NCBI GenBank assembly: GCA_023150835.1
Contig: JAKLKB010000015.1
Span: 6,920-70,919, forward strand
Source: Myxococcota bacterium
GTDB taxonomy: Bacteria > Myxococcota_C > UBA6777
Reading direction: 5' to 3'
DNA: 64,000 nt
Positions 1-64,000 of this stretch are shown here, in pieces (position 1 is the stretch's first letter; each line of letters starts with the position of its first letter). Made by a program: the position numbers and the translations under genes. The notes below the pieces were generated by a model. That model was given only the letters and a program-made list of their open reading frames with translations, ran no database searches and had not been told where the DNA came from.

Positions 1-1191
1 TTCCGAACCCTCGGGACCTTAAAGGGCGTCGCGCAAAAAGTCGGTCAGATGCTTTCTTATTTGGAAGGCGTCTTGCCCGCCGAACTCGCACCCGTGTACC
101 AAAAGGCGCTGTCGCGCCTACAAGCCTCCGCGCCCGCCCTTCCACCCGATGCAAGCCAGTCCATGATCGAATCTGAGCTAGACTGCTTGCTTGAAGATCA
201 CTTTGCTGCTTTCGAGCCGACACCTTTCGCTGCGGCTTCGGTCGGCCAAGTCCACCGCGCAACACTTCGCGACGGCACCTATGTGATCGTCAAGGTCCAA
301 TACCCCGACGTCGACCGCGCTTTTGATAGCGATCTCAAAAACCTCAAGATCTTCGAGACGATGCTCTCCCCCCTCATCCGCTACTACAACGCCAAAGACC
401 TCCTCGATCAAGCGCGTCAACAACTGCTCGACGAACTTGATTACCAACGCGAAGCCCGCGCACAGCAACGCTTTTGTGACCTTTTTGCAGGACACTCACA
501 CATCAAGATACCTCGTGTCTTCGCGCATCTTTCGACAAGACGCATCCTTGTCTCCGAATACATCGACGGAATGACCTTTACAGAGATCCAAAAAGCCGAT
601 CCTTCGGTGCGCGATCGCGCTGCGATTACGCTGTTCCGCTACTATTGGGAGTCTTTGTTCCTCCACAACTACGTCAACGCCGATCCACATCCCGGCAACT
701 ACATCTTCCACGCTGACGGCAGTGTCACCTTCCTTGATTTTGGCGCTTCGGCTGAAGTCAATCCGCGCTTTATTCGCTCTTTTTTGCACAACATCTCCGC
801 CCACATCCACAAAGACGAAGCGCGCTTCCGCGAAACCACCGCGCAAACCTACGGATTCCCCACACAAGATCCCATCGTCTTCGACGCTTATCTCGCAGCC
901 ATCCGCAAGTTTCTCGAACCACTTTCGCCCGAAAATCAACCCTTTCAATTCTCGACCCGCTGGATCGAAAGTTTTATGGAAGACGGCCTCTCGCAATCTC
1001 GACAGATCCTCACTCGCGGCGGAAAAGTACCTCGCCTCCCGCCGCCCGGTCACATCCCTCCCGATCTACCGATCATTCAGCGCATCGGCCTCGGCTTATC
1101 TTCGCTGATCGCACGACTCCAAGGCCGACATGACTGGGCCGCAGAAGCTCTTTCCATCTTCTCAAAGGCCCTTGAACACCAACCCGATTAA
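1..1191 (+). CDS. ABC1/UbiB (AarF) family atypical kinase, 5' truncated by the window edge
   Basis: The open frame runs from base 1, so the true start lies upstream. The first residues give KGVAQKVGQM, the KxGQ signature of the ABC1 family, which sits before the first ATG at 49. Other visible motifs are the Ala-rich loop AAASVGQVHRA, the lysine strand VIVKVQYP, the catalytic HADPHPGN and the DFGAS metal-binding motif. ABC1 proteins (UbiB/COQ8) support quinone biosynthesis or lipid homeostasis, usually at the membrane. No C-terminal membrane hairpin is obvious, so this may be a soluble member. The 3' end is partly duplicated just downstream (see the 1209-1276 repeat). The family is certain; the substrate is unknown. 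Confidence 0.9.
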   Translation, partial: FRTLGTLKGVAQKVGQMLSYLEGVLPAELAPVYQKALSRLQASAPALPPDASQSMIESELDCLLEDHFAAFEPTPFAAASVGQVHRATLRDGTYVIVKVQYPDVDRAFDSDLKNLKIFETMLSPLIRYYNAKDLLDQARQQLLDELDYQREARAQQRFCDLFAGHSHIKIPRVFAHLSTRRILVSEYIDGMTFTEIQKADPSVRDRAAITLFRYYWESLFLHNYVNADPHPGNYIFHADGSVTFLDFGASAEVNPRFIRSFLHNISAHIHKDEARFRETTAQTYGFPTQDPIVFDAYLAAIRKFLEPLSPENQPFQFSTRWIESFMEDGLSQSRQILTRGGKVPRLPPPGHIPPDLPIIQRIGLGLSSLIARLQGRHDWAAEALSIFSKALEHQPD

Positions 1192-1276
1192 GCGGTAGCC
1201 CGATACGAGTGGGCCGCAGAAGCTCTGTTCATCTTCTCAAAAGCCCCCGAACATCGGTCCGATGGACCGATAGCCC
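1135..1276 (+). repeat. Imperfect tandem duplication of the 3' end of the ABC1 kinase gene
   Basis: The last ~65 bases of the gene, starting TGGGCCGCAGAAGCTC near 1135, recur near 1209 with the same order of words: GCAGAAGCTCT, CATCTTCTCAAA, then a version of GATAGCCC. The second copy is diverged and follows the stop codon at 1189-1191. This looks like an old duplication of about 74 bp. Confidence 0.75.
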
Positions 1277-1400
1277 ACCCTACCATAAGCGCGCACACGC
1301 TTCGGCTTGACACGCCACAGAAAAAGTATAGTGTTTTGCTAGTCTTCTTCAGAACCGAGACAAAGGCACACCACAAAGAAACAGACACAAGAGGAGAACG

Positions 1401-4211
1401 ATGCGGATCTTGCCGTTGGGCGGCGCGCATGAGGTGGGCGCATCCAGTACGATCGTTGAGTTTGGCGCTTATCGATTTTTGATCGACGCGGGCATTCGGA
1501 TCGGCGCATCGGGGGGCGATCAACTCCCTGATCTTGCGCGCATCAAAGAAGAGGCGGGTCCGATCGATGCGATCTTGTTGACGCATGCGCACATGGATCA
1601 TTCGGGTGCTTTGCCGCTTGTGCATCTGGCTTACCCCGATATCCCGATCTACATGACACCTGCGACGTTTGCCGTGTTGCGGATCTTGTTTTCAGACAGC
1701 CAACGGCAGATGCAGGAGCGTTATCAGCTAGACGGGGAGATCCCGCTGTATCCGGCTTCCGCGATGGATTCTTGCCTTGGGCGCATTCGCCCAGTCCCCT
1801 TCGATTATCCGCTGCGCCTCTCGGGCGGCGAAGTCGCGGCGACTTTTTATCCTGCGGGCCACATCTTGGGGGCCAGTGCGATCCACTTACAGGGTCGGAG
1901 CGGATCGTTGCTGTTGAGCGGCGATATCTCGGTCACGGATCAACGAACCGTCCCGGGGATGTTGGCTCCGCAGATCCGACCTGATGTGGTGATGATCGAG
2001 TCGACGTATGGGGATCGGCTGCACGCCCATCGTCCGACCCAAGAAGCCAATCTGGTCCGAACGGTCCACACGATCCTCAGCAATGGTGGCAAGGTGATCA
2101 TCCCCGCATTTGCGGTCGGACGCGCCCAAGAAGTCATCTTGATCCTGCAAAGCGCGATCGCCAAAGGCCAACTCCCTCCCTACCCGATCTTTGTCGATGG
2201 CATGGTGCAGTCCGTTTGTGACACCTACAGCCGCTTCCCGACCTACCTCCAACAACATCTGCGCCACAGCGTCCAACGTGGAAACAACCCCTTCTTTCCG
2301 ACAGGCGGCTCGATCCATCGTGTTCGCTCTCAAGTCCAACGAGAGCGGATTATCGAAGGCCCTCCCTGCTGTATCATCGCATCTTCGGGCATGATGACGG
2401 GTGGACCCTCTGCTTTTTATGCAGCAGCTTTGGCGCATGATGCGCGCAATCTGATCGCGATCACAGGCTACCAAGACGAAGAAGCCCCGGGACGCCGGTT
2501 GATCGAACTGGCCGATGCCCCCGCACAACAGCGCCGCTTGCGCATCAATGACCGCGATGTCCTCGTCGCTTGCCAAGTCGAAAAGTACGCACTTTCGGCC
2601 CACGCGGACAGCGGTGAGATCGCGGGCCTTGTTGGTGGCCTTGATCCCGCACAAGGCGTCGTTTTGGTTCATGGTGAAGGTGATGCCCGCGAATCTCTCG
2701 CCCAAATGGTCGATCACACGGTCCATTGCGATATCTTTTTGCCCCAAAATGGCGAAGTCTTGCGCTTCCAACCTCCGCGTCAACTCTTTTATCCCCCCAC
2801 CTCCGCAATGCAAGTCTCGCTGGCTGCGCCCAAACAGCCCCTCGATGCAACGGGACTCTCCCATCTTCATCAGGCTCTGTGGTCTGAAAGCGGTACACGC
2901 GGACTTTATCGTGTGGCCGATCTCTACGCTCGATGGAGTGGCCCCGATCTCACCCCATCCACCGAAGAAATCGATGCCATTCACCATCTACTTCTCGAAC
3001 ATCCCCAGTTCTTTCATCCCGACCCACGCCGCCCACAGCTCTTTCGATTGACTTCTCCACAACCCACTCACACTCGCCCTCGTCCTCCACAAGCCCAAGG
3101 CCGCGTCGAGATGAACCGCGCTCTCCAAATTGTGGCCGAAGTCTTGCCCGAAGAATCCGGCCTCTACAAAAAAGGAGCGCGCAGAGAAGAGTACATCCTG
3201 TTGCTTTTCTTCTACTTCCCACAAAAAGCCCAAAGCCAATACGCCGAGCAGATCGAGGCGATCGCGCAACGCACAGGATGGAAAGTTCAACTCAACGAGA
3301 TGCCTCACCACGCTGCTCTCGAAGAATCCGCCCGCCGCTTGTTGCCTCATGGCTGGCAGCCTCAACGCAACCCTTCGATCCTGCACGAAGAACAACTCGT
3401 CCATCTCCGCGTCTACTGCCCCACCCCAAAAGCAGCGGAACCATCGACCCTTCAGCAGATCCAACAATCTTTCTTCAACGACACGGGCTACCAACTCACG
3501 CTCCATCCACAACCTCTCCCCACGCCCGATCCTTCTCTCTCTCTCGATCACGCACTCTCCACGACTCACCTCGCTCGCCCTCCGTTCGACGCCCCCCATC
3601 CCAACAAAGCCTTCCCATCGCTCCAAACGTCCGACGTTCCAACCATCCCTGCACCGATCCGATATCCTGAAAAGACCGAATCTTGCGCACCGATCGCCCT
3701 CTCCCAAAACACCCCATCTTGCGCATCGATCGCCCTCTCCCAAAACACCCCATCTTGCGCACCGATCGGAACCGATCAGGGCATCGAAACATCCCTACAG
3801 ATCGGAGCCTCTGCGCCGTTGGAGATCAACCAAGCCTATCTGCGCATCGAAGAAGTCTTCGCGCATTGCCCGCATCGCCCTTACAAAAAAAGCAAAAAGG
3901 GCAACCAGATCGTTCTCAGCTTTTTGTCGCCCTATGTTGGCGAACGCTACATCGCGCAGGTCGAGCAGTTGGCCCAACATATCGGATGGCCGATCCAGAT
4001 CAATCCCGAACCCAACGAGTACGGCATCAAACAAGAAGTACGTGCGATCTTGCCGAAAAGTTGGGGACTTGCCAAAGAACCCGGGATCCACAAACGCACA
4101 CGACTTGTGCGCATCCAACTTCCCCGAAATCCCGAAAAGACGGAGCTACAACGGATCGCAGAGCAAGTCTACGAACGCACCGGCTTTTTTCTTGAGGTTC
4201 ACCGCGCTTAG
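1401..4211 (+). CDS. Beta-CASP metallo-beta-lactamase (RNA-processing exonuclease family) with duplicated C-terminal domain
   Basis: The protein has 936 residues; the ATG follows an AGGAG at 1390-1395. Residues 1-460 are a metallo-beta-lactamase/beta-CASP module: THAHMDHSG (about residue 59), PAGHILGAS, SGDIS, IESTYGDR, PAFAVGRAQEV and ALSAHADSGE. This set is typical of bacterial and archaeal CPSF/Ysh1-like RNA nucleases. Family members are usually about 450-550 residues, so nearly half of this protein is extra. Residues ~571-700 and ~806-936 are two copies of one unrecognised domain: each has a helix, an FFYFP or SFLSPY strand, an IAQRTGW or LAQHIGW word, a LLPHGW or ILPKSWG word and an LVHLRV or LVRIQL strand, and ends near an RTGFFLEV or DTGYQLTL strand. 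They are joined by a Pro/Ser/Thr-rich linker with a 12-residue repeat. The nuclease fold is confident; the role of the paired domain, perhaps RNA binding, is inference. Confidence 0.88.
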   Translation: MRILPLGGAHEVGASSTIVEFGAYRFLIDAGIRIGASGGDQLPDLARIKEEAGPIDAILLTHAHMDHSGALPLVHLAYPDIPIYMTPATFAVLRILFSDSQRQMQERYQLDGEIPLYPASAMDSCLGRIRPVPFDYPLRLSGGEVAATFYPAGHILGASAIHLQGRSGSLLLSGDISVTDQRTVPGMLAPQIRPDVVMIESTYGDRLHAHRPTQEANLVRTVHTILSNGGKVIIPAFAVGRAQEVILILQSAIAKGQLPPYPIFVDGMVQSVCDTYSRFPTYLQQHLRHSVQRGNNPFFPTGGSIHRVRSQVQRERIIEGPPCCIIASSGMMTGGPSAFYAAALAHDARNLIAITGYQDEEAPGRRLIELADAPAQQRRLRINDRDVLVACQVEKYALSAHADSGEIAGLVGGLDPAQGVVLVHGEGDARESLAQMVDHTVHCDIFLPQNGEVLRFQPPRQLFYPPTSAMQVSLAAPKQPLDATGLSHLHQALWSESGTRGLYRVADLYARWSGPDLTPSTEEIDAIHHLLLEHPQFFHPDPRRPQLFRLTSPQPTHTRPRPPQAQGRVEMNRALQIVAEVLPEESGLYKKGARREEYILLLFFYFPQKAQSQYAEQIEAIAQRTGWKVQLNEMPHHAALEESARRLLPHGWQPQRNPSILHEEQLVHLRVYCPTPKAAEPSTLQQIQQSFFNDTGYQLTLHPQPLPTPDPSLSLDHALSTTHLARPPFDAPHPNKAFPSLQTSDVPTIPAPIRYPEKTESCAPIALSQNTPSCASIALSQNTPSCAPIGTDQGIETSLQIGASAPLEINQAYLRIEEVFAHCPHRPYKKSKKGNQIVLSFLSPYVGERYIAQVEQLAQHIGWPIQINPEPNEYGIKQEVRAILPKSWGLAKEPGIHKRTRLVRIQLPRNPEKTELQRIAEQVYERTGFFLEVHRA
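3681..3768 (+). repeat. 36-bp tandem repeat in the linker of the beta-CASP protein
   Basis: Two full 36-bp units (3681-3716 and 3717-3752) and a partial third encode a 12-residue motif SCAPIALSQNTP. They lie between the two copies of the C-terminal domain. The units differ by a single base (gcaccg versus gcatcg), indicating recent expansion. Confidence 0.85.
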
Positions 4212-4271
4212 CGAACCTTCTCAAAAAAAAGAACCTTTACCCCCTTCGGTACGGGGTTTCAGGAGTTTTTG

Positions 4272-4769
4272 ATGAAATTATCTACCCGCGCCGAGTACGG
4301 AACTCGCGCACTTGTCGAGCTTGCCATGCACCACGATGACCCACGCCCGATGATGCTCCAAGCCATCGCGGATCGTCAGGGTCTTTCCAAAAAATATCTT
4401 GAGCAGCTTTTCATCTTGCTCCGTCGTGCCGAGATCATCGAAGGCTTGCGCGGCCCTACGGGAGGCTACCGTTTGGCTCGCCATCCCTCCGAGATCCGCA
4501 TGGCCGAAGTCATCCAAGTCCTCGAAGGCTCTCTTGCTGTCGCCGATTGCCTTGTCGACCAAGAGTCCTGCGTCAAAAGCGGAAGCTGCGCCACCCAAGA
4601 GATCTGGGCTCGCGTCACCCACGCCATCGAAGATATCTTAGGCTCGATTACGCTCGAAGAGCTTGTCTCACGCCACAGTTGCGCCCTCCAACCCCTGCGC
4701 TTTTTGCCCGGCTTTGGTGGCGAAACCTTCCATTGTACAAGCCACGAATCTCCCGAAAAAGGAGAGTAA
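4272..4769 (+). CDS. Rrf2 family transcriptional regulator with three cysteines (IscR/NsrR-like)
   Basis: The protein has 165 residues. The ATG at 4272 follows AGGAG at 4261, which is better than the overlapping TTG at 4269. The N-terminus MKLSTRAEYGTRALVELA and the GLSKKYLEQLF recognition-helix region are typical of Rrf2 winged-helix proteins. Cys93, Cys100 and Cys106 (C-x6-C-x5-C) match the Fe-S ligand region of IscR and NsrR-type members, so it probably senses Fe-S status, nitric oxide or redox state. No isc or suf genes follow, so the target is unknown. A small hairpin (ACCCC..GGGGT, about 4238-4257) lies just before the ribosome-binding site and could be an operator or a weak terminator of the preceding gene. 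Confidence 0.92.
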   Translation: MKLSTRAEYGTRALVELAMHHDDPRPMMLQAIADRQGLSKKYLEQLFILLRRAEIIEGLRGPTGGYRLARHPSEIRMAEVIQVLEGSLAVADCLVDQESCVKSGSCATQEIWARVTHAIEDILGSITLEELVSRHSCALQPLRFLPGFGGETFHCTSHESPEKGE

Positions 4770-4810
4770 TCTTCTCCAAAAGAAACCGCAGCGACCCGCA
4801 ACCCAAAAGC

Positions 4811-4996
4811 CGTGTTCGCAACACACCACGCGGTGCTGCCGCTGGTTTGAAAAGCCAAAGCTCACCCCGCCGTAACGGGGTCAATCGCAACACGCCACGC
4901 GGTGCTGCCGCTGGTTTGAAAAGCCAAAGCTCACCCCGCCGTAACGGGGTCAAGGGGCCTTCGGTCCCTTGTGGGGCGTGGGGCAAAGCCCCACCA
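4811..4996 (+). repeat. Dispersed structured repeat, family 1, copy A (with internal 69-bp duplication)
   Basis: The element starts with CGTGTTCG and contains GCGGTGCTGCCGC, GGTTTGAAAA, an ACCCCG..CGGGGT hairpin, a CAAGGG..CCCTTG hairpin and a GTGGGGC-AAA-GCCCCAC hairpin. In this copy the first part is duplicated exactly in tandem (4816-4884 and 4885-4953, period 69). Related elements occur at about 51940, 62342 and 62873. It lies between the Rrf2 gene and the hydrolase gene. Confidence 0.9.
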
Positions 4997-5040
4997 AACA
5001 AACCGATGCGTCGCTGCGATCCAAAGAAAGAGAGACCGCC

Positions 5041-5706
5041 TTGAGTGAACGTTCGTCTTTCCCATCACGCCCGAAAGAGCAAAGCCTCACCTTCCTCTCG
5101 CACGAAGCCCAGCCCTTGCATCTCGAAGGGCTGCTCCATCTCGGAGAAGGCGCTTGGGGTGCTATAATCTGCCATCCTCACCCGCTTCATGGCGGAACCA
5201 TGCACAACAAAGTCGTGGATGCAGCGATCCGCGCAACGGCATCGATCGGAGCTTCGACGCTTCGCTTTAACTACCGTGGTGTGGGCCGTTCAGAAGGCCA
5301 TTATGGCGAAGGCATCGCTGAGGTTTTCGATCTCAAAGGAGCGATCGATACGCTCCGTCGCGACTGCTCCTTCCAACGGCTTTTTTTGATCGGTTTTTCT
5401 TTTGGAACGGGCGTGGTTTCGCGATACTTGGCCGAAGGTGGAGAGGCCGATGCTGCGGTCTTGATCGCTCCCCCCTTTTCAATGCACCCACTCCCCACAT
5501 TCGCGATCCCCACCACAGCAGGCTTGCACATGGTTCTTGGTGAAAAAGATAGCTTCTGCACACCTGACGATCTGGACCGCTACATCGCAACATTCGACGG
5601 ATTTGTTCGCTCCAAGATCATCGACGAAGCCGATCATTTCTTTCACGGCCATCTGCACGAACTCGCCGACTTTATCAGCGAGGCCATCCCCCCCGACCTG
5701 CGGTAA
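5041..5706 (+). CDS. Alpha/beta hydrolase (dienelactone-hydrolase-like, COG2945 type)
   Basis: The protein has 221 residues if it starts at the TTG at 5041, after a purine-rich AAAGAAAGAGAG. An upstream in-frame ATG at 4969 is inside a repeat element and was rejected. The motif HPHPLHGGTMHNKVV near residue 45 is the oxyanion-side signature of this small hydrolase group. The nucleophile elbow is GFSFG (Ser120), with the likely acid in GEKD (Asp170) and the histidine in DEADHFF (His199). There is no signal peptide, so it is cytosolic. The natural substrate cannot be read from sequence. It converges on prfB with 75 bp between the stop codons. Confidence 0.85.
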   Translation: MSERSSFPSRPKEQSLTFLSHEAQPLHLEGLLHLGEGAWGAIICHPHPLHGGTMHNKVVDAAIRATASIGASTLRFNYRGVGRSEGHYGEGIAEVFDLKGAIDTLRRDCSFQRLFLIGFSFGTGVVSRYLAEGGEADAAVLIAPPFSMHPLPTFAIPTTAGLHMVLGEKDSFCTPDDLDRYIATFDGFVRSKIIDEADHFFHGHLHELADFISEAIPPDLR

Positions 5707-5781
5707 TCTCCACACGCTGCGATGATCTCCGTACTGTAGTCATCCGCCCAGACGACAGCGATCACCGTACACAAACGATGT

Positions 5782-6922
5782 TTACACATCCAGATCATCG
5801 GTGGTTGTAAGCGTTTCGTGCCCGCTCTTCAACAGATAGGCTTCGATGAAGTCATCGAGGCGACCGTTGAGAACGGAGTCCACATCGCCCACTTCGGTGC
5901 TTGTGCGATGATCTTTGACCATGCGGTAAGGATGAAGAACATACGAGCGGATCTGGCTCCCAAACGAGATCCCTTTCTTTTGAGAGTTGATCTGATCCAT
6001 CTCATCGCGGCGTTTTTGAAGCTCCGCTTCGTAAAGTCGCGAACGCAACATCTTGATCGCCGTTGCGCGGTTTTTGTGCTGAGATCGTTCGTTCTGACAA
6101 GCGACCACGATCCCTGTGGGGATGTGTGTCATCCGCACTGCCGAGTCTGTTTTATTGACGTGTTGTCCGCCCGCTCCTGACGCTCGGTACGTATCTACGC
6201 GGATATCAGCTTCGTTGAGTTCGATCTCGATATCGTCGTCCACTTCGGGGGAGACAAACACCGACGCAAAAGACGTATGGCGGCGGGCTTGCGAGTCAAA
6301 GGGAGAAACACGTACAAGCCGATGAACCCCAACCTCTGCCTTGAGATAGCCATAAGCGTATTCGCCTTCGACCGAAAAAGTTGCGCTCTTGATCCCCGCC
6401 TCTTCGCCATCTTGCTGATCGTTGATGTTGGTCTTCCATCCGCGTTTTTCGCAATAAAATAGCAACATCCGCAACAGCATGGACGCCCAATCACAAGACT
6501 CGGTCCCACCGGCCCCTGCGTTGACCGAGACGATAGCGTTGTTGCGATCGGCTTCTCCACCGAGCATCCGCTCAAACTCCATCTCCTCGATGATCTTTTC
6601 AGGAGCCTCCAACTCCAAGGACAACTCGCCCAAGGTTTCTTCGGTCGGTTCGTCGTCCGAGGACAATTCAAGCAGCGTCTCGGCATCCGAAAGCCCTCGG
6701 CGCAGACGTTGAAAACGCTCGACAAAGGCCGTCAAATTGGAACGTTCGCGGAGTACTTTTTGTGCGCGCTCTTGATCTTCCCAGATCGCGGGATCTGCGG
6801 CCACTTCATCCAGCTTTTTCAGGCGTTCTTGGCGACCTGCAAGGTCAAAGACACCTCCCAAGGTGTTCTTGACGCTCTTGGAGATCGGTGATCTTGAGCT
6901 TGACTTCTCGAAGGGTTTGCAT
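5782..6922 (-). CDS. prfB: Peptide chain release factor 2, expressed by +1 programmed frameshift
   Basis: RF2 releases nascent chains at UGA and UAA. A first frame starts at ATG 6922 behind AGGAGA and encodes 25 residues, ending LGRCL, then meets TGA at 6847-6845. The context is CTT-TGA-C preceded by GGGAGG, the classic RF2 autoregulatory slip site. Skipping the U continues into DLAGRQERLKKL and a further 354 residues. The downstream part has the SPF recognition tripeptide (RVSPFDSQ) and the catalytic GGQ (GAGGQHVNKTDSAV). Total length is about 379 residues, slightly above usual because of the variable C-terminus. A conventional ORF call starting upstream at 7005 would give a false N-terminus. 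Confidence 0.95.
6838..6862 (-). promoter_or_regulatory. RF2 +1 frameshift site (CUU UGA C with upstream Shine-Dalgarno-like GGGAGG)
   Basis: Read on the minus strand: GGGAGG, UGU, CUU, UGA, C. The slippery CUU is 6850-6848 and the in-frame UGA is 6847-6845. The zero frame closes here and the +1 frame is the body of RF2. This matches the E. coli prfB site in both the slip codon and the Shine-Dalgarno-like spacer. Confidence 0.93.
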
Positions 6923-7294
6923 GATGGGTCTTCTCCTGTTCTTTCGATATGTTGGATACTTTTGGGCGGATCTTGCCCAAGGAATCTCGCAATCCCCCCT
7001 TGCATCGCCTTTTGCGTGAACGCATCTCAAGGGGGTTCTACGGATCCCTCTGGATAACGCGGCCACACACAAAACGCAAGCCTTTCGTGGAACGTTCTGT
7101 GTACTTGCCTTGTTCGCCGATTTCCAACATAACCTTGTACTGCCGCGCTCACGACGATTGAAACGCCAAGAAACCGCCCCTCGCGGCCCCTCAAACGAGC
7201 CTTCAACGTACAAAGCGGAGCAACGACCTCAACGGCAGGTCTTGATCGCCGTATCCCCCTTGACTTGTTGCATCGACACAAAGGAGCAAAAAGC

Positions 7295-10200
7295 ATGAAG
7301 CGATTGATCTTCTGGGGCTTTTTGGGGGCTTGTCTGTGCTTCGGCACAGCCGCACACGCCAACAACGCCTCCAACCGTTTTGCGGTCCTCGACTTTGACA
7401 CCTCAGGACGCATCTCTGCGGGTGCAGGCGAAACCCTCGCGATGATCCTCTACAACTCGCTCAACGCAAGACGGTACAACCTGATCGATCCCCAAACCAT
7501 CCGCGAACTTCTGTCTAAACACGAATGGCCTCGAAAACGCCAACTGACGGGCGGTTTGCTCGCAGACTTCAAAAGAATGGGCGTGCGCTTCGTGATCACG
7601 GGCTCTGTCGGCTACCATTACCGCACTTTTACCGCAACCTACCGCATCACCAACACCGACGGGCGCATCCTCTACAGCGACGTGCTTCCCCCTGTCCAAA
7701 GTTGGGTCGGCATGATCTCCACCCTCCAGTACTCGATGAAGATGTTGTTGCGAAACACCCAACGCACCCAACCCACCGCCAAAACGGGCCCCACAACCAA
7801 GCCCGCCCAACCCAACGCCGCTCTCAAAAGCCTCGTCGCCCGCATCAAAAGCGCCGTCAAGAAAAAAACCCCGCTGCAACCCTTCGAAACGCTCACCAAA
7901 GGGGCCACGCGCATCGATGGTCTCTTTCCTCTCTATACCAAGAAAGACGCTTATGGGCAACCTCTGTATATGATGGAGATCGCCCCCGAACAATTAAACA
8001 AACTTTACTTGTTTTCTCCTACCCTCGAAGGCGGGACAGGCGATATACTTTTGACTTTCGCGATGCTCGATGAGTTCCCTTTCCTCTTTGTTCGCCATGC
8101 ACGCGCTCTTTATATGATCGAGAAAAACGTCAAGTTCCGCGTCTCCCCCAAATCGGCGCTCAGCAAGATCATCGATCGCTCTTTTGCAAGCTCCATCCGC
8201 GCCACCAACTTGATCCTCAGCGATGATCATCCCAAAAAGAAATCTTTCCTGATCGATGCCACGAAATTTCTTACACAAGATCTACTTGGCGTAGCACGGT
8301 ATGCGCGATTCTTTGCCTTGCGTACCACGGCGATCGAGAAAATCAACGCCTACCCCAAAAACCTCGAAATGAGCCTGAGCGGCATCTTTGTCTCGCGTGC
8401 AACCACCGCCACCACACCGATCGGACAAGCGATGATCAAGCTCCGCTACAGCCTCTCCACGATGCCCGAACCCGGTTTCCGTCCTCGCTATGCAGATGAT
8501 CGCGTGGGTCATTTTATGATGGTCGCCAAAGACTTTAGCCGCGATGATGTAGACACCCGCTACATCCGTTATGTGACACGTTGGCGTCTTGAAAAGAAAA
8601 ACCCTCGTGCGCGTCTTTCCGAACCCAAAACCCCGATCACGTTTTGGCTCGAAAACGGAATTCCTCACCGTTACCGCGACTCTGTCGCCAAGGGCATCTT
8701 GGTGTGGAATCAAGCCTTTGAACGCATCGGCTTCCAAAATGCCGTCGTTGCGCGCCAACAGCCCGACAACGCCACGTGGGATCCTGCGGATATCCGCTAC
8801 AATAGCGTCCGCTGGTTTCTCGCCAATACTGCTGGGTTTGCGCAAGGCCCCTCACGGATCGATCCGCTCACAGGCGAGATCTACGACGCGGATATCCGCG
8901 TCTCTTCCGAGATGACGCTTTTCCTCAACCAACAATTCTCTCTCCAAATCGAACCGCTCAGCGCTCTCCAAGGCAGCGGTCTTGAGTTTATGCTTGCGGA
9001 AAACGAATTCAGCGGCCTCAAGCCTTTCCACACGCTGCTGCAAGACTACAAGCAACAAATGGCTGATCTGAAAAAGAAAGCAGCACAACCCACCTTTCAC
9101 AATCGCCGTCAACAGTTCCATTGCACCCACATGAGCGAAGCCCGCATCCAAGCGGCCTTTGGATGGGGCCTCTTGACTCTGCGCAAAGAACTTGTCCCGG
9201 GCACGAGCCAAGCCAAAAAATACATCGACGACTTTATCGTCAGCGTGATCTCCCACGAGGTCGGTCACACGCTTGGTTTGCGCCACAACTTCAAAGCCAG
9301 CACCCTCCACACCCTCGAACAACTCCACGACACAGCGCGCACCAAACGCATGGGCCTGACGAACTCCGTGATGGAATACACCCCCGTTAACCTCGCTGCA
9401 CCCGGCCAAAAACAAGGTGAGTACTGGCAAACCACCCTCGGTCCTTACGATCATTGGGCCATCGAATACGCCTACCGTCCGCTTCCTGCGCGCACCCCCG
9501 AAGAAGAACTGCCCTACCTCAACCACATCGCTTCTCGCGTCGCCAAGCACGAACTCGCCTATGCGACGGACGAAGATGCTTTTGGCTTTACCTCGGTCGA
9601 TCCCACCGCAGAACGCTGGGATCTAGGCAAAGATCCTCTGCGTTACGCCCAACACCGCGCCAAGATCGCCTCGGAGATGTGGCAGCGCATCGAATCCTAT
9701 GTCCCCCGCTCCAAAGGCGGCAGCTACCAACGGATGCGCTATATGTTCAACATCGCGGCCTCAACGCATCTTCGCGCAGGCATCCAAGCAGCGCGCTTTG
9801 TCGGCGGCCTGTACCACCAACGCGATCACATCGGCGATGCCGGAAACCGCCTCCCTTTTCGGCCAGTATCCGCAAAAAAACAACGGGCAGCGTTGAATTT
9901 TCTTGCAAAACAATATTTTGGACCAAAAGCCTACAACTTTTCTCCCAGCCTGCTCAACAAACTGGCTCCCGAGCGTTTGTACGGCTTTACTTTCGCCATC
10001 CTCGCCCGTCCTATCGACTACCCGTTGCATCGCACAATCCTTGCTCTTCAACTTCTCCCGATATATCGGCTTCTTTACGTCTCAACCCTTGCTCGCGTTG
10101 AAGATATCCAACTCCGCCAGCCCTCCGATGCCGACTACCTCTCGGTTTCCGAGATCTTCCAAACCATCTCAAACGCAGTATGGGCTGAACTCCTTCCCCC

Positions 10201-10492
10201 CATCGCTCCCACCTCTCGGCCCACCCAAAAAGTTCTCCATCCAGTCCTGATCCCAAGCACCCGCCGCGCACTACAAAACAGCTTGATCGAACTTCTTTTC
10301 GCTTACAGCCAAGCCAACGGACTTGTGATCGCGGAAGCTCCCGTCGCCGCAAGAACAGAACTGGTCAAGCTCTCCGAGCGCCTTCAAGACGCCATCCCGC
10401 GCACAACACACGCCTCCACGCGCCTCCACCTGATCAACGCCCACGCACGCGTTCAACAGATCCTCAACACCGTTCAAATCCGTCTGCGCTGA
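7295..10492 (+). CDS. Secreted zinc-dependent metalloprotease (metzincin-like) with N-terminal CsgG/TolB-like domain
   Basis: The protein has 1065 residues. The ATG at 7295 follows AAGGAG and begins a signal peptide, MKRLIFWGFLGACLCFGTAAHA. Residues ~25-150 (FAVLDFDTSG, ITGSV, YRITNTDGRIL) resemble the nucleotide-free alpha/beta domain of CsgG/TolB-type lipoproteins that assemble or sense in the outer envelope. The rest resembles large zinc metalloproteases of the DUF5117/DUF5118 type. The metal site is HEVGHTLGLRHNF near residue 654 (HExxHxxGxxH, with a Met-turn candidate SVMEYTP about 40 residues later). It probably acts in the periplasm or outside the cell. The fusion of the two domains is unusual as far as I know. 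It stands alone between prfB and a minisatellite. Confidence 0.85.
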   Translation: MKRLIFWGFLGACLCFGTAAHANNASNRFAVLDFDTSGRISAGAGETLAMILYNSLNARRYNLIDPQTIRELLSKHEWPRKRQLTGGLLADFKRMGVRFVITGSVGYHYRTFTATYRITNTDGRILYSDVLPPVQSWVGMISTLQYSMKMLLRNTQRTQPTAKTGPTTKPAQPNAALKSLVARIKSAVKKKTPLQPFETLTKGATRIDGLFPLYTKKDAYGQPLYMMEIAPEQLNKLYLFSPTLEGGTGDILLTFAMLDEFPFLFVRHARALYMIEKNVKFRVSPKSALSKIIDRSFASSIRATNLILSDDHPKKKSFLIDATKFLTQDLLGVARYARFFALRTTAIEKINAYPKNLEMSLSGIFVSRATTATTPIGQAMIKLRYSLSTMPEPGFRPRYADDRVGHFMMVAKDFSRDDVDTRYIRYVTRWRLEKKNPRARLSEPKTPITFWLENGIPHRYRDSVAKGILVWNQAFERIGFQNAVVARQQPDNATWDPADIRYNSVRWFLANTAGFAQGPSRIDPLTGEIYDADIRVSSEMTLFLNQQFSLQIEPLSALQGSGLEFMLAENEFSGLKPFHTLLQDYKQQMADLKKKAAQPTFHNRRQQFHCTHMSEARIQAAFGWGLLTLRKELVPGTSQAKKYIDDFIVSVISHEVGHTLGLRHNFKASTLHTLEQLHDTARTKRMGLTNSVMEYTPVNLAAPGQKQGEYWQTTLGPYDHWAIEYAYRPLPARTPEEELPYLNHIASRVAKHELAYATDEDAFGFTSVDPTAERWDLGKDPLRYAQHRAKIASEMWQRIESYVPRSKGGSYQRMRYMFNIAASTHLRAGIQAARFVGGLYHQRDHIGDAGNRLPFRPVSAKKQRAALNFLAKQYFGPKAYNFSPSLLNKLAPERLYGFTFAILARPIDYPLHRTILALQLLPIYRLLYVSTLARVEDIQLRQPSDADYLSVSEIFQTISNAVWAELLPPIAPTSRPTQKVLHPVLIPSTRRALQNSLIELLFAYSQANGLVIAEAPVAARTELVKLSERLQDAIPRTTHASTRLHLINAHARVQQILNTVQIRLR

Positions 10493-10508
10493 TCTCTGCC
10501 CGCATCGA

Positions 10509-10788
10509 CCTCTTCCCCCTGTTCGATATCTCCCGACTGTCGGCCTCTTCCCCCTGTTCGATCTCTCCCGACTGTCGGCCTCTTCCCCCTGTTCGATCTC
10601 TCCCGACTGTCGGCCTCTTCCCCCTGTTCGACATCTCCCGACTGTCGGCCTCTTCCCCCTGTTCGATATCTCCCGACTGTCGGCCTCTTCCCCCTGTTCG
10701 ATATCTCCCGACTGTCGGCCTCTTCCCCCTGTTCGATATCTCCCGACTGTCGGCCTCTTCCCCCTGTTCGACATCTCCCGACTGTCGG
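10509..10788. repeat. 35-bp minisatellite, eight perfect-length units
   Basis: Eight head-to-tail 35-bp units occupy exactly 280 bp. Each contains CCTCTTCCCCCTGTTCGA and the palindrome CCGAC-T-GTCGG. Variation is confined to one triplet position set (gatatc in units 1, 5, 6, 7; gatctc in 2, 3; gacatc in 4, 8). There are no spacers, so it is not a CRISPR array. Because 35 is not a multiple of 3, the ORFs across it on the minus strand read all three frames and are unlikely to be genes. Confidence 0.97.
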
Positions 10789-10885
10789 CCTTTTTCAAAT
10801 GTGTCCGCTGTGCTTCGCTCCCCGCTCCGTTCGCGGTAGTTGGTTTGTTTCAACAGTTTCCGATTTGGCCCGATGATCGGTCTGT

Positions 10886-11581
10886 TTAAAACCAGCTTTC
10901 AGGGACATAGATCATGTCACCCGGGCGCAGATAGCGGTTGAGAAATCGGCGGCGATCGAACGAATCAAGAGGGATGCGATAAATTCGGCGCTGTCCATTT
11001 TCAAGCGTGCGCATCAAACGGGTGTCGTTTCGTGCTGCGCGGCGACCAAATCCCCCAGCGATAGCGATAATTTGGATCACGGTGAGGCCGGGTGTGTAGT
11101 CAAAACGACCGGGTTTATTGACTTCCCCAAAAACAAAGATCTTTTTGGAATTAAACTCCGTTACTTTGACAACGACGGAAGGACGGCGTTTTAGAAAGTG
11201 CTTGAAGAGTCCATCGGAGATCTCTTGGCGGATCCGCCCGGGGGTTTTTCCACAGATGCGCACCGTTTCAAGCAACGGCACTTGAATCGTGCAATCGGGG
11301 TACACCTGAAAGGTTCCTTCGATATCTTCATTGTACACTTTGATGTACAGCGTATCGCCTACATCCAAATGGAAGTAAGAAAGATCGAATTCGGTTGGGT
11401 TAGAGGGCTGCGTTTTTTGTGGGTTTCGCCCTGCGACGGGGAGGGGATCTTTTTGGGTTTGCTGAGTGTTGGCGGTACAGGCCCCAACAAGCACGACAAT
11501 CGCGGGAAAAGCCAAAAAGACAGGATGGATAAAAAGGCGGAAAAGGCGGAAAAATCTCAAAAAAAAGAAAAAACTGTTCAT
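10886..11581 (-). CDS. Polysaccharide export (OPX/Wza-like) outer-membrane lipoprotein, short form
   Basis: The protein has 231 residues from the ATG at 11581. It has a hydrophobic signal and lipobox VLVGAC, so it is a lipoprotein. The Poly_export domain begins YFHLDVGDTLYIKVYNED and is followed by an SLBB-type beta-grasp (IFVFGEVNKPGRFDYTPGLTV). The C-terminus ends at PGDMIYVPESWF, with no room for the amphipathic helical barrel of E. coli Wza. OPX proteins form the periplasmic and outer-membrane channel for capsule or exopolysaccharide. Its upstream neighbour, 34 bp away on the same strand, is a beta-barrel. The pair fits the short OPX class that uses a separate porin partner. No glycosyltransferase or Wzy gene is nearby. 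Confidence 0.88.
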   Translation of the reverse strand: MNSFFFFLRFFRLFRLFIHPVFLAFPAIVVLVGACTANTQQTQKDPLPVAGRNPQKTQPSNPTEFDLSYFHLDVGDTLYIKVYNEDIEGTFQVYPDCTIQVPLLETVRICGKTPGRIRQEISDGLFKHFLKRRPSVVVKVTEFNSKKIFVFGEVNKPGRFDYTPGLTVIQIIAIAGGFGRRAARNDTRLMRTLENGQRRIYRIPLDSFDRRRFLNRYLRPGDMIYVPESWF

Positions 11582-11615
11582 GGTTCGGCCTTTGTCAATG
11601 TCCCCACCGGCCTGA

Positions 11616-13016
11616 TTACCAAGCGATCTCAGTTTTAAGCGCGGCAGTGATTCGAAAGAATCCGAGGTCAAAGAAGTTTCCATCAGCGGTGATCCCGCCG
11701 TTGGATTCGCGCCATTCGAGGACGCCTTGCACTCCGAGCGTCCACCATTCAAAGATATACCAATCGAAACTCAAGCCGCCATTCACAACAAACTGGTTGG
11801 GTGTAGCGTTGCCGTTGGAAGCTGCGATGCGTCCGAAGTTGTATTGAACACCACGGAAATTCGTGGGGATTTGCCCGTATTGGACATAACCCGCCATCGC
11901 GTTGGCCTTCAAAAGGAATCGCGTTGCGAATTGTGCAGCAAAATCAACAACACCGGCCGTCGTATGATAAAAGTTCGTAAACATCGAAGGATAAAAGTCG
12001 TGAATGAAGCCAGCGCGCAAATACACGGTGGGTGTGAAGTAGTAGGTTAAAGAGATCGACCCCAAAACCATCCCGTAGTTATCTTTGGGAACGCTTGGAT
12101 CGATCCCGCCTGTATCTGCTTCGTTAACGAAGGTGTACCCCCCGCCAATCTTTACTGTAAGCGTCAAGTTGTCGGTAAATTGACCCAAAAGGCCGATATA
12201 GGCTTTGAATGGGTACATTCCTCGGTTCAGTATGCTTGTTCGACCAAGGTTGAGCTGTGGGAAATAATTAACGATATCGACGTTGGTTTCGAACAACAAG
12301 GCTGTTTTGGGGAGAAACTTCCATTTGACGTTGGCGTAGATGAGTTGGTTGAGAAAGTCCATGTTGGGATCGGGATACAAGCCGAATCGGATCTGGTAGC
12401 CGATATCCGCTGTAAAAGCCTTGCCACCGGGCTGAATGGTCAGTTGGATTTTCGAAGCGTTGTTAAAAGAAAGAAAAGCACCACCCCGCTGGGTTCCTGT
12501 TTCTGCTTGAAAGAGAAGATAATTGAAGACTTCTTCGGCAGTATAAGTATCGCCGGCGCTGCGACTGAAAAGATTGGAGATCAAGAGTTTCACAGGCGCA
12601 TTTTTGAAAAGTTCCAACGAAAGATCGGCTTTCCCACTTAGCTGATTCAATGGACTAAGCAAGCTGTTGATATAATAGTTGTAATTCACAAACCCAGCGG
12701 CGTTAAAACCAACAGACTCTCCGTTGATCAGCAACTCAAGACCGGGGCGAACGTTAAAGTACGCAGAGTTCACGATCTCGCTTAATTGAGGAGTGGTACG
12801 GGAAGCTGTCGATCGACGAAGCGGGTTTTGATCGAAGCCAAAGTCAAGATACAAGCGGGGGTGAAACTTGCCTTGATCGCCTAAGAACTTGATACCATCG
12901 CCTTTTGCGAGAGTTTCTTTTGTTGAGCCTAGGGCAAAGCACAAGACCAACCATGCAACAACACGCCATCGCGCCAAACGCGCCCATAGAACAAGACAGC
13001 TAGATGCACGCACCAT
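11616..13016 (-). CDS. Outer-membrane beta-barrel protein, probable porin partner of the OPX protein
   Basis: The protein has 466 residues from the ATG at 13016; an upstream TTG at 13055 is less likely. A signal peptide (LARWRVVAWLVLCFALGSTKETLA) is followed by alternating hydrophobic strands rich in Tyr, Phe, Gly and Asn. Examples are NAAGFVNYNYYINSL, LYLDFGFDQNP and a last strand ITAALKTEIAW ending in Trp. This is the expected pattern for a 14-18 strand barrel. It is immediately upstream of the OPX lipoprotein gene, so a role in polysaccharide passage across the outer membrane is inferred. A function as outer-membrane part of the neighbouring Glt-like machine is a less likely alternative. 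Confidence 0.78.
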   Translation of the reverse strand: MVRASSCLVLWARLARWRVVAWLVLCFALGSTKETLAKGDGIKFLGDQGKFHPRLYLDFGFDQNPLRRSTASRTTPQLSEIVNSAYFNVRPGLELLINGESVGFNAAGFVNYNYYINSLLSPLNQLSGKADLSLELFKNAPVKLLISNLFSRSAGDTYTAEEVFNYLLFQAETGTQRGGAFLSFNNASKIQLTIQPGGKAFTADIGYQIRFGLYPDPNMDFLNQLIYANVKWKFLPKTALLFETNVDIVNYFPQLNLGRTSILNRGMYPFKAYIGLLGQFTDNLTLTVKIGGGYTFVNEADTGGIDPSVPKDNYGMVLGSISLTYYFTPTVYLRAGFIHDFYPSMFTNFYHTTAGVVDFAAQFATRFLLKANAMAGYVQYGQIPTNFRGVQYNFGRIAASNGNATPNQFVVNGGLSFDWYIFEWWTLGVQGVLEWRESNGGITADGNFFDLGFFRITAALKTEIAW

Positions 13017-13420
13017 AGTACATTTCCCATCACGATATCTTGAGAATGCGAACAAACCGTCGCATCAAGAGCCAACCATAGCCACAAGCAATAAAAACGG
13101 TTGCGAGCAAGAAGCCAAAACGGCCCCTTCCTTGACTTGGGACGCTCGGTATACACAAACCTATCGGAATTATCACAGAAGCGTTGCAGTTCCAAGAACA
13201 AGTTGCTTTTTTATACAACAGCGCGCCTTAGAACACAAATCATCGGCCCATGTCAACAAGCGACAAAAGAGTCCCTGTCAACACAGTTCCAAAACAAAAG
13301 AGATTCGGAAAAAACAGGAAGGGCGTAGCACGAAACAAAGACAAAAGCAAGGACTCGATAGAACAAAAGGTGAGAAAAATGAACGAAGGGAGAAGAGGGG
13401 ACACAAAGGGGAGAGCGGTG
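13017..13420. other. Intergenic region upstream of the beta-barrel gene, no gene seen
   Basis: About 400 bp between the stop of the AgmX-like gene and the start of the beta-barrel gene, both on the minus strand. The right half is strongly purine-rich on the plus strand (polypyrimidine on the transcribed sense strand). It probably holds the promoter and leader of the barrel-OPX pair. I see no convincing terminator hairpin or conserved RNA. Confidence 0.5.
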
Positions 13421-14857
13421 TTAACGAGAGGGAGAGAACACAAAGGGAAGAACGATGTTCACGGCTTCGCCTTCGGGTTTGGGGAAAGACCAGCGTTGTG
13501 CAGTGCGTTTGACGCAGCTTGCGACGTTGGAGTTGAGGCTATTTTCTTCGATCTCGACGGCGGTGACGCGACCGGTGAGGGCAATGGTGATACGGATGCT
13601 GATCTTGCCTTTAAGATCGGGGTTGTTTTTGAGTTCGCGTTCGTAGCAAGTGCGTATGCCGGATTGATAGAAGCCGATCTTTTTTCGGAGCGCACCTTGA
13701 TCGAGGGTACCGCCTTCGGGTTCAAAGTTTTCGATCTTGAGGTTGGCTTTGATGCTGGCGCCACGACGGCCCGTCCCACCGCCCTTTACGCCATCGCCGC
13801 CGGAGGGTCCGCGCAGATCGCTTGCAACGTCCAAGCTACCGCGCTTTCCGCCACCGCCCCGCGATCCGCGCTGAACTCCAGAGCCATCGTCTACAGCGAC
13901 GCCTGACGTGCGTTTGAGTGCTTCGTCGAGGTTGCGTTGCATCTCACCGCCACCCGCAAGGACGTCCTTGATCGGGCTGCCTTCGCCGCCTTTGGCACCG
14001 AGCAAACCAAGCACGCTCACACGTGCCAATTTTTCCGCGATCTGTTGGCGACGTGCGGCTGCACGGGCGGCTTTTTCTGAGTCGCTCAGTTGCTTCACAG
14101 GCCCAGTACGCTTAGAAGGGGCCTCGCGTTTGGCCGGCTTTTTCGGGCCTTTTTTCGTTTCGCCCTTCTTCTTGGGATCTTTGCCGTCTTCGGTGGGTTT
14201 TGCTTTAACAGGAACAGGTGGCGGCTGGATGGGGGCGATATACTTTGCAAAGCGATCGGAGATCTGGTTGAGGCTGATCTCTTGATCGATCGGATAAGTG
14301 CGCAAGTATGCGATAAATCCGAGGTGAGCAAGACCAGAGATCACAAGGATCGAAGAGTATACCCAGTCGATGCCCTTGATCCAACCGCCTTGGATCAAGG
14401 CGGGGATCTGGGGCTTTGCAGGAAGCGGTGGTGGGGTCACAAACTGAAACAGCAGCGTTGTGTCGCCAAAAGTCAATTTCCCGCGAGATTTTTCGCTGAG
14501 AGCGACTTGGTACACGGGTACTTTTTTCTTTTGGCTAGGCTGACCGGGCTTTTCATAATCGACTTGGCCGACTTGTTTGGCGACACCTTCTTGTTTGAGG
14601 GCTTGAAGATCCGCCACACCTGTTCCCAAAGAAAGGCGTCCTGTCATCCATTCTGCGAGGGTAAGGTAGTAGGTATCTTCTCGGAGTTCAAACAGCGGAA
14701 AGCGAGAGGGAAGCCCTGTGGCGGGGATCACAAAGGTATTCCGATTGGAATCGCCCACCGTGACGGGTTCTCGTTTCCGCAACAGGCGTTCTTCGATGAT
14801 CTTCCCGCCTTGGATGATCCCGATACGCAGGATCTTTCTGGTCTGATTCTGTGTCAT
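13421..14857 (-). CDS. TonB-like AgmX/PglI C-terminal domain protein with FHA-like N-terminus (GltG-like)
   Basis: The protein has 478 residues from the ATG at 14857, behind GAGG. Residues ~1-170 contain an FHA-like beta-sandwich (PVTVGDSNRNTFVIP, LPSRFPLFEL) and GKLTFGDTTLLFQFVTPPP. One membrane segment follows (VYSSILVISGLAHLGFIAYL). The periplasmic part has a Lys/Pro-rich linker, a basic helix and Gly-rich stretches. It ends in an AgmX/PglI C-terminal domain with GIRTCYEREL, GRVTAVEI, SCVKRTAQRWSFP. In Myxococcus, GltG and GltJ of this type link the TolQR-like motor to the periplasmic Glt proteins. It is the last gene of the tolQ-tolR-tolR block, with a short overlap or gap to the preceding tolR. 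Confidence 0.88.
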   Translation of the reverse strand: MTQNQTRKILRIGIIQGGKIIEERLLRKREPVTVGDSNRNTFVIPATGLPSRFPLFELREDTYYLTLAEWMTGRLSLGTGVADLQALKQEGVAKQVGQVDYEKPGQPSQKKKVPVYQVALSEKSRGKLTFGDTTLLFQFVTPPPLPAKPQIPALIQGGWIKGIDWVYSSILVISGLAHLGFIAYLRTYPIDQEISLNQISDRFAKYIAPIQPPPVPVKAKPTEDGKDPKKKGETKKGPKKPAKREAPSKRTGPVKQLSDSEKAARAAARRQQIAEKLARVSVLGLLGAKGGEGSPIKDVLAGGGEMQRNLDEALKRTSGVAVDDGSGVQRGSRGGGGKRGSLDVASDLRGPSGGDGVKGGGTGRRGASIKANLKIENFEPEGGTLDQGALRKKIGFYQSGIRTCYERELKNNPDLKGKISIRITIALTGRVTAVEIEENSLNSNVASCVKRTAQRWSFPKPEGEAVNIVLPFVFSPSR

Positions 14858-14931
14858 GATAGAGATCCTCTTCCGCCGAAGGCGAATTGGCGACACAACG
14901 CACGAGAGATCGGGACAACACCTCGTCGTCC

Positions 14932-15486
14932 TCAACCACCCTTTTTCACAACAGCAAACTTAAACTTCGAAAACTCCGCTTGGCCCGCCGTGTACATCAC
15001 TTCGGAAAGCAAGCGGAAACTCATATCTTGATCGGCGACGATCGTCACTTCCCCCTTGAAGGCAGCGCTGGGGTTGTATTTGGCGATCTTCTTCTGTTTT
15101 TGGACGTCTTCTTTGAGCTCTTTGAACAGAGGCGTGATCAAATAAGACGACGCTTGTTTATCTTTCTTCAGACTGGGGTCGACCGTATTTTTCACCACGT
15201 CGCACACTTTTTTCCGATTGACCATGATGATCCTTTTCGTCACGGCGATGGTGGTGGTGTGCTTCACCTCGAGTTTGGTACTTGACTGAGGCAGGGTATG
15301 TTCTTTGGATTGCGGGACGTCGACAGGTGAGGTGGAGTAGTTCATCAAAAGGTAGATCAGCACGTTGACGAAGATGTCCATCAACGACGTCATGTTTAGC
15401 TCGGCTTTTTTGGCCAAAGCGGCGTCACGCTCGGCTTTCTTCTGGGCTTTTTGATGTTTTCGTTTTTCTTCTACCGCCGAACTCAT
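14932..15486 (-). CDS. ExbD/TolR-type motor subunit with intact transmembrane aspartate
   Basis: The protein has 184 residues. After a charged N-terminal helix of about 30 residues comes NMTSLMDIFVNVLIYLL, with Asp37 at the position of the proton-path aspartate of ExbD and TolR. The periplasmic part ends with EVMYTAGQAEFSKFKFAVV, the usual ExbD fold terminus. It should pair with the TolQ protein encoded two genes upstream. It resembles AglQ/AglS of the Myxococcus gliding motor in position and domain type. The ATG at 15486 follows AAAGGAGAACG. Confidence 0.92.
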   Translation of the reverse strand: MSSAVEEKRKHQKAQKKAERDAALAKKAELNMTSLMDIFVNVLIYLLMNYSTSPVDVPQSKEHTLPQSSTKLEVKHTTTIAVTKRIIMVNRKKVCDVVKNTVDPSLKKDKQASSYLITPLFKELKEDVQKQKKIAKYNPSAAFKGEVTIVADQDMSFRLLSEVMYTAGQAEFSKFKFAVVKKGG

Positions 15487-15675
15487 CGTTCGTTCTCCTT
15501 TGTATCATCGTTGTGCTGCGACCTTTGTCACCGATACCACACAAAAGTTTCAAGCTTTTTTTGGGGTTCACATCTTGTGTGGTTTGGGTGTTTCGCGTGG
15601 CTCTGCGAAGCCAAAGACAAACAAGACTTGATCATCTGCGTAGGGTTAGATTCGATCGAGGCCGAGAAGGATGGT

Positions 15676-16203
15676 TTAGAGCACGCCTGCGCTCAAAACC
15701 ACTTCGGGAAACATTTCTTTGTCTGCCGTTTTGCCTTCGCGGCTATGGTCCATCACATCAATGATGTTCGAATAACGGATCTCGGGTTCCGCCATGATGA
15801 TGATGCGCTTTTCATCGGGAAAGACTTCTTTGATGGTTTGGAGGCATTGCTTCAAAACAGGCAAGTTGTGTTTGTCGCCGATCTTTTTCACGGTGGGGAG
15901 TTTGGCCTCGGTAGCTTCGCCTTTGAGGTCGCAGCCTTCGGGGATTTTTTTCCCTCGGGTCAAGATCGTCAAGCCTTTTTCTGTGATGCTGACCGTCAAA
16001 TTCAGCGGTGGCTTTTCGTCTTTTTTCTTGGGTTCACTGCTGGAGGCTCCCCCGCCGATCTTGGGGGCTGCGACGTTGATCACGCCGATCTTGATGAACT
16101 CGGTGCTCATGATCAAAAAGGGGATCAAGAGCATGATGATGTTCATCAAGGGCATGATATTGATTTCTTCGGTGGCGTCTTCTTGGCGTATTTTCTTTCC
16201 CAT
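15676..16203 (-). CDS. ExbD/TolR-type motor subunit lacking the transmembrane aspartate
   Basis: The protein has 175 residues from the ATG at 16203, behind GGAGA. The membrane segment reads NIMPLMNIIMLLIPFLIM. In ExbD and TolR the residue after PL-x is an essential Asp (consensus TPLxD); here it is Asn21. The periplasmic domain is otherwise complete (ILTRGKKIPEGCD, KRIIIMAEPEIRYSNIIDVMD). The protein probably forms a heterodimer with the aspartate-bearing paralogue encoded just downstream, leaving one protonatable side chain per TolR dimer. The base is clear in the sequence (AAC codon), though a sequencing check is worthwhile. Confidence 0.9.
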   Translation of the reverse strand: MGKKIRQEDATEEINIMPLMNIIMLLIPFLIMSTEFIKIGVINVAAPKIGGGASSSEPKKKDEKPPLNLTVSITEKGLTILTRGKKIPEGCDLKGEATEAKLPTVKKIGDKHNLPVLKQCLQTIKEVFPDEKRIIIMAEPEIRYSNIIDVMDHSREGKTADKEMFPEVVLSAGVL

Positions 16204-16309
16204 ACGGGATCTCCTTATGACGAGCAGGATCTTTGTGAAGCAAAGATACAAACGACACAAAGCAGGCGCGGAGGGGCCTGCTTTGTGATGCAACTAGGCA
16301 CGGAAAGGC

Positions 16310-16960
16310 TTAGCGATCAAGCGGGTTGGACTGGCCTTTGGCGCGGTTGAAGAGCAAGTTTTGGAGTTTGGTGGTGTATTCGTCGATCTCGTCGATGATC
16401 TTTTTGGTGATCGCGCCGAGCATTGCGTGTGCAACGAGACAAGGGATTGCAGCCACAAGACCAAACGCTGTCGTGTTCAACGCGATGGAGATGTATTGCG
16501 CGAGCAGTTTGGATTTTTGGTCCGCAGAGGCTTTGTCAAGGGCCTTGAACGCTTCGATCAGACCGAAGATCGTACCAAGGAGGCCCAACATGGTTGCGAC
16601 GTTGGCGGTGGCTTGGAGCAGGTTGGTGCGTTTTTGAAGTTTCGGGATGACTTCGAGCGAGGCTTCTTCGATGGCGTTGGAGATCTCGACTTCGCCTTTG
16701 TTTGCGCGAGTCAGGCCCGCTTTCACCACTTTGGGAAGAGCAGCGGAAGGAGCGGCGTTACAAAGTTTGATCGCACGATCGATGTTGTTGGCAAGGACCA
16801 GTTTTTGGATTTGGGCCATGAAAGCAGCGCCGTTGATGTTGTATTTGAAGAACAAAAAGATGAAGCGCTCGATCGTCAGACCGATACCAAAGATCAGGGC
16901 GATCGCGATGGGGTGCATAAAGATGCCGCCTTCAACATAGAACTGTTTTAATTCGGACAT
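16310..16960 (-). CDS. MotA/TolQ/ExbB proton-channel family protein (AglR-like)
   Basis: The protein has 216 residues. The ATG at 16960 has a strong AGGAGGAG site; the frame extends upstream to 17140 without a supported start. There are three membrane segments: IFMHPIAIALIFGIGLTIERFIFLF near the N-terminus, then LLQATANVATMLGLLGTIFGLIEAF, and IALNTTAFGLVAAIPCLVAHAML. The GLLGTxxG and LxTTAFGLxxAIP words are the family signatures. It forms the pentameric stator around the two TolR-like subunits encoded just downstream and uses the proton-motive force. Gene order tolQ-tolR-tolR-agmX matches gliding or transport motors in Myxococcota. Confidence 0.93.
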   Translation of the reverse strand: MSELKQFYVEGGIFMHPIAIALIFGIGLTIERFIFLFFKYNINGAAFMAQIQKLVLANNIDRAIKLCNAAPSAALPKVVKAGLTRANKGEVEISNAIEEASLEVIPKLQKRTNLLQATANVATMLGLLGTIFGLIEAFKALDKASADQKSKLLAQYISIALNTTAFGLVAAIPCLVAHAMLGAITKKIIDEIDEYTTKLQNLLFNRAKGQSNPLDR

Positions 16961-17149
16961 AGATCCACTCCTCCTGAGTATTGTGAGTGCTTGGTTAGTG
17001 GTTTCAAGACGCCACTTGGGTTGTTCTTTCAGAGTCGCCCGCAAAACCGAGTGCGACTCGATAAGCAGCATAGGATCAGAGCGGGGGGATGTTTGTGTGG
17101 GTGAAAAAGCCCAAAAACAAACAGATTCCACACCCAACAAGAGGTTGCC

Positions 17150-17416
17150 TTAAAACGGTGTTTTTTTGACCGCGTTGATCACTTTCTTCACGAAGCTTTC
17201 GTTGCGTTTGAAGCCCTCGTAGTTGAGAGGGGCGCGGTTGAGTACGTAAAACGCTTGGGGCTTTTGGATACGCCCAACGATCTTGACGTCGGAGATGCGG
17301 ATCACACGGCCACCTGTGCGCTTTTGAGCGCAGACCGTCGTACTTGCGGGCAGCAGCATAAAGGATAGCGTTGTGCTGAGCAAGAGCGTTTGTGCGAAAC
17401 GTCGAAAAAATTGCAT
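17150..17416 (-). CDS. Small exported protein of the Glt/Agl-like cluster (GltF-position)
   Basis: The protein has 88 residues from the ATG at 17416. Residues 1-30 form a signal peptide (RFAQTLLLSTTLSFMLLPASTTVCA). The mature part is about 58 basic residues with the words GRVIRISDVKIVGRIQKPQAF and LNYEGF. It lies 190 bp upstream of the TolQ gene. Small conserved proteins of similar appearance sit before TolQ genes in myxobacterial clusters, to my memory, but I cannot verify this here. Function unknown. The frame stays open upstream to 18043 but that part is low-complexity and not gene-like. Confidence 0.75.
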   Translation of the reverse strand: MQFFRRFAQTLLLSTTLSFMLLPASTTVCAQKRTGGRVIRISDVKIVGRIQKPQAFYVLNRAPLNYEGFKRNESFVKKVINAVKKTPF

Positions 17417-18069
17417 CACGCAGCCTCTTTTCGCGGATATATCCGCGTTTGATGCGAACGATCCAAGATCGCCATTTGCTTTCGATGCAAAGCGCGGTGT
17501 TGTTGTTCGTAGGGATGCTGGCTTGTTCGCATGGTTTGCATGGTTTGTGTGTTGGGGTGGAAGGGGCCGCCCGAAAGGAGGAAAAAGCAACGCAGTGGAC
17601 CTTTTCTTCGAGCAGAGAGCCAATCCACGGAAAGAAGGCAGGAGAGGAGATGTATTGGAAGCATTCCACACAAGCGGGTTGTTTGGTTGTGTGGTAGCGA
17701 AAACAATCGCTCGGCTACCGATATCACTTTGTCGTGTCATCCAATCCATCGTCCCCATTTGCGGGGTTACGGCCCTATCGGAGGGCAGCTTGAGGCGAAG
17801 AATCTTTTCTGTACCAACGCACAAAAAAGACTTGTTTCTCCCCTTGTATCGGGGAGTTTCCGTTTTTTTGGGCACACGTCGGCGATGATGCGATATCTGG
17901 GGTTGAAAGTCAAGGAACACTTTTCGCTTTTGCACGCCTCGCCCCGCCCCACCGCCAAAGGCAAACAGTCGAGGCGAGCCAAAACGACGGAGCCTAGGCG
18001 CGGAATCCACACGGTTCAGAGAAGTTGGCCCATCGAAAAGCATCGTAGGTGGCTCGTATTCGCTTGATG
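17417..18069. other. 650-bp gap inside the Glt/Agl-like cluster, no gene recognised
   Basis: This stretch lies between the AglT/GltE-like TPR lipoprotein and the small exported protein, all on the minus strand. It contains no convincing coding frame. A hairpin CTCCCC..GGGGAG at about 17837-17855 is flanked by T-runs on both strands and may be a bidirectional terminator. If so, the TPR genes and the motor genes are separate transcripts, with the motor promoter in the left half of this gap. Confidence 0.55.
17836..17870. terminator. Possible bidirectional terminator hairpin
   Basis: The inverted repeat CTCCCC-TTGTAT-CGGGGAG is followed on the plus strand by TTTCCGTTTTTTT and on the minus strand by a T-run about 10 bases further on. 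It is about 200 nt past the stop codon of the TPR lipoprotein gene. Moderate support only. Confidence 0.45.
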
Positions 18070-19440
18070 TTATCGACGTTTTGGAGGTTGTTTTGTTTTG
18101 CGGAGGCGGGCGCGTTGGATGCTTTTGATCGTGGAGTCGAGGCGTTTGCGGAGGCTGGCGATCTGTTTGTTGGCATCGGCAAGATAGCGATGAGCGGGAG
18201 CATCCGATGCGACACCACTTTTTTGGTTGATGTAGGCTTGGAGATGGTAGGCTGCGGTAGAAAAGCGGGAGATGCCGTCCATGATGGCGACGATGCGTTT
18301 TTCGCTTTGAACATCGGGAGGGGCTTCGCGCAGAAAGCGGTCGGTCGGCATCGCACGTTGGATGCGAAGATCGCGATCGAGATGCAAGATCCCCATATTG
18401 TAGTGCGCATCAACATAAGAGGGATTGTCTTGCAAGAGCTTTTGAAAGACTTCGAGAGACTCTTTGTATTGTTGCGATGCGTTCAAGACGATGCCGTAGT
18501 TCAAGCGGGCCTCCCACATTCGCGGCGCAAGGTCCACCGCAGCACGAAAGTGAGGGACGGCTTCGCGCAACTTGCCCCGTTCAAGCAACAAAACACCAAG
18601 AAAGTTATGTGCTTCGGGAAACTCGTGGCGCAGTTTGACCGCTTTTTCAAGAAAAGTGATCGCGGAGCTTACATCGTTGAGCTTTTTGTATGCAAAGCCC
18701 AGATAATACAAGGGTTCTGCAAAGGTTTTGTCGGCATCTGCCGCCAACGTAAACGCCGTTCGTGCCAGTTCGAATTTTTCTTGCTTGTACCAGATCAAGC
18801 CGAGGTTCAGGATGGCTTGGGCATTTTTTTCATCTTTTTGGCGAAGGGTGCGCGCCATCTGTTCTGCGCGGCTGAGTTGGCCTTGTTGGATGTAGAGATA
18901 GACGAGCGCGTTTTGGAAGGCCAGCTCTTGTGGAAACGAGCGGGACTTGTCCGCGATCAGCTCCATCGCTTCGCTGGTTCGGCCTTGTCGCAGATGCACG
19001 CGCATCAAGTTCATCGCAGCCGGCACGAAGTCTGGCTTGATCCGCAGCGCGTTGGTGTAGGCTGTTCGGCTACCCATCGGGTTGTTCAAGCGATCCTGCA
19101 AGACACCGATGTTGTACCAAGCTTTGTGATTTTTCGGATCGTTTTGTAAGACTTGTTCGAGTTCTTTGAGCGCTTGCAACGGATCTTGTTTGGCAGCATC
19201 CAACGCGGCTTTGAAGCGCTCTTTGGAGCCTTCTTGTGGATCTGCGGCTTTGACAGGTTCAGGTTCGGGTGAAGCTTCGGGGATCTCTTCGGTCGTTCCG
19301 CCATCTGCGCTTGCAACAGCACCACCTTCTGCGTTGAGTGTTTCATCTTGCTTGACCACCGTTTGGTTTGGGCAGCCGACCAAGACGACCGTCCCCAACC
19401 ACGCGCTCAACCAAACTACCCACCATCCAACATGACGCAT
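18070..19440 (-). CDS. TPR lipoprotein, AglT/GltE-like
   Basis: The protein has 456 residues. The ATG at 19440 begins a signal with lipobox VVLVGCPN, so it is a lipoprotein. An acidic, Glu/Ala/Pro-rich spacer to about residue 65 precedes about eight TPR units (KNHKAWYNIGVLQDRL, KNAQAILNLGLIWYKQ, AEPLYYLGFAYKKL, EAHNFLGVLLLERGKL and others). The C-terminus is Lys/Arg-rich. In Myxococcus AglT/GltE, a TPR lipoprotein of similar length is encoded beside the GltD gene and the motor genes. The neighbour upstream here is a 1214-residue TPR protein, which matches that order. Likely scaffold of the periplasmic complex. Confidence 0.85.
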   Translation of the reverse strand: MRHVGWWVVWLSAWLGTVVLVGCPNQTVVKQDETLNAEGGAVASADGGTTEEIPEASPEPEPVKAADPQEGSKERFKAALDAAKQDPLQALKELEQVLQNDPKNHKAWYNIGVLQDRLNNPMGSRTAYTNALRIKPDFVPAAMNLMRVHLRQGRTSEAMELIADKSRSFPQELAFQNALVYLYIQQGQLSRAEQMARTLRQKDEKNAQAILNLGLIWYKQEKFELARTAFTLAADADKTFAEPLYYLGFAYKKLNDVSSAITFLEKAVKLRHEFPEAHNFLGVLLLERGKLREAVPHFRAAVDLAPRMWEARLNYGIVLNASQQYKESLEVFQKLLQDNPSYVDAHYNMGILHLDRDLRIQRAMPTDRFLREAPPDVQSEKRIVAIMDGISRFSTAAYHLQAYINQKSGVASDAPAHRYLADANKQIASLRKRLDSTIKSIQRARLRKTKQPPKRR

Positions 19441-19544
19441 CTTCTATCCTCTCAGCGCTTGTGCGCATCGAAACGTCCACCACACGGGGAGTTTCGCATC
19501 CAAGCTGATCTTCGTTTGGCTTTCCAACAGCTCCCATCGTGTCC

Positions 19545-22500
19545 TCAACGCTTGGGAGGCTCTTTGGAGGCAGGTGTTTTTTCAGGTTCCAAACTCATCA
19601 AAGGCAGCGGAGACAACGGATCGAATGTTGTTTGAGGCTCCAACTTTTTCGGTAGAGGGAAGTTTGGATCGGCCCGATGGATCGCTTCGTAGGCTTGGTT
19701 GGTACACTCGTTTTCAAAAAACAACTCTTTGGATTTGTCTACGACCTTGCGATACAGCGCTTGGGCTTGATCTTCGAGAGGCCGCACAAGCTGTTGATCG
19801 AGCTTTTCTTTGTAGATCTCTTTGGCTTCTTCGGTCCAACGCAAACCGCGGATCTTTGGCAACGGTGCTTTGGAGACGCCTGTTGCGATCTTTTGCTTGC
19901 CTTCGGCGATTCGATAGAGCGCACACAACAGCCAAGGAGCCGAAGAATACAGCGCAACGCGATTAAAATCCTTGACGACTTCGTTGTAGCGCTTGCTTTT
20001 GTCGGAGATCTGGCGTTTTTGCACCTGTGGGTTGGTGCTGTCGATGCGCAACTTATCGAATTTTTCGTATTCAAACATCGCTAAAGCGTACGCGGCTTTA
20101 GCGGGGTAGTGGCTTGTTAAAGAAAGATCCACTTGTTTCATCCGACCTTTTAGGCCATCAAAGACGCGGATCATCTTTTCGTGTTCTCGCTTCATCCGAG
20201 ACCAAGGTAGCGACTTTTTCTCGATCTCTTCGTAGATGGTTCCATGACATTGCATCACGCGGCGCACGTAGTCGCTGTTGCTTTGGTATCGACGGATAAA
20301 CGACTCACACAAACGCACCACGTCATCTGTTCGCTTCATGCGCTGGTAGACTTTGACCGCGTTGTACAACACGTCAGGGGCATCTTTGCGGGCACTAAAC
20401 TCGCGTGCGTACCGTTGGTAAGCGCGTGCGGCTTCATCGTAACGCTGCATACTTTCCAACAGCACAGCCGCGTTAAACAAAGCATCCGCACGCTTGTGCG
20501 AATCGCGGTAGGCTCGGTTGTCCACCAGCTCAAGGTAGCGACCGATCGCCTTGTCAAAGTTGAAATATTTTTCTGCGTTGTAGGCTACAAAAAACAACGC
20601 TTGATCGGAGCCTGCTTTGGGGTTGCCTTCATTGTCGAGCAAGAGGTTGCCTTGTTTGTCACGCAAGCGCCAAGTCGGATAACGCTGGACCACCAACTCG
20701 TACACCTTCAAAGCAGACCCAAACATCTTCGCTTTTTCGTACATCAGCGCGGCGTTCCAAAGACCCGCAGGGGCGTCTTTGTCTTTCGGATTTTGCTCGA
20801 CGGCCTTCATAAAAGCTTGGGCAGCCTCCACCCATTGTCCTTTTTCTTTCAACTGGTTCGCTTTGATGAAGATAACGCCGACCTTGAGTTCTTTTTCGTA
20901 AGGGAAGGCGAGGCCAAACTTTTTTAGCTCGTCGATGGCCGCCACCATCTCATCCAAACAACCCTGTCTACGGTGGCTTGCAACGATCGTATCCCCTGCC
21001 GACTTTGCCAGCGGATGTTGTGGGTAGGTTTGAAGGAAATTCATCAAGCGTTGGCGTGTTTCGGCAAGGTGATCGTACGAAAAATAGATCCGCGCTGCGG
21101 AGTAGCTTTGCTCTGCGTTACGCGGATCTTTGGGGTTTTTGTTCAACGCCAAAAAAGCATCGCGTGCTTCGAGCAATTGGAGTTGCATCGGATGGATCGG
21201 TAGTTTTGGAAGCTGAACGCAGCGCATATTGCGAATGGACTGTTCAGGTTTCTTTTTCTTCGGATCTTCTTCGGCTTTTTTTCCGATGTCTTCAGGCAAT
21301 TCACAAGCCTTTTGGATCGTTCCCTCGCGACAAGCCGCATTGGTGATCTGCACCAAGCTATCGACCAATCCAAAGGCGGCTTCTACGGTAAACTTGCCAC
21401 CGCCCGGCCATTCCCGCACCTTACGAAACTCGACAGCAGCCTCTTTGAAGCGCAACGCATAAAACAAACTGTCTGCGAGATACCACATCAGCGTGTACAC
21501 TTCTTTATGATGCGGAAAGCGCCGTAAAAACTCGCGGTAGTTGTCAGCAGCCACGACACAATCTTGGCGCGATTGTTCGAGCAGCGTCTTTTGTTCGGCA
21601 GGATCAGTGCTTTTTTGTGCTCGACCCCGCTTCACGTTGCAGCTTTCATGGCGGAAGATCGCGGCTTGGTAGATACTATCGCTGATGATCTTTTGGACAG
21701 AGCGCTGAGCCGTCACGTCGCTTCGGTTTTTGATCTCCCAAGGAGTATTGACACCAAAGCGCTCGATCAATTTGTTTCGTTCGAGCATCGCGGTGGAAAA
21801 GTCCGACTTACGCATATAAGCTTGAACGATCCGCTCTTGAACCAAGGGGTTAGAGGGATGATAAGGAAACAGATCCAATATCTTGCGATTCATCGCGATC
21901 GCCATATCCCAGTTGTTTTGAGTGGCGTAGTTCTCTGCGATCTGGAGCATGATCTCGCGTGCGTAGGGCTTGTCCAAACCAACCTCGCGGACGTATTTCT
22001 CGGCTTTTTCGGGGCTTCCCCAGTCTTCGTCGGCGAAAGAGATCGCGATGTATTGGATCGCTTCTTTTCGCAGATCTCCTCCTCCCGCTTCGTCTTTTTT
22101 CTTGAGATAAAATTCCAAAAGTTCGGTAAAACGCTTGACCGAGTCTTCAAACTCGTTCATCAGATAATGCGTCCACGCGAGTTTGTATAACGCTTTGTCA
22201 AACATGGGATGCGTCGTATATTGCAGCACTTTGGCATAGGCTTCTTTGGCTTTTCGACGGTTTTCTGCAACGTTTGCGCCGTCTGTTTTTCTGAAGTGGT
22301 ATTCTCCGATCCGCACCCATGCTTCGGCAATAAAGCGGCTATCGGGGTACTGTTCGGTGATCTTGCGAAAGTACGGGATGGCTTCTTCGGCCTTGCCTTC
22401 TTCTTCGATGCAATAACCGAGAAGATAGTAGGCCCCTGCGACCAAGCGATAAGACGGGAAACGTTGAACCAATTCGTTAAGCCAGCGCGTTGTTTCTGAA

Positions 22501-23189
22501 AAGCGTTTTTTCGCAGGCAAAGGTTCGTAAGGGATCTCTTTGTTTTCAAACTTTTGAAGATCTTCTTCGTACTTTTTTGCGCGAGCGAGGTATTCGTTAA
22601 ACTCTTCTTCGTAGTACAACTCAGCAAGGCGATACATGGCGTCTGGCGTGTAGCTCGGGTGATCTGGATAGCGGCGGACAAAGGCGATGAAATACTGGAT
22701 GGCCTTTCGACGTGTCAATTCTTCGTCTTTGTCGAGCTTATCGAGGCGTTTCTTAAAACCATCGACCACCAGTTTTCGACGTTCGCGGTACTGTTTACGC
22801 ACCAATTCGCGTGCCTCTCCAAGATAGTCCCGCGCAGCTTGACGAAAATCGTCATAGGCTTCTTTGATCTGCTTCATCTCTTGATCGCGTTCTTTGCCGC
22901 GCAGGATGATCACTCCATCAGAAGAAGTCGTGGGAGTCGGCGTTGCCGATGTATTGGGAGCCGTTGCGGCATCGGCTGTTGTGCCAGTCGTTCCGTCTGT
23001 TTTTTTCGCGGAAGCGGAAGAGGGGGCATTTCCGTCAGTCGTTTTTGTAGGAACGGGGGGGTTGCTCCCGGGGGTACTTGCTTTTTCAGCAGGTTTGATC
23101 TGTGTGCGATCTTTTTGTGCGTGTGTGGGAGAGATTGCAAAAGCCACAACAAACAGCACACAGAGGGCAGATATCCGTAGTTGACACAT
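19545..23189 (-). CDS. Large periplasmic TPR protein, AgmU/GltD-like
   Basis: The protein has 1214 residues, very close to the 1218 I recall for Myxococcus AgmU/GltD. The ATG at 23189 starts a signal peptide ending SPTHAQ. A Ser/Thr/Ala-rich spacer reaches about residue 90. TPR-type helical repeats then extend to the end (for example YFIAFVRRYPDHPSYTPDA, YYLLGYCIEEEGKAEEA and YDEAARAYQRYAREF). The C-terminus is Pro/Lys-rich. It is probably the long periplasmic scaffold of the machine. It is encoded 104 bp upstream of the AglT/GltE-like lipoprotein. The family match rests on length, repeats and context, not on an alignment. Confidence 0.82.
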   Translation of the reverse strand: MCQLRISALCVLFVVAFAISPTHAQKDRTQIKPAEKASTPGSNPPVPTKTTDGNAPSSASAKKTDGTTGTTADAATAPNTSATPTPTTSSDGVIILRGKERDQEMKQIKEAYDDFRQAARDYLGEARELVRKQYRERRKLVVDGFKKRLDKLDKDEELTRRKAIQYFIAFVRRYPDHPSYTPDAMYRLAELYYEEEFNEYLARAKKYEEDLQKFENKEIPYEPLPAKKRFSETTRWLNELVQRFPSYRLVAGAYYLLGYCIEEEGKAEEAIPYFRKITEQYPDSRFIAEAWVRIGEYHFRKTDGANVAENRRKAKEAYAKVLQYTTHPMFDKALYKLAWTHYLMNEFEDSVKRFTELLEFYLKKKDEAGGGDLRKEAIQYIAISFADEDWGSPEKAEKYVREVGLDKPYAREIMLQIAENYATQNNWDMAIAMNRKILDLFPYHPSNPLVQERIVQAYMRKSDFSTAMLERNKLIERFGVNTPWEIKNRSDVTAQRSVQKIISDSIYQAAIFRHESCNVKRGRAQKSTDPAEQKTLLEQSRQDCVVAADNYREFLRRFPHHKEVYTLMWYLADSLFYALRFKEAAVEFRKVREWPGGGKFTVEAAFGLVDSLVQITNAACREGTIQKACELPEDIGKKAEEDPKKKKPEQSIRNMRCVQLPKLPIHPMQLQLLEARDAFLALNKNPKDPRNAEQSYSAARIYFSYDHLAETRQRLMNFLQTYPQHPLAKSAGDTIVASHRRQGCLDEMVAAIDELKKFGLAFPYEKELKVGVIFIKANQLKEKGQWVEAAQAFMKAVEQNPKDKDAPAGLWNAALMYEKAKMFGSALKVYELVVQRYPTWRLRDKQGNLLLDNEGNPKAGSDQALFFVAYNAEKYFNFDKAIGRYLELVDNRAYRDSHKRADALFNAAVLLESMQRYDEAARAYQRYAREFSARKDAPDVLYNAVKVYQRMKRTDDVVRLCESFIRRYQSNSDYVRRVMQCHGTIYEEIEKKSLPWSRMKREHEKMIRVFDGLKGRMKQVDLSLTSHYPAKAAYALAMFEYEKFDKLRIDSTNPQVQKRQISDKSKRYNEVVKDFNRVALYSSAPWLLCALYRIAEGKQKIATGVSKAPLPKIRGLRWTEEAKEIYKEKLDQQLVRPLEDQAQALYRKVVDKSKELFFENECTNQAYEAIHRADPNFPLPKKLEPQTTFDPLSPLPLMSLEPEKTPASKEPPKR

Positions 23190-23246
23190 GGTCTAGCCTC
23201 ATCGCCTTGGTTCTCGAAATCCCAAGGCCAAGTGTACTCAAAAAAA

Positions 23247-25640
23247 CTATTTTACCTCATCAAGAAGATCGCGAAACTCCGCATCAAGCATACGCAGCTC
23301 GCTGTTTCGCTCTCGTGTGATCTTTTGGCTTTTGGTTTGGATGGTTTGTTTTTCTTTCCACACCACATCGATCACACCGACATCTGCGCGCAAGATAAGT
23401 TGGTAAAAGCGTTTTTTGACGCTTTCAAAACCTTCGTAGATCACGGCACGCGAAAGCTGCGAGGCTTCATTTTGCAAGGAAAGCAAGAGTCCTTCATAGC
23501 GCGTGAGTTTTTGCTTTTCGTTCAAAAGACGGGCACGAACATCTCGGGTATAGCGCAAGATCGAAGAATTGAGTTGGCGGGTGAAGTCTGTGAGTTCGCC
23601 TTGTATCCGAATCAATTGCTCGTTCGTGCTTTGAAGCTCGCTTACGATCTGGCTGGCCTCGCCATCCAAACGCGACTGGACGTTGGCGAGCAACGCCTTT
23701 TGTTGTGCGAGAAGTTGGCGATATTGATTTTGTAGGCTCAATTCTTTGGGATCGGTCGCGTAACCGAGTTCGATACGAACAAGATCCAATTCGCGCTGAA
23801 GTTTTTGTTTTGCATCCCGCAAAGTCTTGATCTCGTTATCGATCCATGCCAATTCGGTTTGGACATCAGATTGCGCTTGGGGAGCTAAGAGCTGTGCTTC
23901 TTTGCTGCGTTGAAGCCACTTTTGCGAAGCGCGCTGTTCCCGTTCGATCTGGTTGAGGGCGATGGTCACTTTGTGAAGACGCACCGCCATGCGCTCAGAA
24001 CGCTCTTGGAAGGATTTGGCTCGGAGATCCAAGGAAGCCTCGTTTTGAGGGGCGTTTTGCAGTTGTTTCTGATGTTTTTTAAGGTCTTCTACGATCCGTT
24101 CATAGCGGGTGCGCTCATCAGAAGTCATCTTGTCCAACACGAGGCTTTGTTCGAGTGCGTTGGATTCGGCTTGCGCAGCGATCAATTGGTTTTGTGCGGC
24201 GATCGATTGCAAGCGTGCTTGCCGTAGTTCAGGCGAGATCAGGATTCGTTCTTGTACGCGCAGTGCTTGTTCGAGGCGTTGCACGATCTGCAACGAGTCC
24301 GACATAAAGGCTTGCATTTGTACGAGATCTCGCTGAACAGAAAGCACACGTTGGATCTGCTCGTCTTCTGTGAGGCTTTGGACGGCTTCACGCGGCAAAA
24401 GAGAGTTTGAAACCAAAGCACTGCGCGATCGTTTTTTCTCGGAGACAGCGCGAAGAAGCTCCTTTTCTACATCCAAACGATTTTTTTTGATCTGATCAAG
24501 CTCCCGATACACCGAAGAATACTGCTTTACGATCTTGTTGTAGCCGTCCATCGCGGGCGAAAATCGGTCCAGTTCCAGCAAGAGTTGTCCACGCAAAAGC
24601 TGCGCTTGCGAATAGAAGGTGCTGTTGGGCAAAAAGTCAAGCAATAGATTGAGGCTTTTGAGCGCTCGATCATACTCCTTTTGCTGCTTTTTTAGGTCTT
24701 TGTAACCCCGCCCGCGGCGGATATAAGTCCAGCAAATCTCATATAACGCTTCATCAAAAACCGCAGAACTTCGCCCAACTTGTTGATAATAATCCAACGC
24801 CGAAGCATAGTCATTTTTCTCTAAATAGAGGCGCCCCAACGCGATCAAGATGGTGTTGTAGAGGTCTCGTGTACGTTTTGCGCTGCTTTGTTCGACGGGT
24901 TTGCGGGCTGCCCCCAAACCAGCAACCAAAAAGCGGATGGCGTTTTCTACGTTTTGTGGATGAGGGGCTGTTTTGAGTTGGATAACAGCAAGAAAGTATT
25001 GACCTTGAGGCCAGTATTGCGAGCCTTGTGCGATGCGTTGAAAACTTTGCGAAGCGTCGGAAAAGCGATCTTGGGCGTAAAAAGTTTTGCCTTGGAGATA
25101 GACGATCTGGGCGCGTTTTTCTTCGGACATGGAATCCAACGAGATCGCGGGCATTTTTGCGTTGACCCAGTCGTACTTGCGAGTCAAGTTCGCGATCTCA
25201 AGCAGACGGATCAGGGCGTCTGGAAAGCGCCGATTTCGCGAATTGACGATGCGTTCATAGTACTTTGCCGCAGAGATGTAGTTTCCGTTTTTAAAGAGCG
25301 ACTCGGCAAGAAAAAAATTGGCATCGAGCCACCCTGTTTTTCCTCGATTTTCCGTTGACTCCACCGCATCCAACAAGATCACACTGGCGCTGGTGTAATC
25401 CCCCAACAAAAAGTTGACCTGCCCGTCAGAGAGGCGCTTTTGCAAAGAGACACGACCTTCGGTCCGTTGGCCTCGGTAGCTTTGCCGCAACAAGCGCACA
25501 CTTGATTCCAAGCGCCTTGCCTGATTTTTGATCGACTCCAAACGCTCGCGTGCGGAAGCCGCGAAGGCTTTTTGCACTCCAAGAAGACCCACAACACAGC
25601 AAAGCAGCACTATCCGCTGCCACAGAGATCCTTGCTTCAT
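23247..25640 (-). CDS. Periplasmic TPR/coiled-coil protein of the Glt/Agl-like cluster
   Basis: The protein has 797 residues. ATG 25640 is preferred over 25646 because AAGGAG is 8 nt away. The signal peptide is WQRIVLLCCVVGLLGVQKAFA. Residues ~40-380 are TPR-like (YTSASVILLDAVEST, NYISAAKYYERIVN, YASALDYYQQVGRS). The rest is long heptad-rich coiled coil (for example QNQLIAAQAESNALEQSL and LQRELDLVRIELGY). This layout of TPR then coiled coil could span the periplasm. It lies 57 bp upstream of the GltD-like gene. I do not recognise a specific orthologue; GltC is one candidate. Confidence 0.75.
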   Translation of the reverse strand: MKQGSLWQRIVLLCCVVGLLGVQKAFAASARERLESIKNQARRLESSVRLLRQSYRGQRTEGRVSLQKRLSDGQVNFLLGDYTSASVILLDAVESTENRGKTGWLDANFFLAESLFKNGNYISAAKYYERIVNSRNRRFPDALIRLLEIANLTRKYDWVNAKMPAISLDSMSEEKRAQIVYLQGKTFYAQDRFSDASQSFQRIAQGSQYWPQGQYFLAVIQLKTAPHPQNVENAIRFLVAGLGAARKPVEQSSAKRTRDLYNTILIALGRLYLEKNDYASALDYYQQVGRSSAVFDEALYEICWTYIRRGRGYKDLKKQQKEYDRALKSLNLLLDFLPNSTFYSQAQLLRGQLLLELDRFSPAMDGYNKIVKQYSSVYRELDQIKKNRLDVEKELLRAVSEKKRSRSALVSNSLLPREAVQSLTEDEQIQRVLSVQRDLVQMQAFMSDSLQIVQRLEQALRVQERILISPELRQARLQSIAAQNQLIAAQAESNALEQSLVLDKMTSDERTRYERIVEDLKKHQKQLQNAPQNEASLDLRAKSFQERSERMAVRLHKVTIALNQIEREQRASQKWLQRSKEAQLLAPQAQSDVQTELAWIDNEIKTLRDAKQKLQRELDLVRIELGYATDPKELSLQNQYRQLLAQQKALLANVQSRLDGEASQIVSELQSTNEQLIRIQGELTDFTRQLNSSILRYTRDVRARLLNEKQKLTRYEGLLLSLQNEASQLSRAVIYEGFESVKKRFYQLILRADVGVIDVVWKEKQTIQTKSQKITRERNSELRMLDAEFRDLLDEVK

Positions 25641-25694
25641 CCACATCGCTCCTTGCCTTGCTCGGCAGCCCTTATCACACCCCAACGTCTCGGA

Positions 25695-26489
25695 TTATTT
25701 CGTTTCCGCTTTGGGGGCGTCTTTGCGTTTGGCTGTGATATCGCGGATCTTGACATCATATTGAACAGTCGGTCGATCGGTCAATTGCGTTACCAGCGGG
25801 TTCTTTTCAAAAGCAACCACCGATATCTCCATTGATTTTCCTTCGAGAGCTTTGAACGTGTATGAAGAGCGTACGCGAAATCGGTATTGTTTTAGGTACG
25901 AAAAAACACCCAATCCGTTGCCTCGAAACACCAATTCGACGGAAAGAGTATAACGTTCGGGCTGGAGCGTGTTGGTAAAGGCCACGAACTTTCGGGCGCT
26001 TGCTTTGTTGAGGGAGCCTTCGTAGTCCGTTTTGGTAAAGACAGGGTTTCCGCTCAGAGTGTAAGAGATCGAGCGCAAGTAAAAGGACGAACCCATTCGA
26101 TTGTCGTGGACCAACACCACCTTCGATGTGGAGATCGCCCCTTGCAGCAAGGATTCTTGCAGCAACATCAGCTTGGCTTTGCTGCGGAAGATCTGCTCCT
26201 TGAGAGAGCCTGTTTTTTCTTCGATGGTCAGTAGTTGAAAGCGGTGGCGGTCGGATTGGACGCTGCTTCCTTCGGAGGGTGCATTTGGAGGAGAGCCTGA
26301 GGTGGGGGAGCCTGAGGTGGGGGGTGTCGGTTTGGGAGCATCCTCTTTTTTGGGATTATCGGACTTTTTGGCATCGCGAGCAGGTGGTGGGTTGGGTTTG
26401 TCTTGGGCCCAAGAGACAGAGACGCCGCTGAAGCAACATACGGTGAAAAACAAGCAGATACGACGGAAAGAGCCGTTGAGAACGGACAT
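25695..26489 (-). CDS. Exported protein with Pro-rich linker and C-terminal beta domain, first gene of the Glt/Agl-like run
   Basis: The protein has 264 residues. The ATG at 26489 has AAGGAGACAAG upstream. The signal peptide ends VSVSWAQ, followed by a Lys/Pro/Ser-rich linker of about 50 residues. The remaining 190 residues alternate helix (EEKTGSLKEQIFRSKAKLML) and beta strands (YTLSVELVFRGNG, RFRVRSSYTFKA, TVQYDVKIRDI). It is encoded upstream of the coiled-coil TPR gene with 54 bp between them. Similar proteins occur next to TPR genes in myxobacteria and are often misnamed dihydrolipoamide acetyltransferase because of the Pro/Ala-rich linker. No enzymatic motif is visible. Confidence 0.75.
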   Translation of the reverse strand: MSVLNGSFRRICLFFTVCCFSGVSVSWAQDKPNPPPARDAKKSDNPKKEDAPKPTPPTSGSPTSGSPPNAPSEGSSVQSDRHRFQLLTIEEKTGSLKEQIFRSKAKLMLLQESLLQGAISTSKVVLVHDNRMGSSFYLRSISYTLSGNPVFTKTDYEGSLNKASARKFVAFTNTLQPERYTLSVELVFRGNGLGVFSYLKQYRFRVRSSYTFKALEGKSMEISVVAFEKNPLVTQLTDRPTVQYDVKIRDITAKRKDAPKAETK

Positions 26490-26935
26490 TCTTGTCTCCT
26501 TACGGTTCGGAAGGAACCCTTGCAGCCGAAAGACTGCGGTGGTTCAGCAACATTTATCTTCGGGGAGGTATACATCACAACGCGGCATTCAGCACACTAC
26601 GCCCCGTGCGCAAAGCCTGCAAGCGTTTGCCCGTGCAGCGCAGGAAATGGCGCAAGAAGCAGCCCGTGAGGAAGCGTAGCGGGCGCACAGAAACGCACGG
26701 GACGGACTCGCGCAGAATGTTCTTAACAAAGAGCCAAAATCTTTGTCAATGCGCAGCGCTTGCGTCCCAAACAAAACCACCGTCCAAGCGTTTGTGTTGT
26801 CTTGTCTCGCCTAAAAAACGGAAGATCCTTGATTCTTCGCAACAAGCGGAGTCATCGCTTTTTAGAGAGAATTGACATCCAAAGCGGAGAAGGCTACGTT
26901 GCGGGGACGACACTTTTCCAAACCGAAGGCAAGTC
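26490..26935. other. Divergent intergenic region between the Glt-like run and the HEAT-repeat gene
   Basis: About 445 bp with no convincing gene. It must hold the promoter of the minus-strand Glt-like run and that of the plus-strand HEAT-repeat gene. The best sigma70-like candidate on the plus strand is TTGACA at 26872-26877, a 17-nt spacer and TACGTT at 26895-26900, which places the transcript start about 30 nt before the ATG at 26936. Confidence 0.5.
26872..26900 (+). promoter_or_regulatory. Candidate sigma70-type promoter of the HEAT-repeat gene
   Basis: A perfect -35 (TTGACA) is followed after 17 nt by a poor -10 (TACGTT). The position fits the downstream start codon. Evidence is the motif only. 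Confidence 0.3.
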
Positions 26936-28546
26936 ATGGACTTATTTCTTTTCCTCGTGATCGCCATCCTCTGTTCCGTTTTTCTGTTCTCTTTTCTGTA
27001 CCCTTCCCTCACAGAACAAGACGAAGAGGACGAAGAGGAACTCTTTGACAGCACAGAAACCCGCCTTGAGGTGTTGCTCCAAGGGGTGATCGATCCGCGT
27101 GCAGAAGTGCGAGAGCGCCATCGCGATCGCATCCTTTCGATGGGACCTGCGGTGATCCCACGATTAACAGCGCAACTATCTCAAGAACTTTTCTTAGAAC
27201 ACAACCAAATCAAGATCCTCCGTCTCGAAGAGTTAATCCACGACTTCGGTCAACGAGCGATTCCTGCGTTGTTGCAACTTCTTCAAGATGAAGGCAACGA
27301 TCCAACCATCGCTTATGCAGCAAGCGAGTTGTTGCGCCGATTGGGGCCTTCAGCGGGACCGTTTTTGTTGGAGCGTTATCGCAAACCAGTCAACAAATAC
27401 CTGCGACCGCTCCTGTTGTCGTGGGGGAAGCGTACTCTCCGCGATGCGGTGGATACGTTGCGGCTCGATCCACAACGCCGAGAGTGGGACGATCTGTTTG
27501 CAGGATGGATGCAATCCTCCGAAGCTGCGGAGGTTGCGCAAGCGCTGATCGATTGCTACCGCAAACATGATCGGACAACCCAACAGCGCGCATTGGAGTT
27601 GTTGTCGCACAACCCTCCTCCCGAAGCAGCGGTGTTTTTGCGTGATCTATCGGCATCGAAAGAGGCGGCGACGCGGCGGCTTGCTTTACGGGGTCTGGTG
27701 CATCTCGCCGATCCGAGTGTTTTGGTCTTTTGTCAAGACGCCGACTCCTCGCTGCGCCACCAAGCCTTTCAAGCTCTTTCGGATCAACGCTACGCGGATA
27801 TCTCCGCACAAATCATCCAAACACTCGAAGCGCGTCGAGCCGAAGCACTTGACACAAACGAGCTAAAAGACGTCGCCCTTTGCGAAACGACCCTTTGCCG
27901 ATGGACTCAAAAAGCCACGCCTTCGGTTATCCAACGGCTTTTTGAATGTCCCGACTTTGGTTTGCGTCGGCAAGCTCTCGTACTTTCCGCGCATCTTGCT
28001 CATGAAGAACACATCGCCTACCTCGATCGCGCTGTCTTGGATACCCAAGAGTCCCTTTATACCGAGGCATTGCATCAGATCTCGCAGACACAAACCCCAC
28101 ACGTCACAGAGATCTTGCTTCGAGCCCTCGAACAGCGCTTGGAAGACGCCAAGTTCCTCGAAGCAGCGCAAACCGCCCTTTCTTCGCTCGGAAAAACGGC
28201 ATTACGCCCGTTGCGCCGATTGCTCGCGAGTCAAACAAAAGCCTTGTATTCGGCTGCGCTTGTTGCGCTCTTGCGTATGGACGACAAAGAAACGCTCTAT
28301 GAGATCTTGGAGATCTTGCAGGACCCCTCGGTGTTTTCGCGACTCGAAGAAAACAATCTCCGTGATATCCGCCGTTTCTTACGTCGATTATTCAAACAAC
28401 CCACCGTCGATTACACCGTCCGCGCCTTTTTACAGCGCTTTCCCGAGACTCCGCTGCACCCGCTGCTTGAGGAAAGCCTCGAACGTTTTCAACGCACCAC
28501 AGAACAACGCGAATCCCTGTCTTTTCGGACAGAATCTGAAAGTTAA
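26936..28546 (+). CDS. HEAT-repeat protein with N-terminal membrane anchor
   Basis: The protein has 536 residues. One membrane segment at residues 3-24 (LFLFLVIAILCSVFLFSFLYP) is followed by a very acidic patch (EQDEEDEEELFD). The rest is arrays of paired helices of HEAT type, such as AVIPRLTAQL, RAIPALLQLLQDEGNDPTIAYAA and TALRPLRRLLASQTKALYSAAL. The first segment has no cleavage site, so the repeats are probably cytoplasmic or periplasmic on a membrane anchor. A scaffold for protein interaction is likely. It is divergent from the Glt-like run, which suggests but does not prove a link. Confidence 0.82.
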   Translation: MDLFLFLVIAILCSVFLFSFLYPSLTEQDEEDEEELFDSTETRLEVLLQGVIDPRAEVRERHRDRILSMGPAVIPRLTAQLSQELFLEHNQIKILRLEELIHDFGQRAIPALLQLLQDEGNDPTIAYAASELLRRLGPSAGPFLLERYRKPVNKYLRPLLLSWGKRTLRDAVDTLRLDPQRREWDDLFAGWMQSSEAAEVAQALIDCYRKHDRTTQQRALELLSHNPPPEAAVFLRDLSASKEAATRRLALRGLVHLADPSVLVFCQDADSSLRHQAFQALSDQRYADISAQIIQTLEARRAEALDTNELKDVALCETTLCRWTQKATPSVIQRLFECPDFGLRRQALVLSAHLAHEEHIAYLDRAVLDTQESLYTEALHQISQTQTPHVTEILLRALEQRLEDAKFLEAAQTALSSLGKTALRPLRRLLASQTKALYSAALVALLRMDDKETLYEILEILQDPSVFSRLEENNLRDIRRFLRRLFKQPTVDYTVRAFLQRFPETPLHPLLEESLERFQRTTEQRESLSFRTESES

Positions 28547-28934
28547 GAGGGTATCTAAAAATAGGTTTGTTTGGGGGGGGGAAGGTGGTTCTATTCGCGT
28601 GACCTCCCCCCCCGACGCTTCGCGTCACCCCCCTCTCCACGCGGTCGCTCTAAGAATCGCTGCGTAGATAGGGAGACAAAATGACACGATTTACGCGGAA
28701 AATACGTATCTTCATGTGTGAAAAGACTTTCTTCCTCTACGATTCTTTCGTTCCATCCGTCTTTGATGCAATACAACGTTCACAACTCTTCGCCATCCTT
28801 TCGCAAAATCCGCTTTCTTCTCCCCCCTCGCCTCCGTGACAACGGGGAGAGGGCGGGGCCGAGGGGTGAGGGGCAACCACAAGACGTCCATTCCTTCGAT
28901 GTTTCTGTGTACCAGTCCAAAAGATCTAGATCTG

Positions 28935-29048
28935 TTAGACCCCCTCTCATACCAAATCCGCCCATTGTGTGATCGTAAAACGTAGGGGCAGACAGGTGTG
29001 GCTGCCCAACCGTAGGGCATCTACGCACGATCCTTCGATCACACATCT
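28935..29048 (-). repeat. Dispersed repeat family 2, copy 1
   Basis: Read on the minus strand it runs GATGTGTGATCGA, GTAGATGCCCT, GGTTGGGCAGCC, CTGCCCCTACG, CGATCACACAATGGGCGGATT and TGGTATGA. The same order of words occurs at 36955-37070 and 49518-49590 on the plus strand. GGGCAG and CTGCCC form a hairpin. Confidence 0.85.
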
Positions 29049-29077
29049 TGCGGATATCGTAGAAGAGCCAAAGACCG

Positions 29078-29190
29078 TGAGCAGGGGAGGGAGAGAAAGT
29101 CGGAGGCAGCGAGGTTTTGGTTTTCCGTGCCACACGCTGTTTGCACGAGAGAGCGTCTTTGCCTGCTCCAACTTCCCCCCGTTCACGGGG
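29078..29190 (+). repeat. Dispersed repeat family 3, copy 1
   Basis: The element includes CAGGGGAGGGAG, GAAAGTCGGA, a GTTTTGGTTTT-like stretch and ACGCTGTTTGCACGA. A second copy with the same order starts near 63913 and runs off the window end. The right end carries a CCCCCGTTCACGGGGG hairpin. Confidence 0.75.
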
Positions 29191-29254
29191 GATTGAGGGG
29201 GGGCGAGCAAAAGAAAAGGCGATCAAGACCGACTTTACGAGGTTTCCACCTTCA

Positions 29255-29320
29255 CCTAACGCCTATGGAGGGCTGCCCCACCCTATTTCGCTTGCACAAC
29301 GGGCGGATCTCGCGTTAGGG
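29255..29320 (+). repeat. Dispersed repeat family 2, partial copy
   Basis: It shares GGAGGGCTGCCCC, CGCTTGCACAACGGGCGGAT and CGCGTTAGGGG with the right half of family 2. Its last bases overlap the end of the zinc-ribbon gene, including its stop codon at 29315-29317. Confidence 0.6.
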
Positions 29321-30157
29321 GTTCCACCCGCCGCCAATTTGCCAAAAGCGCAACAACATCACCAACAACGTGCCCCCCCCCAAAAGCATCAGCAGCAAGA
29401 CAACGATCCGCGTTGTGCTATTGGCGGGTTCTGTATCGGCTTTGCTTGCTTGGAGGAACTGTTGCTGCGCCAAGTCAAGCAGCCGTTCCAACTGCGTATC
29501 GATCATCTCGCTTGCTCCGCGTTTTGCACGCTCTTTTCGATAACATTGGGCTGCAAATTCAAGGAATCCTTGTGCTTGACAATACTGTAAAAATTGTTTG
29601 TGAAGCGGCTCTTCTTCCCAGCCCGCAAGCAGCGCCGCCCACAGGGCGCGGGCTTCTCTCCCTACAGTACCCGAAGGGATGGCGTCTTTGTTTGGATCGA
29701 AAGTGACACCGATGTTCGCAAACACCAAGCCGCATTTGTGGCACGAAGAATTCTCTATTCGGCGTTTTTCCCAACACTTCGGGCAAAAGGCTTCGTCATC
29801 GGGTTCTTGGACGGCGGATGCTTTGGATTGAAACGCAGGTGCAGGAGTGTTGAAATCTGTAGCTCTGTCATCTTCCGGTATCAGGGGGGTGGAGAGGGTA
29901 TGCTCCACAACCAGCGTTGGTTCTTTGGCTTCTTGCGAGAGCAACGACGGCAAAGGAGATCGAGGGAGCGCAACAGACGGAGAGATGTCTGCGTCTGCGG
30001 TGTACAGCGCTTGTTGCAAGCAGGCAGGACACTCGATGCAAAGGCGTCCATGATCAGCGGAAAAACGCTGCAAGTACACCAATTCTTTGCACAGAGGGCA
30101 TTGAAAGAGCAGCTTGCGTGTGGGCTGGTGTGTCGTGGACGGGCGTGTCGTGGGCAT
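29315..30157 (-). CDS. Double zinc-ribbon protein with C-terminal membrane anchor, function unknown
   Basis: The protein has 280 residues. Two cysteine clusters are visible: FQCPLCKELVYL with CIECPACLQQ near the N-terminus, and FCPKCWEKRRIENSSCHKCG in the middle. Both look like zinc ribbons. The segment between them is Ser/Pro-rich. A helical region follows, and a tail-anchor membrane segment (RIVVLLLMLLGGGTLLVMLLRFW) ends the protein. It is encoded 11 bp downstream of the LpoA-like lipoprotein gene on the same strand. I do not recognise the family. A tail-anchored, cytoplasm-facing zinc protein is the simplest reading. Confidence 0.7.
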   Translation of the reverse strand: MPTTRPSTTHQPTRKLLFQCPLCKELVYLQRFSADHGRLCIECPACLQQALYTADADISPSVALPRSPLPSLLSQEAKEPTLVVEHTLSTPLIPEDDRATDFNTPAPAFQSKASAVQEPDDEAFCPKCWEKRRIENSSCHKCGLVFANIGVTFDPNKDAIPSGTVGREARALWAALLAGWEEEPLHKQFLQYCQAQGFLEFAAQCYRKERAKRGASEMIDTQLERLLDLAQQQFLQASKADTEPANSTTRIVVLLLMLLGGGTLLVMLLRFWQIGGGWNP

Positions 30158-30168
30158 CCAACATTCCG

Positions 30169-32274
30169 TTATTCGAGATCGGCTGAGGTGCCGTGTATCT
30201 TGAATTTTTTGTCGCGATGAGCGACCAAAAACTGGATGGGGGCGATGGTTTCACCGTTGGATTGGATCGTCATCGATCCCGTAACACCGGCAAAATCTTT
30301 AATCTTGAGCAATTGATCGCGAAAGGCTTCGCGTGTTTTGGGTGCAAACTTTTCCACAATATGCAACAAGATCTGGATCGTATCGTACGCATAAGCGGAC
30401 ACATAAGACGGGGGCTTTGGAGCTTTTGGATCAAACTCTCCGGGAAACTTGTTTCGGTAGTTGTCCACAAAGTTCTGGACCAAAGAACCGCGCTTGGCCC
30501 CCCAAGGACAATAGCGAACGGTAAAGATCCCCCCGACCACGTGACGCGGTTCGCGGGTAAAGATATCTTCGTTGTTCCAGCCGTTGGTTCCGAGAAGTTG
30601 GACAAATTTCAGGGGCTTGTTCAATGCTTTGTAACGCTCTTCGACCTGCTTTTCCCAATATGGGTAATGAAGTTTGACTTCGATATCTTGTTGCGCGAGG
30701 GTCGGAGCGATCATCGAGACATATTCGATAGAATCGGGGATAAAGATCGCATCAAAGTCCACGACGGGCGGAAATTGCTTGACGAGGTTTCGATACAAGC
30801 GCTTGCGCAAGAATCCTGAGGGGGCTTGACGCAACTGACCGCTGAATTTGTACCACAAAGGACGCATACCAAGGTGCATACGCCCGACCAGCCGCTGTGC
30901 GGGGTCCACGAAGTTTTTGACGTCGGCAGGATAAGACTCTACACCGACCATCTTGGCTCCAAGTCGTTCAACTTCTCGCCAAAAAGCCCCCACTTGGATA
31001 CGCCCGGATTCTCCGTCAGGATAGAACGCTGTAAAGCGAGAAAGACTCAGTTTTTTGACAGCGTAACGTGCGATGGCGGTACCCATCTGCGAGCGGGTGA
31101 GGTTGTTGCGAAAGATATAAGACCCGATATCTGGGAGTGTTTCGATAAGACTGATCGAAAACAACGGAACACCGAGTTCTTGGGCGCGGTGTGCAACGTG
31201 TAAAGAGACATCCGAAAGAACGGGGCCAAAGATAGCGATGGCGCGGTGTTCTTTGACCAGCCGTTCAAGCGCACGCAAAGCGGTGGAGCCTTGAGACCCT
31301 GTATCTTCAAACACCACTTGCACTTTTCCATCGAGTCCGCTTGTCGCAAGCTCGATGGCGTTGCGCACCAGCTTGCCTAAGCCCGCGCCGTAACCCGTCT
31401 TGGGATAAAGGACGCCCAAGACGTTGGGCTGAACGCGCAACACTTCACGGCGCTGTGCGCGCAAAGATTGAACACGCTTGTAGAGCGGGTGTTCTTGGTT
31501 GATCGAGCCGCTCAAAGCATTCAGGATCTCGTCACAGGCTTTGAAGTCTTGTTGGTGAAAAGACAACAGCGCAAGTCGCATCGCGATGTAATCAAAAGGG
31601 AACGTCAAGGTTTCACCGCGTTTTGCGTACAACACTTGAAGCTCAGCAGAGGACAAACGCCCATCGATGGATTGGAGCAGAGCAGCCTTGGCCTCTGTTT
31701 GTTGCGCAGCATCCATCGTCGGCAAAAGCCGCGCTTGCCACTGGATCAAAGCCCGTTGATCGCCTGATTCTTTGGCGGCGCGCAAGATCATCGCCGCCAC
31801 AGGCTTTTGTTCTTCTTCGGGAAGCTGTTGGTAGGCATCTTCAAAGGCTTCGATGGCAGCTTTGGCTTGCCCGATCTTGAGCAGGGCTTGACCATGCAAC
31901 AGTCGCGTCTTGGCCCGTTTGGGTCCGGTCAGGCTGCTGCCTTTGAGTGCGCTTTCCAAAAGTCCCGCAGCATCGGCATAACGACCTTGTTCGTAAGCGA
32001 GGTGTCCCAAGCGGTACTGTGCTGTTGGGACAGCTTGCGAGTTGGGGTACTCTTTGAGTAAGCTCCCCCACGCTTTTTCCTCGGTGGATTTGTCTTGGCT
32101 TTCTTTCGCAGCCATCGCTTGTTCCACCCATTTTTTCTCGCCTTCATTTTCAGGTTTGTATGTCCGACCGTTGAGTTTGACCTCGCTGCCTTGGCAGCTT
32201 GCGCCCATCAAAACATACGGTCCAACAAGCCCGATCACCACCAGTCCAAAAAGTCGTTTGAATACGCGAGCCAT
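30169..32274 (-). CDS. LpoA-like lipoprotein: TPR domain plus periplasmic binding (Peripla_BP_6) domain
   Basis: The protein has 701 residues from the ATG at 32274, behind GGAGGGG. The signal ends at lipobox LMGASC. Residues ~30-260 are TPR-like (TAQYRLGHLAYEQGRYADAA and others). From about 290 a type I periplasmic binding fold begins (NVLGVLYPKTGYGAGLGKL, GPVLSDVSLHVAHRAQEL, GVPLFSISLIETLPD, YVSAYAYDTIQILLHIVEKF). This TPR plus binding-protein order is that of LpoA, which activates the penicillin-binding protein PBP1a in gammaproteobacteria. In many deltaproteobacteria it is annotated as penicillin-binding protein activator. Branched-chain amino acid binding is the alternative, but no ABC genes are nearby. 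It is encoded 10 bp downstream of dnaJ. Confidence 0.85.
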   Translation of the reverse strand: MARVFKRLFGLVVIGLVGPYVLMGASCQGSEVKLNGRTYKPENEGEKKWVEQAMAAKESQDKSTEEKAWGSLLKEYPNSQAVPTAQYRLGHLAYEQGRYADAAGLLESALKGSSLTGPKRAKTRLLHGQALLKIGQAKAAIEAFEDAYQQLPEEEQKPVAAMILRAAKESGDQRALIQWQARLLPTMDAAQQTEAKAALLQSIDGRLSSAELQVLYAKRGETLTFPFDYIAMRLALLSFHQQDFKACDEILNALSGSINQEHPLYKRVQSLRAQRREVLRVQPNVLGVLYPKTGYGAGLGKLVRNAIELATSGLDGKVQVVFEDTGSQGSTALRALERLVKEHRAIAIFGPVLSDVSLHVAHRAQELGVPLFSISLIETLPDIGSYIFRNNLTRSQMGTAIARYAVKKLSLSRFTAFYPDGESGRIQVGAFWREVERLGAKMVGVESYPADVKNFVDPAQRLVGRMHLGMRPLWYKFSGQLRQAPSGFLRKRLYRNLVKQFPPVVDFDAIFIPDSIEYVSMIAPTLAQQDIEVKLHYPYWEKQVEERYKALNKPLKFVQLLGTNGWNNEDIFTREPRHVVGGIFTVRYCPWGAKRGSLVQNFVDNYRNKFPGEFDPKAPKPPSYVSAYAYDTIQILLHIVEKFAPKTREAFRDQLLKIKDFAGVTGSMTIQSNGETIAPIQFLVAHRDKKFKIHGTSADLE

Positions 32275-32284
32275 CGTCCCCTCC

Positions 32285-33397
32285 TCAACCATCCCAATGA
32301 AAAAAGCTTTTGAGTTTTTCGATAAAGCCGGAACGAGCGGGTGTATGTTGTTCGTTTGAGGAGAGCGCTTCAAAACGTTCGAGTAGATCTTTTTGTTCTG
32401 CGCTAAGTTGAGCGGGGATCTCGACAACAACGCGGATGATCTGGTCGCCTTTTCCGTACTCTTGGATCTTCGTAAAGCCTTTTCCTTTGAGGCGAAATAG
32501 GGTTCCCGGCTGTGTGCCCGCAGGGATCTTCATGGAGATGATCCCCTCAAGCGTCGGGATATCCAGTTTGGCCCCCAAGGCAGCTTGTGCAAAAGACACA
32601 GGGACTTCGCAGATCACGTCGTCTTCTTCGCGTTGAAAGAGCGGATGTTCTTCGACGTGGATCGTGACATACAGATCGCCCGATTGCCCGCGTCCATCCG
32701 CTACTTTTTCACCACGTCCACGCATACGGATGCGCAAACCTTCGTAAGCCCCCGCAGGGATCTGCAATTCGACGGTCTCTGCGGCTTCTTGGCGTCCCGC
32801 TCCTTTGCAATCAGAACAAGGTTCTTTGATCACCTTTCCAGCGCCCCGACAATCGGGGCACGTGCGCGATAAGACAAAGAAGCCTTGTTGGACGCGGATC
32901 TCACCGCCACCTCCACAGGTACGACAAGTGCTGGGCTTTGTTCCCGCTTTGGCTCCGCTACCTTCGCAGGTTTTACAGGGGATCTCGTAGGGAACTTCCA
33001 TCGATTTTTCGACGCCGCGAGCGGCCTCTTCAAAAGAGATCGAGGTTTCGTACACCATATCGCGCCCACGCGCCGAACGGCCCCGGCCTCCGCCACCGCC
33101 ACCGCCAAAGATACCGTCGAAAAAGTCTTTGAAGAGATCGCCGACATCGAACCCGCCACCAAACCCCCGATTGTTCAGCCCTTCGTGACCATAACGGTCA
33201 TACACGGAGCGTTTTTCCTCATCCAAAAGGATCGCAGCGGCTTCGTTCAACTCTTTGAGTTTTTCTTCGGCATCGGGATTGTCGCGGTTGCGATCAGGAT
33301 GAAACTGCATCGCCATCTTGCGATAGGCTTTTTTGATCTCTGCTGCGTCGGCTTGACGCGAAACACCGAGCAGATCGTAATAATCAGGCTTGCTCAC
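32285..33397 (-). CDS. dnaJ: Chaperone DnaJ (Hsp40)
   Basis: The protein has 370 residues and a GTG start at 33397. The J domain contains YRKMAMQFHPDRN with the HPD motif. A short Gly/Phe-rich segment (GFGGGFDVGDLFKDFFDG) follows. The zinc-binding domain has four repeats: CKTCEGSG, CRTCGGGG, CPDCRGAG and CSDCKGAG. The C-terminal client-binding domain and dimerisation end are present. DnaJ delivers clients to DnaK and stimulates its ATPase. Gene order grpE-dnaK-dnaJ is maintained on the minus strand. The third position of the second zinc repeat has GGGG rather than GxGxG, a minor deviation. Confidence 0.97.
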   Translation of the reverse strand: MSKPDYYDLLGVSRQADAAEIKKAYRKMAMQFHPDRNRDNPDAEEKLKELNEAAAILLDEEKRSVYDRYGHEGLNNRGFGGGFDVGDLFKDFFDGIFGGGGGGGRGRSARGRDMVYETSISFEEAARGVEKSMEVPYEIPCKTCEGSGAKAGTKPSTCRTCGGGGEIRVQQGFFVLSRTCPDCRGAGKVIKEPCSDCKGAGRQEAAETVELQIPAGAYEGLRIRMRGRGEKVADGRGQSGDLYVTIHVEEHPLFQREEDDVICEVPVSFAQAALGAKLDIPTLEGIISMKIPAGTQPGTLFRLKGKGFTKIQEYGKGDQIIRVVVEIPAQLSAEQKDLLERFEALSSNEQHTPARSGFIEKLKSFFHWDG

Positions 33398-33534
33398 AGA
33401 AAAACCTCACCATGTCAACCAAATGATGCGCCCACTCACGGGACGCCTAAGACGCTCTATCATCAATTGAAGGCATCGCGCTTCAATCCCAAAAAATCAC
33501 GCCACCTCGATTGCTCGGGAGTCGTTGTACTGGC

Positions 33535-35409
33535 TCAATCGTAGCCAAGATTGTCTGCGTCGTCTTCGTTGCTCGGCCCGCGTTCGCCACCTTCCGACAT
33601 GGATTGGTACACCAATTCGGACAAGCCGTAGGAGGTTTGTTCGAGGCGTTTGTAGGTTTCAGAGAGATGTTCGTAATCGTTACCAAAACGTTCCAAGACG
33701 ACACGCGCTTCTTGGATCTCGCGTGCGACGGGGTCATAATCGTGGCGATCAAAGAGATGGCCGAATTCTTCGAGGGCTTTTTCTGTGTTGTAGATCAAGC
33801 CGTCAAGGTTGTTTCGCAACTCGGCAAGGCGCTTTTTCTCGGCGTCGTCGTGTTCGAAATCTTCGGACTCACGGATCATTCGAGATATTTCGGATTGCGT
33901 AAGTCCCGAAGATCCAGAGATCTGGATGCCTTGCTCTTTTCCTGTGGCGAGATCGCGTGCGGAAACATGGACGATCCCGTTGGCGTCGATCTCGAAAGTG
34001 ACATCGATCTGCGGAACGCCTCGTGGGGCGGGCGGGATTCCAATGAGTTCAAAACGCCCGAGTGTTCGGTTGTCCAAGGCCATCTCGCGCTCGCCTTGGA
34101 GTACATGAACCTCGACCATCCGCTGGTTGTCTGAGGCCGTCGAAAAGGTTTGGCTGCGGCGGGTCGGGATGGTGGTGTTGCGGTCGATCAGACGGGTAAA
34201 AACGCCGCCGTAGGTTTCGACCCCCAACGAAAGCGGTGTGACATCAAGCAAAAGCAGATCTTTGACTTCACCGCGCAACACGCCGCCTTGGATCGAGGCT
34301 CCGACGGCAACGACTTCGTCGGGGTTGACGCCACGGCAAGGTTCGCGCTGGAAAAAGTCACGGACGTGTTGTTGAACCATCGGCATCCGCGTCATCCCAC
34401 CAACCAAGAGCACATCGTCGATCTCATGCACCGAAAGGTTGGCGTCTTCAAGCGCCATCTGACAGGGCTCAAGGGTGGCCTCGACAAGATCGCGGACGAG
34501 ATTTTCGAGGCGGTTTCGAGATAGGCGCGTGCTAAAGTGCTTGGGGCCTGTAGAATCGGCGGTGATAAAGGGAAGATTGATCTCTGTTTCTTTGGAGGAA
34601 GAGAGTTCGTGTTTGGCTTTTTCTGCGGCCTCTTTGAGGCGCTGGAGGGCCATCTTGTCTTCGCGCAGATCGATGCCGTGTTCGGACAAAAATTGGTTGG
34701 CGAGATCTTCGACGATACGGCGATCAAAGTCTTCGCCTCCGAGATAAGTGTTGCCGTTGGTCGAAAGGACCTCGATGACGCCATCGCCGATCTGCAAGAT
34801 CGAGATATCGAAGGTCCCTCCACCGAGATCGTACACGGCGATCTTGGCGTGTTCGAGGCGTTCGAGGCCGTACGCAAGCGCCGCAGCAGTCGGCTCGTTG
34901 ATGATGCGCATCACTTCGAGGCCTGCGATCTGTCCGGCATCTTTGGTGGCTTGGCGTTGAGCATCGTCAAAGTACGCAGGGACCGTGATCACCGCTTGGG
35001 TCACTTTGTCGCCGAGATAGTCTTCTGCGGTCTGTTTCATTTTGGCGAGGATCATCGCGCTGATCTCTTGGGGGCTGTAGTTTCGCCCGCGCACTTGAAC
35101 CCACGCATCGCCATTGCGGCTTTCGACGATCTGATAAGGGCAGGTTCCCAAAGCAGCCTCGACTTCGTGACTATGAAAACGGCGACCAATCAAGCGTTTG
35201 ACCGCATAGATGGTATTTTCAGGGTTGGTGATCGCTTGGCGTTTGGCGATCTGCCCAACGAGGCGTTCGCCGTTTTCTGTAAAAGCCACGACCGAAGGCG
35301 TGGTTCGACTGCCTTCTGCGTTGGGGATCACGACGGGTTCTCCGCCTTCGAGTATCGACACACAAGAGTTGGTGGTACCGAGGTCAATTCCGATAATCTT
35401 GCTCATCAT
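33535..35409 (-). CDS. dnaK: Chaperone DnaK (Hsp70)
   Basis: The protein has 624 residues. The ATPase domain starts [17 protein letters not shown], with [27 protein letters not shown] and the [14 protein letters not shown] linker junction. The substrate-binding domain and lid follow. The tail is acidic ([12 protein letters not shown]), shorter than in E. coli (638 residues). Two ATG codons (35409 and 35406) are both possible. It refolds client proteins with DnaJ and GrpE. No CIRCE element was found, so control is more likely by a heat-shock sigma factor. Confidence 0.98.
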
Positions 35410-35472
35410 AGCCCCTTCTGTTTCGCCAAGGAAACGAACAACCGACCGCGTTTAACGTGATGCTTCGGATAA

Positions 35473-36591
35473 TCAAACGGAGGAAGCGTCCGTTTTTTCC
35501 GCTGTCGCTTCAGGCTCCTCTTTCGAAGCATCCGTTATCTCGGTTCCACGGGGCACATCTGAGTGAGAAGCGATATCTTGTGCAGGAGGAGCGTCTGTTT
35601 CACTACCACCACCCACCGCATCGTCGACAGGTTCGCTCGGCTTGGCTTCGGCGGGTTTGGTGGGGGCTTTGGCGACGGCAACCATCGCAGGGCGCAACAT
35701 TCGGTCATGCAACTTGTAGCCAGCTCGAAATTCGCCACAGACCGTCCCATCGGGGAATTCGTCTGTTTCAACCAAAGAGATCGCTTCGTGAAGCGTATAA
35801 TCGAAGGTTGCGCCTTTGGCATCAAACCGCTGCAAACCGTGGTGATGCAAGATGGAGCTGTATTGCTTGTAAAGTAGTTGAAGACCTTCGATCACCGAGG
35901 TCGGGGAAGTGGCCTCTTCCATGCTTTTAAGGGCCAGATCGAAGTTGTCAAACATCGGCAAAAGCTCTTTGACAAGATGTTCGTGTCCGTATTTTCGGGC
36001 ATCTTCGCGTTCGCGTTGGCTGCGTTTTCGCAAGTTATCGAAGTCTGCGGACAAACGAAGCAAGCGCTCGTAAAGCTCGTCTTTTTCTTTGGCGATTTGT
36101 TTGAGGTCAGCCACCTGTTTTTTGAGATCATCGGTGGTGCGCTTGTGCTGAAGTTGCTCTTCCAGATGGGTTCTTCGTGTTTCTTGGAGTTTCTTTTTCA
36201 ACTCAGCCACTTCCTCTTGGAGCGCGCTGGCCGTTGCGACAAGGCTTTCATTACGAGCGGTGCTGCTTGGAGGGGAAGCGATCGGCCCTTCGTCGGGGAT
36301 CTCCAAAGTTTCGACCGATCGCGCATCAGCTTCTGCGAAAGAATCCGATGCTGCGGCCTGTTGTGGTGGTTCATCAGAAGAGGCGTGCGTTGTCGATTTG
36401 GCAGACTCGACAACAGCAGGTGATTCTAGACCGATGCCATCGGTTTTAAGGAAGATGTCCGATGCGTTCGCCTCGATAGATTGGCTTTTTGCGCTGGCGT
36501 TTGATTCGGCATCCTTGGTGGTTTCCGCTGCTGCACGTTGCTCTGTGGCGGCCTTGTTGCTTTCTTTTTCCTTCTGTTCGCTCTGAGACAC
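35473..36591 (-). CDS. grpE: GrpE nucleotide-exchange factor with long low-complexity N-terminus
   Basis: The protein has 372 residues against a usual 180-210. The GTG at 36591 follows AAAGGAG. Residues 1-~155 are rich in Ala, Ser, Glu, Thr and Asp and then heptad-rich; this is an acidic, probably disordered extension. The GrpE core is clear from ~165: LRLSADFDNLRKRSQRERED, ELLPMFDNFDLALKS, LHEAISLVETDEFPDGTV, GYKLHDRMLRPAMVAVA. A further ~55-residue acidic tail ends the protein. GrpE promotes ADP release from DnaK. The first gene of the grpE-dnaK-dnaJ-LpoA-like-zinc-ribbon run. Confidence 0.95.
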   Translation of the reverse strand: MSQSEQKEKESNKAATEQRAAAETTKDAESNASAKSQSIEANASDIFLKTDGIGLESPAVVESAKSTTHASSDEPPQQAAASDSFAEADARSVETLEIPDEGPIASPPSSTARNESLVATASALQEEVAELKKKLQETRRTHLEEQLQHKRTTDDLKKQVADLKQIAKEKDELYERLLRLSADFDNLRKRSQREREDARKYGHEHLVKELLPMFDNFDLALKSMEEATSPTSVIEGLQLLYKQYSSILHHHGLQRFDAKGATFDYTLHEAISLVETDEFPDGTVCGEFRAGYKLHDRMLRPAMVAVAKAPTKPAEAKPSEPVDDAVGGGSETDAPPAQDIASHSDVPRGTEITDASKEEPEATAEKTDASSV

Positions 36592-37086
36592 GCTCTAACT
36601 CTCCTTTGTGCAGGGCGCTCATGGCCCGAGATCATTCGTGGTGTTCGCTTCGGATGAAAAAGTGAAGGCGAGAACGCTTTCGATCGGCTCTGGACAAAGA
36701 GGAGTTCTGCCCTCTCCCCAGAGTGAACGAAGCACAAGCATAACGCTTCTTTTGCGCAATGCAAATCATTCCCCAGCATACGCCTTCGGTCAAGCCTTTT
36801 TGTTTCGTAAAAGGCCATCCCAAGGCGTTTGGCGCGTCGCCAAACCCACACAGCGGAGAGTTCAGCCTTGATGGGGGCTTGACGCACACAAAAAACCAAA
36901 CTAACAACCCCGCCTATGCGCGCAAACCAAACCACGCGCTTAGACGATTATCCGAGAGATGTGTGATCGACCTGTTGGTGCGATCCGCTGTAGACGCCCT
37001 GTTGTTGGGCAGCCACAGAGGGCTGCCCCTACGTCGGTCGATCGCACAACGGGCATTTCGTATGACGCCCATCGCAAGGAGGTTTT
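36592..37086. other. Divergent intergenic region upstream of grpE, containing a family 2 repeat
   Basis: About 495 bp between grpE (minus) and the CcmD-like gene (plus). It should contain the heat-shock promoter of grpE-dnaK-dnaJ in the left half. No CIRCE inverted repeat (TTAGCACTC/GAGTGCTAA) is present. The right half is a dispersed repeat. Confidence 0.5.
36955..37070 (+). repeat. Dispersed repeat family 2, copy 2
   Basis: It has GATGTGTGATCGA, GTAGACGCCCT, GTTGGGCAGCC, GGGCTGCCCCTACGT and CGATCGCACAACGGGC, ending TTCGTATGA. It ends about 17 bp before the start codon of the CcmD-like gene. Confidence 0.85.
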
Positions 37087-37482
37087 ATGTACTGGTGTCG
37101 TTGTGTCGTCCTGCTTTCGTGTTTGTTCTCTCTCCTATCCCCTCTCGCTGCACAACCCCTCCCTCAGCCCGACGCCACACCTGCGAAGCGTTCTCCTGAA
37201 CCCCGCTCCTTAACCAACACAGCCGCACAACCCGCAGCGACCCGTTCGACTCCCGCTCAAACACCCAAGCCTGCAAGCAAAACCACCGAAGAAGCTGTAC
37301 CACTCGACTTCTCTCAAAGCAAGCGCTCTCCTTATTGGGATCGTCCGTACTTGTTTGCTGCGTATCTGTTGGCGTGGTGGGTGTTTTTTTTCTACCTCGT
37401 GTCCATGCGCAAACGCCAACGCGAAGTGCAAGCCGAGCTACAACGCCTCCAACAAGCCCTCGATGATCTCAAGTTCAAGTAA
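37087..37482 (+). CDS. Small membrane protein with signal peptide and CcmD-like C-terminus
   Basis: The protein has 131 residues; the ATG at 37087 follows AAGGAGG. An N-terminal signal or anchor (MYWCRCVVLLSCLFSLLSPLAA) is followed by a Pro/Ala/Thr-rich linker of about 60 residues. A single membrane segment (LFAAYLLAWWVFFFYLVSM) and a charged helix RKRQREVQAELQRLQQAL end it. The last 45 residues match the layout of CcmD, the small haem-exporter protein of cytochrome c maturation. No ccm gene is nearby, and the long N-terminal part is not typical, so the call is tentative. Confidence 0.45.
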   Translation: MYWCRCVVLLSCLFSLLSPLAAQPLPQPDATPAKRSPEPRSLTNTAAQPAATRSTPAQTPKPASKTTEEAVPLDFSQSKRSPYWDRPYLFAAYLLAWWVFFFYLVSMRKRQREVQAELQRLQQALDDLKFK

Positions 37483-37490
37483 GATTTCGC

Positions 37491-38351
37491 TCAAAGTGAC
37501 GAGACATCGGCCTCCACAAAGGGAGGAAGACGAAAGAGTTGTTGTGCATTGTGTGTGGTTGTTGAAGCGACGAGGTGGGGAGGCACACGCAAAAGCTCCG
37601 CAAGTGCGAGCGCCGTTTGTCGAACATAGGCGGGTTCGTTGCGCTGACCACGAAAAGGAGCAGGCGCAAGATACGGGGCATCCGTCTCGATCAACAACCG
37701 CTCCAAAGGTAGTTCTCGCACCACCTTTTTGACCGAACTTACAAACGTGATCATGCCGGGGATAGAAAGATAAAGGCCCAAAGACAAGCAACGTTCGGCA
37801 AACGACAACGTCCCACTAAAGCAATGAATCACCCCTTGCAGCCGATGTTTTTGAGCAGATGCCTCTAACAGAGCAATGGTGTCTTCTTCTGCATCGCGGG
37901 AGTGGATCACAAACGGTAGATCCGACAACGCAGCCAGTTCTAAGCCGCGCTGGAAAACCTGCTGTTGCGTTTCTTTGGGGGCGTGCATGTAAAAATAGTC
38001 CAGCCCGATCTCACCGATCGCAACGACCTTTGGATGTTTTGCGATCTCTTGCAAGGCCAAGAAATCGGCCTCAGAAGCAGCCCCTGCGTCATGAGGGTGA
38101 ATCCCCACCGCCACAAAGATATCCTCGTGTTGTTCGGCGAGTCGAAGCGCTGCTTGAGAAGAAGCCACTCCGCAGCCGATAGAGATCATCTGCTTGACAC
38201 CAGCGCGCCGAGCGCGTTCGAGTACAGCCTCGCGATCTGTTTCAAAGGGTTCTTGATCCAAGTGAAGGTGCGTGTCGACGATTCCTCCGTCGCGCAATGC
38301 CGCCTCCCAAAGCATCGTTTCCGTCTCAGAACAACTCTGTTTTTTGCTCAT
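37491..38351 (-). CDS. tatD: TatD family metal-dependent deoxyribonuclease
   Basis: The protein has 286 residues. The TIM-barrel metal ligands are all visible: DTHLHLD, GIHPHD, GEIGLDY (Glu), HSRDA, HCFSG and ETDAPYLAP. TatD proteins are magnesium-dependent 3'-5' exonucleases linked to DNA repair and degradation. The ATG at 38351 overlaps the stop of the PSP1-domain gene by ATGA, so the two are translationally coupled. It converges with the CcmD-like gene with only 8 bp between stops. Confidence 0.94.
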   Translation of the reverse strand: MSKKQSCSETETMLWEAALRDGGIVDTHLHLDQEPFETDREAVLERARRAGVKQMISIGCGVASSQAALRLAEQHEDIFVAVGIHPHDAGAASEADFLALQEIAKHPKVVAIGEIGLDYFYMHAPKETQQQVFQRGLELAALSDLPFVIHSRDAEEDTIALLEASAQKHRLQGVIHCFSGTLSFAERCLSLGLYLSIPGMITFVSSVKKVVRELPLERLLIETDAPYLAPAPFRGQRNEPAYVRQTALALAELLRVPPHLVASTTTHNAQQLFRLPPFVEADVSSL

Positions 38352-41005
38352 TCTTGATCTCCCCCATCCTTCGGGCGGGATCGGTCGCTTTTCGGACGCT
38401 CTATCGCTTCGTTAGTGCGCGGTGTTTGCGGCGCGGGCGTTCCCTCCGAACCGCTGTGTTTCGCTCCCTCGCCCTGTCGCGCAGGCGGCTCGTTGCGAGA
38501 AGATGAAGTTCGTGGACCGCTCCCCTCGGGGCGTCGGGGAGGGCGGCCTCCTCGTTCGGCTCGGCCAGCAGAAGGAGAACGTCGATCGGTGTGTGTGCCG
38601 TCCGTTTCTTCGGACGCGCCGACTCTCGCTCCTCGGCCTTGGGGGGGACGTTGCCGCGACTCTTCTTGCACACGACTTCCCCGACGTTCGCGCATATCGA
38701 ACGCTCGCTGGGCACCGTAGGGTTCGCGCTGGTTTCCATCCACATCGCGTCGATTTCCATCCACATCGCGGCCCCCTCGCCGATCTGTGTGCGAAACCGC
38801 ACGTCCATCGGCCCCCATACCACGCATCCCTCGTCGATCCGTACCCTCATCGCTGCGCATCCCGCGACGATCCGTACCCTCATCGCTGCGCATCCCGCGT
38901 CGATCCGTACCCTCATTTCCGCGCATCCCGCGCCGATCCGTACCCTCATCGCTGCGCATCCCGCGACGATCCGTACCCTCATCGCTGCGCATCCCTCGTC
39001 GATCCGTACCCTCATTTCCGCGCATCCCGCGACGATCCGTACCCTCATTTCCGCGCATCCCGCGACGATCCGTACCCTCATTTCCGCGCATCCCGCGCCG
39101 CTCAGTCCCATCGTCGCCACGCAAAGCCCTACGAGTCAAACGAACGGATTGGTTTTCTTCTCGTGGCTCCGAGACGTCCGCACGTGAGCTGCGCTGCTCT
39201 TCTCGCAGATTGCGCTGTTCTTCTGGCAGATTGCGCTGTTCTTCTCGCGAATTACGCTGTTCTTCTCGCGAATTACGCTGTTCTTCTCGCAGATTGCGCC
39301 GTTCAAAACGATTTGGTGGGTGTAGAGGCCGGATATCTGAGGAAGCGGTGCGCGTCTCTAGAGTTCGTAAGGGTGCTGGGTTCGGGAGCGTCGGGGCTGG
39401 GTTCGGGAGCGTCGGGGCTTGGTTCGGAGGCGTCGCGCTTTCCTGCGAGAGCGTTACGCCGTCGTGTGGGGGCGTTGTGCCTTCCTGCGAGAGCGTTACG
39501 CCGTCGTGTGGGGGCGTTGTGCCTTCCTGCGAGAGCGTTACGCCGTTGTGTGGGGGCGTTGTACCTTCCTGCGAGAGCGTTACGCCGTTGTGTGGGGGCA
39601 TTGCGTCGTGGTGCGGGGAGGAGTGTTGCGTTAGAGGCCGTTCGAGTGGAGGAGAAGTGGACCCATCAGAAGGCGGAGGCAGATCTTGAGGCGACGTGCT
39701 TTCTTCGAGGGGCGTTTTTGTGTGGCGCGCTTTGGCGCGGATATCAAGAACACGCGTCTTGGCCGTTGCGACCGAAGAGCGTGGTGCTGTTTCGGTGTGA
39801 CGACTTTTTTCAACGGACACATTGCGATCGCGTCGGGCATCTTGGGGGCCACGTTCTTTTGAGGAGATTCGGGCCTCACGCCGCGTAGGTGGTTCGCTTG
39901 GTGCTGAGGAACGGGAGATTTGTGATGTCGAGGATCGAGCGCGACGGCGTGTGCGCGGGGCGTCCTCGTCGTCATCGGCCTCCTCTTCGTCGTCATCAAA
40001 AGGAGGCAGAGGATACGGGAGGTTTCGAGGCTCCATCAAGGGTTCGACCCCACGACGGCCTTTGATTCGGGCTTGTCCTCGATCGTCGAAATTGTCAAAA
40101 TCTGCGAAGTCAAACGCCTTTTTTTCGGTTTCGGAGATCGGAGATGCCGCAGGATGCGTCTCTTTCGCAAAAGCGTCTTTGTACTCGGGAAGATCCGAGA
40201 CATGAAACTCTTTTTCGACCACAGGATCGCGATCCAAAAAGACGATGCGCACCGTTTCTCGGAGCGGATGAACTTCTCTCACTTTGCCGATCCCTTCGAT
40301 GGTTTCGACATCGCGGCCGATCTTTGGCAAGTTGCGCCGCAGTTGTTTGTACACGCTCTGCTCGTAAGACAAACAACACATCAAGCGACCACAGACCCCC
40401 GAAACTTTTTGAGGGTTGAGCGCGAGACTTTGATCTTTGGCCATACGGATCGAGACGGGGCTAAAGTTGCGCAAGAACCGACTGCAACAGAGTTCTTGAC
40501 CACAAGGTCCCGCCCCTCCGATCAGCTTGGCGCTATCGCGCACACCGATCTGACGCATCTCGATCCGCATCCGAAAATGCCTTGCAAGATCACGCACAAG
40601 ATCCCGAAAATCGATGCGGCCTTCGGCTGAAAAATAGAAGATCATCTTGGTGCCGCTAAACAAATGCTCGGTACGAACCATTTTCATCGGTAGCTTGTGA
40701 ACCACGACGCGCTCACGACAGAAACGAAAGGCTTCTTTTTCGCGCAAACGATGGTATTTGGAGCGTTCGAGTTCTTCGGGGCTTGCGACGCGCAGTATCG
40801 GGAAGATCCGCAGGCTTGGTGGAGGAGCTTGTGTCAATTCGTAGGTGCGCTTGACCGAACCAAGGGCGATGCCTTGTTCCGTTTCGACGATGACTTTATC
40901 GCGTTCTTGGACGGAGACTTGATCGGCAGAAAACAGATACGCTTGGCCCGCCTTGCGGAAAGTCACTTCGGCGTATCGTTTGGAAGGAGACGTTTCTTGA
41001 TTCAA
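38348..41005 (-). CDS. PSP1-domain (YaaT/RicT-like) protein with a ~580-residue repetitive tail
   Basis: The protein has 885 residues. TTG at 41005 is chosen because GGAGG is 6 nt away and the PSP1 fold starts straight after (YAEVTFRKAGQAYLF). Residues 1-~280 are the PSP1 domain with six cysteines, Cys168/173/174 and Cys205/210/211 (GPCGQELCC, GVCGRLMCC). In Bacillus the RicT/YaaT protein with RicA and RicF carries Fe-S clusters and steers RNase Y, and PSP1 proteins also affect competence and sporulation. The tail is disordered: acidic to about 350, then Ser/Pro/Arg-rich with three tandem repeats of 14, 7 and 11 residues, then Arg/Gly-rich to the end. The Arg/Gly content suggests RNA binding. 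holB lies directly upstream, as it does in Bacillus. Confidence 0.88.
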   Translation of the reverse strand: MNQETSPSKRYAEVTFRKAGQAYLFSADQVSVQERDKVIVETEQGIALGSVKRTYELTQAPPPSLRIFPILRVASPEELERSKYHRLREKEAFRFCRERVVVHKLPMKMVRTEHLFSGTKMIFYFSAEGRIDFRDLVRDLARHFRMRIEMRQIGVRDSAKLIGGAGPCGQELCCSRFLRNFSPVSIRMAKDQSLALNPQKVSGVCGRLMCCLSYEQSVYKQLRRNLPKIGRDVETIEGIGKVREVHPLRETVRIVFLDRDPVVEKEFHVSDLPEYKDAFAKETHPAASPISETEKKAFDFADFDNFDDRGQARIKGRRGVEPLMEPRNLPYPLPPFDDDEEEADDDEDAPRTRRRARSSTSQISRSSAPSEPPTRREARISSKERGPQDARRDRNVSVEKSRHTETAPRSSVATAKTRVLDIRAKARHTKTPLEESTSPQDLPPPSDGSTSPPLERPLTQHSSPHHDAMPPHNGVTLSQEGTTPPHNGVTLSQEGTTPPHDGVTLSQEGTTPPHDGVTLSQESATPPNQAPTLPNPAPTLPNPAPLRTLETRTASSDIRPLHPPNRFERRNLREEQRNSREEQRNSREEQRNLPEEQRNLREEQRSSRADVSEPREENQSVRLTRRALRGDDGTERRGMRGNEGTDRRGMRGNEGTDRRGMRGNEGTDRRGMRSDEGTDRRGMRSDEGTDRRGMRGNEGTDRRGMRSDEGTDRRGMRSDEGTDRRGMRGMGADGRAVSHTDRRGGRDVDGNRRDVDGNQREPYGAQRAFDMRERRGSRVQEESRQRPPQGRGARVGASEETDGTHTDRRSPSAGRAERGGRPPRRPEGSGPRTSSSRNEPPARQGEGAKHSGSEGTPAPQTPRTNEAIERPKSDRSRPKDGGDQE
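38828..39091 (-). repeat. 33-bp tandem repeat (8 units) in the PSP1-protein tail
   Basis: Eight units encode an 11-residue motif MR(G/S)(N/D)EGTDRRG. Two versions, GN and SD, alternate irregularly (three GN, two SD, one GN, two SD). In-frame with no interruption. Confidence 0.97.
39194..39298 (-). repeat. 21-bp tandem repeat (5 units) in the PSP1-protein tail
   Basis: Five units encode a heptad RN(L/S)(R/P)EEQ. A period of seven would suit a charged coiled coil. Confidence 0.95.
39431..39598 (-). repeat. 42-bp tandem repeat (4 units) in the PSP1-protein tail
   Basis: Four units encode a 14-residue motif close to PPH(N/D)GVTLSQEGTT. The units differ at a few positions only. Confidence 0.95.
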
Positions 41006-42000
41006 CCCATGCCTCCGAGCGTAAGGAAAAGGTGTTCGAGAGTCAGCAATGGTGCGGTGTTTCGGCGCAAGGCCGCTTCACACTGATCGATCGCATGAAC
41101 CGCACGAAACAGAGCAGGAGTGGATAACATTTGTGCGTGTTCTTGCAAGTGCGTCTGGAGATCGAGGTGGATCAAGCGCTGCATATCCCACCCGATCTCT
41201 CGAATCAACAACAGATCGCGCAGCCACGAACGCAAGAGATCCAAATACAACGCCAGATGTTCGCTTTCTTTGTTCAGACGTTCGGCGATCTCAAGGGCCG
41301 TCGTGGCCCCCGTAGGAACGCGATGAAGGGTCGGAAGTGCCGTCAACAAGGCGCGCCGCTGTTCATCGGAAAGATGGGCGTGCAACAACAAGGCTTTTCC
41401 CGGGGAGCCTTCGGCAAGCCCGGCCAGTAAAAAAGCCTGTTCGGGTGGGAGCGCGTGTTGTTGGACCAACCAATGCGTCAATTCTTCGCGACGTAGCGGG
41501 GCAAATGGAACGCGCTGACAACGAGAAAGAATGGTCGGCATGATCTGACCAAGGCCCGAAGCGCACAAGATAAACAGGTTATTGGGGGGGGGTTCTTCGA
41601 GCAGCTTGAGGAAAGCGTTGGCGGCTTCCTGATTCATTCGCTCGATCTGATCGAGGATGACGATGCGTCGTCGCCCTTCCTTGGGAGGAAATCGCGTCAT
41701 ACGTTGAAGATCGCGGATCTGACCGATGCGCAAAAGCTGCTTTTCAGGTTCCACCAACCACACATCGGGATGGGTCTCATGAAGGATCTTTTGACACGCC
41801 CCACAATGCTCACAAGGCTCCCATGTATCGGGCTGCGCCGTCAAACAATTCAGCCGCCGCGCAAGAACCAACGCGGTGGTGCGTTTTCCGCATCCTTCGG
41901 GCCCTGTGAACAAATAAGCGTTGGGGATACGATCTTGCTGCCAAGCAAAAAACAAGTCATGAAGCGCTCGCTCCTGACCACGAATCGCTGCAAATCCCAC
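41002..42000 (-). CDS. holB: DNA polymerase III delta' subunit (clamp loader)
   Basis: The protein has 332 residues from GTG 42000, which is 14 bp after the TPR gene stop and follows GAGAGAGGTGAG. The frame extends to 42075, but that start would overlap the upstream gene. Visible features: Walker A-like GPEGCGKRTT, the zinc-type cysteines CEHCGACQKI, the LLEEPPPN and ILSRCQ sensor region. Delta' is a rigid stator of the clamp loader that opens the beta clamp. The stop overlaps the PSP1 gene start. holB followed by a yaaT-like gene is also seen in Firmicutes. Confidence 0.92.
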   Translation of the reverse strand: MGFAAIRGQERALHDLFFAWQQDRIPNAYLFTGPEGCGKRTTALVLARRLNCLTAQPDTWEPCEHCGACQKILHETHPDVWLVEPEKQLLRIGQIRDLQRMTRFPPKEGRRRIVILDQIERMNQEAANAFLKLLEEPPPNNLFILCASGLGQIMPTILSRCQRVPFAPLRREELTHWLVQQHALPPEQAFLLAGLAEGSPGKALLLHAHLSDEQRRALLTALPTLHRVPTGATTALEIAERLNKESEHLALYLDLLRSWLRDLLLIREIGWDMQRLIHLDLQTHLQEHAQMLSTPALFRAVHAIDQCEAALRRNTAPLLTLEHLFLTLGGMG

Positions 42001-42014
42001 CCACTCACCTCTCT

Positions 42015-44192
42015 CTATTCTTCTTCTTCTTTGTTTGGTTTTTGTTTTTTGTCTCGATCCAACATCTGCTGCCAAGGGATCGCATCGGAGGGTGTACCGA
42101 TCAGCGAATCATCCAGAGATGACGCATCTTTGCGGGAGAAGTTGGTCTTGTGCGAAAAGATGGCTTGGTGGATCTCTCGGTTGGCGCGGAGCAAAAACTC
42201 GTCAGGTTTTTCTTTGGGCTTGCGTGCGATCCCAGTCCGCGCCAAGACCGTCCCTTGCGGTGTCGAAAGCGTCATCGCAAGAAAACGCGGATGTTCTTGC
42301 AGCATCAGACGAAACCCCTGCAACGAGTTCACAAAACGCGGAGAACGCAGCAAGGCTTCGCTTACGGCCCAAACATCGGCAGAACCAGCCGTTTGGACAT
42401 GAACGGGAAGCGCCAAACCAAGTCGGCGCATCACCGTCCCATCCAGTTGAAGCACACGCGCCAAAGCTTCGCGCATGGATTGTTCTTGGCCCTGCACGCG
42501 GTGGATATCAGCGCGGATCCCCCACATCCTCGTGCGCAGCGGCTTACTTTTCTCTGGCAAAGCAGCCAAGGCGCGTTGCGAAAACATCAACGCCTCGTCG
42601 TATGAGGCTTGGCGATAAGCGGCTTCTGCTTCGAGCGCATCGTAAAAGGCCCGTATCTCGGGGGTATGCTTTTCATCTCGTGCGCGCAAGATCCGCAACT
42701 GATCGCGCACCACCGCAGGGCCGATCAACACGACCACTTCGCCGATCAACCAATACGGAGCCGTCGCTCCGCCCGAACGATACGGAGAAAGCGTGTTTTG
42801 CAAAAACTCCATGTCGCTCGCAAGCTGGCGTCGCGCAATCGAACCATCCAACCATGCGCTGATCCGAACCGACTGACGCCAAAACCAGTTCTTGACACGC
42901 TGCCACCAGCCCTGTGCAGCGGCGTCTTCGCGTGCAATCTCCACTTGCATTAAGCGCGAGTGGCGCAACATCATATGTGCTCCAACGCTCTGTTGACGGG
43001 GATCTGCGCTGGTGTGGCCGTGGCGGTCAGGGCGATCTCGTACCAGTTCCAGCGCCTTGTGTGCGCGATCCACATCTCCCACCGACAGCCAAAAATTTCC
43101 TTGGGACAACTGATGCCCCGCAAACATCGACTCTTTTAGATGCGGAAGCTGCCGATTTTTCCAATCTTGGGCTTGGCGAAGCGCGTTAAACCCTTGATTT
43201 AAGCGGCCTTGCTCAAGATACACAAAGGTCAAAAACTCCCACGGGTTGGTATGCAAACTCGGGTAAAAATAACGGGTGGCTTCAAGCGCATAACGCTCGG
43301 CTTCATCAAAGCGAAAGACGCCAAGATACGCTTCGGCAAGGTTGGTGCGATGCGTCGTTCGGTCACGCGAGACGATCTTTTCGTCCTCCACAAAAGCTTC
43401 ACGACAGTAATGCAACGACTCGACACGCTTTCCCTGCTCGAAGGTGATCGCACAAAGGGCGTTCAATGCTGTGGTTTTGTACTTCTTTTGTTGCAGGTAG
43501 GTCAAAGCAAGATTTGTGGCCTCGCTGTATCGGCGAAGTTTCATCAAACTCCAAGGCATCAGGTCTTCCAGTTTATAGATCGGATACAGCCGATCATGTT
43601 CTTGGATCAGCTTGAGTGCTTCTGCATCCCGACCAAGCTGACGCAGGCTGTAGATCATCTCCAACATCATCACGTGATGGCTCAACGACGGAACACGCCC
43701 AACGATCGCCTTATACAACGCATTTGATTCGCGCAGGTAACGCAAGGCCAACACCAACTCCCCCTCTTGGTGGCGCAACAGGTACGCCAAGACAAAACGA
43801 CCCACATACGAATTGGGCCGCCTCGGCAGTAGCTTTTCCTCGATCAACGTACGCGCACGATTCATCTTCCCCTGCACAAACAGCGTGAGGATCTCTTGCT
43901 CCAAGGCTGTTTTGGGCAGTTCTTTTTCTGTAAAGACCTTCGCGGTAAAGGGATCGGGGCGGATCCCCGCATAAGCGCTCTGACCACCCCATCCGATCGA
44001 CCCAACCACCAACCCCACGCACAACAGCCCAAGGCATCGGCCCTGTGCGATAGGCTTTGTTGTGAAGCGATCCGCGATCCATGCACACAACAGCCCAAGG
44101 CATCGAGCCAACAAGCCGATGCGCACAACAGCCCGAAGAGGCGCACCTAAGCGGGCGTAGTATCGGCTCACGTCGTATCTTTTCAAACGCAT
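42015..44192 (-). CDS. TPR protein with N-terminal hydrophobic repeat, function unknown
   Basis: The protein has 725 residues. The N-terminus has two copies of a hydrophobic word (ARCLGLLCAW and GRCLGLLCVG), which at DNA level are copies of a CACAACAGCCCAAGGCATCG-type word (about 44030-44115). A signal or anchor ends near GGQSAYA. TPR-like repeats follow, for example GRDAEALKLIQEHDRL and RLNQGFNALRQAQDW. The C-terminus is Lys/Glu-rich. It follows the transglutaminase gene by 12 bp and precedes holB, so it may belong to the MoxR-DUF58-transglutaminase module. Confidence 0.75.
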   Translation of the reverse strand: MRLKRYDVSRYYARLGAPLRAVVRIGLLARCLGLLCAWIADRFTTKPIAQGRCLGLLCVGLVVGSIGWGGQSAYAGIRPDPFTAKVFTEKELPKTALEQEILTLFVQGKMNRARTLIEEKLLPRRPNSYVGRFVLAYLLRHQEGELVLALRYLRESNALYKAIVGRVPSLSHHVMMLEMIYSLRQLGRDAEALKLIQEHDRLYPIYKLEDLMPWSLMKLRRYSEATNLALTYLQQKKYKTTALNALCAITFEQGKRVESLHYCREAFVEDEKIVSRDRTTHRTNLAEAYLGVFRFDEAERYALEATRYFYPSLHTNPWEFLTFVYLEQGRLNQGFNALRQAQDWKNRQLPHLKESMFAGHQLSQGNFWLSVGDVDRAHKALELVRDRPDRHGHTSADPRQQSVGAHMMLRHSRLMQVEIAREDAAAQGWWQRVKNWFWRQSVRISAWLDGSIARRQLASDMEFLQNTLSPYRSGGATAPYWLIGEVVVLIGPAVVRDQLRILRARDEKHTPEIRAFYDALEAEAAYRQASYDEALMFSQRALAALPEKSKPLRTRMWGIRADIHRVQGQEQSMREALARVLQLDGTVMRRLGLALPVHVQTAGSADVWAVSEALLRSPRFVNSLQGFRLMLQEHPRFLAMTLSTPQGTVLARTGIARKPKEKPDEFLLRANREIHQAIFSHKTNFSRKDASSLDDSLIGTPSDAIPWQQMLDRDKKQKPNKEEEE

Positions 44193-44204
44193 GACTCTGT
44201 CCTC

Positions 44205-46724
44205 TCAAGAAACAGCAGGAGACGGTGTGGTGCGGCGCTTCTTTTCGGCCCTTTTTTCGGCCTTCTTGGCGGCTCGTCTTGCTTGAGCGTCTTTCCAGCG
44301 AACCCAAAAAGCCGGTGGCAAGACACGCCAGCGATCAAATAGATGCAAGCACCAAGAAACAGGGTCCAAAAAGCCGAAGACTTGGCGATACCAAGCAAAG
44401 GTCTTGGAGATCTGAACCTGACAAGCCAACAGATCGTGCGCGTTGACTTTGGGCGGAAGCCGCGAACCCAAGCGCAAAGCTGAAAGCTGCTCAACAATCG
44501 GTCGCAGCGCAGGGATCGTCTGTTGAAAACGATCCGCAAACACCTCAAGCGACTCGCCCACAGGACGCCGCATCCCCATCTCACAAAACCGATCTTCGAG
44601 CGACATCAAAAACCAGCGCAAACGGCGCTCACCACCCGCGATCGCAAACCAAAAAGCCACACGTCGCCCAAACTTCAAGGCATACAAACTCAAGATCAAC
44701 GCCCACAAGAAAGGGAACAGATTGATCCGCAACGGTTCTCGACGCCGCAAGATCGGATCGATCTCCTCTTTAGGATTTTTGATCGCCCCGATCTTCGGGG
44801 GGGGTGGAGGCGTGTTGCGCGAAAGCTTTGCAAGGGTCTGGCGAAGCTGTGGATCGGGCGGTGGTTGGCGCTGTTCGCGCAGTGCTTGGGGAGAAGGATC
44901 CATCGGAACCCAACCGATCCCCTCGAAGTAAAGTTCTGGCCATGCGTGGGCCTCGTTGTCCCGAATCAACAAGCTCGAAGTCGAGCCTCGGTTGTCATCG
45001 GGCGTTGCGTAGCCTTCGCCGATACGGGCAGGGATCCCCGCAAGCCGCATCAAAAACACCGAAGCATGGGACAGATGCACACAATACCCGATACGACTGC
45101 GGAACAAAAAGTGACGCACAGGATCTTGCTTGGCCGTAAGCTCCTCGTAGCGCGGATCAGGAAAGGAAACCTTCTTTGCGCTGGGATGATCGCGCAGGAA
45201 ATCCGTCCACGGATTGCCTTTTTCCATCCGCTCGCGGTGTTTGTCCCACAGCCCCTTGATCCGCTCTTGCGAAGGCGGGCGCAGCGAATACAACGTGTGC
45301 TTGTCCAGCCACATCTTGATCAAAAAAGCCTTGGCCGTCAGGTTGTTGGCATGTTTTCCAGAAAGCGGACTCAATATCTCCGCCAGCAGATCTTTGTAAG
45401 ACTGATCTTGCGGTCCAGCCGTATAATGCTGCCACAGATCCTTGCTCCAACGCGGATTCCCCACCTTGAGCGTCAATGCATACTCCCCATCATAGGCCAT
45501 CGAGTCGACTTCATAAGCGCGCACAAACACCCGTGGATTGGGGTTTGCGATCCCTTGAAAACTGGTCGGATCCAACAAGCCGAAGGGATGGGTATGTTCG
45601 CGCAACAACGACACTCGCGTCCGTACACGCTTGCGGTCTCCTCGAAGCTGCGGTAGCGGCTTGCCATCCTTCCCCTGCTGTGAGCTTCCTCGGGCTGCAT
45701 ACAGATGCTCCATCACCCCTTCGTTCGGGAAAAAAGACATCGTATCGTTGTGGATCTCTTTGTGCGAACCTTTCTCCATCCGCAAGCCGTTGTAAAAAGT
45801 CAAGGCTTTTTGGCGGAAGTACAGGATCTTGCGCTTGGGACGGTAATCATCCCGAAACACCACCACCGCCACAGGCTCAGGCTGCGGCTGTTGCTGGTTT
45901 TGTGGAGGGGGCGGATCAAATGGCATCTCGTCTTGCTGTTTTTTGCGCTGCTGTTCTTGCTCTTTCTTCTTGCCTTGCTTGTCGTCGCCTTTGCCTTGCA
46001 GTCGATTCACAAGCTTGTCCAGCTTCGCCGCTCCGACCCCCGACAAGAACCACAGCACCGACGAGATCAAGAACAACACCAACACCGCAACCCCCACGAT
46101 CTGTCGGCGCTGTCGCACCCGAATCAGTCCCAGCACCATCAAGATCGCAGCCCCCACCCCGATCAACAACAGATACAAGATCGGATCTTCGCCTCGCTCC
46201 AAAGCCCAATCCACAAGGTATTGTGGTCGGTGGATGCTGTTGTCACGGTGCGAAGCAAACAACGAAGCCGCCCCAAACAACGGCAACATCAACTCGACAC
46301 TCACCCATGCTGGAAAGCGCACCGCCAAAGCACGCAATCCACCAAGCAGCGCAAGCGCTCCTCCCCCCCACCAACAGATATCCGCCGCACGCAGGGCCAT
46401 CCCAGCCCCCAACAGCTCGACCAACCACGACCACGCACCGAACGCAAACGAAAGCCCCGCGCACACCAACCCGCCCACAACGATCCACGCGTACAACATC
46501 CATGCACGCAACCTCGTGCGCGCCAGCCATTCCCCCACATACACGCCCCCGATCGCCCCCAACACCCCTGCGATCACTCCCACGCCCGTCGTGAGGCCCC
46601 ATCCAAACGCAAGCATCGACAACGCCATCAACAACGCCCGCAACGTCACGCCAAAACGCCGCAAGAGACTTTGCCCGTCTTCTTTGCTGACTTCTTCGAT
46701 CCGTACGGCTTGTTCGATCTGCAT
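44205..46724 (-). CDS. Transglutaminase-like cysteine protease-fold membrane protein (TgpA/DUF3488-like)
   Basis: The protein has 839 residues. About seven membrane segments lie at residues ~25-230. A Gln/Lys/Pro-rich linker (~240-290) precedes a large periplasmic part. The transglutaminase core has Cys548 in GYCVHLSHASVFLMRLAGIPAR, His593 in NEAHAWPE and Asp ~612 in WVPMDPSP, the full catalytic triad. A membrane segment (~680) and a cytoplasmic Arg/Lys-rich tail end the protein. Such proteins normally sit beside MoxR ATPases and DUF58 proteins, as here. The module is thought to act in envelope stress or metal-dependent assembly, though its substrates are unknown. Confidence 0.9.
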   Translation of the reverse strand: MQIEQAVRIEEVSKEDGQSLLRRFGVTLRALLMALSMLAFGWGLTTGVGVIAGVLGAIGGVYVGEWLARTRLRAWMLYAWIVVGGLVCAGLSFAFGAWSWLVELLGAGMALRAADICWWGGGALALLGGLRALAVRFPAWVSVELMLPLFGAASLFASHRDNSIHRPQYLVDWALERGEDPILYLLLIGVGAAILMVLGLIRVRQRRQIVGVAVLVLFLISSVLWFLSGVGAAKLDKLVNRLQGKGDDKQGKKKEQEQQRKKQQDEMPFDPPPPQNQQQPQPEPVAVVVFRDDYRPKRKILYFRQKALTFYNGLRMEKGSHKEIHNDTMSFFPNEGVMEHLYAARGSSQQGKDGKPLPQLRGDRKRVRTRVSLLREHTHPFGLLDPTSFQGIANPNPRVFVRAYEVDSMAYDGEYALTLKVGNPRWSKDLWQHYTAGPQDQSYKDLLAEILSPLSGKHANNLTAKAFLIKMWLDKHTLYSLRPPSQERIKGLWDKHRERMEKGNPWTDFLRDHPSAKKVSFPDPRYEELTAKQDPVRHFLFRSRIGYCVHLSHASVFLMRLAGIPARIGEGYATPDDNRGSTSSLLIRDNEAHAWPELYFEGIGWVPMDPSPQALREQRQPPPDPQLRQTLAKLSRNTPPPPPKIGAIKNPKEEIDPILRRREPLRINLFPFLWALILSLYALKFGRRVAFWFAIAGGERRLRWFLMSLEDRFCEMGMRRPVGESLEVFADRFQQTIPALRPIVEQLSALRLGSRLPPKVNAHDLLACQVQISKTFAWYRQVFGFLDPVSWCLHLFDRWRVLPPAFWVRWKDAQARRAAKKAEKRAEKKRRTTPSPAVS

Positions 46725-46805
46725 CTCTTCGATCCTCTCTCTTCTCTTTCCCGTGTTGACCCGAATTGTCGGCTTGGATGGTGTGAGGGTTATGGACGAC
46801 TGCGG

Positions 46806-48170
46806 TCAAGACCAAGACAGACTTTCACCAAAGTTCCGTGCCTCGTAGTGGCTGCGTTGGGGTCGTGCAGCAAAACGCAACTCCATCCCATGTTGGCCGA
46901 TCTGCCGCAGTTCTTCGAGAAGAGAGGGCTGCGGTGACTCTTCTTCGCCTTTTGGCAACAAAAAGAAACGCCACCAACGCGGCTCGCTTGGGGGGGGCGC
47001 GCTTGTATCCAAAGCAACGTCTTCATCCAGTTCTCGATTGTCCGCAACAATCAAACTGCACCGCGCAGGATGACGCTTGAGTGTGTCTCGAACCTGCGGC
47101 AACCAGCGCCATACGCTCGCCGACGCAAACAACAACAACTGGTGGCGCTCTGGATCGAATTGTACAGACTCCAAAAAGCCCTCTAGGCCCCGACCCTGCG
47201 CCTCCATCGCCGTCCCCGATCGCGCCAAGATCTCGCGGCCCGTCGCCAAATCTTCTTTTGCGATCAAAGAACTCCCATCCGCCCCCAAAGACCACCCGTG
47301 CCCAAGCGCACCACTTTCCATCGACCAACGGGCGATCTCCGATGCGTACTCATCGAACGGATCGCAGATCAGATAGGCCAGTAATTTGAGATCGTAGTCT
47401 CTTGAAGGCTCTTGTATCCGCACGATCAACTGTTGCGAACGCGCAAACAGCTTCCAATGGATGTGGCGTATCGGATCACCCGGCATATACGCCCGTGTGT
47501 CTACAAGATCCCCGTGACGTGGGCTGCTTGGAACATAATGGCCTTCGCCATCCGACATCGAACGCAAGGGAGTTGTCAAAAAGCTCGATACTCTAGGAAG
47601 AACTTGTACCGATCGTTGTTCCTCCCGCTCCCACCGCACTTCTGATAAACTAAAAAAATCACGCACCACAAATGCCCGAACGATCCGCTCTGCCGACCAC
47701 CGCCGCTGAAAGCGAACAAACTCTTCCATCCCCCGAAAGTGCGTCTCTAACGTCACTTCGGCCTTGGGTTCTAACCAGATCACCCGAAAGTCCACAAATG
47801 GCATCTGCCACGCGGGCAGCCGTAGCCCCGTTTCTACGGCCTCTCCAACCACACCCTGCAACGGGGTCGTTGCGATGGACGTTGCAGACAGCGCACGCAT
47901 CCGCCATCCCACCCACAAAGACGTCCCCACCACCAACACCACCCCCAAAACCACCAAACAAAGCGCAATCGCCCCAAGCACCAACAAGATCCAATCTTTT
48001 TGACGCAGGCCGTACCCCCACAAAAACAACACACCAAACACGGCCATCCCCATCCCTCGGCGGCTAAGAGGAAAAAGCAACCACACACGGCGCAAGAAAC
48101 GACCGATCTTTCGCCAGAATCCGCGTTTCTCTTTTGTACTCGTCTCTTGAGGCTGCAATTCAATCCCCAC
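46806..48170 (-). CDS. DUF58 domain protein (MoxR partner)
   Basis: The protein has 454 residues. GTG 48170 is preferred because AAGGAG is 7 nt away; the frame extends to 48335 into the MoxR gene. Two membrane segments follow the N-terminus (MAVFGVLFLWGYGL, WILLVLGAIALCLVVLGVVLVVG). The DUF58 signature is PGDPIRHIHWKLFARSQQLIVR. DUF58 proteins contain a von Willebrand-like fold and are clients of MoxR ATPases. The gene lies between the moxR and transglutaminase genes on the same strand. Confidence 0.92.
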   Translation of the reverse strand: MGIELQPQETSTKEKRGFWRKIGRFLRRVWLLFPLSRRGMGMAVFGVLFLWGYGLRQKDWILLVLGAIALCLVVLGVVLVVGTSLWVGWRMRALSATSIATTPLQGVVGEAVETGLRLPAWQMPFVDFRVIWLEPKAEVTLETHFRGMEEFVRFQRRWSAERIVRAFVVRDFFSLSEVRWEREEQRSVQVLPRVSSFLTTPLRSMSDGEGHYVPSSPRHGDLVDTRAYMPGDPIRHIHWKLFARSQQLIVRIQEPSRDYDLKLLAYLICDPFDEYASEIARWSMESGALGHGWSLGADGSSLIAKEDLATGREILARSGTAMEAQGRGLEGFLESVQFDPERHQLLLFASASVWRWLPQVRDTLKRHPARCSLIVADNRELDEDVALDTSAPPPSEPRWWRFFLLPKGEEESPQPSLLEELRQIGQHGMELRFAARPQRSHYEARNFGESLSWS

Positions 48171-48222
48171 GCGCAATCTCCTTTTCGTTGTGGTCGCGAT
48201 GGTGTCGATGGGATGGGCTGGA

Positions 48223-49320
48223 TCAGCGTTGGGGAGAGCGCGCAGGAGGCGCGATCGATGCACCGCCGTTGCGCAGGCTTTGCACCAGCCGCTCCAACGG
48301 GGCGCGTGATGTTTCACGGAACAACACTTCTGCATTCGGACTGCCGGGCGCTCGCTCCATACGATGGCAAAATAGATACGGCCCTAACTTTTGCACATCC
48401 TCGGGACTCACATAATCCCGACCGTGTATAGCTGCTCGCGCTTGCAAGGCTGGCAACGCCAACACCAAGCTCCGTGTCGAGATCCCCTGCAACACCCGAC
48501 GATCTCGACGGATCTCTTGGGCGAGATCCACCAAAGCTTCGCGGATCGGCATCGAGACCTGCACACCACGGGCGATCGCCTTGCGGCAAGACAAGATATC
48601 CTCACGCGAAACGGGATCCAAAGTCGGGCGTGCGATCCGCGCATTTTTTAGTTGCAAAGCCAGCACTTCCATCTCGGACTCTCGATCGATGTAGTTCATC
48701 GGGATCTTGAACAAAAAACGATCGAGCTGTGGTGTCGGCAACGGATAGGTTCCCGTGACGTCCAACGGGTTTTGCGTGGCGATCACAAAAAACAAATCAT
48801 CCAACGGATACAAACGCCCATCCGCTGTCACTTGTTTCTCACCCATCGCTTCCAACATCGCGGCTTGGACTTTGGGCGGAGTTCGGTTGATCTCGTCCGC
48901 AAGCAAAAGGTGCGTAAACACAGGTCCCGGATTGAACGAAAAAGTTCCTGTTTGCGGTTGAAACACCGAAACACCCGTGATATCCGAAGGCAATAGATCT
49001 GGCGTAAACTGTATCCGCCGAAACGTAGGAAACTCCGTCTTTTCGCTCTGGATCGAACGCCCCAACGCTTTCGCCAAAGTCGTTTTTCCACTCCCTGGAT
49101 AATCCTCTAACAGCACATGGCCATCCGCCAACAACGCCACCAACACCAACTCGATCACGTCATCGCGCCCCAAGATCGCCTGACGAAGATGCGCCCCGAT
49201 CCCGCCAAATACCCGCCGCGTCAACTCCAACATCAAACGCAATTCTTCGGCACTTGCTTGTCCTGTGGATTCGTTTTGACCCCACGAAAACGACGCGCCG
49301 CTTGCGTAGCCCATCTCCAT
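48223..49320 (-). CDS. MoxR family AAA+ ATPase
   Basis: The protein has 365 residues from ATG 49320. Walker A is DYPGSGKTTLAKALG, Walker B is LLLADEINRTPPKVQAAMLEAM and the sensor region is FFVIATQNPLDVTGTYPLPTPQLDRFLF. These are standard MoxR motifs. MoxR proteins are chaperone-like ATPases that activate partner proteins, usually those encoded next to them. Here the partners are the DUF58 and transglutaminase proteins. The start could also be 49314. Confidence 0.95.
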   Translation of the reverse strand: MEMGYASGASFSWGQNESTGQASAEELRLMLELTRRVFGGIGAHLRQAILGRDDVIELVLVALLADGHVLLEDYPGSGKTTLAKALGRSIQSEKTEFPTFRRIQFTPDLLPSDITGVSVFQPQTGTFSFNPGPVFTHLLLADEINRTPPKVQAAMLEAMGEKQVTADGRLYPLDDLFFVIATQNPLDVTGTYPLPTPQLDRFLFKIPMNYIDRESEMEVLALQLKNARIARPTLDPVSREDILSCRKAIARGVQVSMPIREALVDLAQEIRRDRRVLQGISTRSLVLALPALQARAAIHGRDYVSPEDVQKLGPYLFCHRMERAPGSPNAEVLFRETSRAPLERLVQSLRNGGASIAPPARSPQR

Positions 49321-49647
49321 GCTCTGCGCCTTTCTTCTTTCGAAGCCTCTTGTGTTCGAGCGTATCGCATCGGGTGGCTCGATTCGACCATCACCCCGCA
49401 CTACGCTCCGCCTTCATCCCGCCCAATATCGCCTTCTGCTCCCACCTCGTCAACTCTGCTCCACCAAAAGCCGTGATACGATATCCAAGTGATGCGTACA
49501 CAAAGAATAGCGCACAGACGCCCTTATGGTTGGGCAGTGGCTGCCCCTACGTCTTTACGATAGAACGATGGGCGGATTTCGTATGAGGTGGTTTTCAAGC
49601 GACGCAAACGCGGCTTTTTTGGCTCACGGCGTCACTCCGAACCACCC
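49321..49647. other. Intergenic region with a family 2 repeat
   Basis: About 327 bp between the MoxR start and the stop of the HD-GYP gene, both on the minus strand. It holds the moxR promoter and a repeat copy at 49518-49590. No other feature was recognised. Confidence 0.5.
49518..49590 (+). repeat. Dispersed repeat family 2, copy 3
   Basis: It has GACGCCCTTATGGTTGGGCAG, CTGCCCCTACGTC, CGATGGGCGGATTTCGTATGA in family order. The central hairpin loop is shorter than in copies 1 and 2 (GGGCAG-TGG-CTGCCC). Confidence 0.85.
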
Positions 49648-51870
49648 TTACGTCGCGGAGGTCGGCACGTGGCCGTGACGTTCTTTGAGATCGACAAAAA
49701 GCTGCTCACACCGCAAGAACGCATCCACCACCACAGGATCAAAGTGTTTTGCATATTCGCGCAACAACATCCCCTTGGCCTCCTCGTGCGTAAAAGCACG
49801 CGGACGGTACACACGCACCGATGTCACGGCATCATAAACATCTGCAACCGTCACGATCCGCGCTGCAAGCGGGATATCGTCACCACGCAAACCTTGCGGA
49901 TACCCTTTGCCATCGAAACGCTCGTGATGACACAAGGCGATCAATTGCGCCATCTTCAAAAAGTCCACTCCTTCGAGGACTTCTGCACCGATGGTCGTGT
50001 GCGTCTTCATGATCTCGTACTCTTCCTCCGACAAACGCCCCCCCTTCAACAAGATATGATCTTCGATCCCGACTTTTCCGATATCATGCAACGGACTCGA
50101 ATCGAAGATCTCCCGAATAAACAAGTCATCCACTTGTTTTTGATATGGCGAATATGGAGCCGCCAGATCTTCCGCAAGCACCCGACTATAATGGCTGATC
50201 CGCCGAAGGTGCGCTCCCGTCTCATCGTCCCGTTTTTCCGCAAGCTGCGCCAGTTTTGACATCGCCACTAGCTGCGTGCGTTGCCGATCCAAAAACTCCC
50301 GAACGATGCTGATCTGAAATCCCAGCGTCACCGAATAAGACATCAAGATCGCCGCATCTGTCCGTTGCACAGGACGGCCATAATTAAACAACACCAAACG
50401 ACCAATACTCCCCGTCATCGCATGTAACGGGCAGCACACAAAGTTGGCGATATGACCCCCCAAAATCCGCAATAACTCTTGGGGGGGAGGCGGAAGCTGC
50501 GAAAGATGCAAGTCCGAAGGCAACCCGATCTGATTGAAGATCACCCCTCCTGAACGTGCCGGAAACAGAATCGAAAGCTCTGGACCCGGAATTAGCGGAG
50601 CCATCACCACCACTCGCTGCATCGCATCACGCCCAAAAACCGTCACACGCAGCCGCGTCCCTTCTTCGCGCAACACCAACGCATACGGCGGCAATCGATC
50701 CCCTGCACGCCGCGACAACATCCGATCCAACGTCCGACGAAACAACTCTAACTCTCGCGGTTCTTCCATCCGAAAATCCAGCAATAGCTGCTCATTAAAT
50801 TGCGCGATCTCGATGTGCTGTTGAAAAGATTCCCGTAGCTCCGCTTCTGCCAAGCGTGCGCCCAACATATAACCCACTTTTTGCGCGATCAGCGCCAGAA
50901 GATCCTTCTCCAATCCCTGCAAGGTCTCAGGATTCAAAAAGTACATCCCCAGCACGCCCAAAAATTGTTGGTGGCTGTCACGGATCGGCTGCCCCCAAAA
51001 TGTGACGTCCCGCATCATCAACTCGGGATAATGACGAGCCACTTCTTCCGCTTCCATCGTCACCACACGCTGCTTTTGCTGCACCTGCATCTCTGGCTCG
51101 TTCGCCCCCCATTCAAGGGCTTTGTAGCCTGCTGCCGCACTCAATCGCAGACCCGACGAAAACACGCTGATCCGCAAAGCTTCCACACCCAAGATCTTGC
51201 GCAAACGTTGACACAAAGTATTCAAAAAGCCCTCGGTGTCTGTGTTTGGCACGATGCTCACATCATAAAGCTCGGAGATGACGCGGTTTTGATATTCAAG
51301 CTGGCGGTTTCGCGTGTGCAACTCTTGCGCAAGACGCTTGTTTTGAACGCGCAAGCGGCTCTGTTCCGCCACCCGATCCAATGTCAACGAAAGATCCGAC
51401 ATTGTAGATGTCTTCAACAAATAGCCCGAAGCACCCCATTTGACCGCCTCGATCGCACGTTCCTCTGTCGAATAGCCCGTCAAGATCACCACCGCTTGCT
51501 CGCTGTCACGTGCGCGGATCTTTTGCAACAACGACAGTCCGTCCACCTCGGGCATCAACAGATCACTCACCACCACATCGCACCACGCTTCATCCAACCA
51601 TTCCAGCGCTTCCATCGCGCTTTGCGCGACGTGGACCTCCCACCCCTTGCGCCGCAAATAACGTCCCCATGGCTCCATCACATCGCGATCATCGTCCACC
51701 AACAACACGCGATAAGGCCCCTCATACATCGCACGATGCTCGACCGTCACCGACCGACTTGACACGACTACTTCGGAAAGCTCGCCGCTTGACGGCAACA
51801 CCTCCAAAGAAACGGACTCTGCTCTCTTTTCGCTCACCCGATCCTCTTCCGTCTGTGATGTCTTTAGCAT
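49648..51870 (-). CDS. Response regulator with sensor-like middle region and HD-GYP domain (cyclic-di-GMP phosphodiesterase type)
   Basis: The protein has 740 residues from ATG 51870 (GGGGAG upstream; GTG 51876 is an alternative). An N-terminal receiver has acidic residues in LLVDDDRD, a phospho-acceptor in VVVSDLLMPEVDG and Lys in GYLLKTST. A coiled segment and GAF-like regions follow. The HD-GYP domain near residue 595 has HDIGKVGIEDH and HHERFDGKGYPQGL, the full signature of an active cyclic-di-GMP phosphodiesterase. No histidine kinase is adjacent. It may tune surface behaviour, including the envelope machine upstream, but that link is inference. Confidence 0.93.
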   Translation of the reverse strand: MLKTSQTEEDRVSEKRAESVSLEVLPSSGELSEVVVSSRSVTVEHRAMYEGPYRVLLVDDDRDVMEPWGRYLRRKGWEVHVAQSAMEALEWLDEAWCDVVVSDLLMPEVDGLSLLQKIRARDSEQAVVILTGYSTEERAIEAVKWGASGYLLKTSTMSDLSLTLDRVAEQSRLRVQNKRLAQELHTRNRQLEYQNRVISELYDVSIVPNTDTEGFLNTLCQRLRKILGVEALRISVFSSGLRLSAAAGYKALEWGANEPEMQVQQKQRVVTMEAEEVARHYPELMMRDVTFWGQPIRDSHQQFLGVLGMYFLNPETLQGLEKDLLALIAQKVGYMLGARLAEAELRESFQQHIEIAQFNEQLLLDFRMEEPRELELFRRTLDRMLSRRAGDRLPPYALVLREEGTRLRVTVFGRDAMQRVVVMAPLIPGPELSILFPARSGGVIFNQIGLPSDLHLSQLPPPPQELLRILGGHIANFVCCPLHAMTGSIGRLVLFNYGRPVQRTDAAILMSYSVTLGFQISIVREFLDRQRTQLVAMSKLAQLAEKRDDETGAHLRRISHYSRVLAEDLAAPYSPYQKQVDDLFIREIFDSSPLHDIGKVGIEDHILLKGGRLSEEEYEIMKTHTTIGAEVLEGVDFLKMAQLIALCHHERFDGKGYPQGLRGDDIPLAARIVTVADVYDAVTSVRVYRPRAFTHEEAKGMLLREYAKHFDPVVVDAFLRCEQLFVDLKERHGHVPTSAT

Positions 51871-51939
51871 CGCCACTCCCCATCACTCGTTTGCAAAAGC
51901 CTCTTTTTCGATCCAATAGGCGTTACACATTCGATAAGT

Positions 51940-52057
51940 TTTGTGGGGCTTTGCCCCATACCCCACAAGGGAACCCTGCTCCCTTGACCCCGTATCAGCG
52001 GGACAAACAGACGTTTTTCAAACAAACAACAGCTCCGCTTGATGTACCACGAACACG
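51940..52057 (-). repeat. Dispersed structured repeat, family 1, copy B
   Basis: Read on the minus strand it begins CCGTGTTCGTGG and contains AGCGGAGCTGTT, GTTTGTTTGAAAAAC, a CCCG..CGGGG hairpin, CAAGGGAGC..GGTTCCCTTG and TGGGGCAAAGCCCCA. It lies in the 270-bp gap between the HD-GYP gene start and prmC stop. Confidence 0.9.
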
Positions 52058-52146
52058 GGGGGGCTTATCAACAATTCGCTCCTAGGACAACAAAGAAAGT
52101 CGAAACAACAGTACGACAACTGCTTACAAAAACACAAGATGCCACC

Positions 52147-53349
52147 TCAGCAAAGATCGACCGCTCGCTGCGCCGCGACGTAACGATCCAAACGGGCGTA
52201 GTCTTGGCCGAGCACGATGCTTTGATAGGCTTTATCGCTTCCAAACAGCGACAACGCCGCCTGCCCCTGTTGAGAACCGATCTCCACCAACAACCACCCC
52301 TGCGGCTTCAAAAACCTCGGAGCTTCCCGCACGATCCGACGCACGATGTCCAAACCATCCTCTCCAGCCTCCAGCGCCAAATGCGGCTCATAATCACGCA
52401 CCTCACGTTGAAGGCCCGCCATCTCATCCCTTCGGATGTACGGCGGGTTTGACACGATTAGATCAAAAGACTGCCCTTCCACCGACGACCACAGATCCCC
52501 TTCGACAAGACGGATCCGCTGCGAAAAGCCCAAGGCTTCGATGTTTTTGCGCGCAACCTCCAAGGCTCCAACCGAGATATCCGAAGCCCACACCGTCGCC
52601 CTCGGAAACTCGCTCGCCAACGCACACGCCAACGCACCCGAACCCGTACACAAATCCAAAAACCGCCATTCTTTCAACCGAACACGACTCTCTTTTTCCT
52701 TTGATGATTCGATTTGCTCCGACGCTTCGGCTTGTTCGATGCCTGCGTTTTCGTCCGATGCTTCGGCTTGTTCGATGCCTGCGTTTTCGTCCGATGCTTC
52801 GGCTTGTTCGATGCCTGCGTTTTCGTCCGATGCTTCGGCTTGTTCGATGCCTGCGTTTTCGTCCGATGCTTCGGCCTGTTCGGCGGTGTTTGTGTGGGAA
52901 GCTTCTTTTGATCGTGCCGAAAGATCAGGCTGTTGCTCGTTCCAACGCAAGACCTTTTTGGGGCGGGTTGATGTGAAAGCCTCGGAAAATTCGATCTCTC
53001 CAGACACAGAAGCCCGAAGGCGGCGACAAGCTTCTTCGACAAGGCACTCTGTTTCGGGGCGAGGGATCAAAACACGAGGATCGACGGCGAATGTCAGCGA
53101 CCAAAACTCTTGGGTTCCCAAGATGTATTGGGTGGGTTCGCGGCTGGTTCGACGTTTTAAAAGGGCCTTGTATCCGGCCAATTCTTCTGCGGTAAGGGGT
53201 TTCTGATATCGTAGATACAAGTCGACCCGCGACATCGCCAACGAATGCCCCAACAACAGTTCTGCGGTACGTTTTGGAGCGTCGATCTCGTTCTTTTTCA
53301 GGTAGGTAGCGCTCCACTCCAACACCTTCCCAACGGTCCAATCCAACAT
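52147..53349 (-). CDS. prmC: Release factor glutamine methyltransferase PrmC, with a ~115-residue repetitive insertion
   Basis: The protein has 400 residues against about 280 usually. The N-terminal helical domain and LIPRPETECLVEEA linker end near residue 112. The methyltransferase domain resumes at ~229 with FLDLCTGSGALA (SAM loop) and has the NPPY motif at 301-304. Between them lies a Gln/Glu/Ser/Lys-rich insertion with four full 12-residue repeats (EQAEASDENAGI, residues ~157-210). PrmC methylates the Gln of the GGQ motif in RF1 and RF2. The start is 1 bp from the prfA stop, so the pair is coupled. Confidence 0.93.
   Translation of the reverse strand: MLDWTVGKVLEWSATYLKKNEIDAPKRTAELLLGHSLAMSRVDLYLRYQKPLTAEELAGYKALLKRRTSREPTQYILGTQEFWSLTFAVDPRVLIPRPETECLVEEACRRLRASVSGEIEFSEAFTSTRPKKVLRWNEQQPDLSARSKEASHTNTAEQAEASDENAGIEQAEASDENAGIEQAEASDENAGIEQAEASDENAGIEQAEASEQIESSKEKESRVRLKEWRFLDLCTGSGALACALASEFPRATVWASDISVGALEVARKNIEALGFSQRIRLVEGDLWSSVEGQSFDLIVSNPPYIRRDEMAGLQREVRDYEPHLALEAGEDGLDIVRRIVREAPRFLKPQGWLLVEIGSQQGQAALSLFGSDKAYQSIVLGQDYARLDRYVAAQRAVDLC
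52731..52874 (-). repeat. 36-bp tandem repeat inside prmC
   Basis: Four identical 36-bp units (52731-52766 to 52839-52874), plus degenerate part-units on both flanks, encode EQAEASDENAGI. They sit between the two folded domains of PrmC. Confidence 0.97.
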
Positions 53350-53350
53350 C

Positions 53351-54454
53351 TTAGCGTTCCTCGGCCATCGAAGTGGCCCCTGCTTTGAGCATCTCAGCCT
53401 GCATCGAAGAGGTGAGCGGCTCGATCATGTCCTGTAATGCGCCGTTGACCACTTGATCCAACTTGTACAAAGTCAACGAGATGCGGTGATCCGTCACGCG
53501 GTTTTGTGGGAAGTTGTAGGTGCGGATCTTTTCCGAACGATCGCCCGATCCGATCTGAGAACGCCGCATCGCCGTCTCTTCGGCCTTTTTGCGTTCGAGT
53601 TCCATATCGTACAACCGCGAGCGCAAAACGGTCAGCGCTTTGGCTTTGTTCTTGTGTTGAGACTTTTCGTCTTGGCAAGTCACCACCAACCCCGTCGGCA
53701 AGTGCGTGATCCGCACCGCCGAATCGGTGGTGTTGACGCTCTGTCCGCCCGGTCCGCTCGAACGATACACATCGATCTTCAGGTCTTTCTCTTCGATCTG
53801 GACGTCGACTTCTTCTGCTTCGGGCAAGACCGCCACCGTCACCGCAGAAGTATGCACGCGCCCTTGTGTTTCCGTCGCTGGAACCCGCTGAACGCGATGC
53901 ACACCGCTTTCCCACTTCAATCGCGAATACACACGATCCCCTTGGATCTGTGCGATCACTTCCTTGTATCCGCCCAAGCCCGTCTCGTTGGCATCCAAGA
54001 TCTCGACCCGCCATCGCATCCGCTCTGCATAACGCAGATACATCCGAAACAGCTCTGCCGCAAACAAGGTCGCTTCATCGCCCCCCGTGCCCGCTCGGAT
54101 CTCCAAGATGACGTTGCGTGCGTCGTTGGGATCTTTCGGCAACAACAAGATCTGCAAACGCTCGCTCAATCTCTCCAATTCACCGCGTGTTTGCTCGATC
54201 TCTTCGCGGCACATCGCCAACAACTCACCGTCGCTCTCGGTTTGCTCCATCTGTTGGGCATCCTTCAACGCCTGTTCCGTTTCGCGGTACGCACGAAACA
54301 CGCTCGTGATCTCCCTGATCTCGGCGTGTTCACGGCCAAGCTTTTGCTGAAGCTCGCGATCCTCCCAGATATTTGGGTCTGCCAGATCGCGTTCGATCTT
54401 CTCGAACTTTTGCTCAACGCCCTTCAATTGTTCCACCAACGCTGTATTCAACAT
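53351..54454 (-). CDS. prfA: Peptide chain release factor 1
   Basis: The protein has 367 residues. The PxT-type codon-recognition motif lies in RVPATETQGR and the catalytic GGQ in GPGGQSVNTTDSAVRITHLP. RF1 releases at UAG and UAA. It lies directly upstream of prmC. No frameshift is needed. A strong hairpin terminator is present in its upstream region (54561-54586), so initiation may be downstream of it. Confidence 0.97.
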   Translation of the reverse strand: MLNTALVEQLKGVEQKFEKIERDLADPNIWEDRELQQKLGREHAEIREITSVFRAYRETEQALKDAQQMEQTESDGELLAMCREEIEQTRGELERLSERLQILLLPKDPNDARNVILEIRAGTGGDEATLFAAELFRMYLRYAERMRWRVEILDANETGLGGYKEVIAQIQGDRVYSRLKWESGVHRVQRVPATETQGRVHTSAVTVAVLPEAEEVDVQIEEKDLKIDVYRSSGPGGQSVNTTDSAVRITHLPTGLVVTCQDEKSQHKNKAKALTVLRSRLYDMELERKKAEETAMRRSQIGSGDRSEKIRTYNFPQNRVTDHRISLTLYKLDQVVNGALQDMIEPLTSSMQAEMLKAGATSMAEER

Positions 54455-54560
54455 CGCTCGTCACCTTTCTAAGAAAGAAATACCCCGACTGTACGCCAAC
54501 GCAAAAGGTCACGCGCCTGTCGACGGCTCAAGTTTCGATGATTTGGGAGATTTGGAGAAA

Positions 54561-54586
54561 GAAAAGAAAAAAAGCCCGAACGGGCC
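54561..54586 (-). terminator. Rho-independent terminator facing prfA
   Basis: On the minus strand GCCCG-TT-CGGGC is followed directly by seven T residues. It stands 12 nt after the stop of the candidate small ORF at 54598-54699 and about 107 nt before the prfA start. It is either the terminator of that small gene or an attenuator in the prfA leader. Confidence 0.75.
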
Positions 54587-54597
54587 GAGGGGAAGGG

Positions 54598-54699
54598 CTA
54601 GTGTTCGGAGAGTCTCACAAGAGGGCAGAAGCTCACAGACCGATGCGCTGCTGACGACTTGACAGCAAGGCGTGTCTTTCTATACTGCGGTCTTTTCAT
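54598..54699 (-). CDS. Candidate 33-residue basic peptide or leader upstream of prfA
   Basis: The ATG at 54699 is preceded by GGAGG at 6-nt spacing, and the stop at 54598-54600 is followed by a rho-independent terminator. The peptide is basic (MKRPQYRKTRLAVKSSAAHR...). It is not L31, L34, L36 or S21, although rpmE precedes prfA in many bacteria. It may be an unrecognised small protein or a leader peptide. The gene model rests on signals, not homology. Confidence 0.35.
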   Translation of the reverse strand: MKRPQYRKTRLAVKSSAAHRSVSFCPLVRLSEH

Positions 54700-54917
54700 C
54701 AAGGGCCTCCATCCGTCCTTCGCTCTGCGATGATCTCCATGCGAACGGCTTTCTGCGTACCACACACGGATCGCGAACGCACGTTAAGAGACAAACCAAC
54801 ACTTGTCAACCCAAACTTTCGTCAGCTTCGGTGTTTGCTGCACTTGTCTGCACCACGATACCTCGGCCACCAAGCCGCTCGAACCGCCCACTCTCGACAG
54901 AAAGGAATTACTGCTTC

Positions 54918-56750
54918 ATGAAGCCTGTCAAACAAAGCCAGCCACCCGGCCTTTACGTCTTGTTTTTCGCAGAGGCATGGGAACGCTTTTCGTATTACGG
55001 TATGCGCGCTCTGCTTGTTCTCTACATGGTTGGACACCTCGACTTTGACAAGAACCAAGCTCTTTCGGTCTATGGGACTTATACGGGCCTTGTTTATCTG
55101 ACTCCCGTGTTGGGGGGCTATCTCGCAGACCGCTTTTTGGGGGCACGCAAGGCCATCCTGATCGGCGGGATCATCATGGCATTGGGCCATCTCGCGATGG
55201 CCTTTGAGAGTATGCTCTATCCCGCCCTGACGTTGCTGATCATCGGAAACGGCTTCTTTAAGCCCAATATCTCGACGATCGTCGGCGGCCTCTACGAAGA
55301 AAAAGACGCACGCCGCGACGGTGGATTCGCGATCTTTTATATGGGCATCAACCTTGGGGCATTCTTTTCTCCCCTTGTCTGCGGCTCTTTGGGACAACAA
55401 TACTACGAACTCACCCTTTTTGGGACCAAGATGCAGATCGGCGGATGGCACTGGGGCTTTGGAGCCGCAGGGATCGGTATGATCATCGGCCTGCTCGTCT
55501 TTCTTGCCGGGCAGCGCTTCCTTGGCACCATCGGATTCCCTCCCCACATCACGAATCCCACCGCAGAAACACGACTTAACGCCAAAGACTGGCGCGATAT
55601 CTTCTTGATGGTGATCGCGGCTTGTCTTGTGACGGCGGCGGTCATGCCTTTGTGGGAACCCACCAGTTGGGTCGTTCGCTTGATCCTCGGACTCGTTTTG
55701 ATCAGCGTCTTTTTCTTCGGATGGACCGACGAATCTGGCTCACAACAGCACCATCACCAAGCCGAACAGCCCACACTCACCAAAGAAGAAACCGACCGCA
55801 TCGTCTACATCCTCATGATGTGTGTGCCGATCATCGTCTTTTGGCTCGGCTTTGAACAAGCAGGCGGAACCTTTAACCTCTTTGCTCAAAACAACACCGC
55901 CCTCCCCCGCTACGCATACTGCGCCGCCAAAGAATCCAAAAAAGTCAAAGAATCCAACCTCTTCAACCTTAAACTCATCGGTCAAACCGAGTCTTTCAAG
56001 CGCGGTGAACAAAAGAAAAGCGCAAAAGATCCCAACCAAAAACCAACAGAACACTACAAGCCCAAGATCAAGTGTCTTCCAAGCGCTCCCCCCCAAGCCA
56101 TCGCAGCCACCACCCCCAAGATCACTTGCCCCGCCAACGAAGTCGCCAAAGTCTGGGAGATGCCCGCCTCCTACTTCCAATCGCTCAACCCGATGCTGAT
56201 CATGCTACTCGCTCCGCTGTTTTCGCTGATGTGGCTGCGGATGGGCAACTGGAAAAAGCCCCCCTCCGTCACCACCAAGATGTCTTTTGGCGTCCTGTTC
56301 TTGGGGATCGGCTTTATCATTATGTTCGCTGGAGCGGCCTTTACCGCTCATGGGCGTGTCAATCCAATGTGGCTTGTCGGCGTCTATTTCTTCCACACCG
56401 TCGGCGAGTTGTGCTTGTCACCTGTCGGCCTTTCGATGGTCACCAAGGTCGCTCCCTTGCGCCTTGTCTCCTTGATGATGGGCGTCTTCTTCGCTGCCAC
56501 CGCCAGCGCCAACTATCTCGCTGGGAACCTCGAACAACTCCTCGACAAAGAGATGATCGCCGGTCCCATCGACCTGATCAGCGTCAAGATCGTCGCTCTC
56601 TTGGGCATCTCTGAAAATGCCCTCACCTGCGAGATGTACGGATTTATGCGCATCAGCGTCTTTGTTACCGTCCTTTCTGTTGTCTCTTTCGTCTTCTTCC
56701 TCCTCACCCGCAAAGTCGTTGAACGCCTCTCACACGGACGCTCCGCCTGA
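54918..56750 (+). CDS. Proton-dependent oligopeptide transporter (POT/PTR family)
   Basis: The protein has 610 residues from the ATG at 54918; the open frame extends upstream to 54672 without good codons. About 12-14 membrane segments are visible. The ExxERFxYY motif is EAWERFSYYG, followed by GGYLADRFLGARKAI (MFS loop) and GINLGAFFSPL. POT proteins co-import di- and tripeptides with protons. The loop near residues 330-430 is long, Lys-rich and contains several cysteines (YCAAKES, KCLPSAP, ITCPANE). This is larger than the usual central loop and may be periplasmic. The helicase gene starts 46 bp later on the same strand. Confidence 0.93.
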   Translation: MKPVKQSQPPGLYVLFFAEAWERFSYYGMRALLVLYMVGHLDFDKNQALSVYGTYTGLVYLTPVLGGYLADRFLGARKAILIGGIIMALGHLAMAFESMLYPALTLLIIGNGFFKPNISTIVGGLYEEKDARRDGGFAIFYMGINLGAFFSPLVCGSLGQQYYELTLFGTKMQIGGWHWGFGAAGIGMIIGLLVFLAGQRFLGTIGFPPHITNPTAETRLNAKDWRDIFLMVIAACLVTAAVMPLWEPTSWVVRLILGLVLISVFFFGWTDESGSQQHHHQAEQPTLTKEETDRIVYILMMCVPIIVFWLGFEQAGGTFNLFAQNNTALPRYAYCAAKESKKVKESNLFNLKLIGQTESFKRGEQKKSAKDPNQKPTEHYKPKIKCLPSAPPQAIAATTPKITCPANEVAKVWEMPASYFQSLNPMLIMLLAPLFSLMWLRMGNWKKPPSVTTKMSFGVLFLGIGFIIMFAGAAFTAHGRVNPMWLVGVYFFHTVGELCLSPVGLSMVTKVAPLRLVSLMMGVFFAATASANYLAGNLEQLLDKEMIAGPIDLISVKIVALLGISENALTCEMYGFMRISVFVTVLSVVSFVFFLLTRKVVERLSHGRSA

Positions 56751-56796
56751 TCTCAACACTTCCTTACCAACCCTGCACGATACATGGGAGCGCGTG

Positions 56797-59724
56797 ATGG
56801 CCGACCTCTTGAAGCTTGAAGAAAAGCTACAGCTTCACACCAAACATCGCGAGGTGATCTGGGAAACCCCCGACCACCTTGACGATCCCCTACCCATCCT
56901 TTCTGCCGACGAGATCGAGCTTCGCTTCTATGAGCAGTTTTTCTTTGGCCGCGATCTCGAACCCTACCCTGTCCAAGAAGAAGCCTTTGGAGCGATCTTC
57001 CAAGGCGAAAACGCCCTCATCACCGTCCCCACAGGCACAGGCAAAACCATGATCGCCAAAGCAGGGATGTACAAAGCCCTGTATTCGGGGCGTAGCGCGA
57101 TCTATACAACGCCTCTTCGCGCACTCACCGAAGAAAAATACAGAGAGCTTTGCGACGACTTTGGCGAACAACACGTCGGATTCGCAACAGGCGACTACAA
57201 GATCAACGCCAAAGCCCCGATCCAAGTAGTCGTTGCCGAGATCCTTTGGAACCAGATCTTCAGCAATCGCCAGATCATGCCCGCTGACGTCGTGATCATG
57301 GATGAAGGCCACTACTTCAACGACCCCGAACGCGGCTATGTCTGGGAACAATCGATCATCGGCCTCCATCCGCGCACACAACTGATCGTCCTCTCCGCCA
57401 CCGTCGGAAACCCCCAACAGTTCTGCCAATGGTCTTATCTTGTGCGGCGCGCCCCCATGAAGCTCGTCTCCTCGGATGAACGGCGCGTTCCGCTTTATCA
57501 CAAGTATGAAGAAGAGTACCTTGTCGACCGCGCCAAAGACCTCTTCCATCATGGCGAATATCCCGTGATTATCTTCGTCTTTGGCCGACAACAATGCTTC
57601 GATTACGCTCGCCTGCTCAAAAGCTGCCGACGTTTTACCACCGACGCCGAGCAAAAGCTGATCGAGGCCGCGATCAACCCGATCCTCTTGCCCAAAGGCA
57701 TGGGCGAAACGCTGCGCTCGTTGCTGATGCACGGCATCGGTGTTCACCACGCAGGGATCTTGCCTGCCTACAAACGCCTTGTCGAAGAACTTACCCTCCA
57801 ACGCCTGATCAAATTCGTTGTCAGCACCGAGACCATCTCTGCGGGCATCAACCTTCCTGCCAAACGTGTGGTCTTTCCGAGCCTACGCAAACACGTCTCT
57901 GGCAAAGCCCGACTGTTGCGGCCTGACGAATACCACCAGATGGCGGGACGTGCGGGCCGCCCTCAATTCGACACCGAAGGCATCGCCATTACCCTCGCCC
58001 CCGAACAAGTCGTCCAAGAACTCCGAAAAGAACTTGCCGATGCTGCCCGTTCTCCCTACAAGATCGACGAAGCGCAGATCCGACGCCGTGCTTATTCTCG
58101 CGCACGCACAAAAGCCCAACAGAACGACGATATCATCTGGGATCAAGAAGCCCACCAATCCCTCGTCGATGGCAAACCTGCTGCCCTCAAAAGCCACACC
58201 AAGATCACCGCCGAACAGATCCTTGCCATCGGACTCCCCGACCTCAGCAGCGAGCGCCTGCCCGGCGAAGATCTCGTCAAAGCCGAGATCGAAGCCAAAG
58301 AACGAAAACGCCTCGAACGCGAACAAGAGATCGCACAACGCGAACAAGAAAAAGAACGCCGCGAACAACAACGCGCTCTCGGTAAACGCGGCTCTGGCCT
58401 TGGCTCCGCCTTTACTTCCCTCTCCACCCTTCTCCCCACTTCACCAGAAGACACTCCCCCCCCATCCACCGAGGAGATCGAACCTCTTACCGAAAACACG
58501 CAACAGCCCCCATCCACCGAGGAGATCGAACCTCTCACCGAAAACACGCAACAGCCCCCATCCACCGAGGAGATCGAACCTCTTACCGAAAACACGCAAC
58601 AGCCCCCATCCACCGAGGCATCCGAGCCTCCCACTTCCACCGACCCATCGTCTCTCCCAGTAAACGATGCAGAGCAAGCCGCACCTATCGCGGAAACAGA
58701 CGATGCCTCCGCCCGTATAGAGGACACGGCTCTCCACCAAGAGGCGGCCTTCACAACGACCTCTGCGGAAAATGCCGTCGCTCCGACGGTACGCCCTGCA
58801 CGCTCTTTTTCGCGATGGCCCGAACACGAACGAAAAAGTTGGATAGAACAAGCGATGGCCTTTGAAAAGCGCCCTCGCATCACCGAAGCATCCACAGAAA
58901 CATACCACGACGTCGTGGACTTGCGCGCTCCCTCGAAGCAACGCAAACACTTCAAAATGGATCAGGACTCTACAGAAAACTTTGCCCATCTTGCGGGACT
59001 TCCGGCGTATATGAAACTGGATATCCGCACGATCATCGACAACCTTTTCCTTGAGGATGTCGAAAAGCGCGAAGCGCACAAGATCCTCGTCAAGATCACT
59101 GCAAACCTCAAAGCGATGGGTGTTCTCAACGAGCGCGGCATCCAAGAAAAAGGCGAGTTGATCGGCAAACTGCGCGGAATCGACGGGCCGTATGTGTATT
59201 ATTGTTTGATGGAACACGATCTGTCTTATGTGCAATGCCGCGAATTGGTCGAATACCTCGTCGATCACGACGTGATCCAACGACGCCTCAATCGCAAAGA
59301 AGAAGACGAAAAAAGAGACTGGATCCGCAATCGCTTACGAGAACGGCGGCAAGAAAACCCGCAGATCACGTGGGACGATGTGCGCGAAGAATATGAGCGC
59401 GAATTCCCCCGTAAGCTCGAATGGATCGAAGAGCTTCATCAGCGCTTTTTGCGTCTAATCCCGCATCCCGAACTACACGGGGGAAAGCTTTACAAAAACA
59501 CTTGGGCGCAGATCGAAGATCAGCAACAAACCTTTGTCGAGTTCGTCTTACGCCACGATCTCGAACAAGAAGAAGGTAGCCTGTTCACTTACCTTGCTCG
59601 CGTGATGAAAAGCGCCCGCTTGCTTCACGAAGTGACGGGTATTCAAGAATTCCGCAAGATCGAAAGCAGCATTCGCTACAAACTGGCCGTCATCGACGAC
59701 CGCATCCTCGACGAGATCTGGTAG
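56797..59724 (+). CDS. Ski2-like DExH-box RNA helicase with repetitive insertion
   Basis: The protein has 975 residues from ATG 56797, behind GGGAG. The upstream frame overlaps the POT gene. Helicase motifs: I PTGTGKT (~78), II DEGH (~169), III SAT (~200), VI QMAGRAGR (~381). The order and the DEGH box suit Ski2-like or bacterial DUF3516-type helicases acting on RNA. After the core is a charged Glu/Arg helix (~510-540), then three 16-residue repeats STEEIEPLTENTQQPP (~556-605), then a C-terminal helical region from ~700 (for example HLAGLPAYMKLDIRTIIDNLF). Its RNA partner and function are unknown. Confidence 0.86.
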   Translation: MADLLKLEEKLQLHTKHREVIWETPDHLDDPLPILSADEIELRFYEQFFFGRDLEPYPVQEEAFGAIFQGENALITVPTGTGKTMIAKAGMYKALYSGRSAIYTTPLRALTEEKYRELCDDFGEQHVGFATGDYKINAKAPIQVVVAEILWNQIFSNRQIMPADVVIMDEGHYFNDPERGYVWEQSIIGLHPRTQLIVLSATVGNPQQFCQWSYLVRRAPMKLVSSDERRVPLYHKYEEEYLVDRAKDLFHHGEYPVIIFVFGRQQCFDYARLLKSCRRFTTDAEQKLIEAAINPILLPKGMGETLRSLLMHGIGVHHAGILPAYKRLVEELTLQRLIKFVVSTETISAGINLPAKRVVFPSLRKHVSGKARLLRPDEYHQMAGRAGRPQFDTEGIAITLAPEQVVQELRKELADAARSPYKIDEAQIRRRAYSRARTKAQQNDDIIWDQEAHQSLVDGKPAALKSHTKITAEQILAIGLPDLSSERLPGEDLVKAEIEAKERKRLEREQEIAQREQEKERREQQRALGKRGSGLGSAFTSLSTLLPTSPEDTPPPSTEEIEPLTENTQQPPSTEEIEPLTENTQQPPSTEEIEPLTENTQQPPSTEASEPPTSTDPSSLPVNDAEQAAPIAETDDASARIEDTALHQEAAFTTTSAENAVAPTVRPARSFSRWPEHERKSWIEQAMAFEKRPRITEASTETYHDVVDLRAPSKQRKHFKMDQDSTENFAHLAGLPAYMKLDIRTIIDNLFLEDVEKREAHKILVKITANLKAMGVLNERGIQEKGELIGKLRGIDGPYVYYCLMEHDLSYVQCRELVEYLVDHDVIQRRLNRKEEDEKRDWIRNRLRERRQENPQITWDDVREEYEREFPRKLEWIEELHQRFLRLIPHPELHGGKLYKNTWAQIEDQQQTFVEFVLRHDLEQEEGSLFTYLARVMKSARLLHEVTGIQEFRKIESSIRYKLAVIDDRILDEIW
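58462..58617 (+). repeat. 48-bp tandem repeat in the helicase gene
   Basis: Three full 48-bp units and a partial fourth encode PSTEEIEPLTENTQQP. They differ by one silent base (CTTACC/CTCACC). They lie between the helicase core and the C-terminal region. Confidence 0.95.
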
Positions 59725-59793
59725 CCCCAAGCACAACCGTTCGCATCGCTCCCTCCCGCTGCGCTCTCCGCCCCAACGAAAACCAGAAACCCG

Positions 59794-60654
59794 CTAGTCC
59801 AACGAAAACCAGAGATCACCTTCACACAAAACAGGCGATCGCTCCAACGCCACCAAGGCCAACTGCCCAGAATCCGAGCAAACAGGTTGCAGCGTGAAAG
59901 AACGTATCCATGCGTAGCCTCGATGTTGATCTTCACGCATACACTGTAGCCGCTGGCCTTGCGAGAGAGTCCCCGTATAACACAAGGCATACCACCAAAC
60001 GAGATCCTTCCCTTCCTGTGGGGCTTTGCGCACCCACTCACCCCAAGAGCGTTCCCGCAGCGATGCTCCACGCAAGCGATCTCCCACACACAACGATACA
60101 CCACCCACCCATTGCACCCACCCCTCTTCGCACAGGCTCGCACACGGTCCACCCTCCGCCCACAACGAACGGATGCGAATCAACCCGATTATCCGACCGT
60201 TTCGCATCACTTCAAAAGAGGCCCCACGCCGTATCTCTCGCCCTTCCACCGAAATCCGCGCAAGTCGCAGCCCTTCGGAAATCGTATACACCCGAATCAC
60301 GGACGATTGCGTAGATACGTGGCTCGTTCTCTCTGACAAAAACGGCAGCGCCAAATAAGACGTGTTGGTGTCGTGTGCTTTGCCGAAAACTTCGTCCTCA
60401 CCGCCTGCTCTGTTTGTGCTTGTCTGGGCCGAAGCAACTCCGAGCGATGGCGGGCATTTTTCTTCGACCACAAACCCCGCTGTCGGCCAATGATCCAAGA
60501 CTTCGTAGGCAAGGGCTGTTGCGCTTGGTTTGGCCCCATAGGCAAGGGCCATTGCGCTTGGTTTGGCCCCGCAGGCAAGGGCTGTTGCGCTTGGTTTGGG
60601 AAGTGGAGTGCGGCCTTGTGTTGCGGTGGTTTGGGCGTCATCAAGACCTCGCAT
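59794..60654 (-). CDS. Hypothetical protein with N-terminal 11-residue repeat
   Basis: The protein has up to 286 residues; the start is uncertain. The N-terminus has nearly three copies of KPSATALAYGA (33-bp units at 60508-60601). The central part reads like a folded domain (VIRVYTISEGLRLARISVEGREI, SFEVMRNGRIIGLIRIRSLW), followed by a Trp- and Cys-rich C-terminus. I do not recognise it. It follows coaX on the same strand by about 100 bp. The alternative is that only the central part is real coding sequence. Confidence 0.5.
   Translation of the reverse strand: MRGLDDAQTTATQGRTPLPKPSATALACGAKPSAMALAYGAKPSATALAYEVLDHWPTAGFVVEEKCPPSLGVASAQTSTNRAGGEDEVFGKAHDTNTSYLALPFLSERTSHVSTQSSVIRVYTISEGLRLARISVEGREIRRGASFEVMRNGRIIGLIRIRSLWAEGGPCASLCEEGWVQWVGGVSLCVGDRLRGASLRERSWGEWVRKAPQEGKDLVWWYALCYTGTLSQGQRLQCMREDQHRGYAWIRSFTLQPVCSDSGQLALVALERSPVLCEGDLWFSLD
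60508..60601 (-). repeat. 33-bp tandem repeat in the hypothetical gene downstream of coaX
   Basis: Two full units (60508-60540, 60541-60573) and a 28-bp third copy. Encodes KPSATALAYGA-type repeats. Confidence 0.92.
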
Positions 60655-60758
60655 CTTTTCCCTCCATTGGGTGGCGTGTGGCGGCGATCCGTTCGGTGCG
60701 TGCGTGACCTCGGATTGCGCTGAAACGTTCTCGCCGTTGGGTGACGGCGATGCTCGGC

Positions 60759-61529
60759 TCAGCGCACGTTGCGTTCGTAGATCAAGCGCAATCCTTCGAG
60801 GGTCAGATCGGGGATGGATTCTTGGATCAGCGCGGAATCTTGCGTAAACAGCGAGGCGAGTCCACCCGTCGAGATCACAAAAGGGTTGGCCTCATCGATC
60901 TCTTGGAGCATGCGTTTGGTGATCTCATCGATCAATCCGACGTAACCAAAGAACAGCCCTGCCTGCATACTTTGGACGGTATTGCGTCCGATCAAACGAG
61001 AGGGGCGTGTCACTTCGACACGCGGGAGTTTTGAGGCTCGTTGGAACAGGGCTTCCGCAGAGATGCCGATCCCGGGAGCGATGGCTCCGCCCATGTATTC
61101 GCCGCGTGGAGAGATGGCATCGAATGTCGTCGCTGTCCCCAAATCCACCACCACACCACCTTTGTGATAACGCTGATAAGCGGCTACCGCATTTACGATG
61201 CGATCCGCTCCGACTTCACGGGGGTTTTCGTACAAGATCGGCATCCCCGTTTTCAATCCGGGGCCGACCTGCATCGGTTTTTGGCTAAAATAACTCTCGC
61301 ACATATCCTCGATCACACCGCTAAGCGGCGGAACCACCGAGGCCATGATCACCCCTTGTACATCCGAGGATTCGATCTTGTGATGTTGAAGCAGCGAACG
61401 CACCAAGACACCGTACTCATCGGCAGTACGATCGCGTGAAGTCTGAAGACGCCAGTGATGCACAAGATCTTTGTCCCGATACAATCCCATCACAATGTTG
61501 GTGTTTCCGATATCGATCACAAGCAACAT
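60759..61529 (-). CDS. coaX: Type III pantothenate kinase
   Basis: The protein has 256 residues. ATG 61529 with GGGGAG upstream is preferred over 61547. Motifs are MLLVIDIGNTNIVMGLY (phosphate 1), GADRIVNAVAAY and VVVDLGTATTFDAIS, with GGAIAPGIGIS in the substrate region. CoaX performs the first step of coenzyme A synthesis and is monovalent-cation dependent. The moaDE fusion gene lies 36 bp upstream on the same strand. Confidence 0.96.
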   Translation of the reverse strand: MLLVIDIGNTNIVMGLYRDKDLVHHWRLQTSRDRTADEYGVLVRSLLQHHKIESSDVQGVIMASVVPPLSGVIEDMCESYFSQKPMQVGPGLKTGMPILYENPREVGADRIVNAVAAYQRYHKGGVVVDLGTATTFDAISPRGEYMGGAIAPGIGISAEALFQRASKLPRVEVTRPSRLIGRNTVQSMQAGLFFGYVGLIDEITKRMLQEIDEANPFVISTGGLASLFTQDSALIQESIPDLTLEGLRLIYERNVR

Positions 61530-61565
61530 ACGCAACTCCCCAACCATCGCAAAGGGAGACCGCGT

Positions 61566-62285
61566 TCACGGTCCCCAACCAACCCAATGTTCGCCGTCTT
61601 CAAAGTACTCTCTCTTCCAGATCGGCACAACCTCTTTCAATCGATCGATGGTAAACGAACACGCCGCAAAGGCTTCTTTACGATGCGGCGTCGAAACCGC
61701 GATCGCAACCGCAAGATCACCGATCGCCAACGTCCCGACGCGGTGATGGATCGCGATCTTGGCTTGAGGCCATTGTTCGAGGGCTTCATCGACCACACGC
61801 TGCATCTGAGTCAGCACCATCGGGGGGTAGGCTTCATAATCAAGATGCGTCACAACACGCCCCTGACTTTGGCGACGGACGGCCCCTGCGAAGGTGACGA
61901 CGGCCCCTGCCTCGCTGCGCTCCACAAGCCGCGAAACATCGGATACATCGAGTGGATCGAACGACAAGCGCAGACGGCCTTCTGCGGCAACAAGGCTTTC
62001 TGGTGGCTCAGAAGCCGCAGTTCGTGGATCGGGCGCACCACCACTCACAGGCGGCAACAGCGCGATCTCATCGCCATCACGAAGCGGCTCGTGAGACTCG
62101 GCGTATTGGTGGTTTCGAGCGATCGCCACACGCTCCACGATCGACCCCAAGGACGGATGCTTTCGCCCAAGTTCTCGCAAAAGTGCTTGAATATCCGCTC
62201 CCTCTGCGATCTCGATATCTTCTTCTCGCAAACCCACAAGTTCGCGCAACACCGCAAAATAACACACTCGAACGCGCACACGCAC
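61566..62285 (-). CDS. MoaD-MoaE fusion (molybdopterin synthase, both subunits)
   Basis: The protein has about 239 residues from GTG 62285. ATG 62423 lies inside a repeat element and was rejected. Residues ~1-90 are MoaD-like: VRVCYFAVLRELVG, ALLRELGRKHP, LRDGDEIALLPPVSGG. The double Gly is internal. A linker (~20 residues) leads to MoaE with VVTFAGAVRR, HLDYEAYPPMV and VPIWKREYF (catalytic Lys region). Molybdopterin synthase converts cPMP to molybdopterin and needs a C-terminal Gly-Gly thiocarboxylate on MoaD. In a fusion the Gly-Gly cannot be C-terminal unless it is cleaved. No other moa gene is present in the window. Confidence 0.88.
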   Translation of the reverse strand: MRVRVRVCYFAVLRELVGLREEDIEIAEGADIQALLRELGRKHPSLGSIVERVAIARNHQYAESHEPLRDGDEIALLPPVSGGAPDPRTAASEPPESLVAAEGRLRLSFDPLDVSDVSRLVERSEAGAVVTFAGAVRRQSQGRVVTHLDYEAYPPMVLTQMQRVVDEALEQWPQAKIAIHHRVGTLAIGDLAVAIAVSTPHRKEAFAACSFTIDRLKEVVPIWKREYFEDGEHWVGWGP

Positions 62286-62671
62286 CTCGCTTGCTAACGC
62301 ATTGATATGGCTTGTGATCAGGCTTATGCAGTTCGGTGGTTTTTGTGGGGCGTTGCCCCACACCCCACAAGGGAGCGCGGCTCCCTTGACCCCGACTTGA
62401 CGGGGAGAGCACAGGTTTTTCAAACCAACGACAGCGTCGCTTGAAGTGCCGCGAACACGTCTTTTTTGTCAACACCGTGGCGCGTTGGCTCTCGTTAAAA
62501 ACACCGCTGCATCGGCTTTTTTTGGGAGCATCCGATGCCGTGATGGATGGCATTCGCCGCGTTTTCGTTACGAGGCTTGTGGTGTGCCTTGCCTTCGGGA
62601 TTTAGCTGGGTTAGCTAGATCGTACCAAGTCAAACAAGTGCTCGCTGCGCTTCACAAATTGGATGAAATGA
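62286..62671. other. Intergenic region with a family 1 repeat and gene remnants
   Basis: About 386 bp. The left part is copy C. The right part (62461-62671) contains short ORFs, among them one ending at 62679 that overlaps the HicB-like gene. No intact HicA toxin was found. Confidence 0.55.
62342..62460 (-). repeat. Dispersed structured repeat, family 1, copy C
   Basis: Read on the minus strand it begins CGTGTTCGCGGCA and has AGCGAC-GCT-GTCGTT, GGTTTGAAAAACC, CAAGGGAGC-CGC-GCTCCCTTG and GTGGGGC-AAC-GCCCCAC. The first hairpin differs from the other copies at both sides, so base pairing is kept. Confidence 0.92.
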
Positions 62672-62680
62672 GTGAGTGAG

Positions 62681-62893
62681 ATGGAACGACATCAACTTTA
62701 TTGGTATATCGTGGAATGGGAAGAAGAGGATCAAGTGTTTGTGGCGCGTGTCGCCGAATTTCCTTCGCTGAGCGCACACGGAAACACACAAGAACAAGCG
62801 ATGGCCGAGTTGCAAGGTGTGGTTGCGTTTGTGTTGGAGGATCTAGAAGAGCTGCGCAGTCGGCTAAAAAACCCGTGTTCGCGTCATGCCTAG
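62681..62893 (+). CDS. HicB-like (UPF0150) antitoxin-fold protein, without a recognisable HicA
   Basis: The protein has 70 residues from ATG 62681; the in-frame GTG at 62672 is also possible. The N-terminal beta fold YWYIVEWEEEDQVFVARVAEFP with GNTQEQAMAELQGVVA is typical of HicB and of free-standing relatives. In HicAB systems the antitoxin lies next to a small dsRNA-binding-fold toxin; none is recognised here. The last codons and stop (62891-62893) come from the beginning of a family 1 repeat, so the C-terminus is probably altered or truncated. Confidence 0.8.
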   Translation: MERHQLYWYIVEWEEEDQVFVARVAEFPSLSAHGNTQEQAMAELQGVVAFVLEDLEELRSRLKNPCSRHA

Positions 62894-62990
62894 CGGAGCC
62901 GCTGTTTGTTTGAAAAACATCTGTTTGTTCCGCCGATACGGGGTCAAGGGAGCCGTGCTCCCTTGTGGGGCGTGGGGTGAAACCCCACAT
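62873..62990 (+). repeat. Dispersed structured repeat, family 1, copy D
   Basis: It begins CGTGTTCGCGTCATG and has AGCGGAGCCGCT, GTTTGAAAAAC, a CGGGG stem, CAAGGGAGC-CGT-GCTCCCTTG and GTGGGGT-GAA-ACCCCAC. The last stem differs from copy A by a paired C/G to T/A change. The element starts inside the HicB-like reading frame and provides its TAG. Confidence 0.92.
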
Positions 62991-63046
62991 CGCGAACCCA
63001 ACCGCGCAAGCCAAGCCAGAGAACGAACAGAAGAAAGGTGTAAGGG

Positions 63047-63814
63047 ATGTCGGAGTGGCTTCGTGTGAGTCTCGTGATCGCGTTGTTTGTTTGCTACACG
63101 GTGTTGCGGGTTCATGCGCGACGGAAACAACGGAGATATCCATCGCCCCCCTTGCCCGAACAGTCGCCGAAGATATCGCTTTCCCCACAAGCACCTCGCC
63201 AATCTCCACAACTCAACCGCCCAAGCGAAGGTTTCTTGGGACGCCTCGGGCGTCGGTTGTTGGTGGGCGTGTTTTTTGTGGGGACGCTGTTGTACGTAGT
63301 GGTGCTTCCGTCGACCAAGATGTCCTATGATTGGGCGCGTCAGACGTATCTTTTCACACAGCTGGATATCGCGCAGTGGTGGGGTTGGTTGGGCCTTGTG
63401 CTGGCGCTCGGTGGATTGGGCTTGTTGGCGTGGTCGCACCATGCGCTGGCTCAATTTTGGAGTCCAGAGATCCAAGTGCGTGACGATCATCGGCTCATTC
63501 AACACGGCCCCTACCAACGCATCCGACACCCGATGTACACTAGCCTATTTTGCTTTTTTGCGGGAGTTTCGCTGATCTCGGCAAGCTTGTTATTGGCGGT
63601 GCCTGCGGCCTTGGTCTCGCTGTATTTGGTGAACCGCACACGCGCCGAAGAACGGTTGTTAACGATCCATCTTGGCCTGCCTTACCGCGAATATGCCCAA
63701 GTGACGGGGCGATTCTTCCCAACGCTTCGGCGAAAAAAAACAGCCCACCGCCCCCGAACAACCGCCCAAACCACAGATCGCCCGTCCGATTTCGATCCTC
63801 CCTCACAGCCTTAG
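63047..63814 (+). CDS. Isoprenylcysteine methyltransferase-like (ICMT/PEMT) membrane protein
   Basis: The protein has 255 residues. There are about four membrane segments (for example WLRVSLVIALFVCYTVL, LLVGVFFVGTLLYVVVLP and WWGWLGLVLALGGLGLLAWS). The signature is HGPYQRIRHPMYTSLF followed by EERLLTIHLGLPYREYAQVTGRFFP, the cofactor-binding region of the ICMT/PEMT superfamily. Bacterial members methylate lipids or small molecules. The substrate is unknown. The C-terminus is Thr/Pro/Arg-rich. It starts at ATG 63047 after a GTGTAAGGG site. Confidence 0.88.
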   Translation: MSEWLRVSLVIALFVCYTVLRVHARRKQRRYPSPPLPEQSPKISLSPQAPRQSPQLNRPSEGFLGRLGRRLLVGVFFVGTLLYVVVLPSTKMSYDWARQTYLFTQLDIAQWWGWLGLVLALGGLGLLAWSHHALAQFWSPEIQVRDDHRLIQHGPYQRIRHPMYTSLFCFFAGVSLISASLLLAVPAALVSLYLVNRTRAEERLLTIHLGLPYREYAQVTGRFFPTLRRKKTAHRPRTTAQTTDRPSDFDPPSQP

Positions 63815-64000
63815 CCGCGACATCATCGGACTCACGCTGTTGGGCAGAAGAGGTGGGGTGCCACCCCATACGCGCCTTGTGAAGCGGAGGAAAGCCCCCC
63901 ACCCCGCCCTCCCCCGTGAACAGGGGAGGGAGCGAAAGTCGGAAGCCTCGGGGATTTTGTTTTTTCATGACGCACGCTGTATGCACGAAATGCAGACGCT
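63815..64000 (+). repeat. Intergenic region with dispersed repeat family 3, copy 2 (truncated by the window end)
   Basis: From about 63913 the order CAGGGGAGGGAG, GAAAGTCGGA, TTTTGTTTTTT and ACGCTGTATGCACGA matches the copy at 29078. The preceding part contains GGGTGGGG/CCACCCC-type inverted stretches and a TTGGGCAG word as in family 2. No gene was seen. Confidence 0.75.

Follow-up and report, generated by a model that had tools for sequence, protein, structure and literature searches.

Which machine is encoded by a run of genes resembling the Myxococcus gliding apparatus, and does it drive motility, envelope transport or something else? This question was raised by a 64,000-nucleotide stretch of a Myxococcota bacterium genome (GCA_023150835.1, contig JAKLKB010000015.1), here called the window, for which a sequence-only reading had proposed a Glt/Agl-like core of nine minus-strand genes at positions 13421-26489. 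The best answer is polysaccharide export or polymer transport. All nine open reading frames were present as given, in the order of transcription 264aa-C-D-E-F-Q-R1-R2-G, and eight of them are of the Agl-Glt type (C-D-E-F, the motor R-Q-S, and G), the exception being the first, 264-aa gene. Since the flanking genes on either side are divergent or convergent, the unit extends from 26489 down to 10886 (Table 1). The E-F gap of 653 bp and the G-barrel gap of 404 bp could divide the operon, which may give a single transcript or several; sequence scans of the cluster revealed promoter-like sites at chance level (11 vs 9.0) and unspecific terminator-like sites.

Table 1. Genes of the unit in order of transcription. 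Starts re-set to ATG: GltC-like, TolQ, TolR1 and GltG-like.
Feature	Position	Strand	Remarks
264-aa exported protein	25695..26489	-	first gene; Ala/Pro-rich linker, long helix, 8-strand beta sandwich
GltC-like TPR and coiled-coil exported protein, 799 aa	23247..25646	-	NCBIfam GltC 2e-12
GltD-like exported TPR protein, 1214 aa, G4 type	19545..23189	-	GltD trees
GltE-like TPR lipoprotein, 456 aa, lipobox LVGC	18070..19440	-	NCBIfam GltE 1.3e-20; conserved position
GltF-like small exported protein, 88 aa	17150..17416	-	56-67% identity in NP119, M3003, S139
TolQ/AglR-type motor subunit, M2 type, 216 aa	16310..16960	-	MotA_ExbB 4e-26; TolQ tree with M2 95/96
TolR1/AglQ-type subunit, 175 aa	15676..16203	-	ExbD 1.2e-13; PLMNIIMLL, transmembrane Asp replaced by Asn
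TolR2/AglS-type subunit, 184 aa	14932..15486	-	ExbD 3.4e-13; SLMDIFVNV, transmembrane Asp retained
GltG-like protein, 478 aa, one TM segment	13421..14857	-	NCBIfam GltG 2.6e-38, myxo_SS_tail 2.4e-25
18-stranded outer-membrane beta-barrel, WzpB type, 466 aa	11616..13016	-	AF2 model; M. xanthus match
Short (class 3) OPX lipoprotein, WzaB type, 231 aa	10886..11581	-	Poly_export 3.8e-12 and SLBB

The attribution to a Glt/Agl-like core held for C, D, E, G, the GltF-like protein and the AglRQS-type motor, by NCBIfam and Pfam matches and by synteny, but not for the first gene. The profile search that had been proposed as a check matched the GltC, GltE and GltG models, in each case under the equivalog cut-off of the respective NCBIfam model, so these proteins are regarded as Glt-like and not as Glt of the M. 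xanthus type. Pfam detected TPR arrays in the TPR proteins of the machine, and as generic TPR models outscore GltE, the GltE match is treated as weak; the place of this gene in the gene order is conserved among relatives. The GltC family profile also matches NfsC in M. xanthus and M. eversor, and that of GltF matches at the NfsF position in loci L212 and L218. For the last of the nine genes, described earlier as an FHA/AgmX protein, the GltG model covers residues 17-478 and the AgmX/PglI tail was recovered, while its N-terminus is FHA-like by eye and gave no match to Pfam FHA. The 264-aa protein displayed 27-47% identity over 24 loci and no Pfam or NCBIfam match; searching its AF2 model (pLDDT 75, pTM 0.53) with Foldseek produced weak transthyretin-like or adhesin-like sandwiches with low TM, which were set aside. 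An identity as GltB was not supported for the first gene, as hhalign could not relate it to NfsA/NfsB, which in M. xanthus are paralogous to GltA/GltB; GltA as an identity for the barrel likewise found no support in profile comparison with NfsA/NfsB. These comparisons were made with cluster proteins only, the paralogs standing in for GltA/GltB, genes for which may lie elsewhere in the genome.

The window carries, in one cluster, homologs of GltC, D, E and G and of AglR, Q and S, the core complex of the Agl-Glt and Nfs systems (Group B of PMC3169522), together with the Group A member F. Each of M. xanthus AM003 and M. eversor has two motors of the Agl type and four long loci of the GltD type, to which names were given on the basis of gene order and size; with an R subunit of 245 aa and a Q subunit of 162 aa, as in AglR and AglQ, the motor at L215 was taken as M1 and the other one as M2. 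In the final GltD tree, from which six rows had been removed (three GltC-type proteins, fragments and one very long branch), the window protein groups with M. xanthus G4 on a branch supported by 100/99, with G1 (gltD), G3 (nfsD) and G5 outside. The host genome has two more clusters with other positions in this tree, namely C115 with G1 (97/90) and C176 with G3 (94/85, long branch), so that the place closest to M. xanthus G1 is held by C115 and not by the window protein.

The TolQ tree revealed a corresponding picture, in which one clade (95/96), with AglR as its sister, unites M. xanthus M2 (MXAN_3003-3005) with the motor of the window and the other in-cluster ones. An unrelated TolQR system, named beforehand as one finding that would speak against the Glt/Agl assignment, was not encountered: the motor lies inside a 26-row Agl clade (99/96), and the other TolQ/ExbB-type proteins of the same genomes lie outside. 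With GltD joining G4 and the motor joining M2, both the gliding (Glt) and the Nfs assignment were rejected, and on phylogenetic grounds the cluster corresponds neither to the gliding machine (Glt) nor to the sporulation machine (Nfs). Compared to the Agl-Glt gliding machine (PMC3169522), it shares the core C, D, E, F and G and the R, Q and S homologs, but stands phylogenetically apart, with none of H, I, J and K seen and GltA/B not found by the NfsA/B stand-in. The Nfs machine was rejected because the window GltD is not closest to NfsD and NfsA/B were not found in the cluster.

In the TolR subunits, alignment showed Asn at the transmembrane Asp site of TolR1 and Asp in TolR2 throughout the host family, the UBP6-type loci and Hydrogenedens; L100 and L140 have the opposite pattern (TolR1 Asp, TolR2 Asn), and Myxococcus M1 and M2 carry Asp in both subunits. 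A single protonatable Asp per TolR1-TolR2 pair seems to be enough, provided that the two form a heterodimer.

A GltD alignment scanned against 84,980 species genomes yielded 80 named loci. The synteny check suggested earlier revealed the eleven genes in one order in the host family (KLAP109, NP119, M3003 and S139, the S139 contig starting inside the second gene), with protein identities of about 36-88% for 264aa-C-D-E-F-R-Q-S-G-barrel-OPX in comparison with NP119, M3003 and S139. The order 264aa-C-D-E-F-(R-Q-S)-G-(X)-barrel-OPX, X being a further exported protein, recurs without R-Q-S in Myxococcus, Archangium, Citreicoccus and Pyxidicoccus, and with R-Q-S in rumen UBP6/'Spirochaetales' MAGs and Hydrogenedens. 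As the order is kept in NP119, M3003, S139 and other phyla, the cluster is more than a chance arrangement. In 47 G4-type loci the sequence continues for 7.5 kb or more beyond GltD, and 35 of these carry the barrel and OPX there; the pair is missing in the other 12 (7.5-11.5 kb downstream looked at), and none of the 11 loci of Glt, Nfs or G5 type that were read contains either gene. That a barrel and an OPX protein directly follow on the same strand had been seen before, which is correct and incomplete, since the pair is part of the unit, as its predicted conserved outer-membrane end, and not a mere neighbour. In 18 of the Myxococcota loci checked, MglA is encoded directly upstream of the first gene; the window locus, the UBP6 loci and the Hydrogenedens loci yielded no mglA. 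The mglA/mglBA genes constitute the polarity switch for gliding.

The AF2 model of the barrel displays 18 long strands (pLDDT 81, pTM 0.77) and aligns to AlgE and OprD-family barrels with Z 18-20; 18 strands have also been reported for EpsX, ExoB and WzpB (PMC9601211). The adjoining OPX protein consists of Poly_export and SLBB, lacking both Wza_C and a membrane-spanning domain. This corresponds to the composite OPX/beta-barrel translocon (PMC9601211, PMC9603273), in which a short OPX protein likewise adjoins an 18-strand barrel, but no biosynthesis genes lie beside the window pair, which is joined to the operon of a motor; PMC9601211 disregarded those OPX genes that are located outside synthesis clusters. 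The window OPX is the sole PF02563 (Poly_export) match in the 93%-complete genome, while the two Myxococcus genomes have three each. In M. xanthus it matches WzaB best (39%, 7e-32; the other two OPX proteins 7e-19 and 3e-12), and the only M. xanthus barrel matched by the window barrel is the one adjoining WzaB (4e-21).

In M. xanthus, the counterpart would thus be G4 together with WzpB/WzaB. The M. eversor run, whole on one stretch, begins with mglA and the 264aa-type gene, continues with C, D, E, F and G, and closes with the genes of a cNMP-binding protein, X, the barrel and OPX, while in M. xanthus AM003 mglB, mglA and the first half lie on contig L210 and the barrel and OPX on contig L237. 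The gene numbers are MXAN_1925 (mglA), MXAN_1926 (mglB), MXAN_1922 (gltD of G4), MXAN_1916 (WzpB) and MXAN_1915 (WzaB), and the ten genes counted down from mglA fill 1924-1915 exactly, with D at 1922, the barrel at 1916 and OPX at 1915; the order was read in AM003 and M. eversor, and DK1622 would be numbered accordingly. Window and Myxococcus have 264aa-type, C, D, E, F, G, barrel and OPX in common, in one order. They differ in that Myxococcus has mglBA upstream, has G separated from the barrel by the cNMP-binding protein and X, and has the motor outside the cluster, whereas the window has the motor within the cluster and X elsewhere. M2 shares the TolQ clade with the window and the in-cluster motors, but is unlinked to G4 in M. 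xanthus and retains Asp in both TolR subunits, where the window TolR1 has Asn. A pairing of G4 with M2 in Myxococcaceae, the motor being elsewhere, is suggested by this one tree.

G4 and M2 were paralog sets without assigned function in 2011-2013 (PMC3169522, PMC3858216), and the literature searched gave no function for M2. Deleting MXAN_3004 did not appreciably change motility, nor did a polar mutation of MXAN_1922, whether cells moved on hard or on soft agar; MXAN_3004 is also dispensable for sporulation (PMC3858216). WzaB is an orphan, located outside any polysaccharide cluster (PMC7484181, PMC7310880), and its mutants have a BPS- phenotype (PMC7310880), BPS being the biosurfactant polysaccharide for which WzaB is required. 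In Sandaracinus, WzaB is reported to be encoded next to the BPS genes.

A link to this polymer was also detected in the host genome itself. Its only Wzz-like match (PF02706, weak, 1e-3) is a 761-aa PCP at C188, which was accepted despite this value on account of its AAA_31 domain and of its best M. xanthus match, a PCP at 113.8 kb of contig C221 (1.8e-98). Directly before it lies a 222-aa exported protein, and after it, convergent, a Wzy_C protein. The 222-aa protein is a homolog of X, matched at 2.5e-10 by the Myxococcus X query alone, and the NP119 copy, likewise beside a PCP, is matched at 1.7e-16. This conserved protein, which sits between G and the barrel in Myxococcus, ties the PCP to the cluster; a Wzc-like PCP lies directly after OPX in ten rumen-type and other loci. 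The best M. xanthus match of the C188 Wzy is at 147 kb of C221 (2.3e-29), 33 kb from the PCP match on the same contig, and the stretch in between, with Wzx and several glycosyltransferase-like genes, fits the BPS locus, MXAN_1025-1052 (PMC7484181). On a best-match basis, the C188 PCP and Wzy fit MXAN_1025 and MXAN_1052 of the Wzx/Wzy BPS pathway as putative counterparts.

We consider the cluster to be a trans-envelope machine of the Agl-Glt type specialised for the export of a BPS-type polysaccharide, with a probability of roughly two in three. Gene content, conserved linkage, phylogeny, the single OPX protein of the genome and the match of PCP and Wzy to the BPS locus make up the observed part of this reading. 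By inference from Agl-Glt and Agl-Nfs, TolQ-TolR1-TolR2 in the inner membrane would draw energy from proton flow and move GltG, and periplasmic C, D and E, probably with F and the 264-aa protein, would transmit force to the outer membrane. The partner there would be the OPX/18-strand-barrel translocon of the WzaB/WzpB type, in place of the GltA/B/H adhesion complex, and a Wzx/Wzy-made polymer of the BPS type would exit through it. The motor may pull or gate the polymer through the translocon, or shift translocon and polymer along the envelope; both the contact between motor chain and translocon and the force on the polymer are what we infer. Against export counts the unchanged motility of the polar G4 mutant, as BPS- mutants spread less on soft agar (PMC7310880) and a soft-agar defect might have been expected. 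Further points on this side are the 12 G4-type loci without barrel and OPX, the single tree by which a separate motor is paired with G4 in Myxococcaceae, the location of X outside the window cluster, and the two gaps that could divide the operon.

The Agl-Nfs/Exo spore-coat machine (PMC3858216) likewise has an Agl-type motor and a C-D-E-F-G chain acting on a secreted polysaccharide, but possesses the outer-membrane proteins NfsA/B/H and a separate exo locus, while the proposed end of the window machine is the translocon itself. That this sister machine transports spore-coat glycan counts for export, and also for a rather unlikely alternative, in which the window machine moves already exported polymer over the cell surface, with OPX and barrel co-encoded and working independently of the motor. 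Nfs movement depends on the Agl motor even when an exoA mutation has abolished Exo secretion (PMC3858216), and the separate exo and nfs loci indicate that export and transport can be independent. Unlike exo and nfs, however, exporter and machine here form one unit conserved across phyla, and X is linked to the barrel and to the PCP alike. Gliding motility is improbable: the shared core proteins and mglA directly upstream in Myxococcota relatives speak for it, but GltD groups with G4 and the motor with M2, and M. xanthus motility was unaffected when these were disrupted, the stand-in search gave no GltA/B homolog in the cluster, the genome has the separate G1-like cluster at C115, and mglA is not at the window locus. 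A general, Tol-Pal-like envelope-stability machine with the exporter as a chance neighbour is very improbable, since the TolQ/TolR families and the TonB-like tail of GltG, which would suit it, are opposed by a motor clade from which the remaining TolQ/ExbB-type proteins in these genomes are separate, by TolB and Pal having no Pfam match in the cluster, and by the OPX/barrel linkage (35/47 vs 0/11).

Returning to polysaccharide export, the kind of machine is known, whereas the coupling to a translocon, the phylogenetic range and the connection of G4, M2 and WzaB appear to be new. A full-text literature search yielded no paper linking G4 or M2 to WzaB, WzpB or BPS; this search covered running text, and an earlier remark in a figure or supplement is possible, for example in PMC3169522 (Figure S1), PMC3858216 (Figure S9) or PMC7484181 (Fig. 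3B). More tentatively, and with somewhat less than even confidence, one machine may be formed by the Agl-Glt-type complex of G4, the motor M2, WzaB/WzpB and, in Myxococcota, MglA. In it, proton-motive force would drive or steer polysaccharide export, a gliding-type motor thus powering the secretion of a soluble polymer, and in the window lineage the motor would run on one transmembrane Asp for each TolR1-TolR2 pair.

The conserved locus joins G4, M2 and the orphan WzaB, three parts of M. xanthus that have hitherto been studied separately, and predicts a BPS defect in G4 and M2 mutants, making the function testable in a tractable organism. It also places mglBA, the polarity switch, beside a secretion machine. 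If the export reading is true, one core motor would have been fitted with differing outer-membrane ends, namely an adhesion complex, a spore-coat carrier and a polymer translocon.

In the alignment of the AglQ-/AglS-type motor subunits, the transmembrane Asp was absent from TolR1 of the window and present in TolR2, while two related loci (L100 and L140) revealed the reversed pattern, with TolR2 as the subunit lacking this residue. TolR1-TolR2 pairs carrying a single transmembrane Asp represent natural one-Asp motor pairs.

The host genome encodes two more Glt-type clusters (C-D-E-F-G), on contigs C115 (L059) and C176 (L060), whose GltD proteins cluster phylogenetically near the M. xanthus groups G1 (gltD-type) and G3 (nfsD-type), respectively. 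The genome also carries another Agl-type TolQ, its second, on contig C21 (L005). Six rumen/UBP6 loci (L119, L127, L132, L134, L139, and L147) display a second D-E-F-G set immediately upstream of the G4-type (Agl-Glt-type) cluster; the GltD of this second set falls outside the G4-type clade of the GltD tree. A Myxococcus-like G4 cluster was also found on a contig titled Comamonas sp. KCTC 72670 (L133), a record that is probably mislabelled or contaminated.

Features of the window
Feature	Position	Strand
1067-aa metalloprotease-like protein, DUF5117/DUF4953 met-zincin domains (domain matches)	7265-10492	+
Tandem repeats, 35 bp, n=8, near-perfect (97% match)	10505-10791	
TolR2	14932-15486	
TolR1	15676-16203	
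Long ORF	38348-41005	-
Several tandem arrays, units of 33, 21, and 42 bp	38823-39603	

The 35-bp array lies immediately downstream of the OPX lipoprotein gene, ahead of the convergent metalloprotease-like gene; the other arrays fall within the long ORF.

A neighbourhood check of the G4-type loci found no mglA at the window locus. This polarity switch gene is located immediately upstream of the G4-type cluster on an M. xanthus AM003 contig (L210:7516-8594), there accompanied by mglB, and at 17 further Myxococcota loci.
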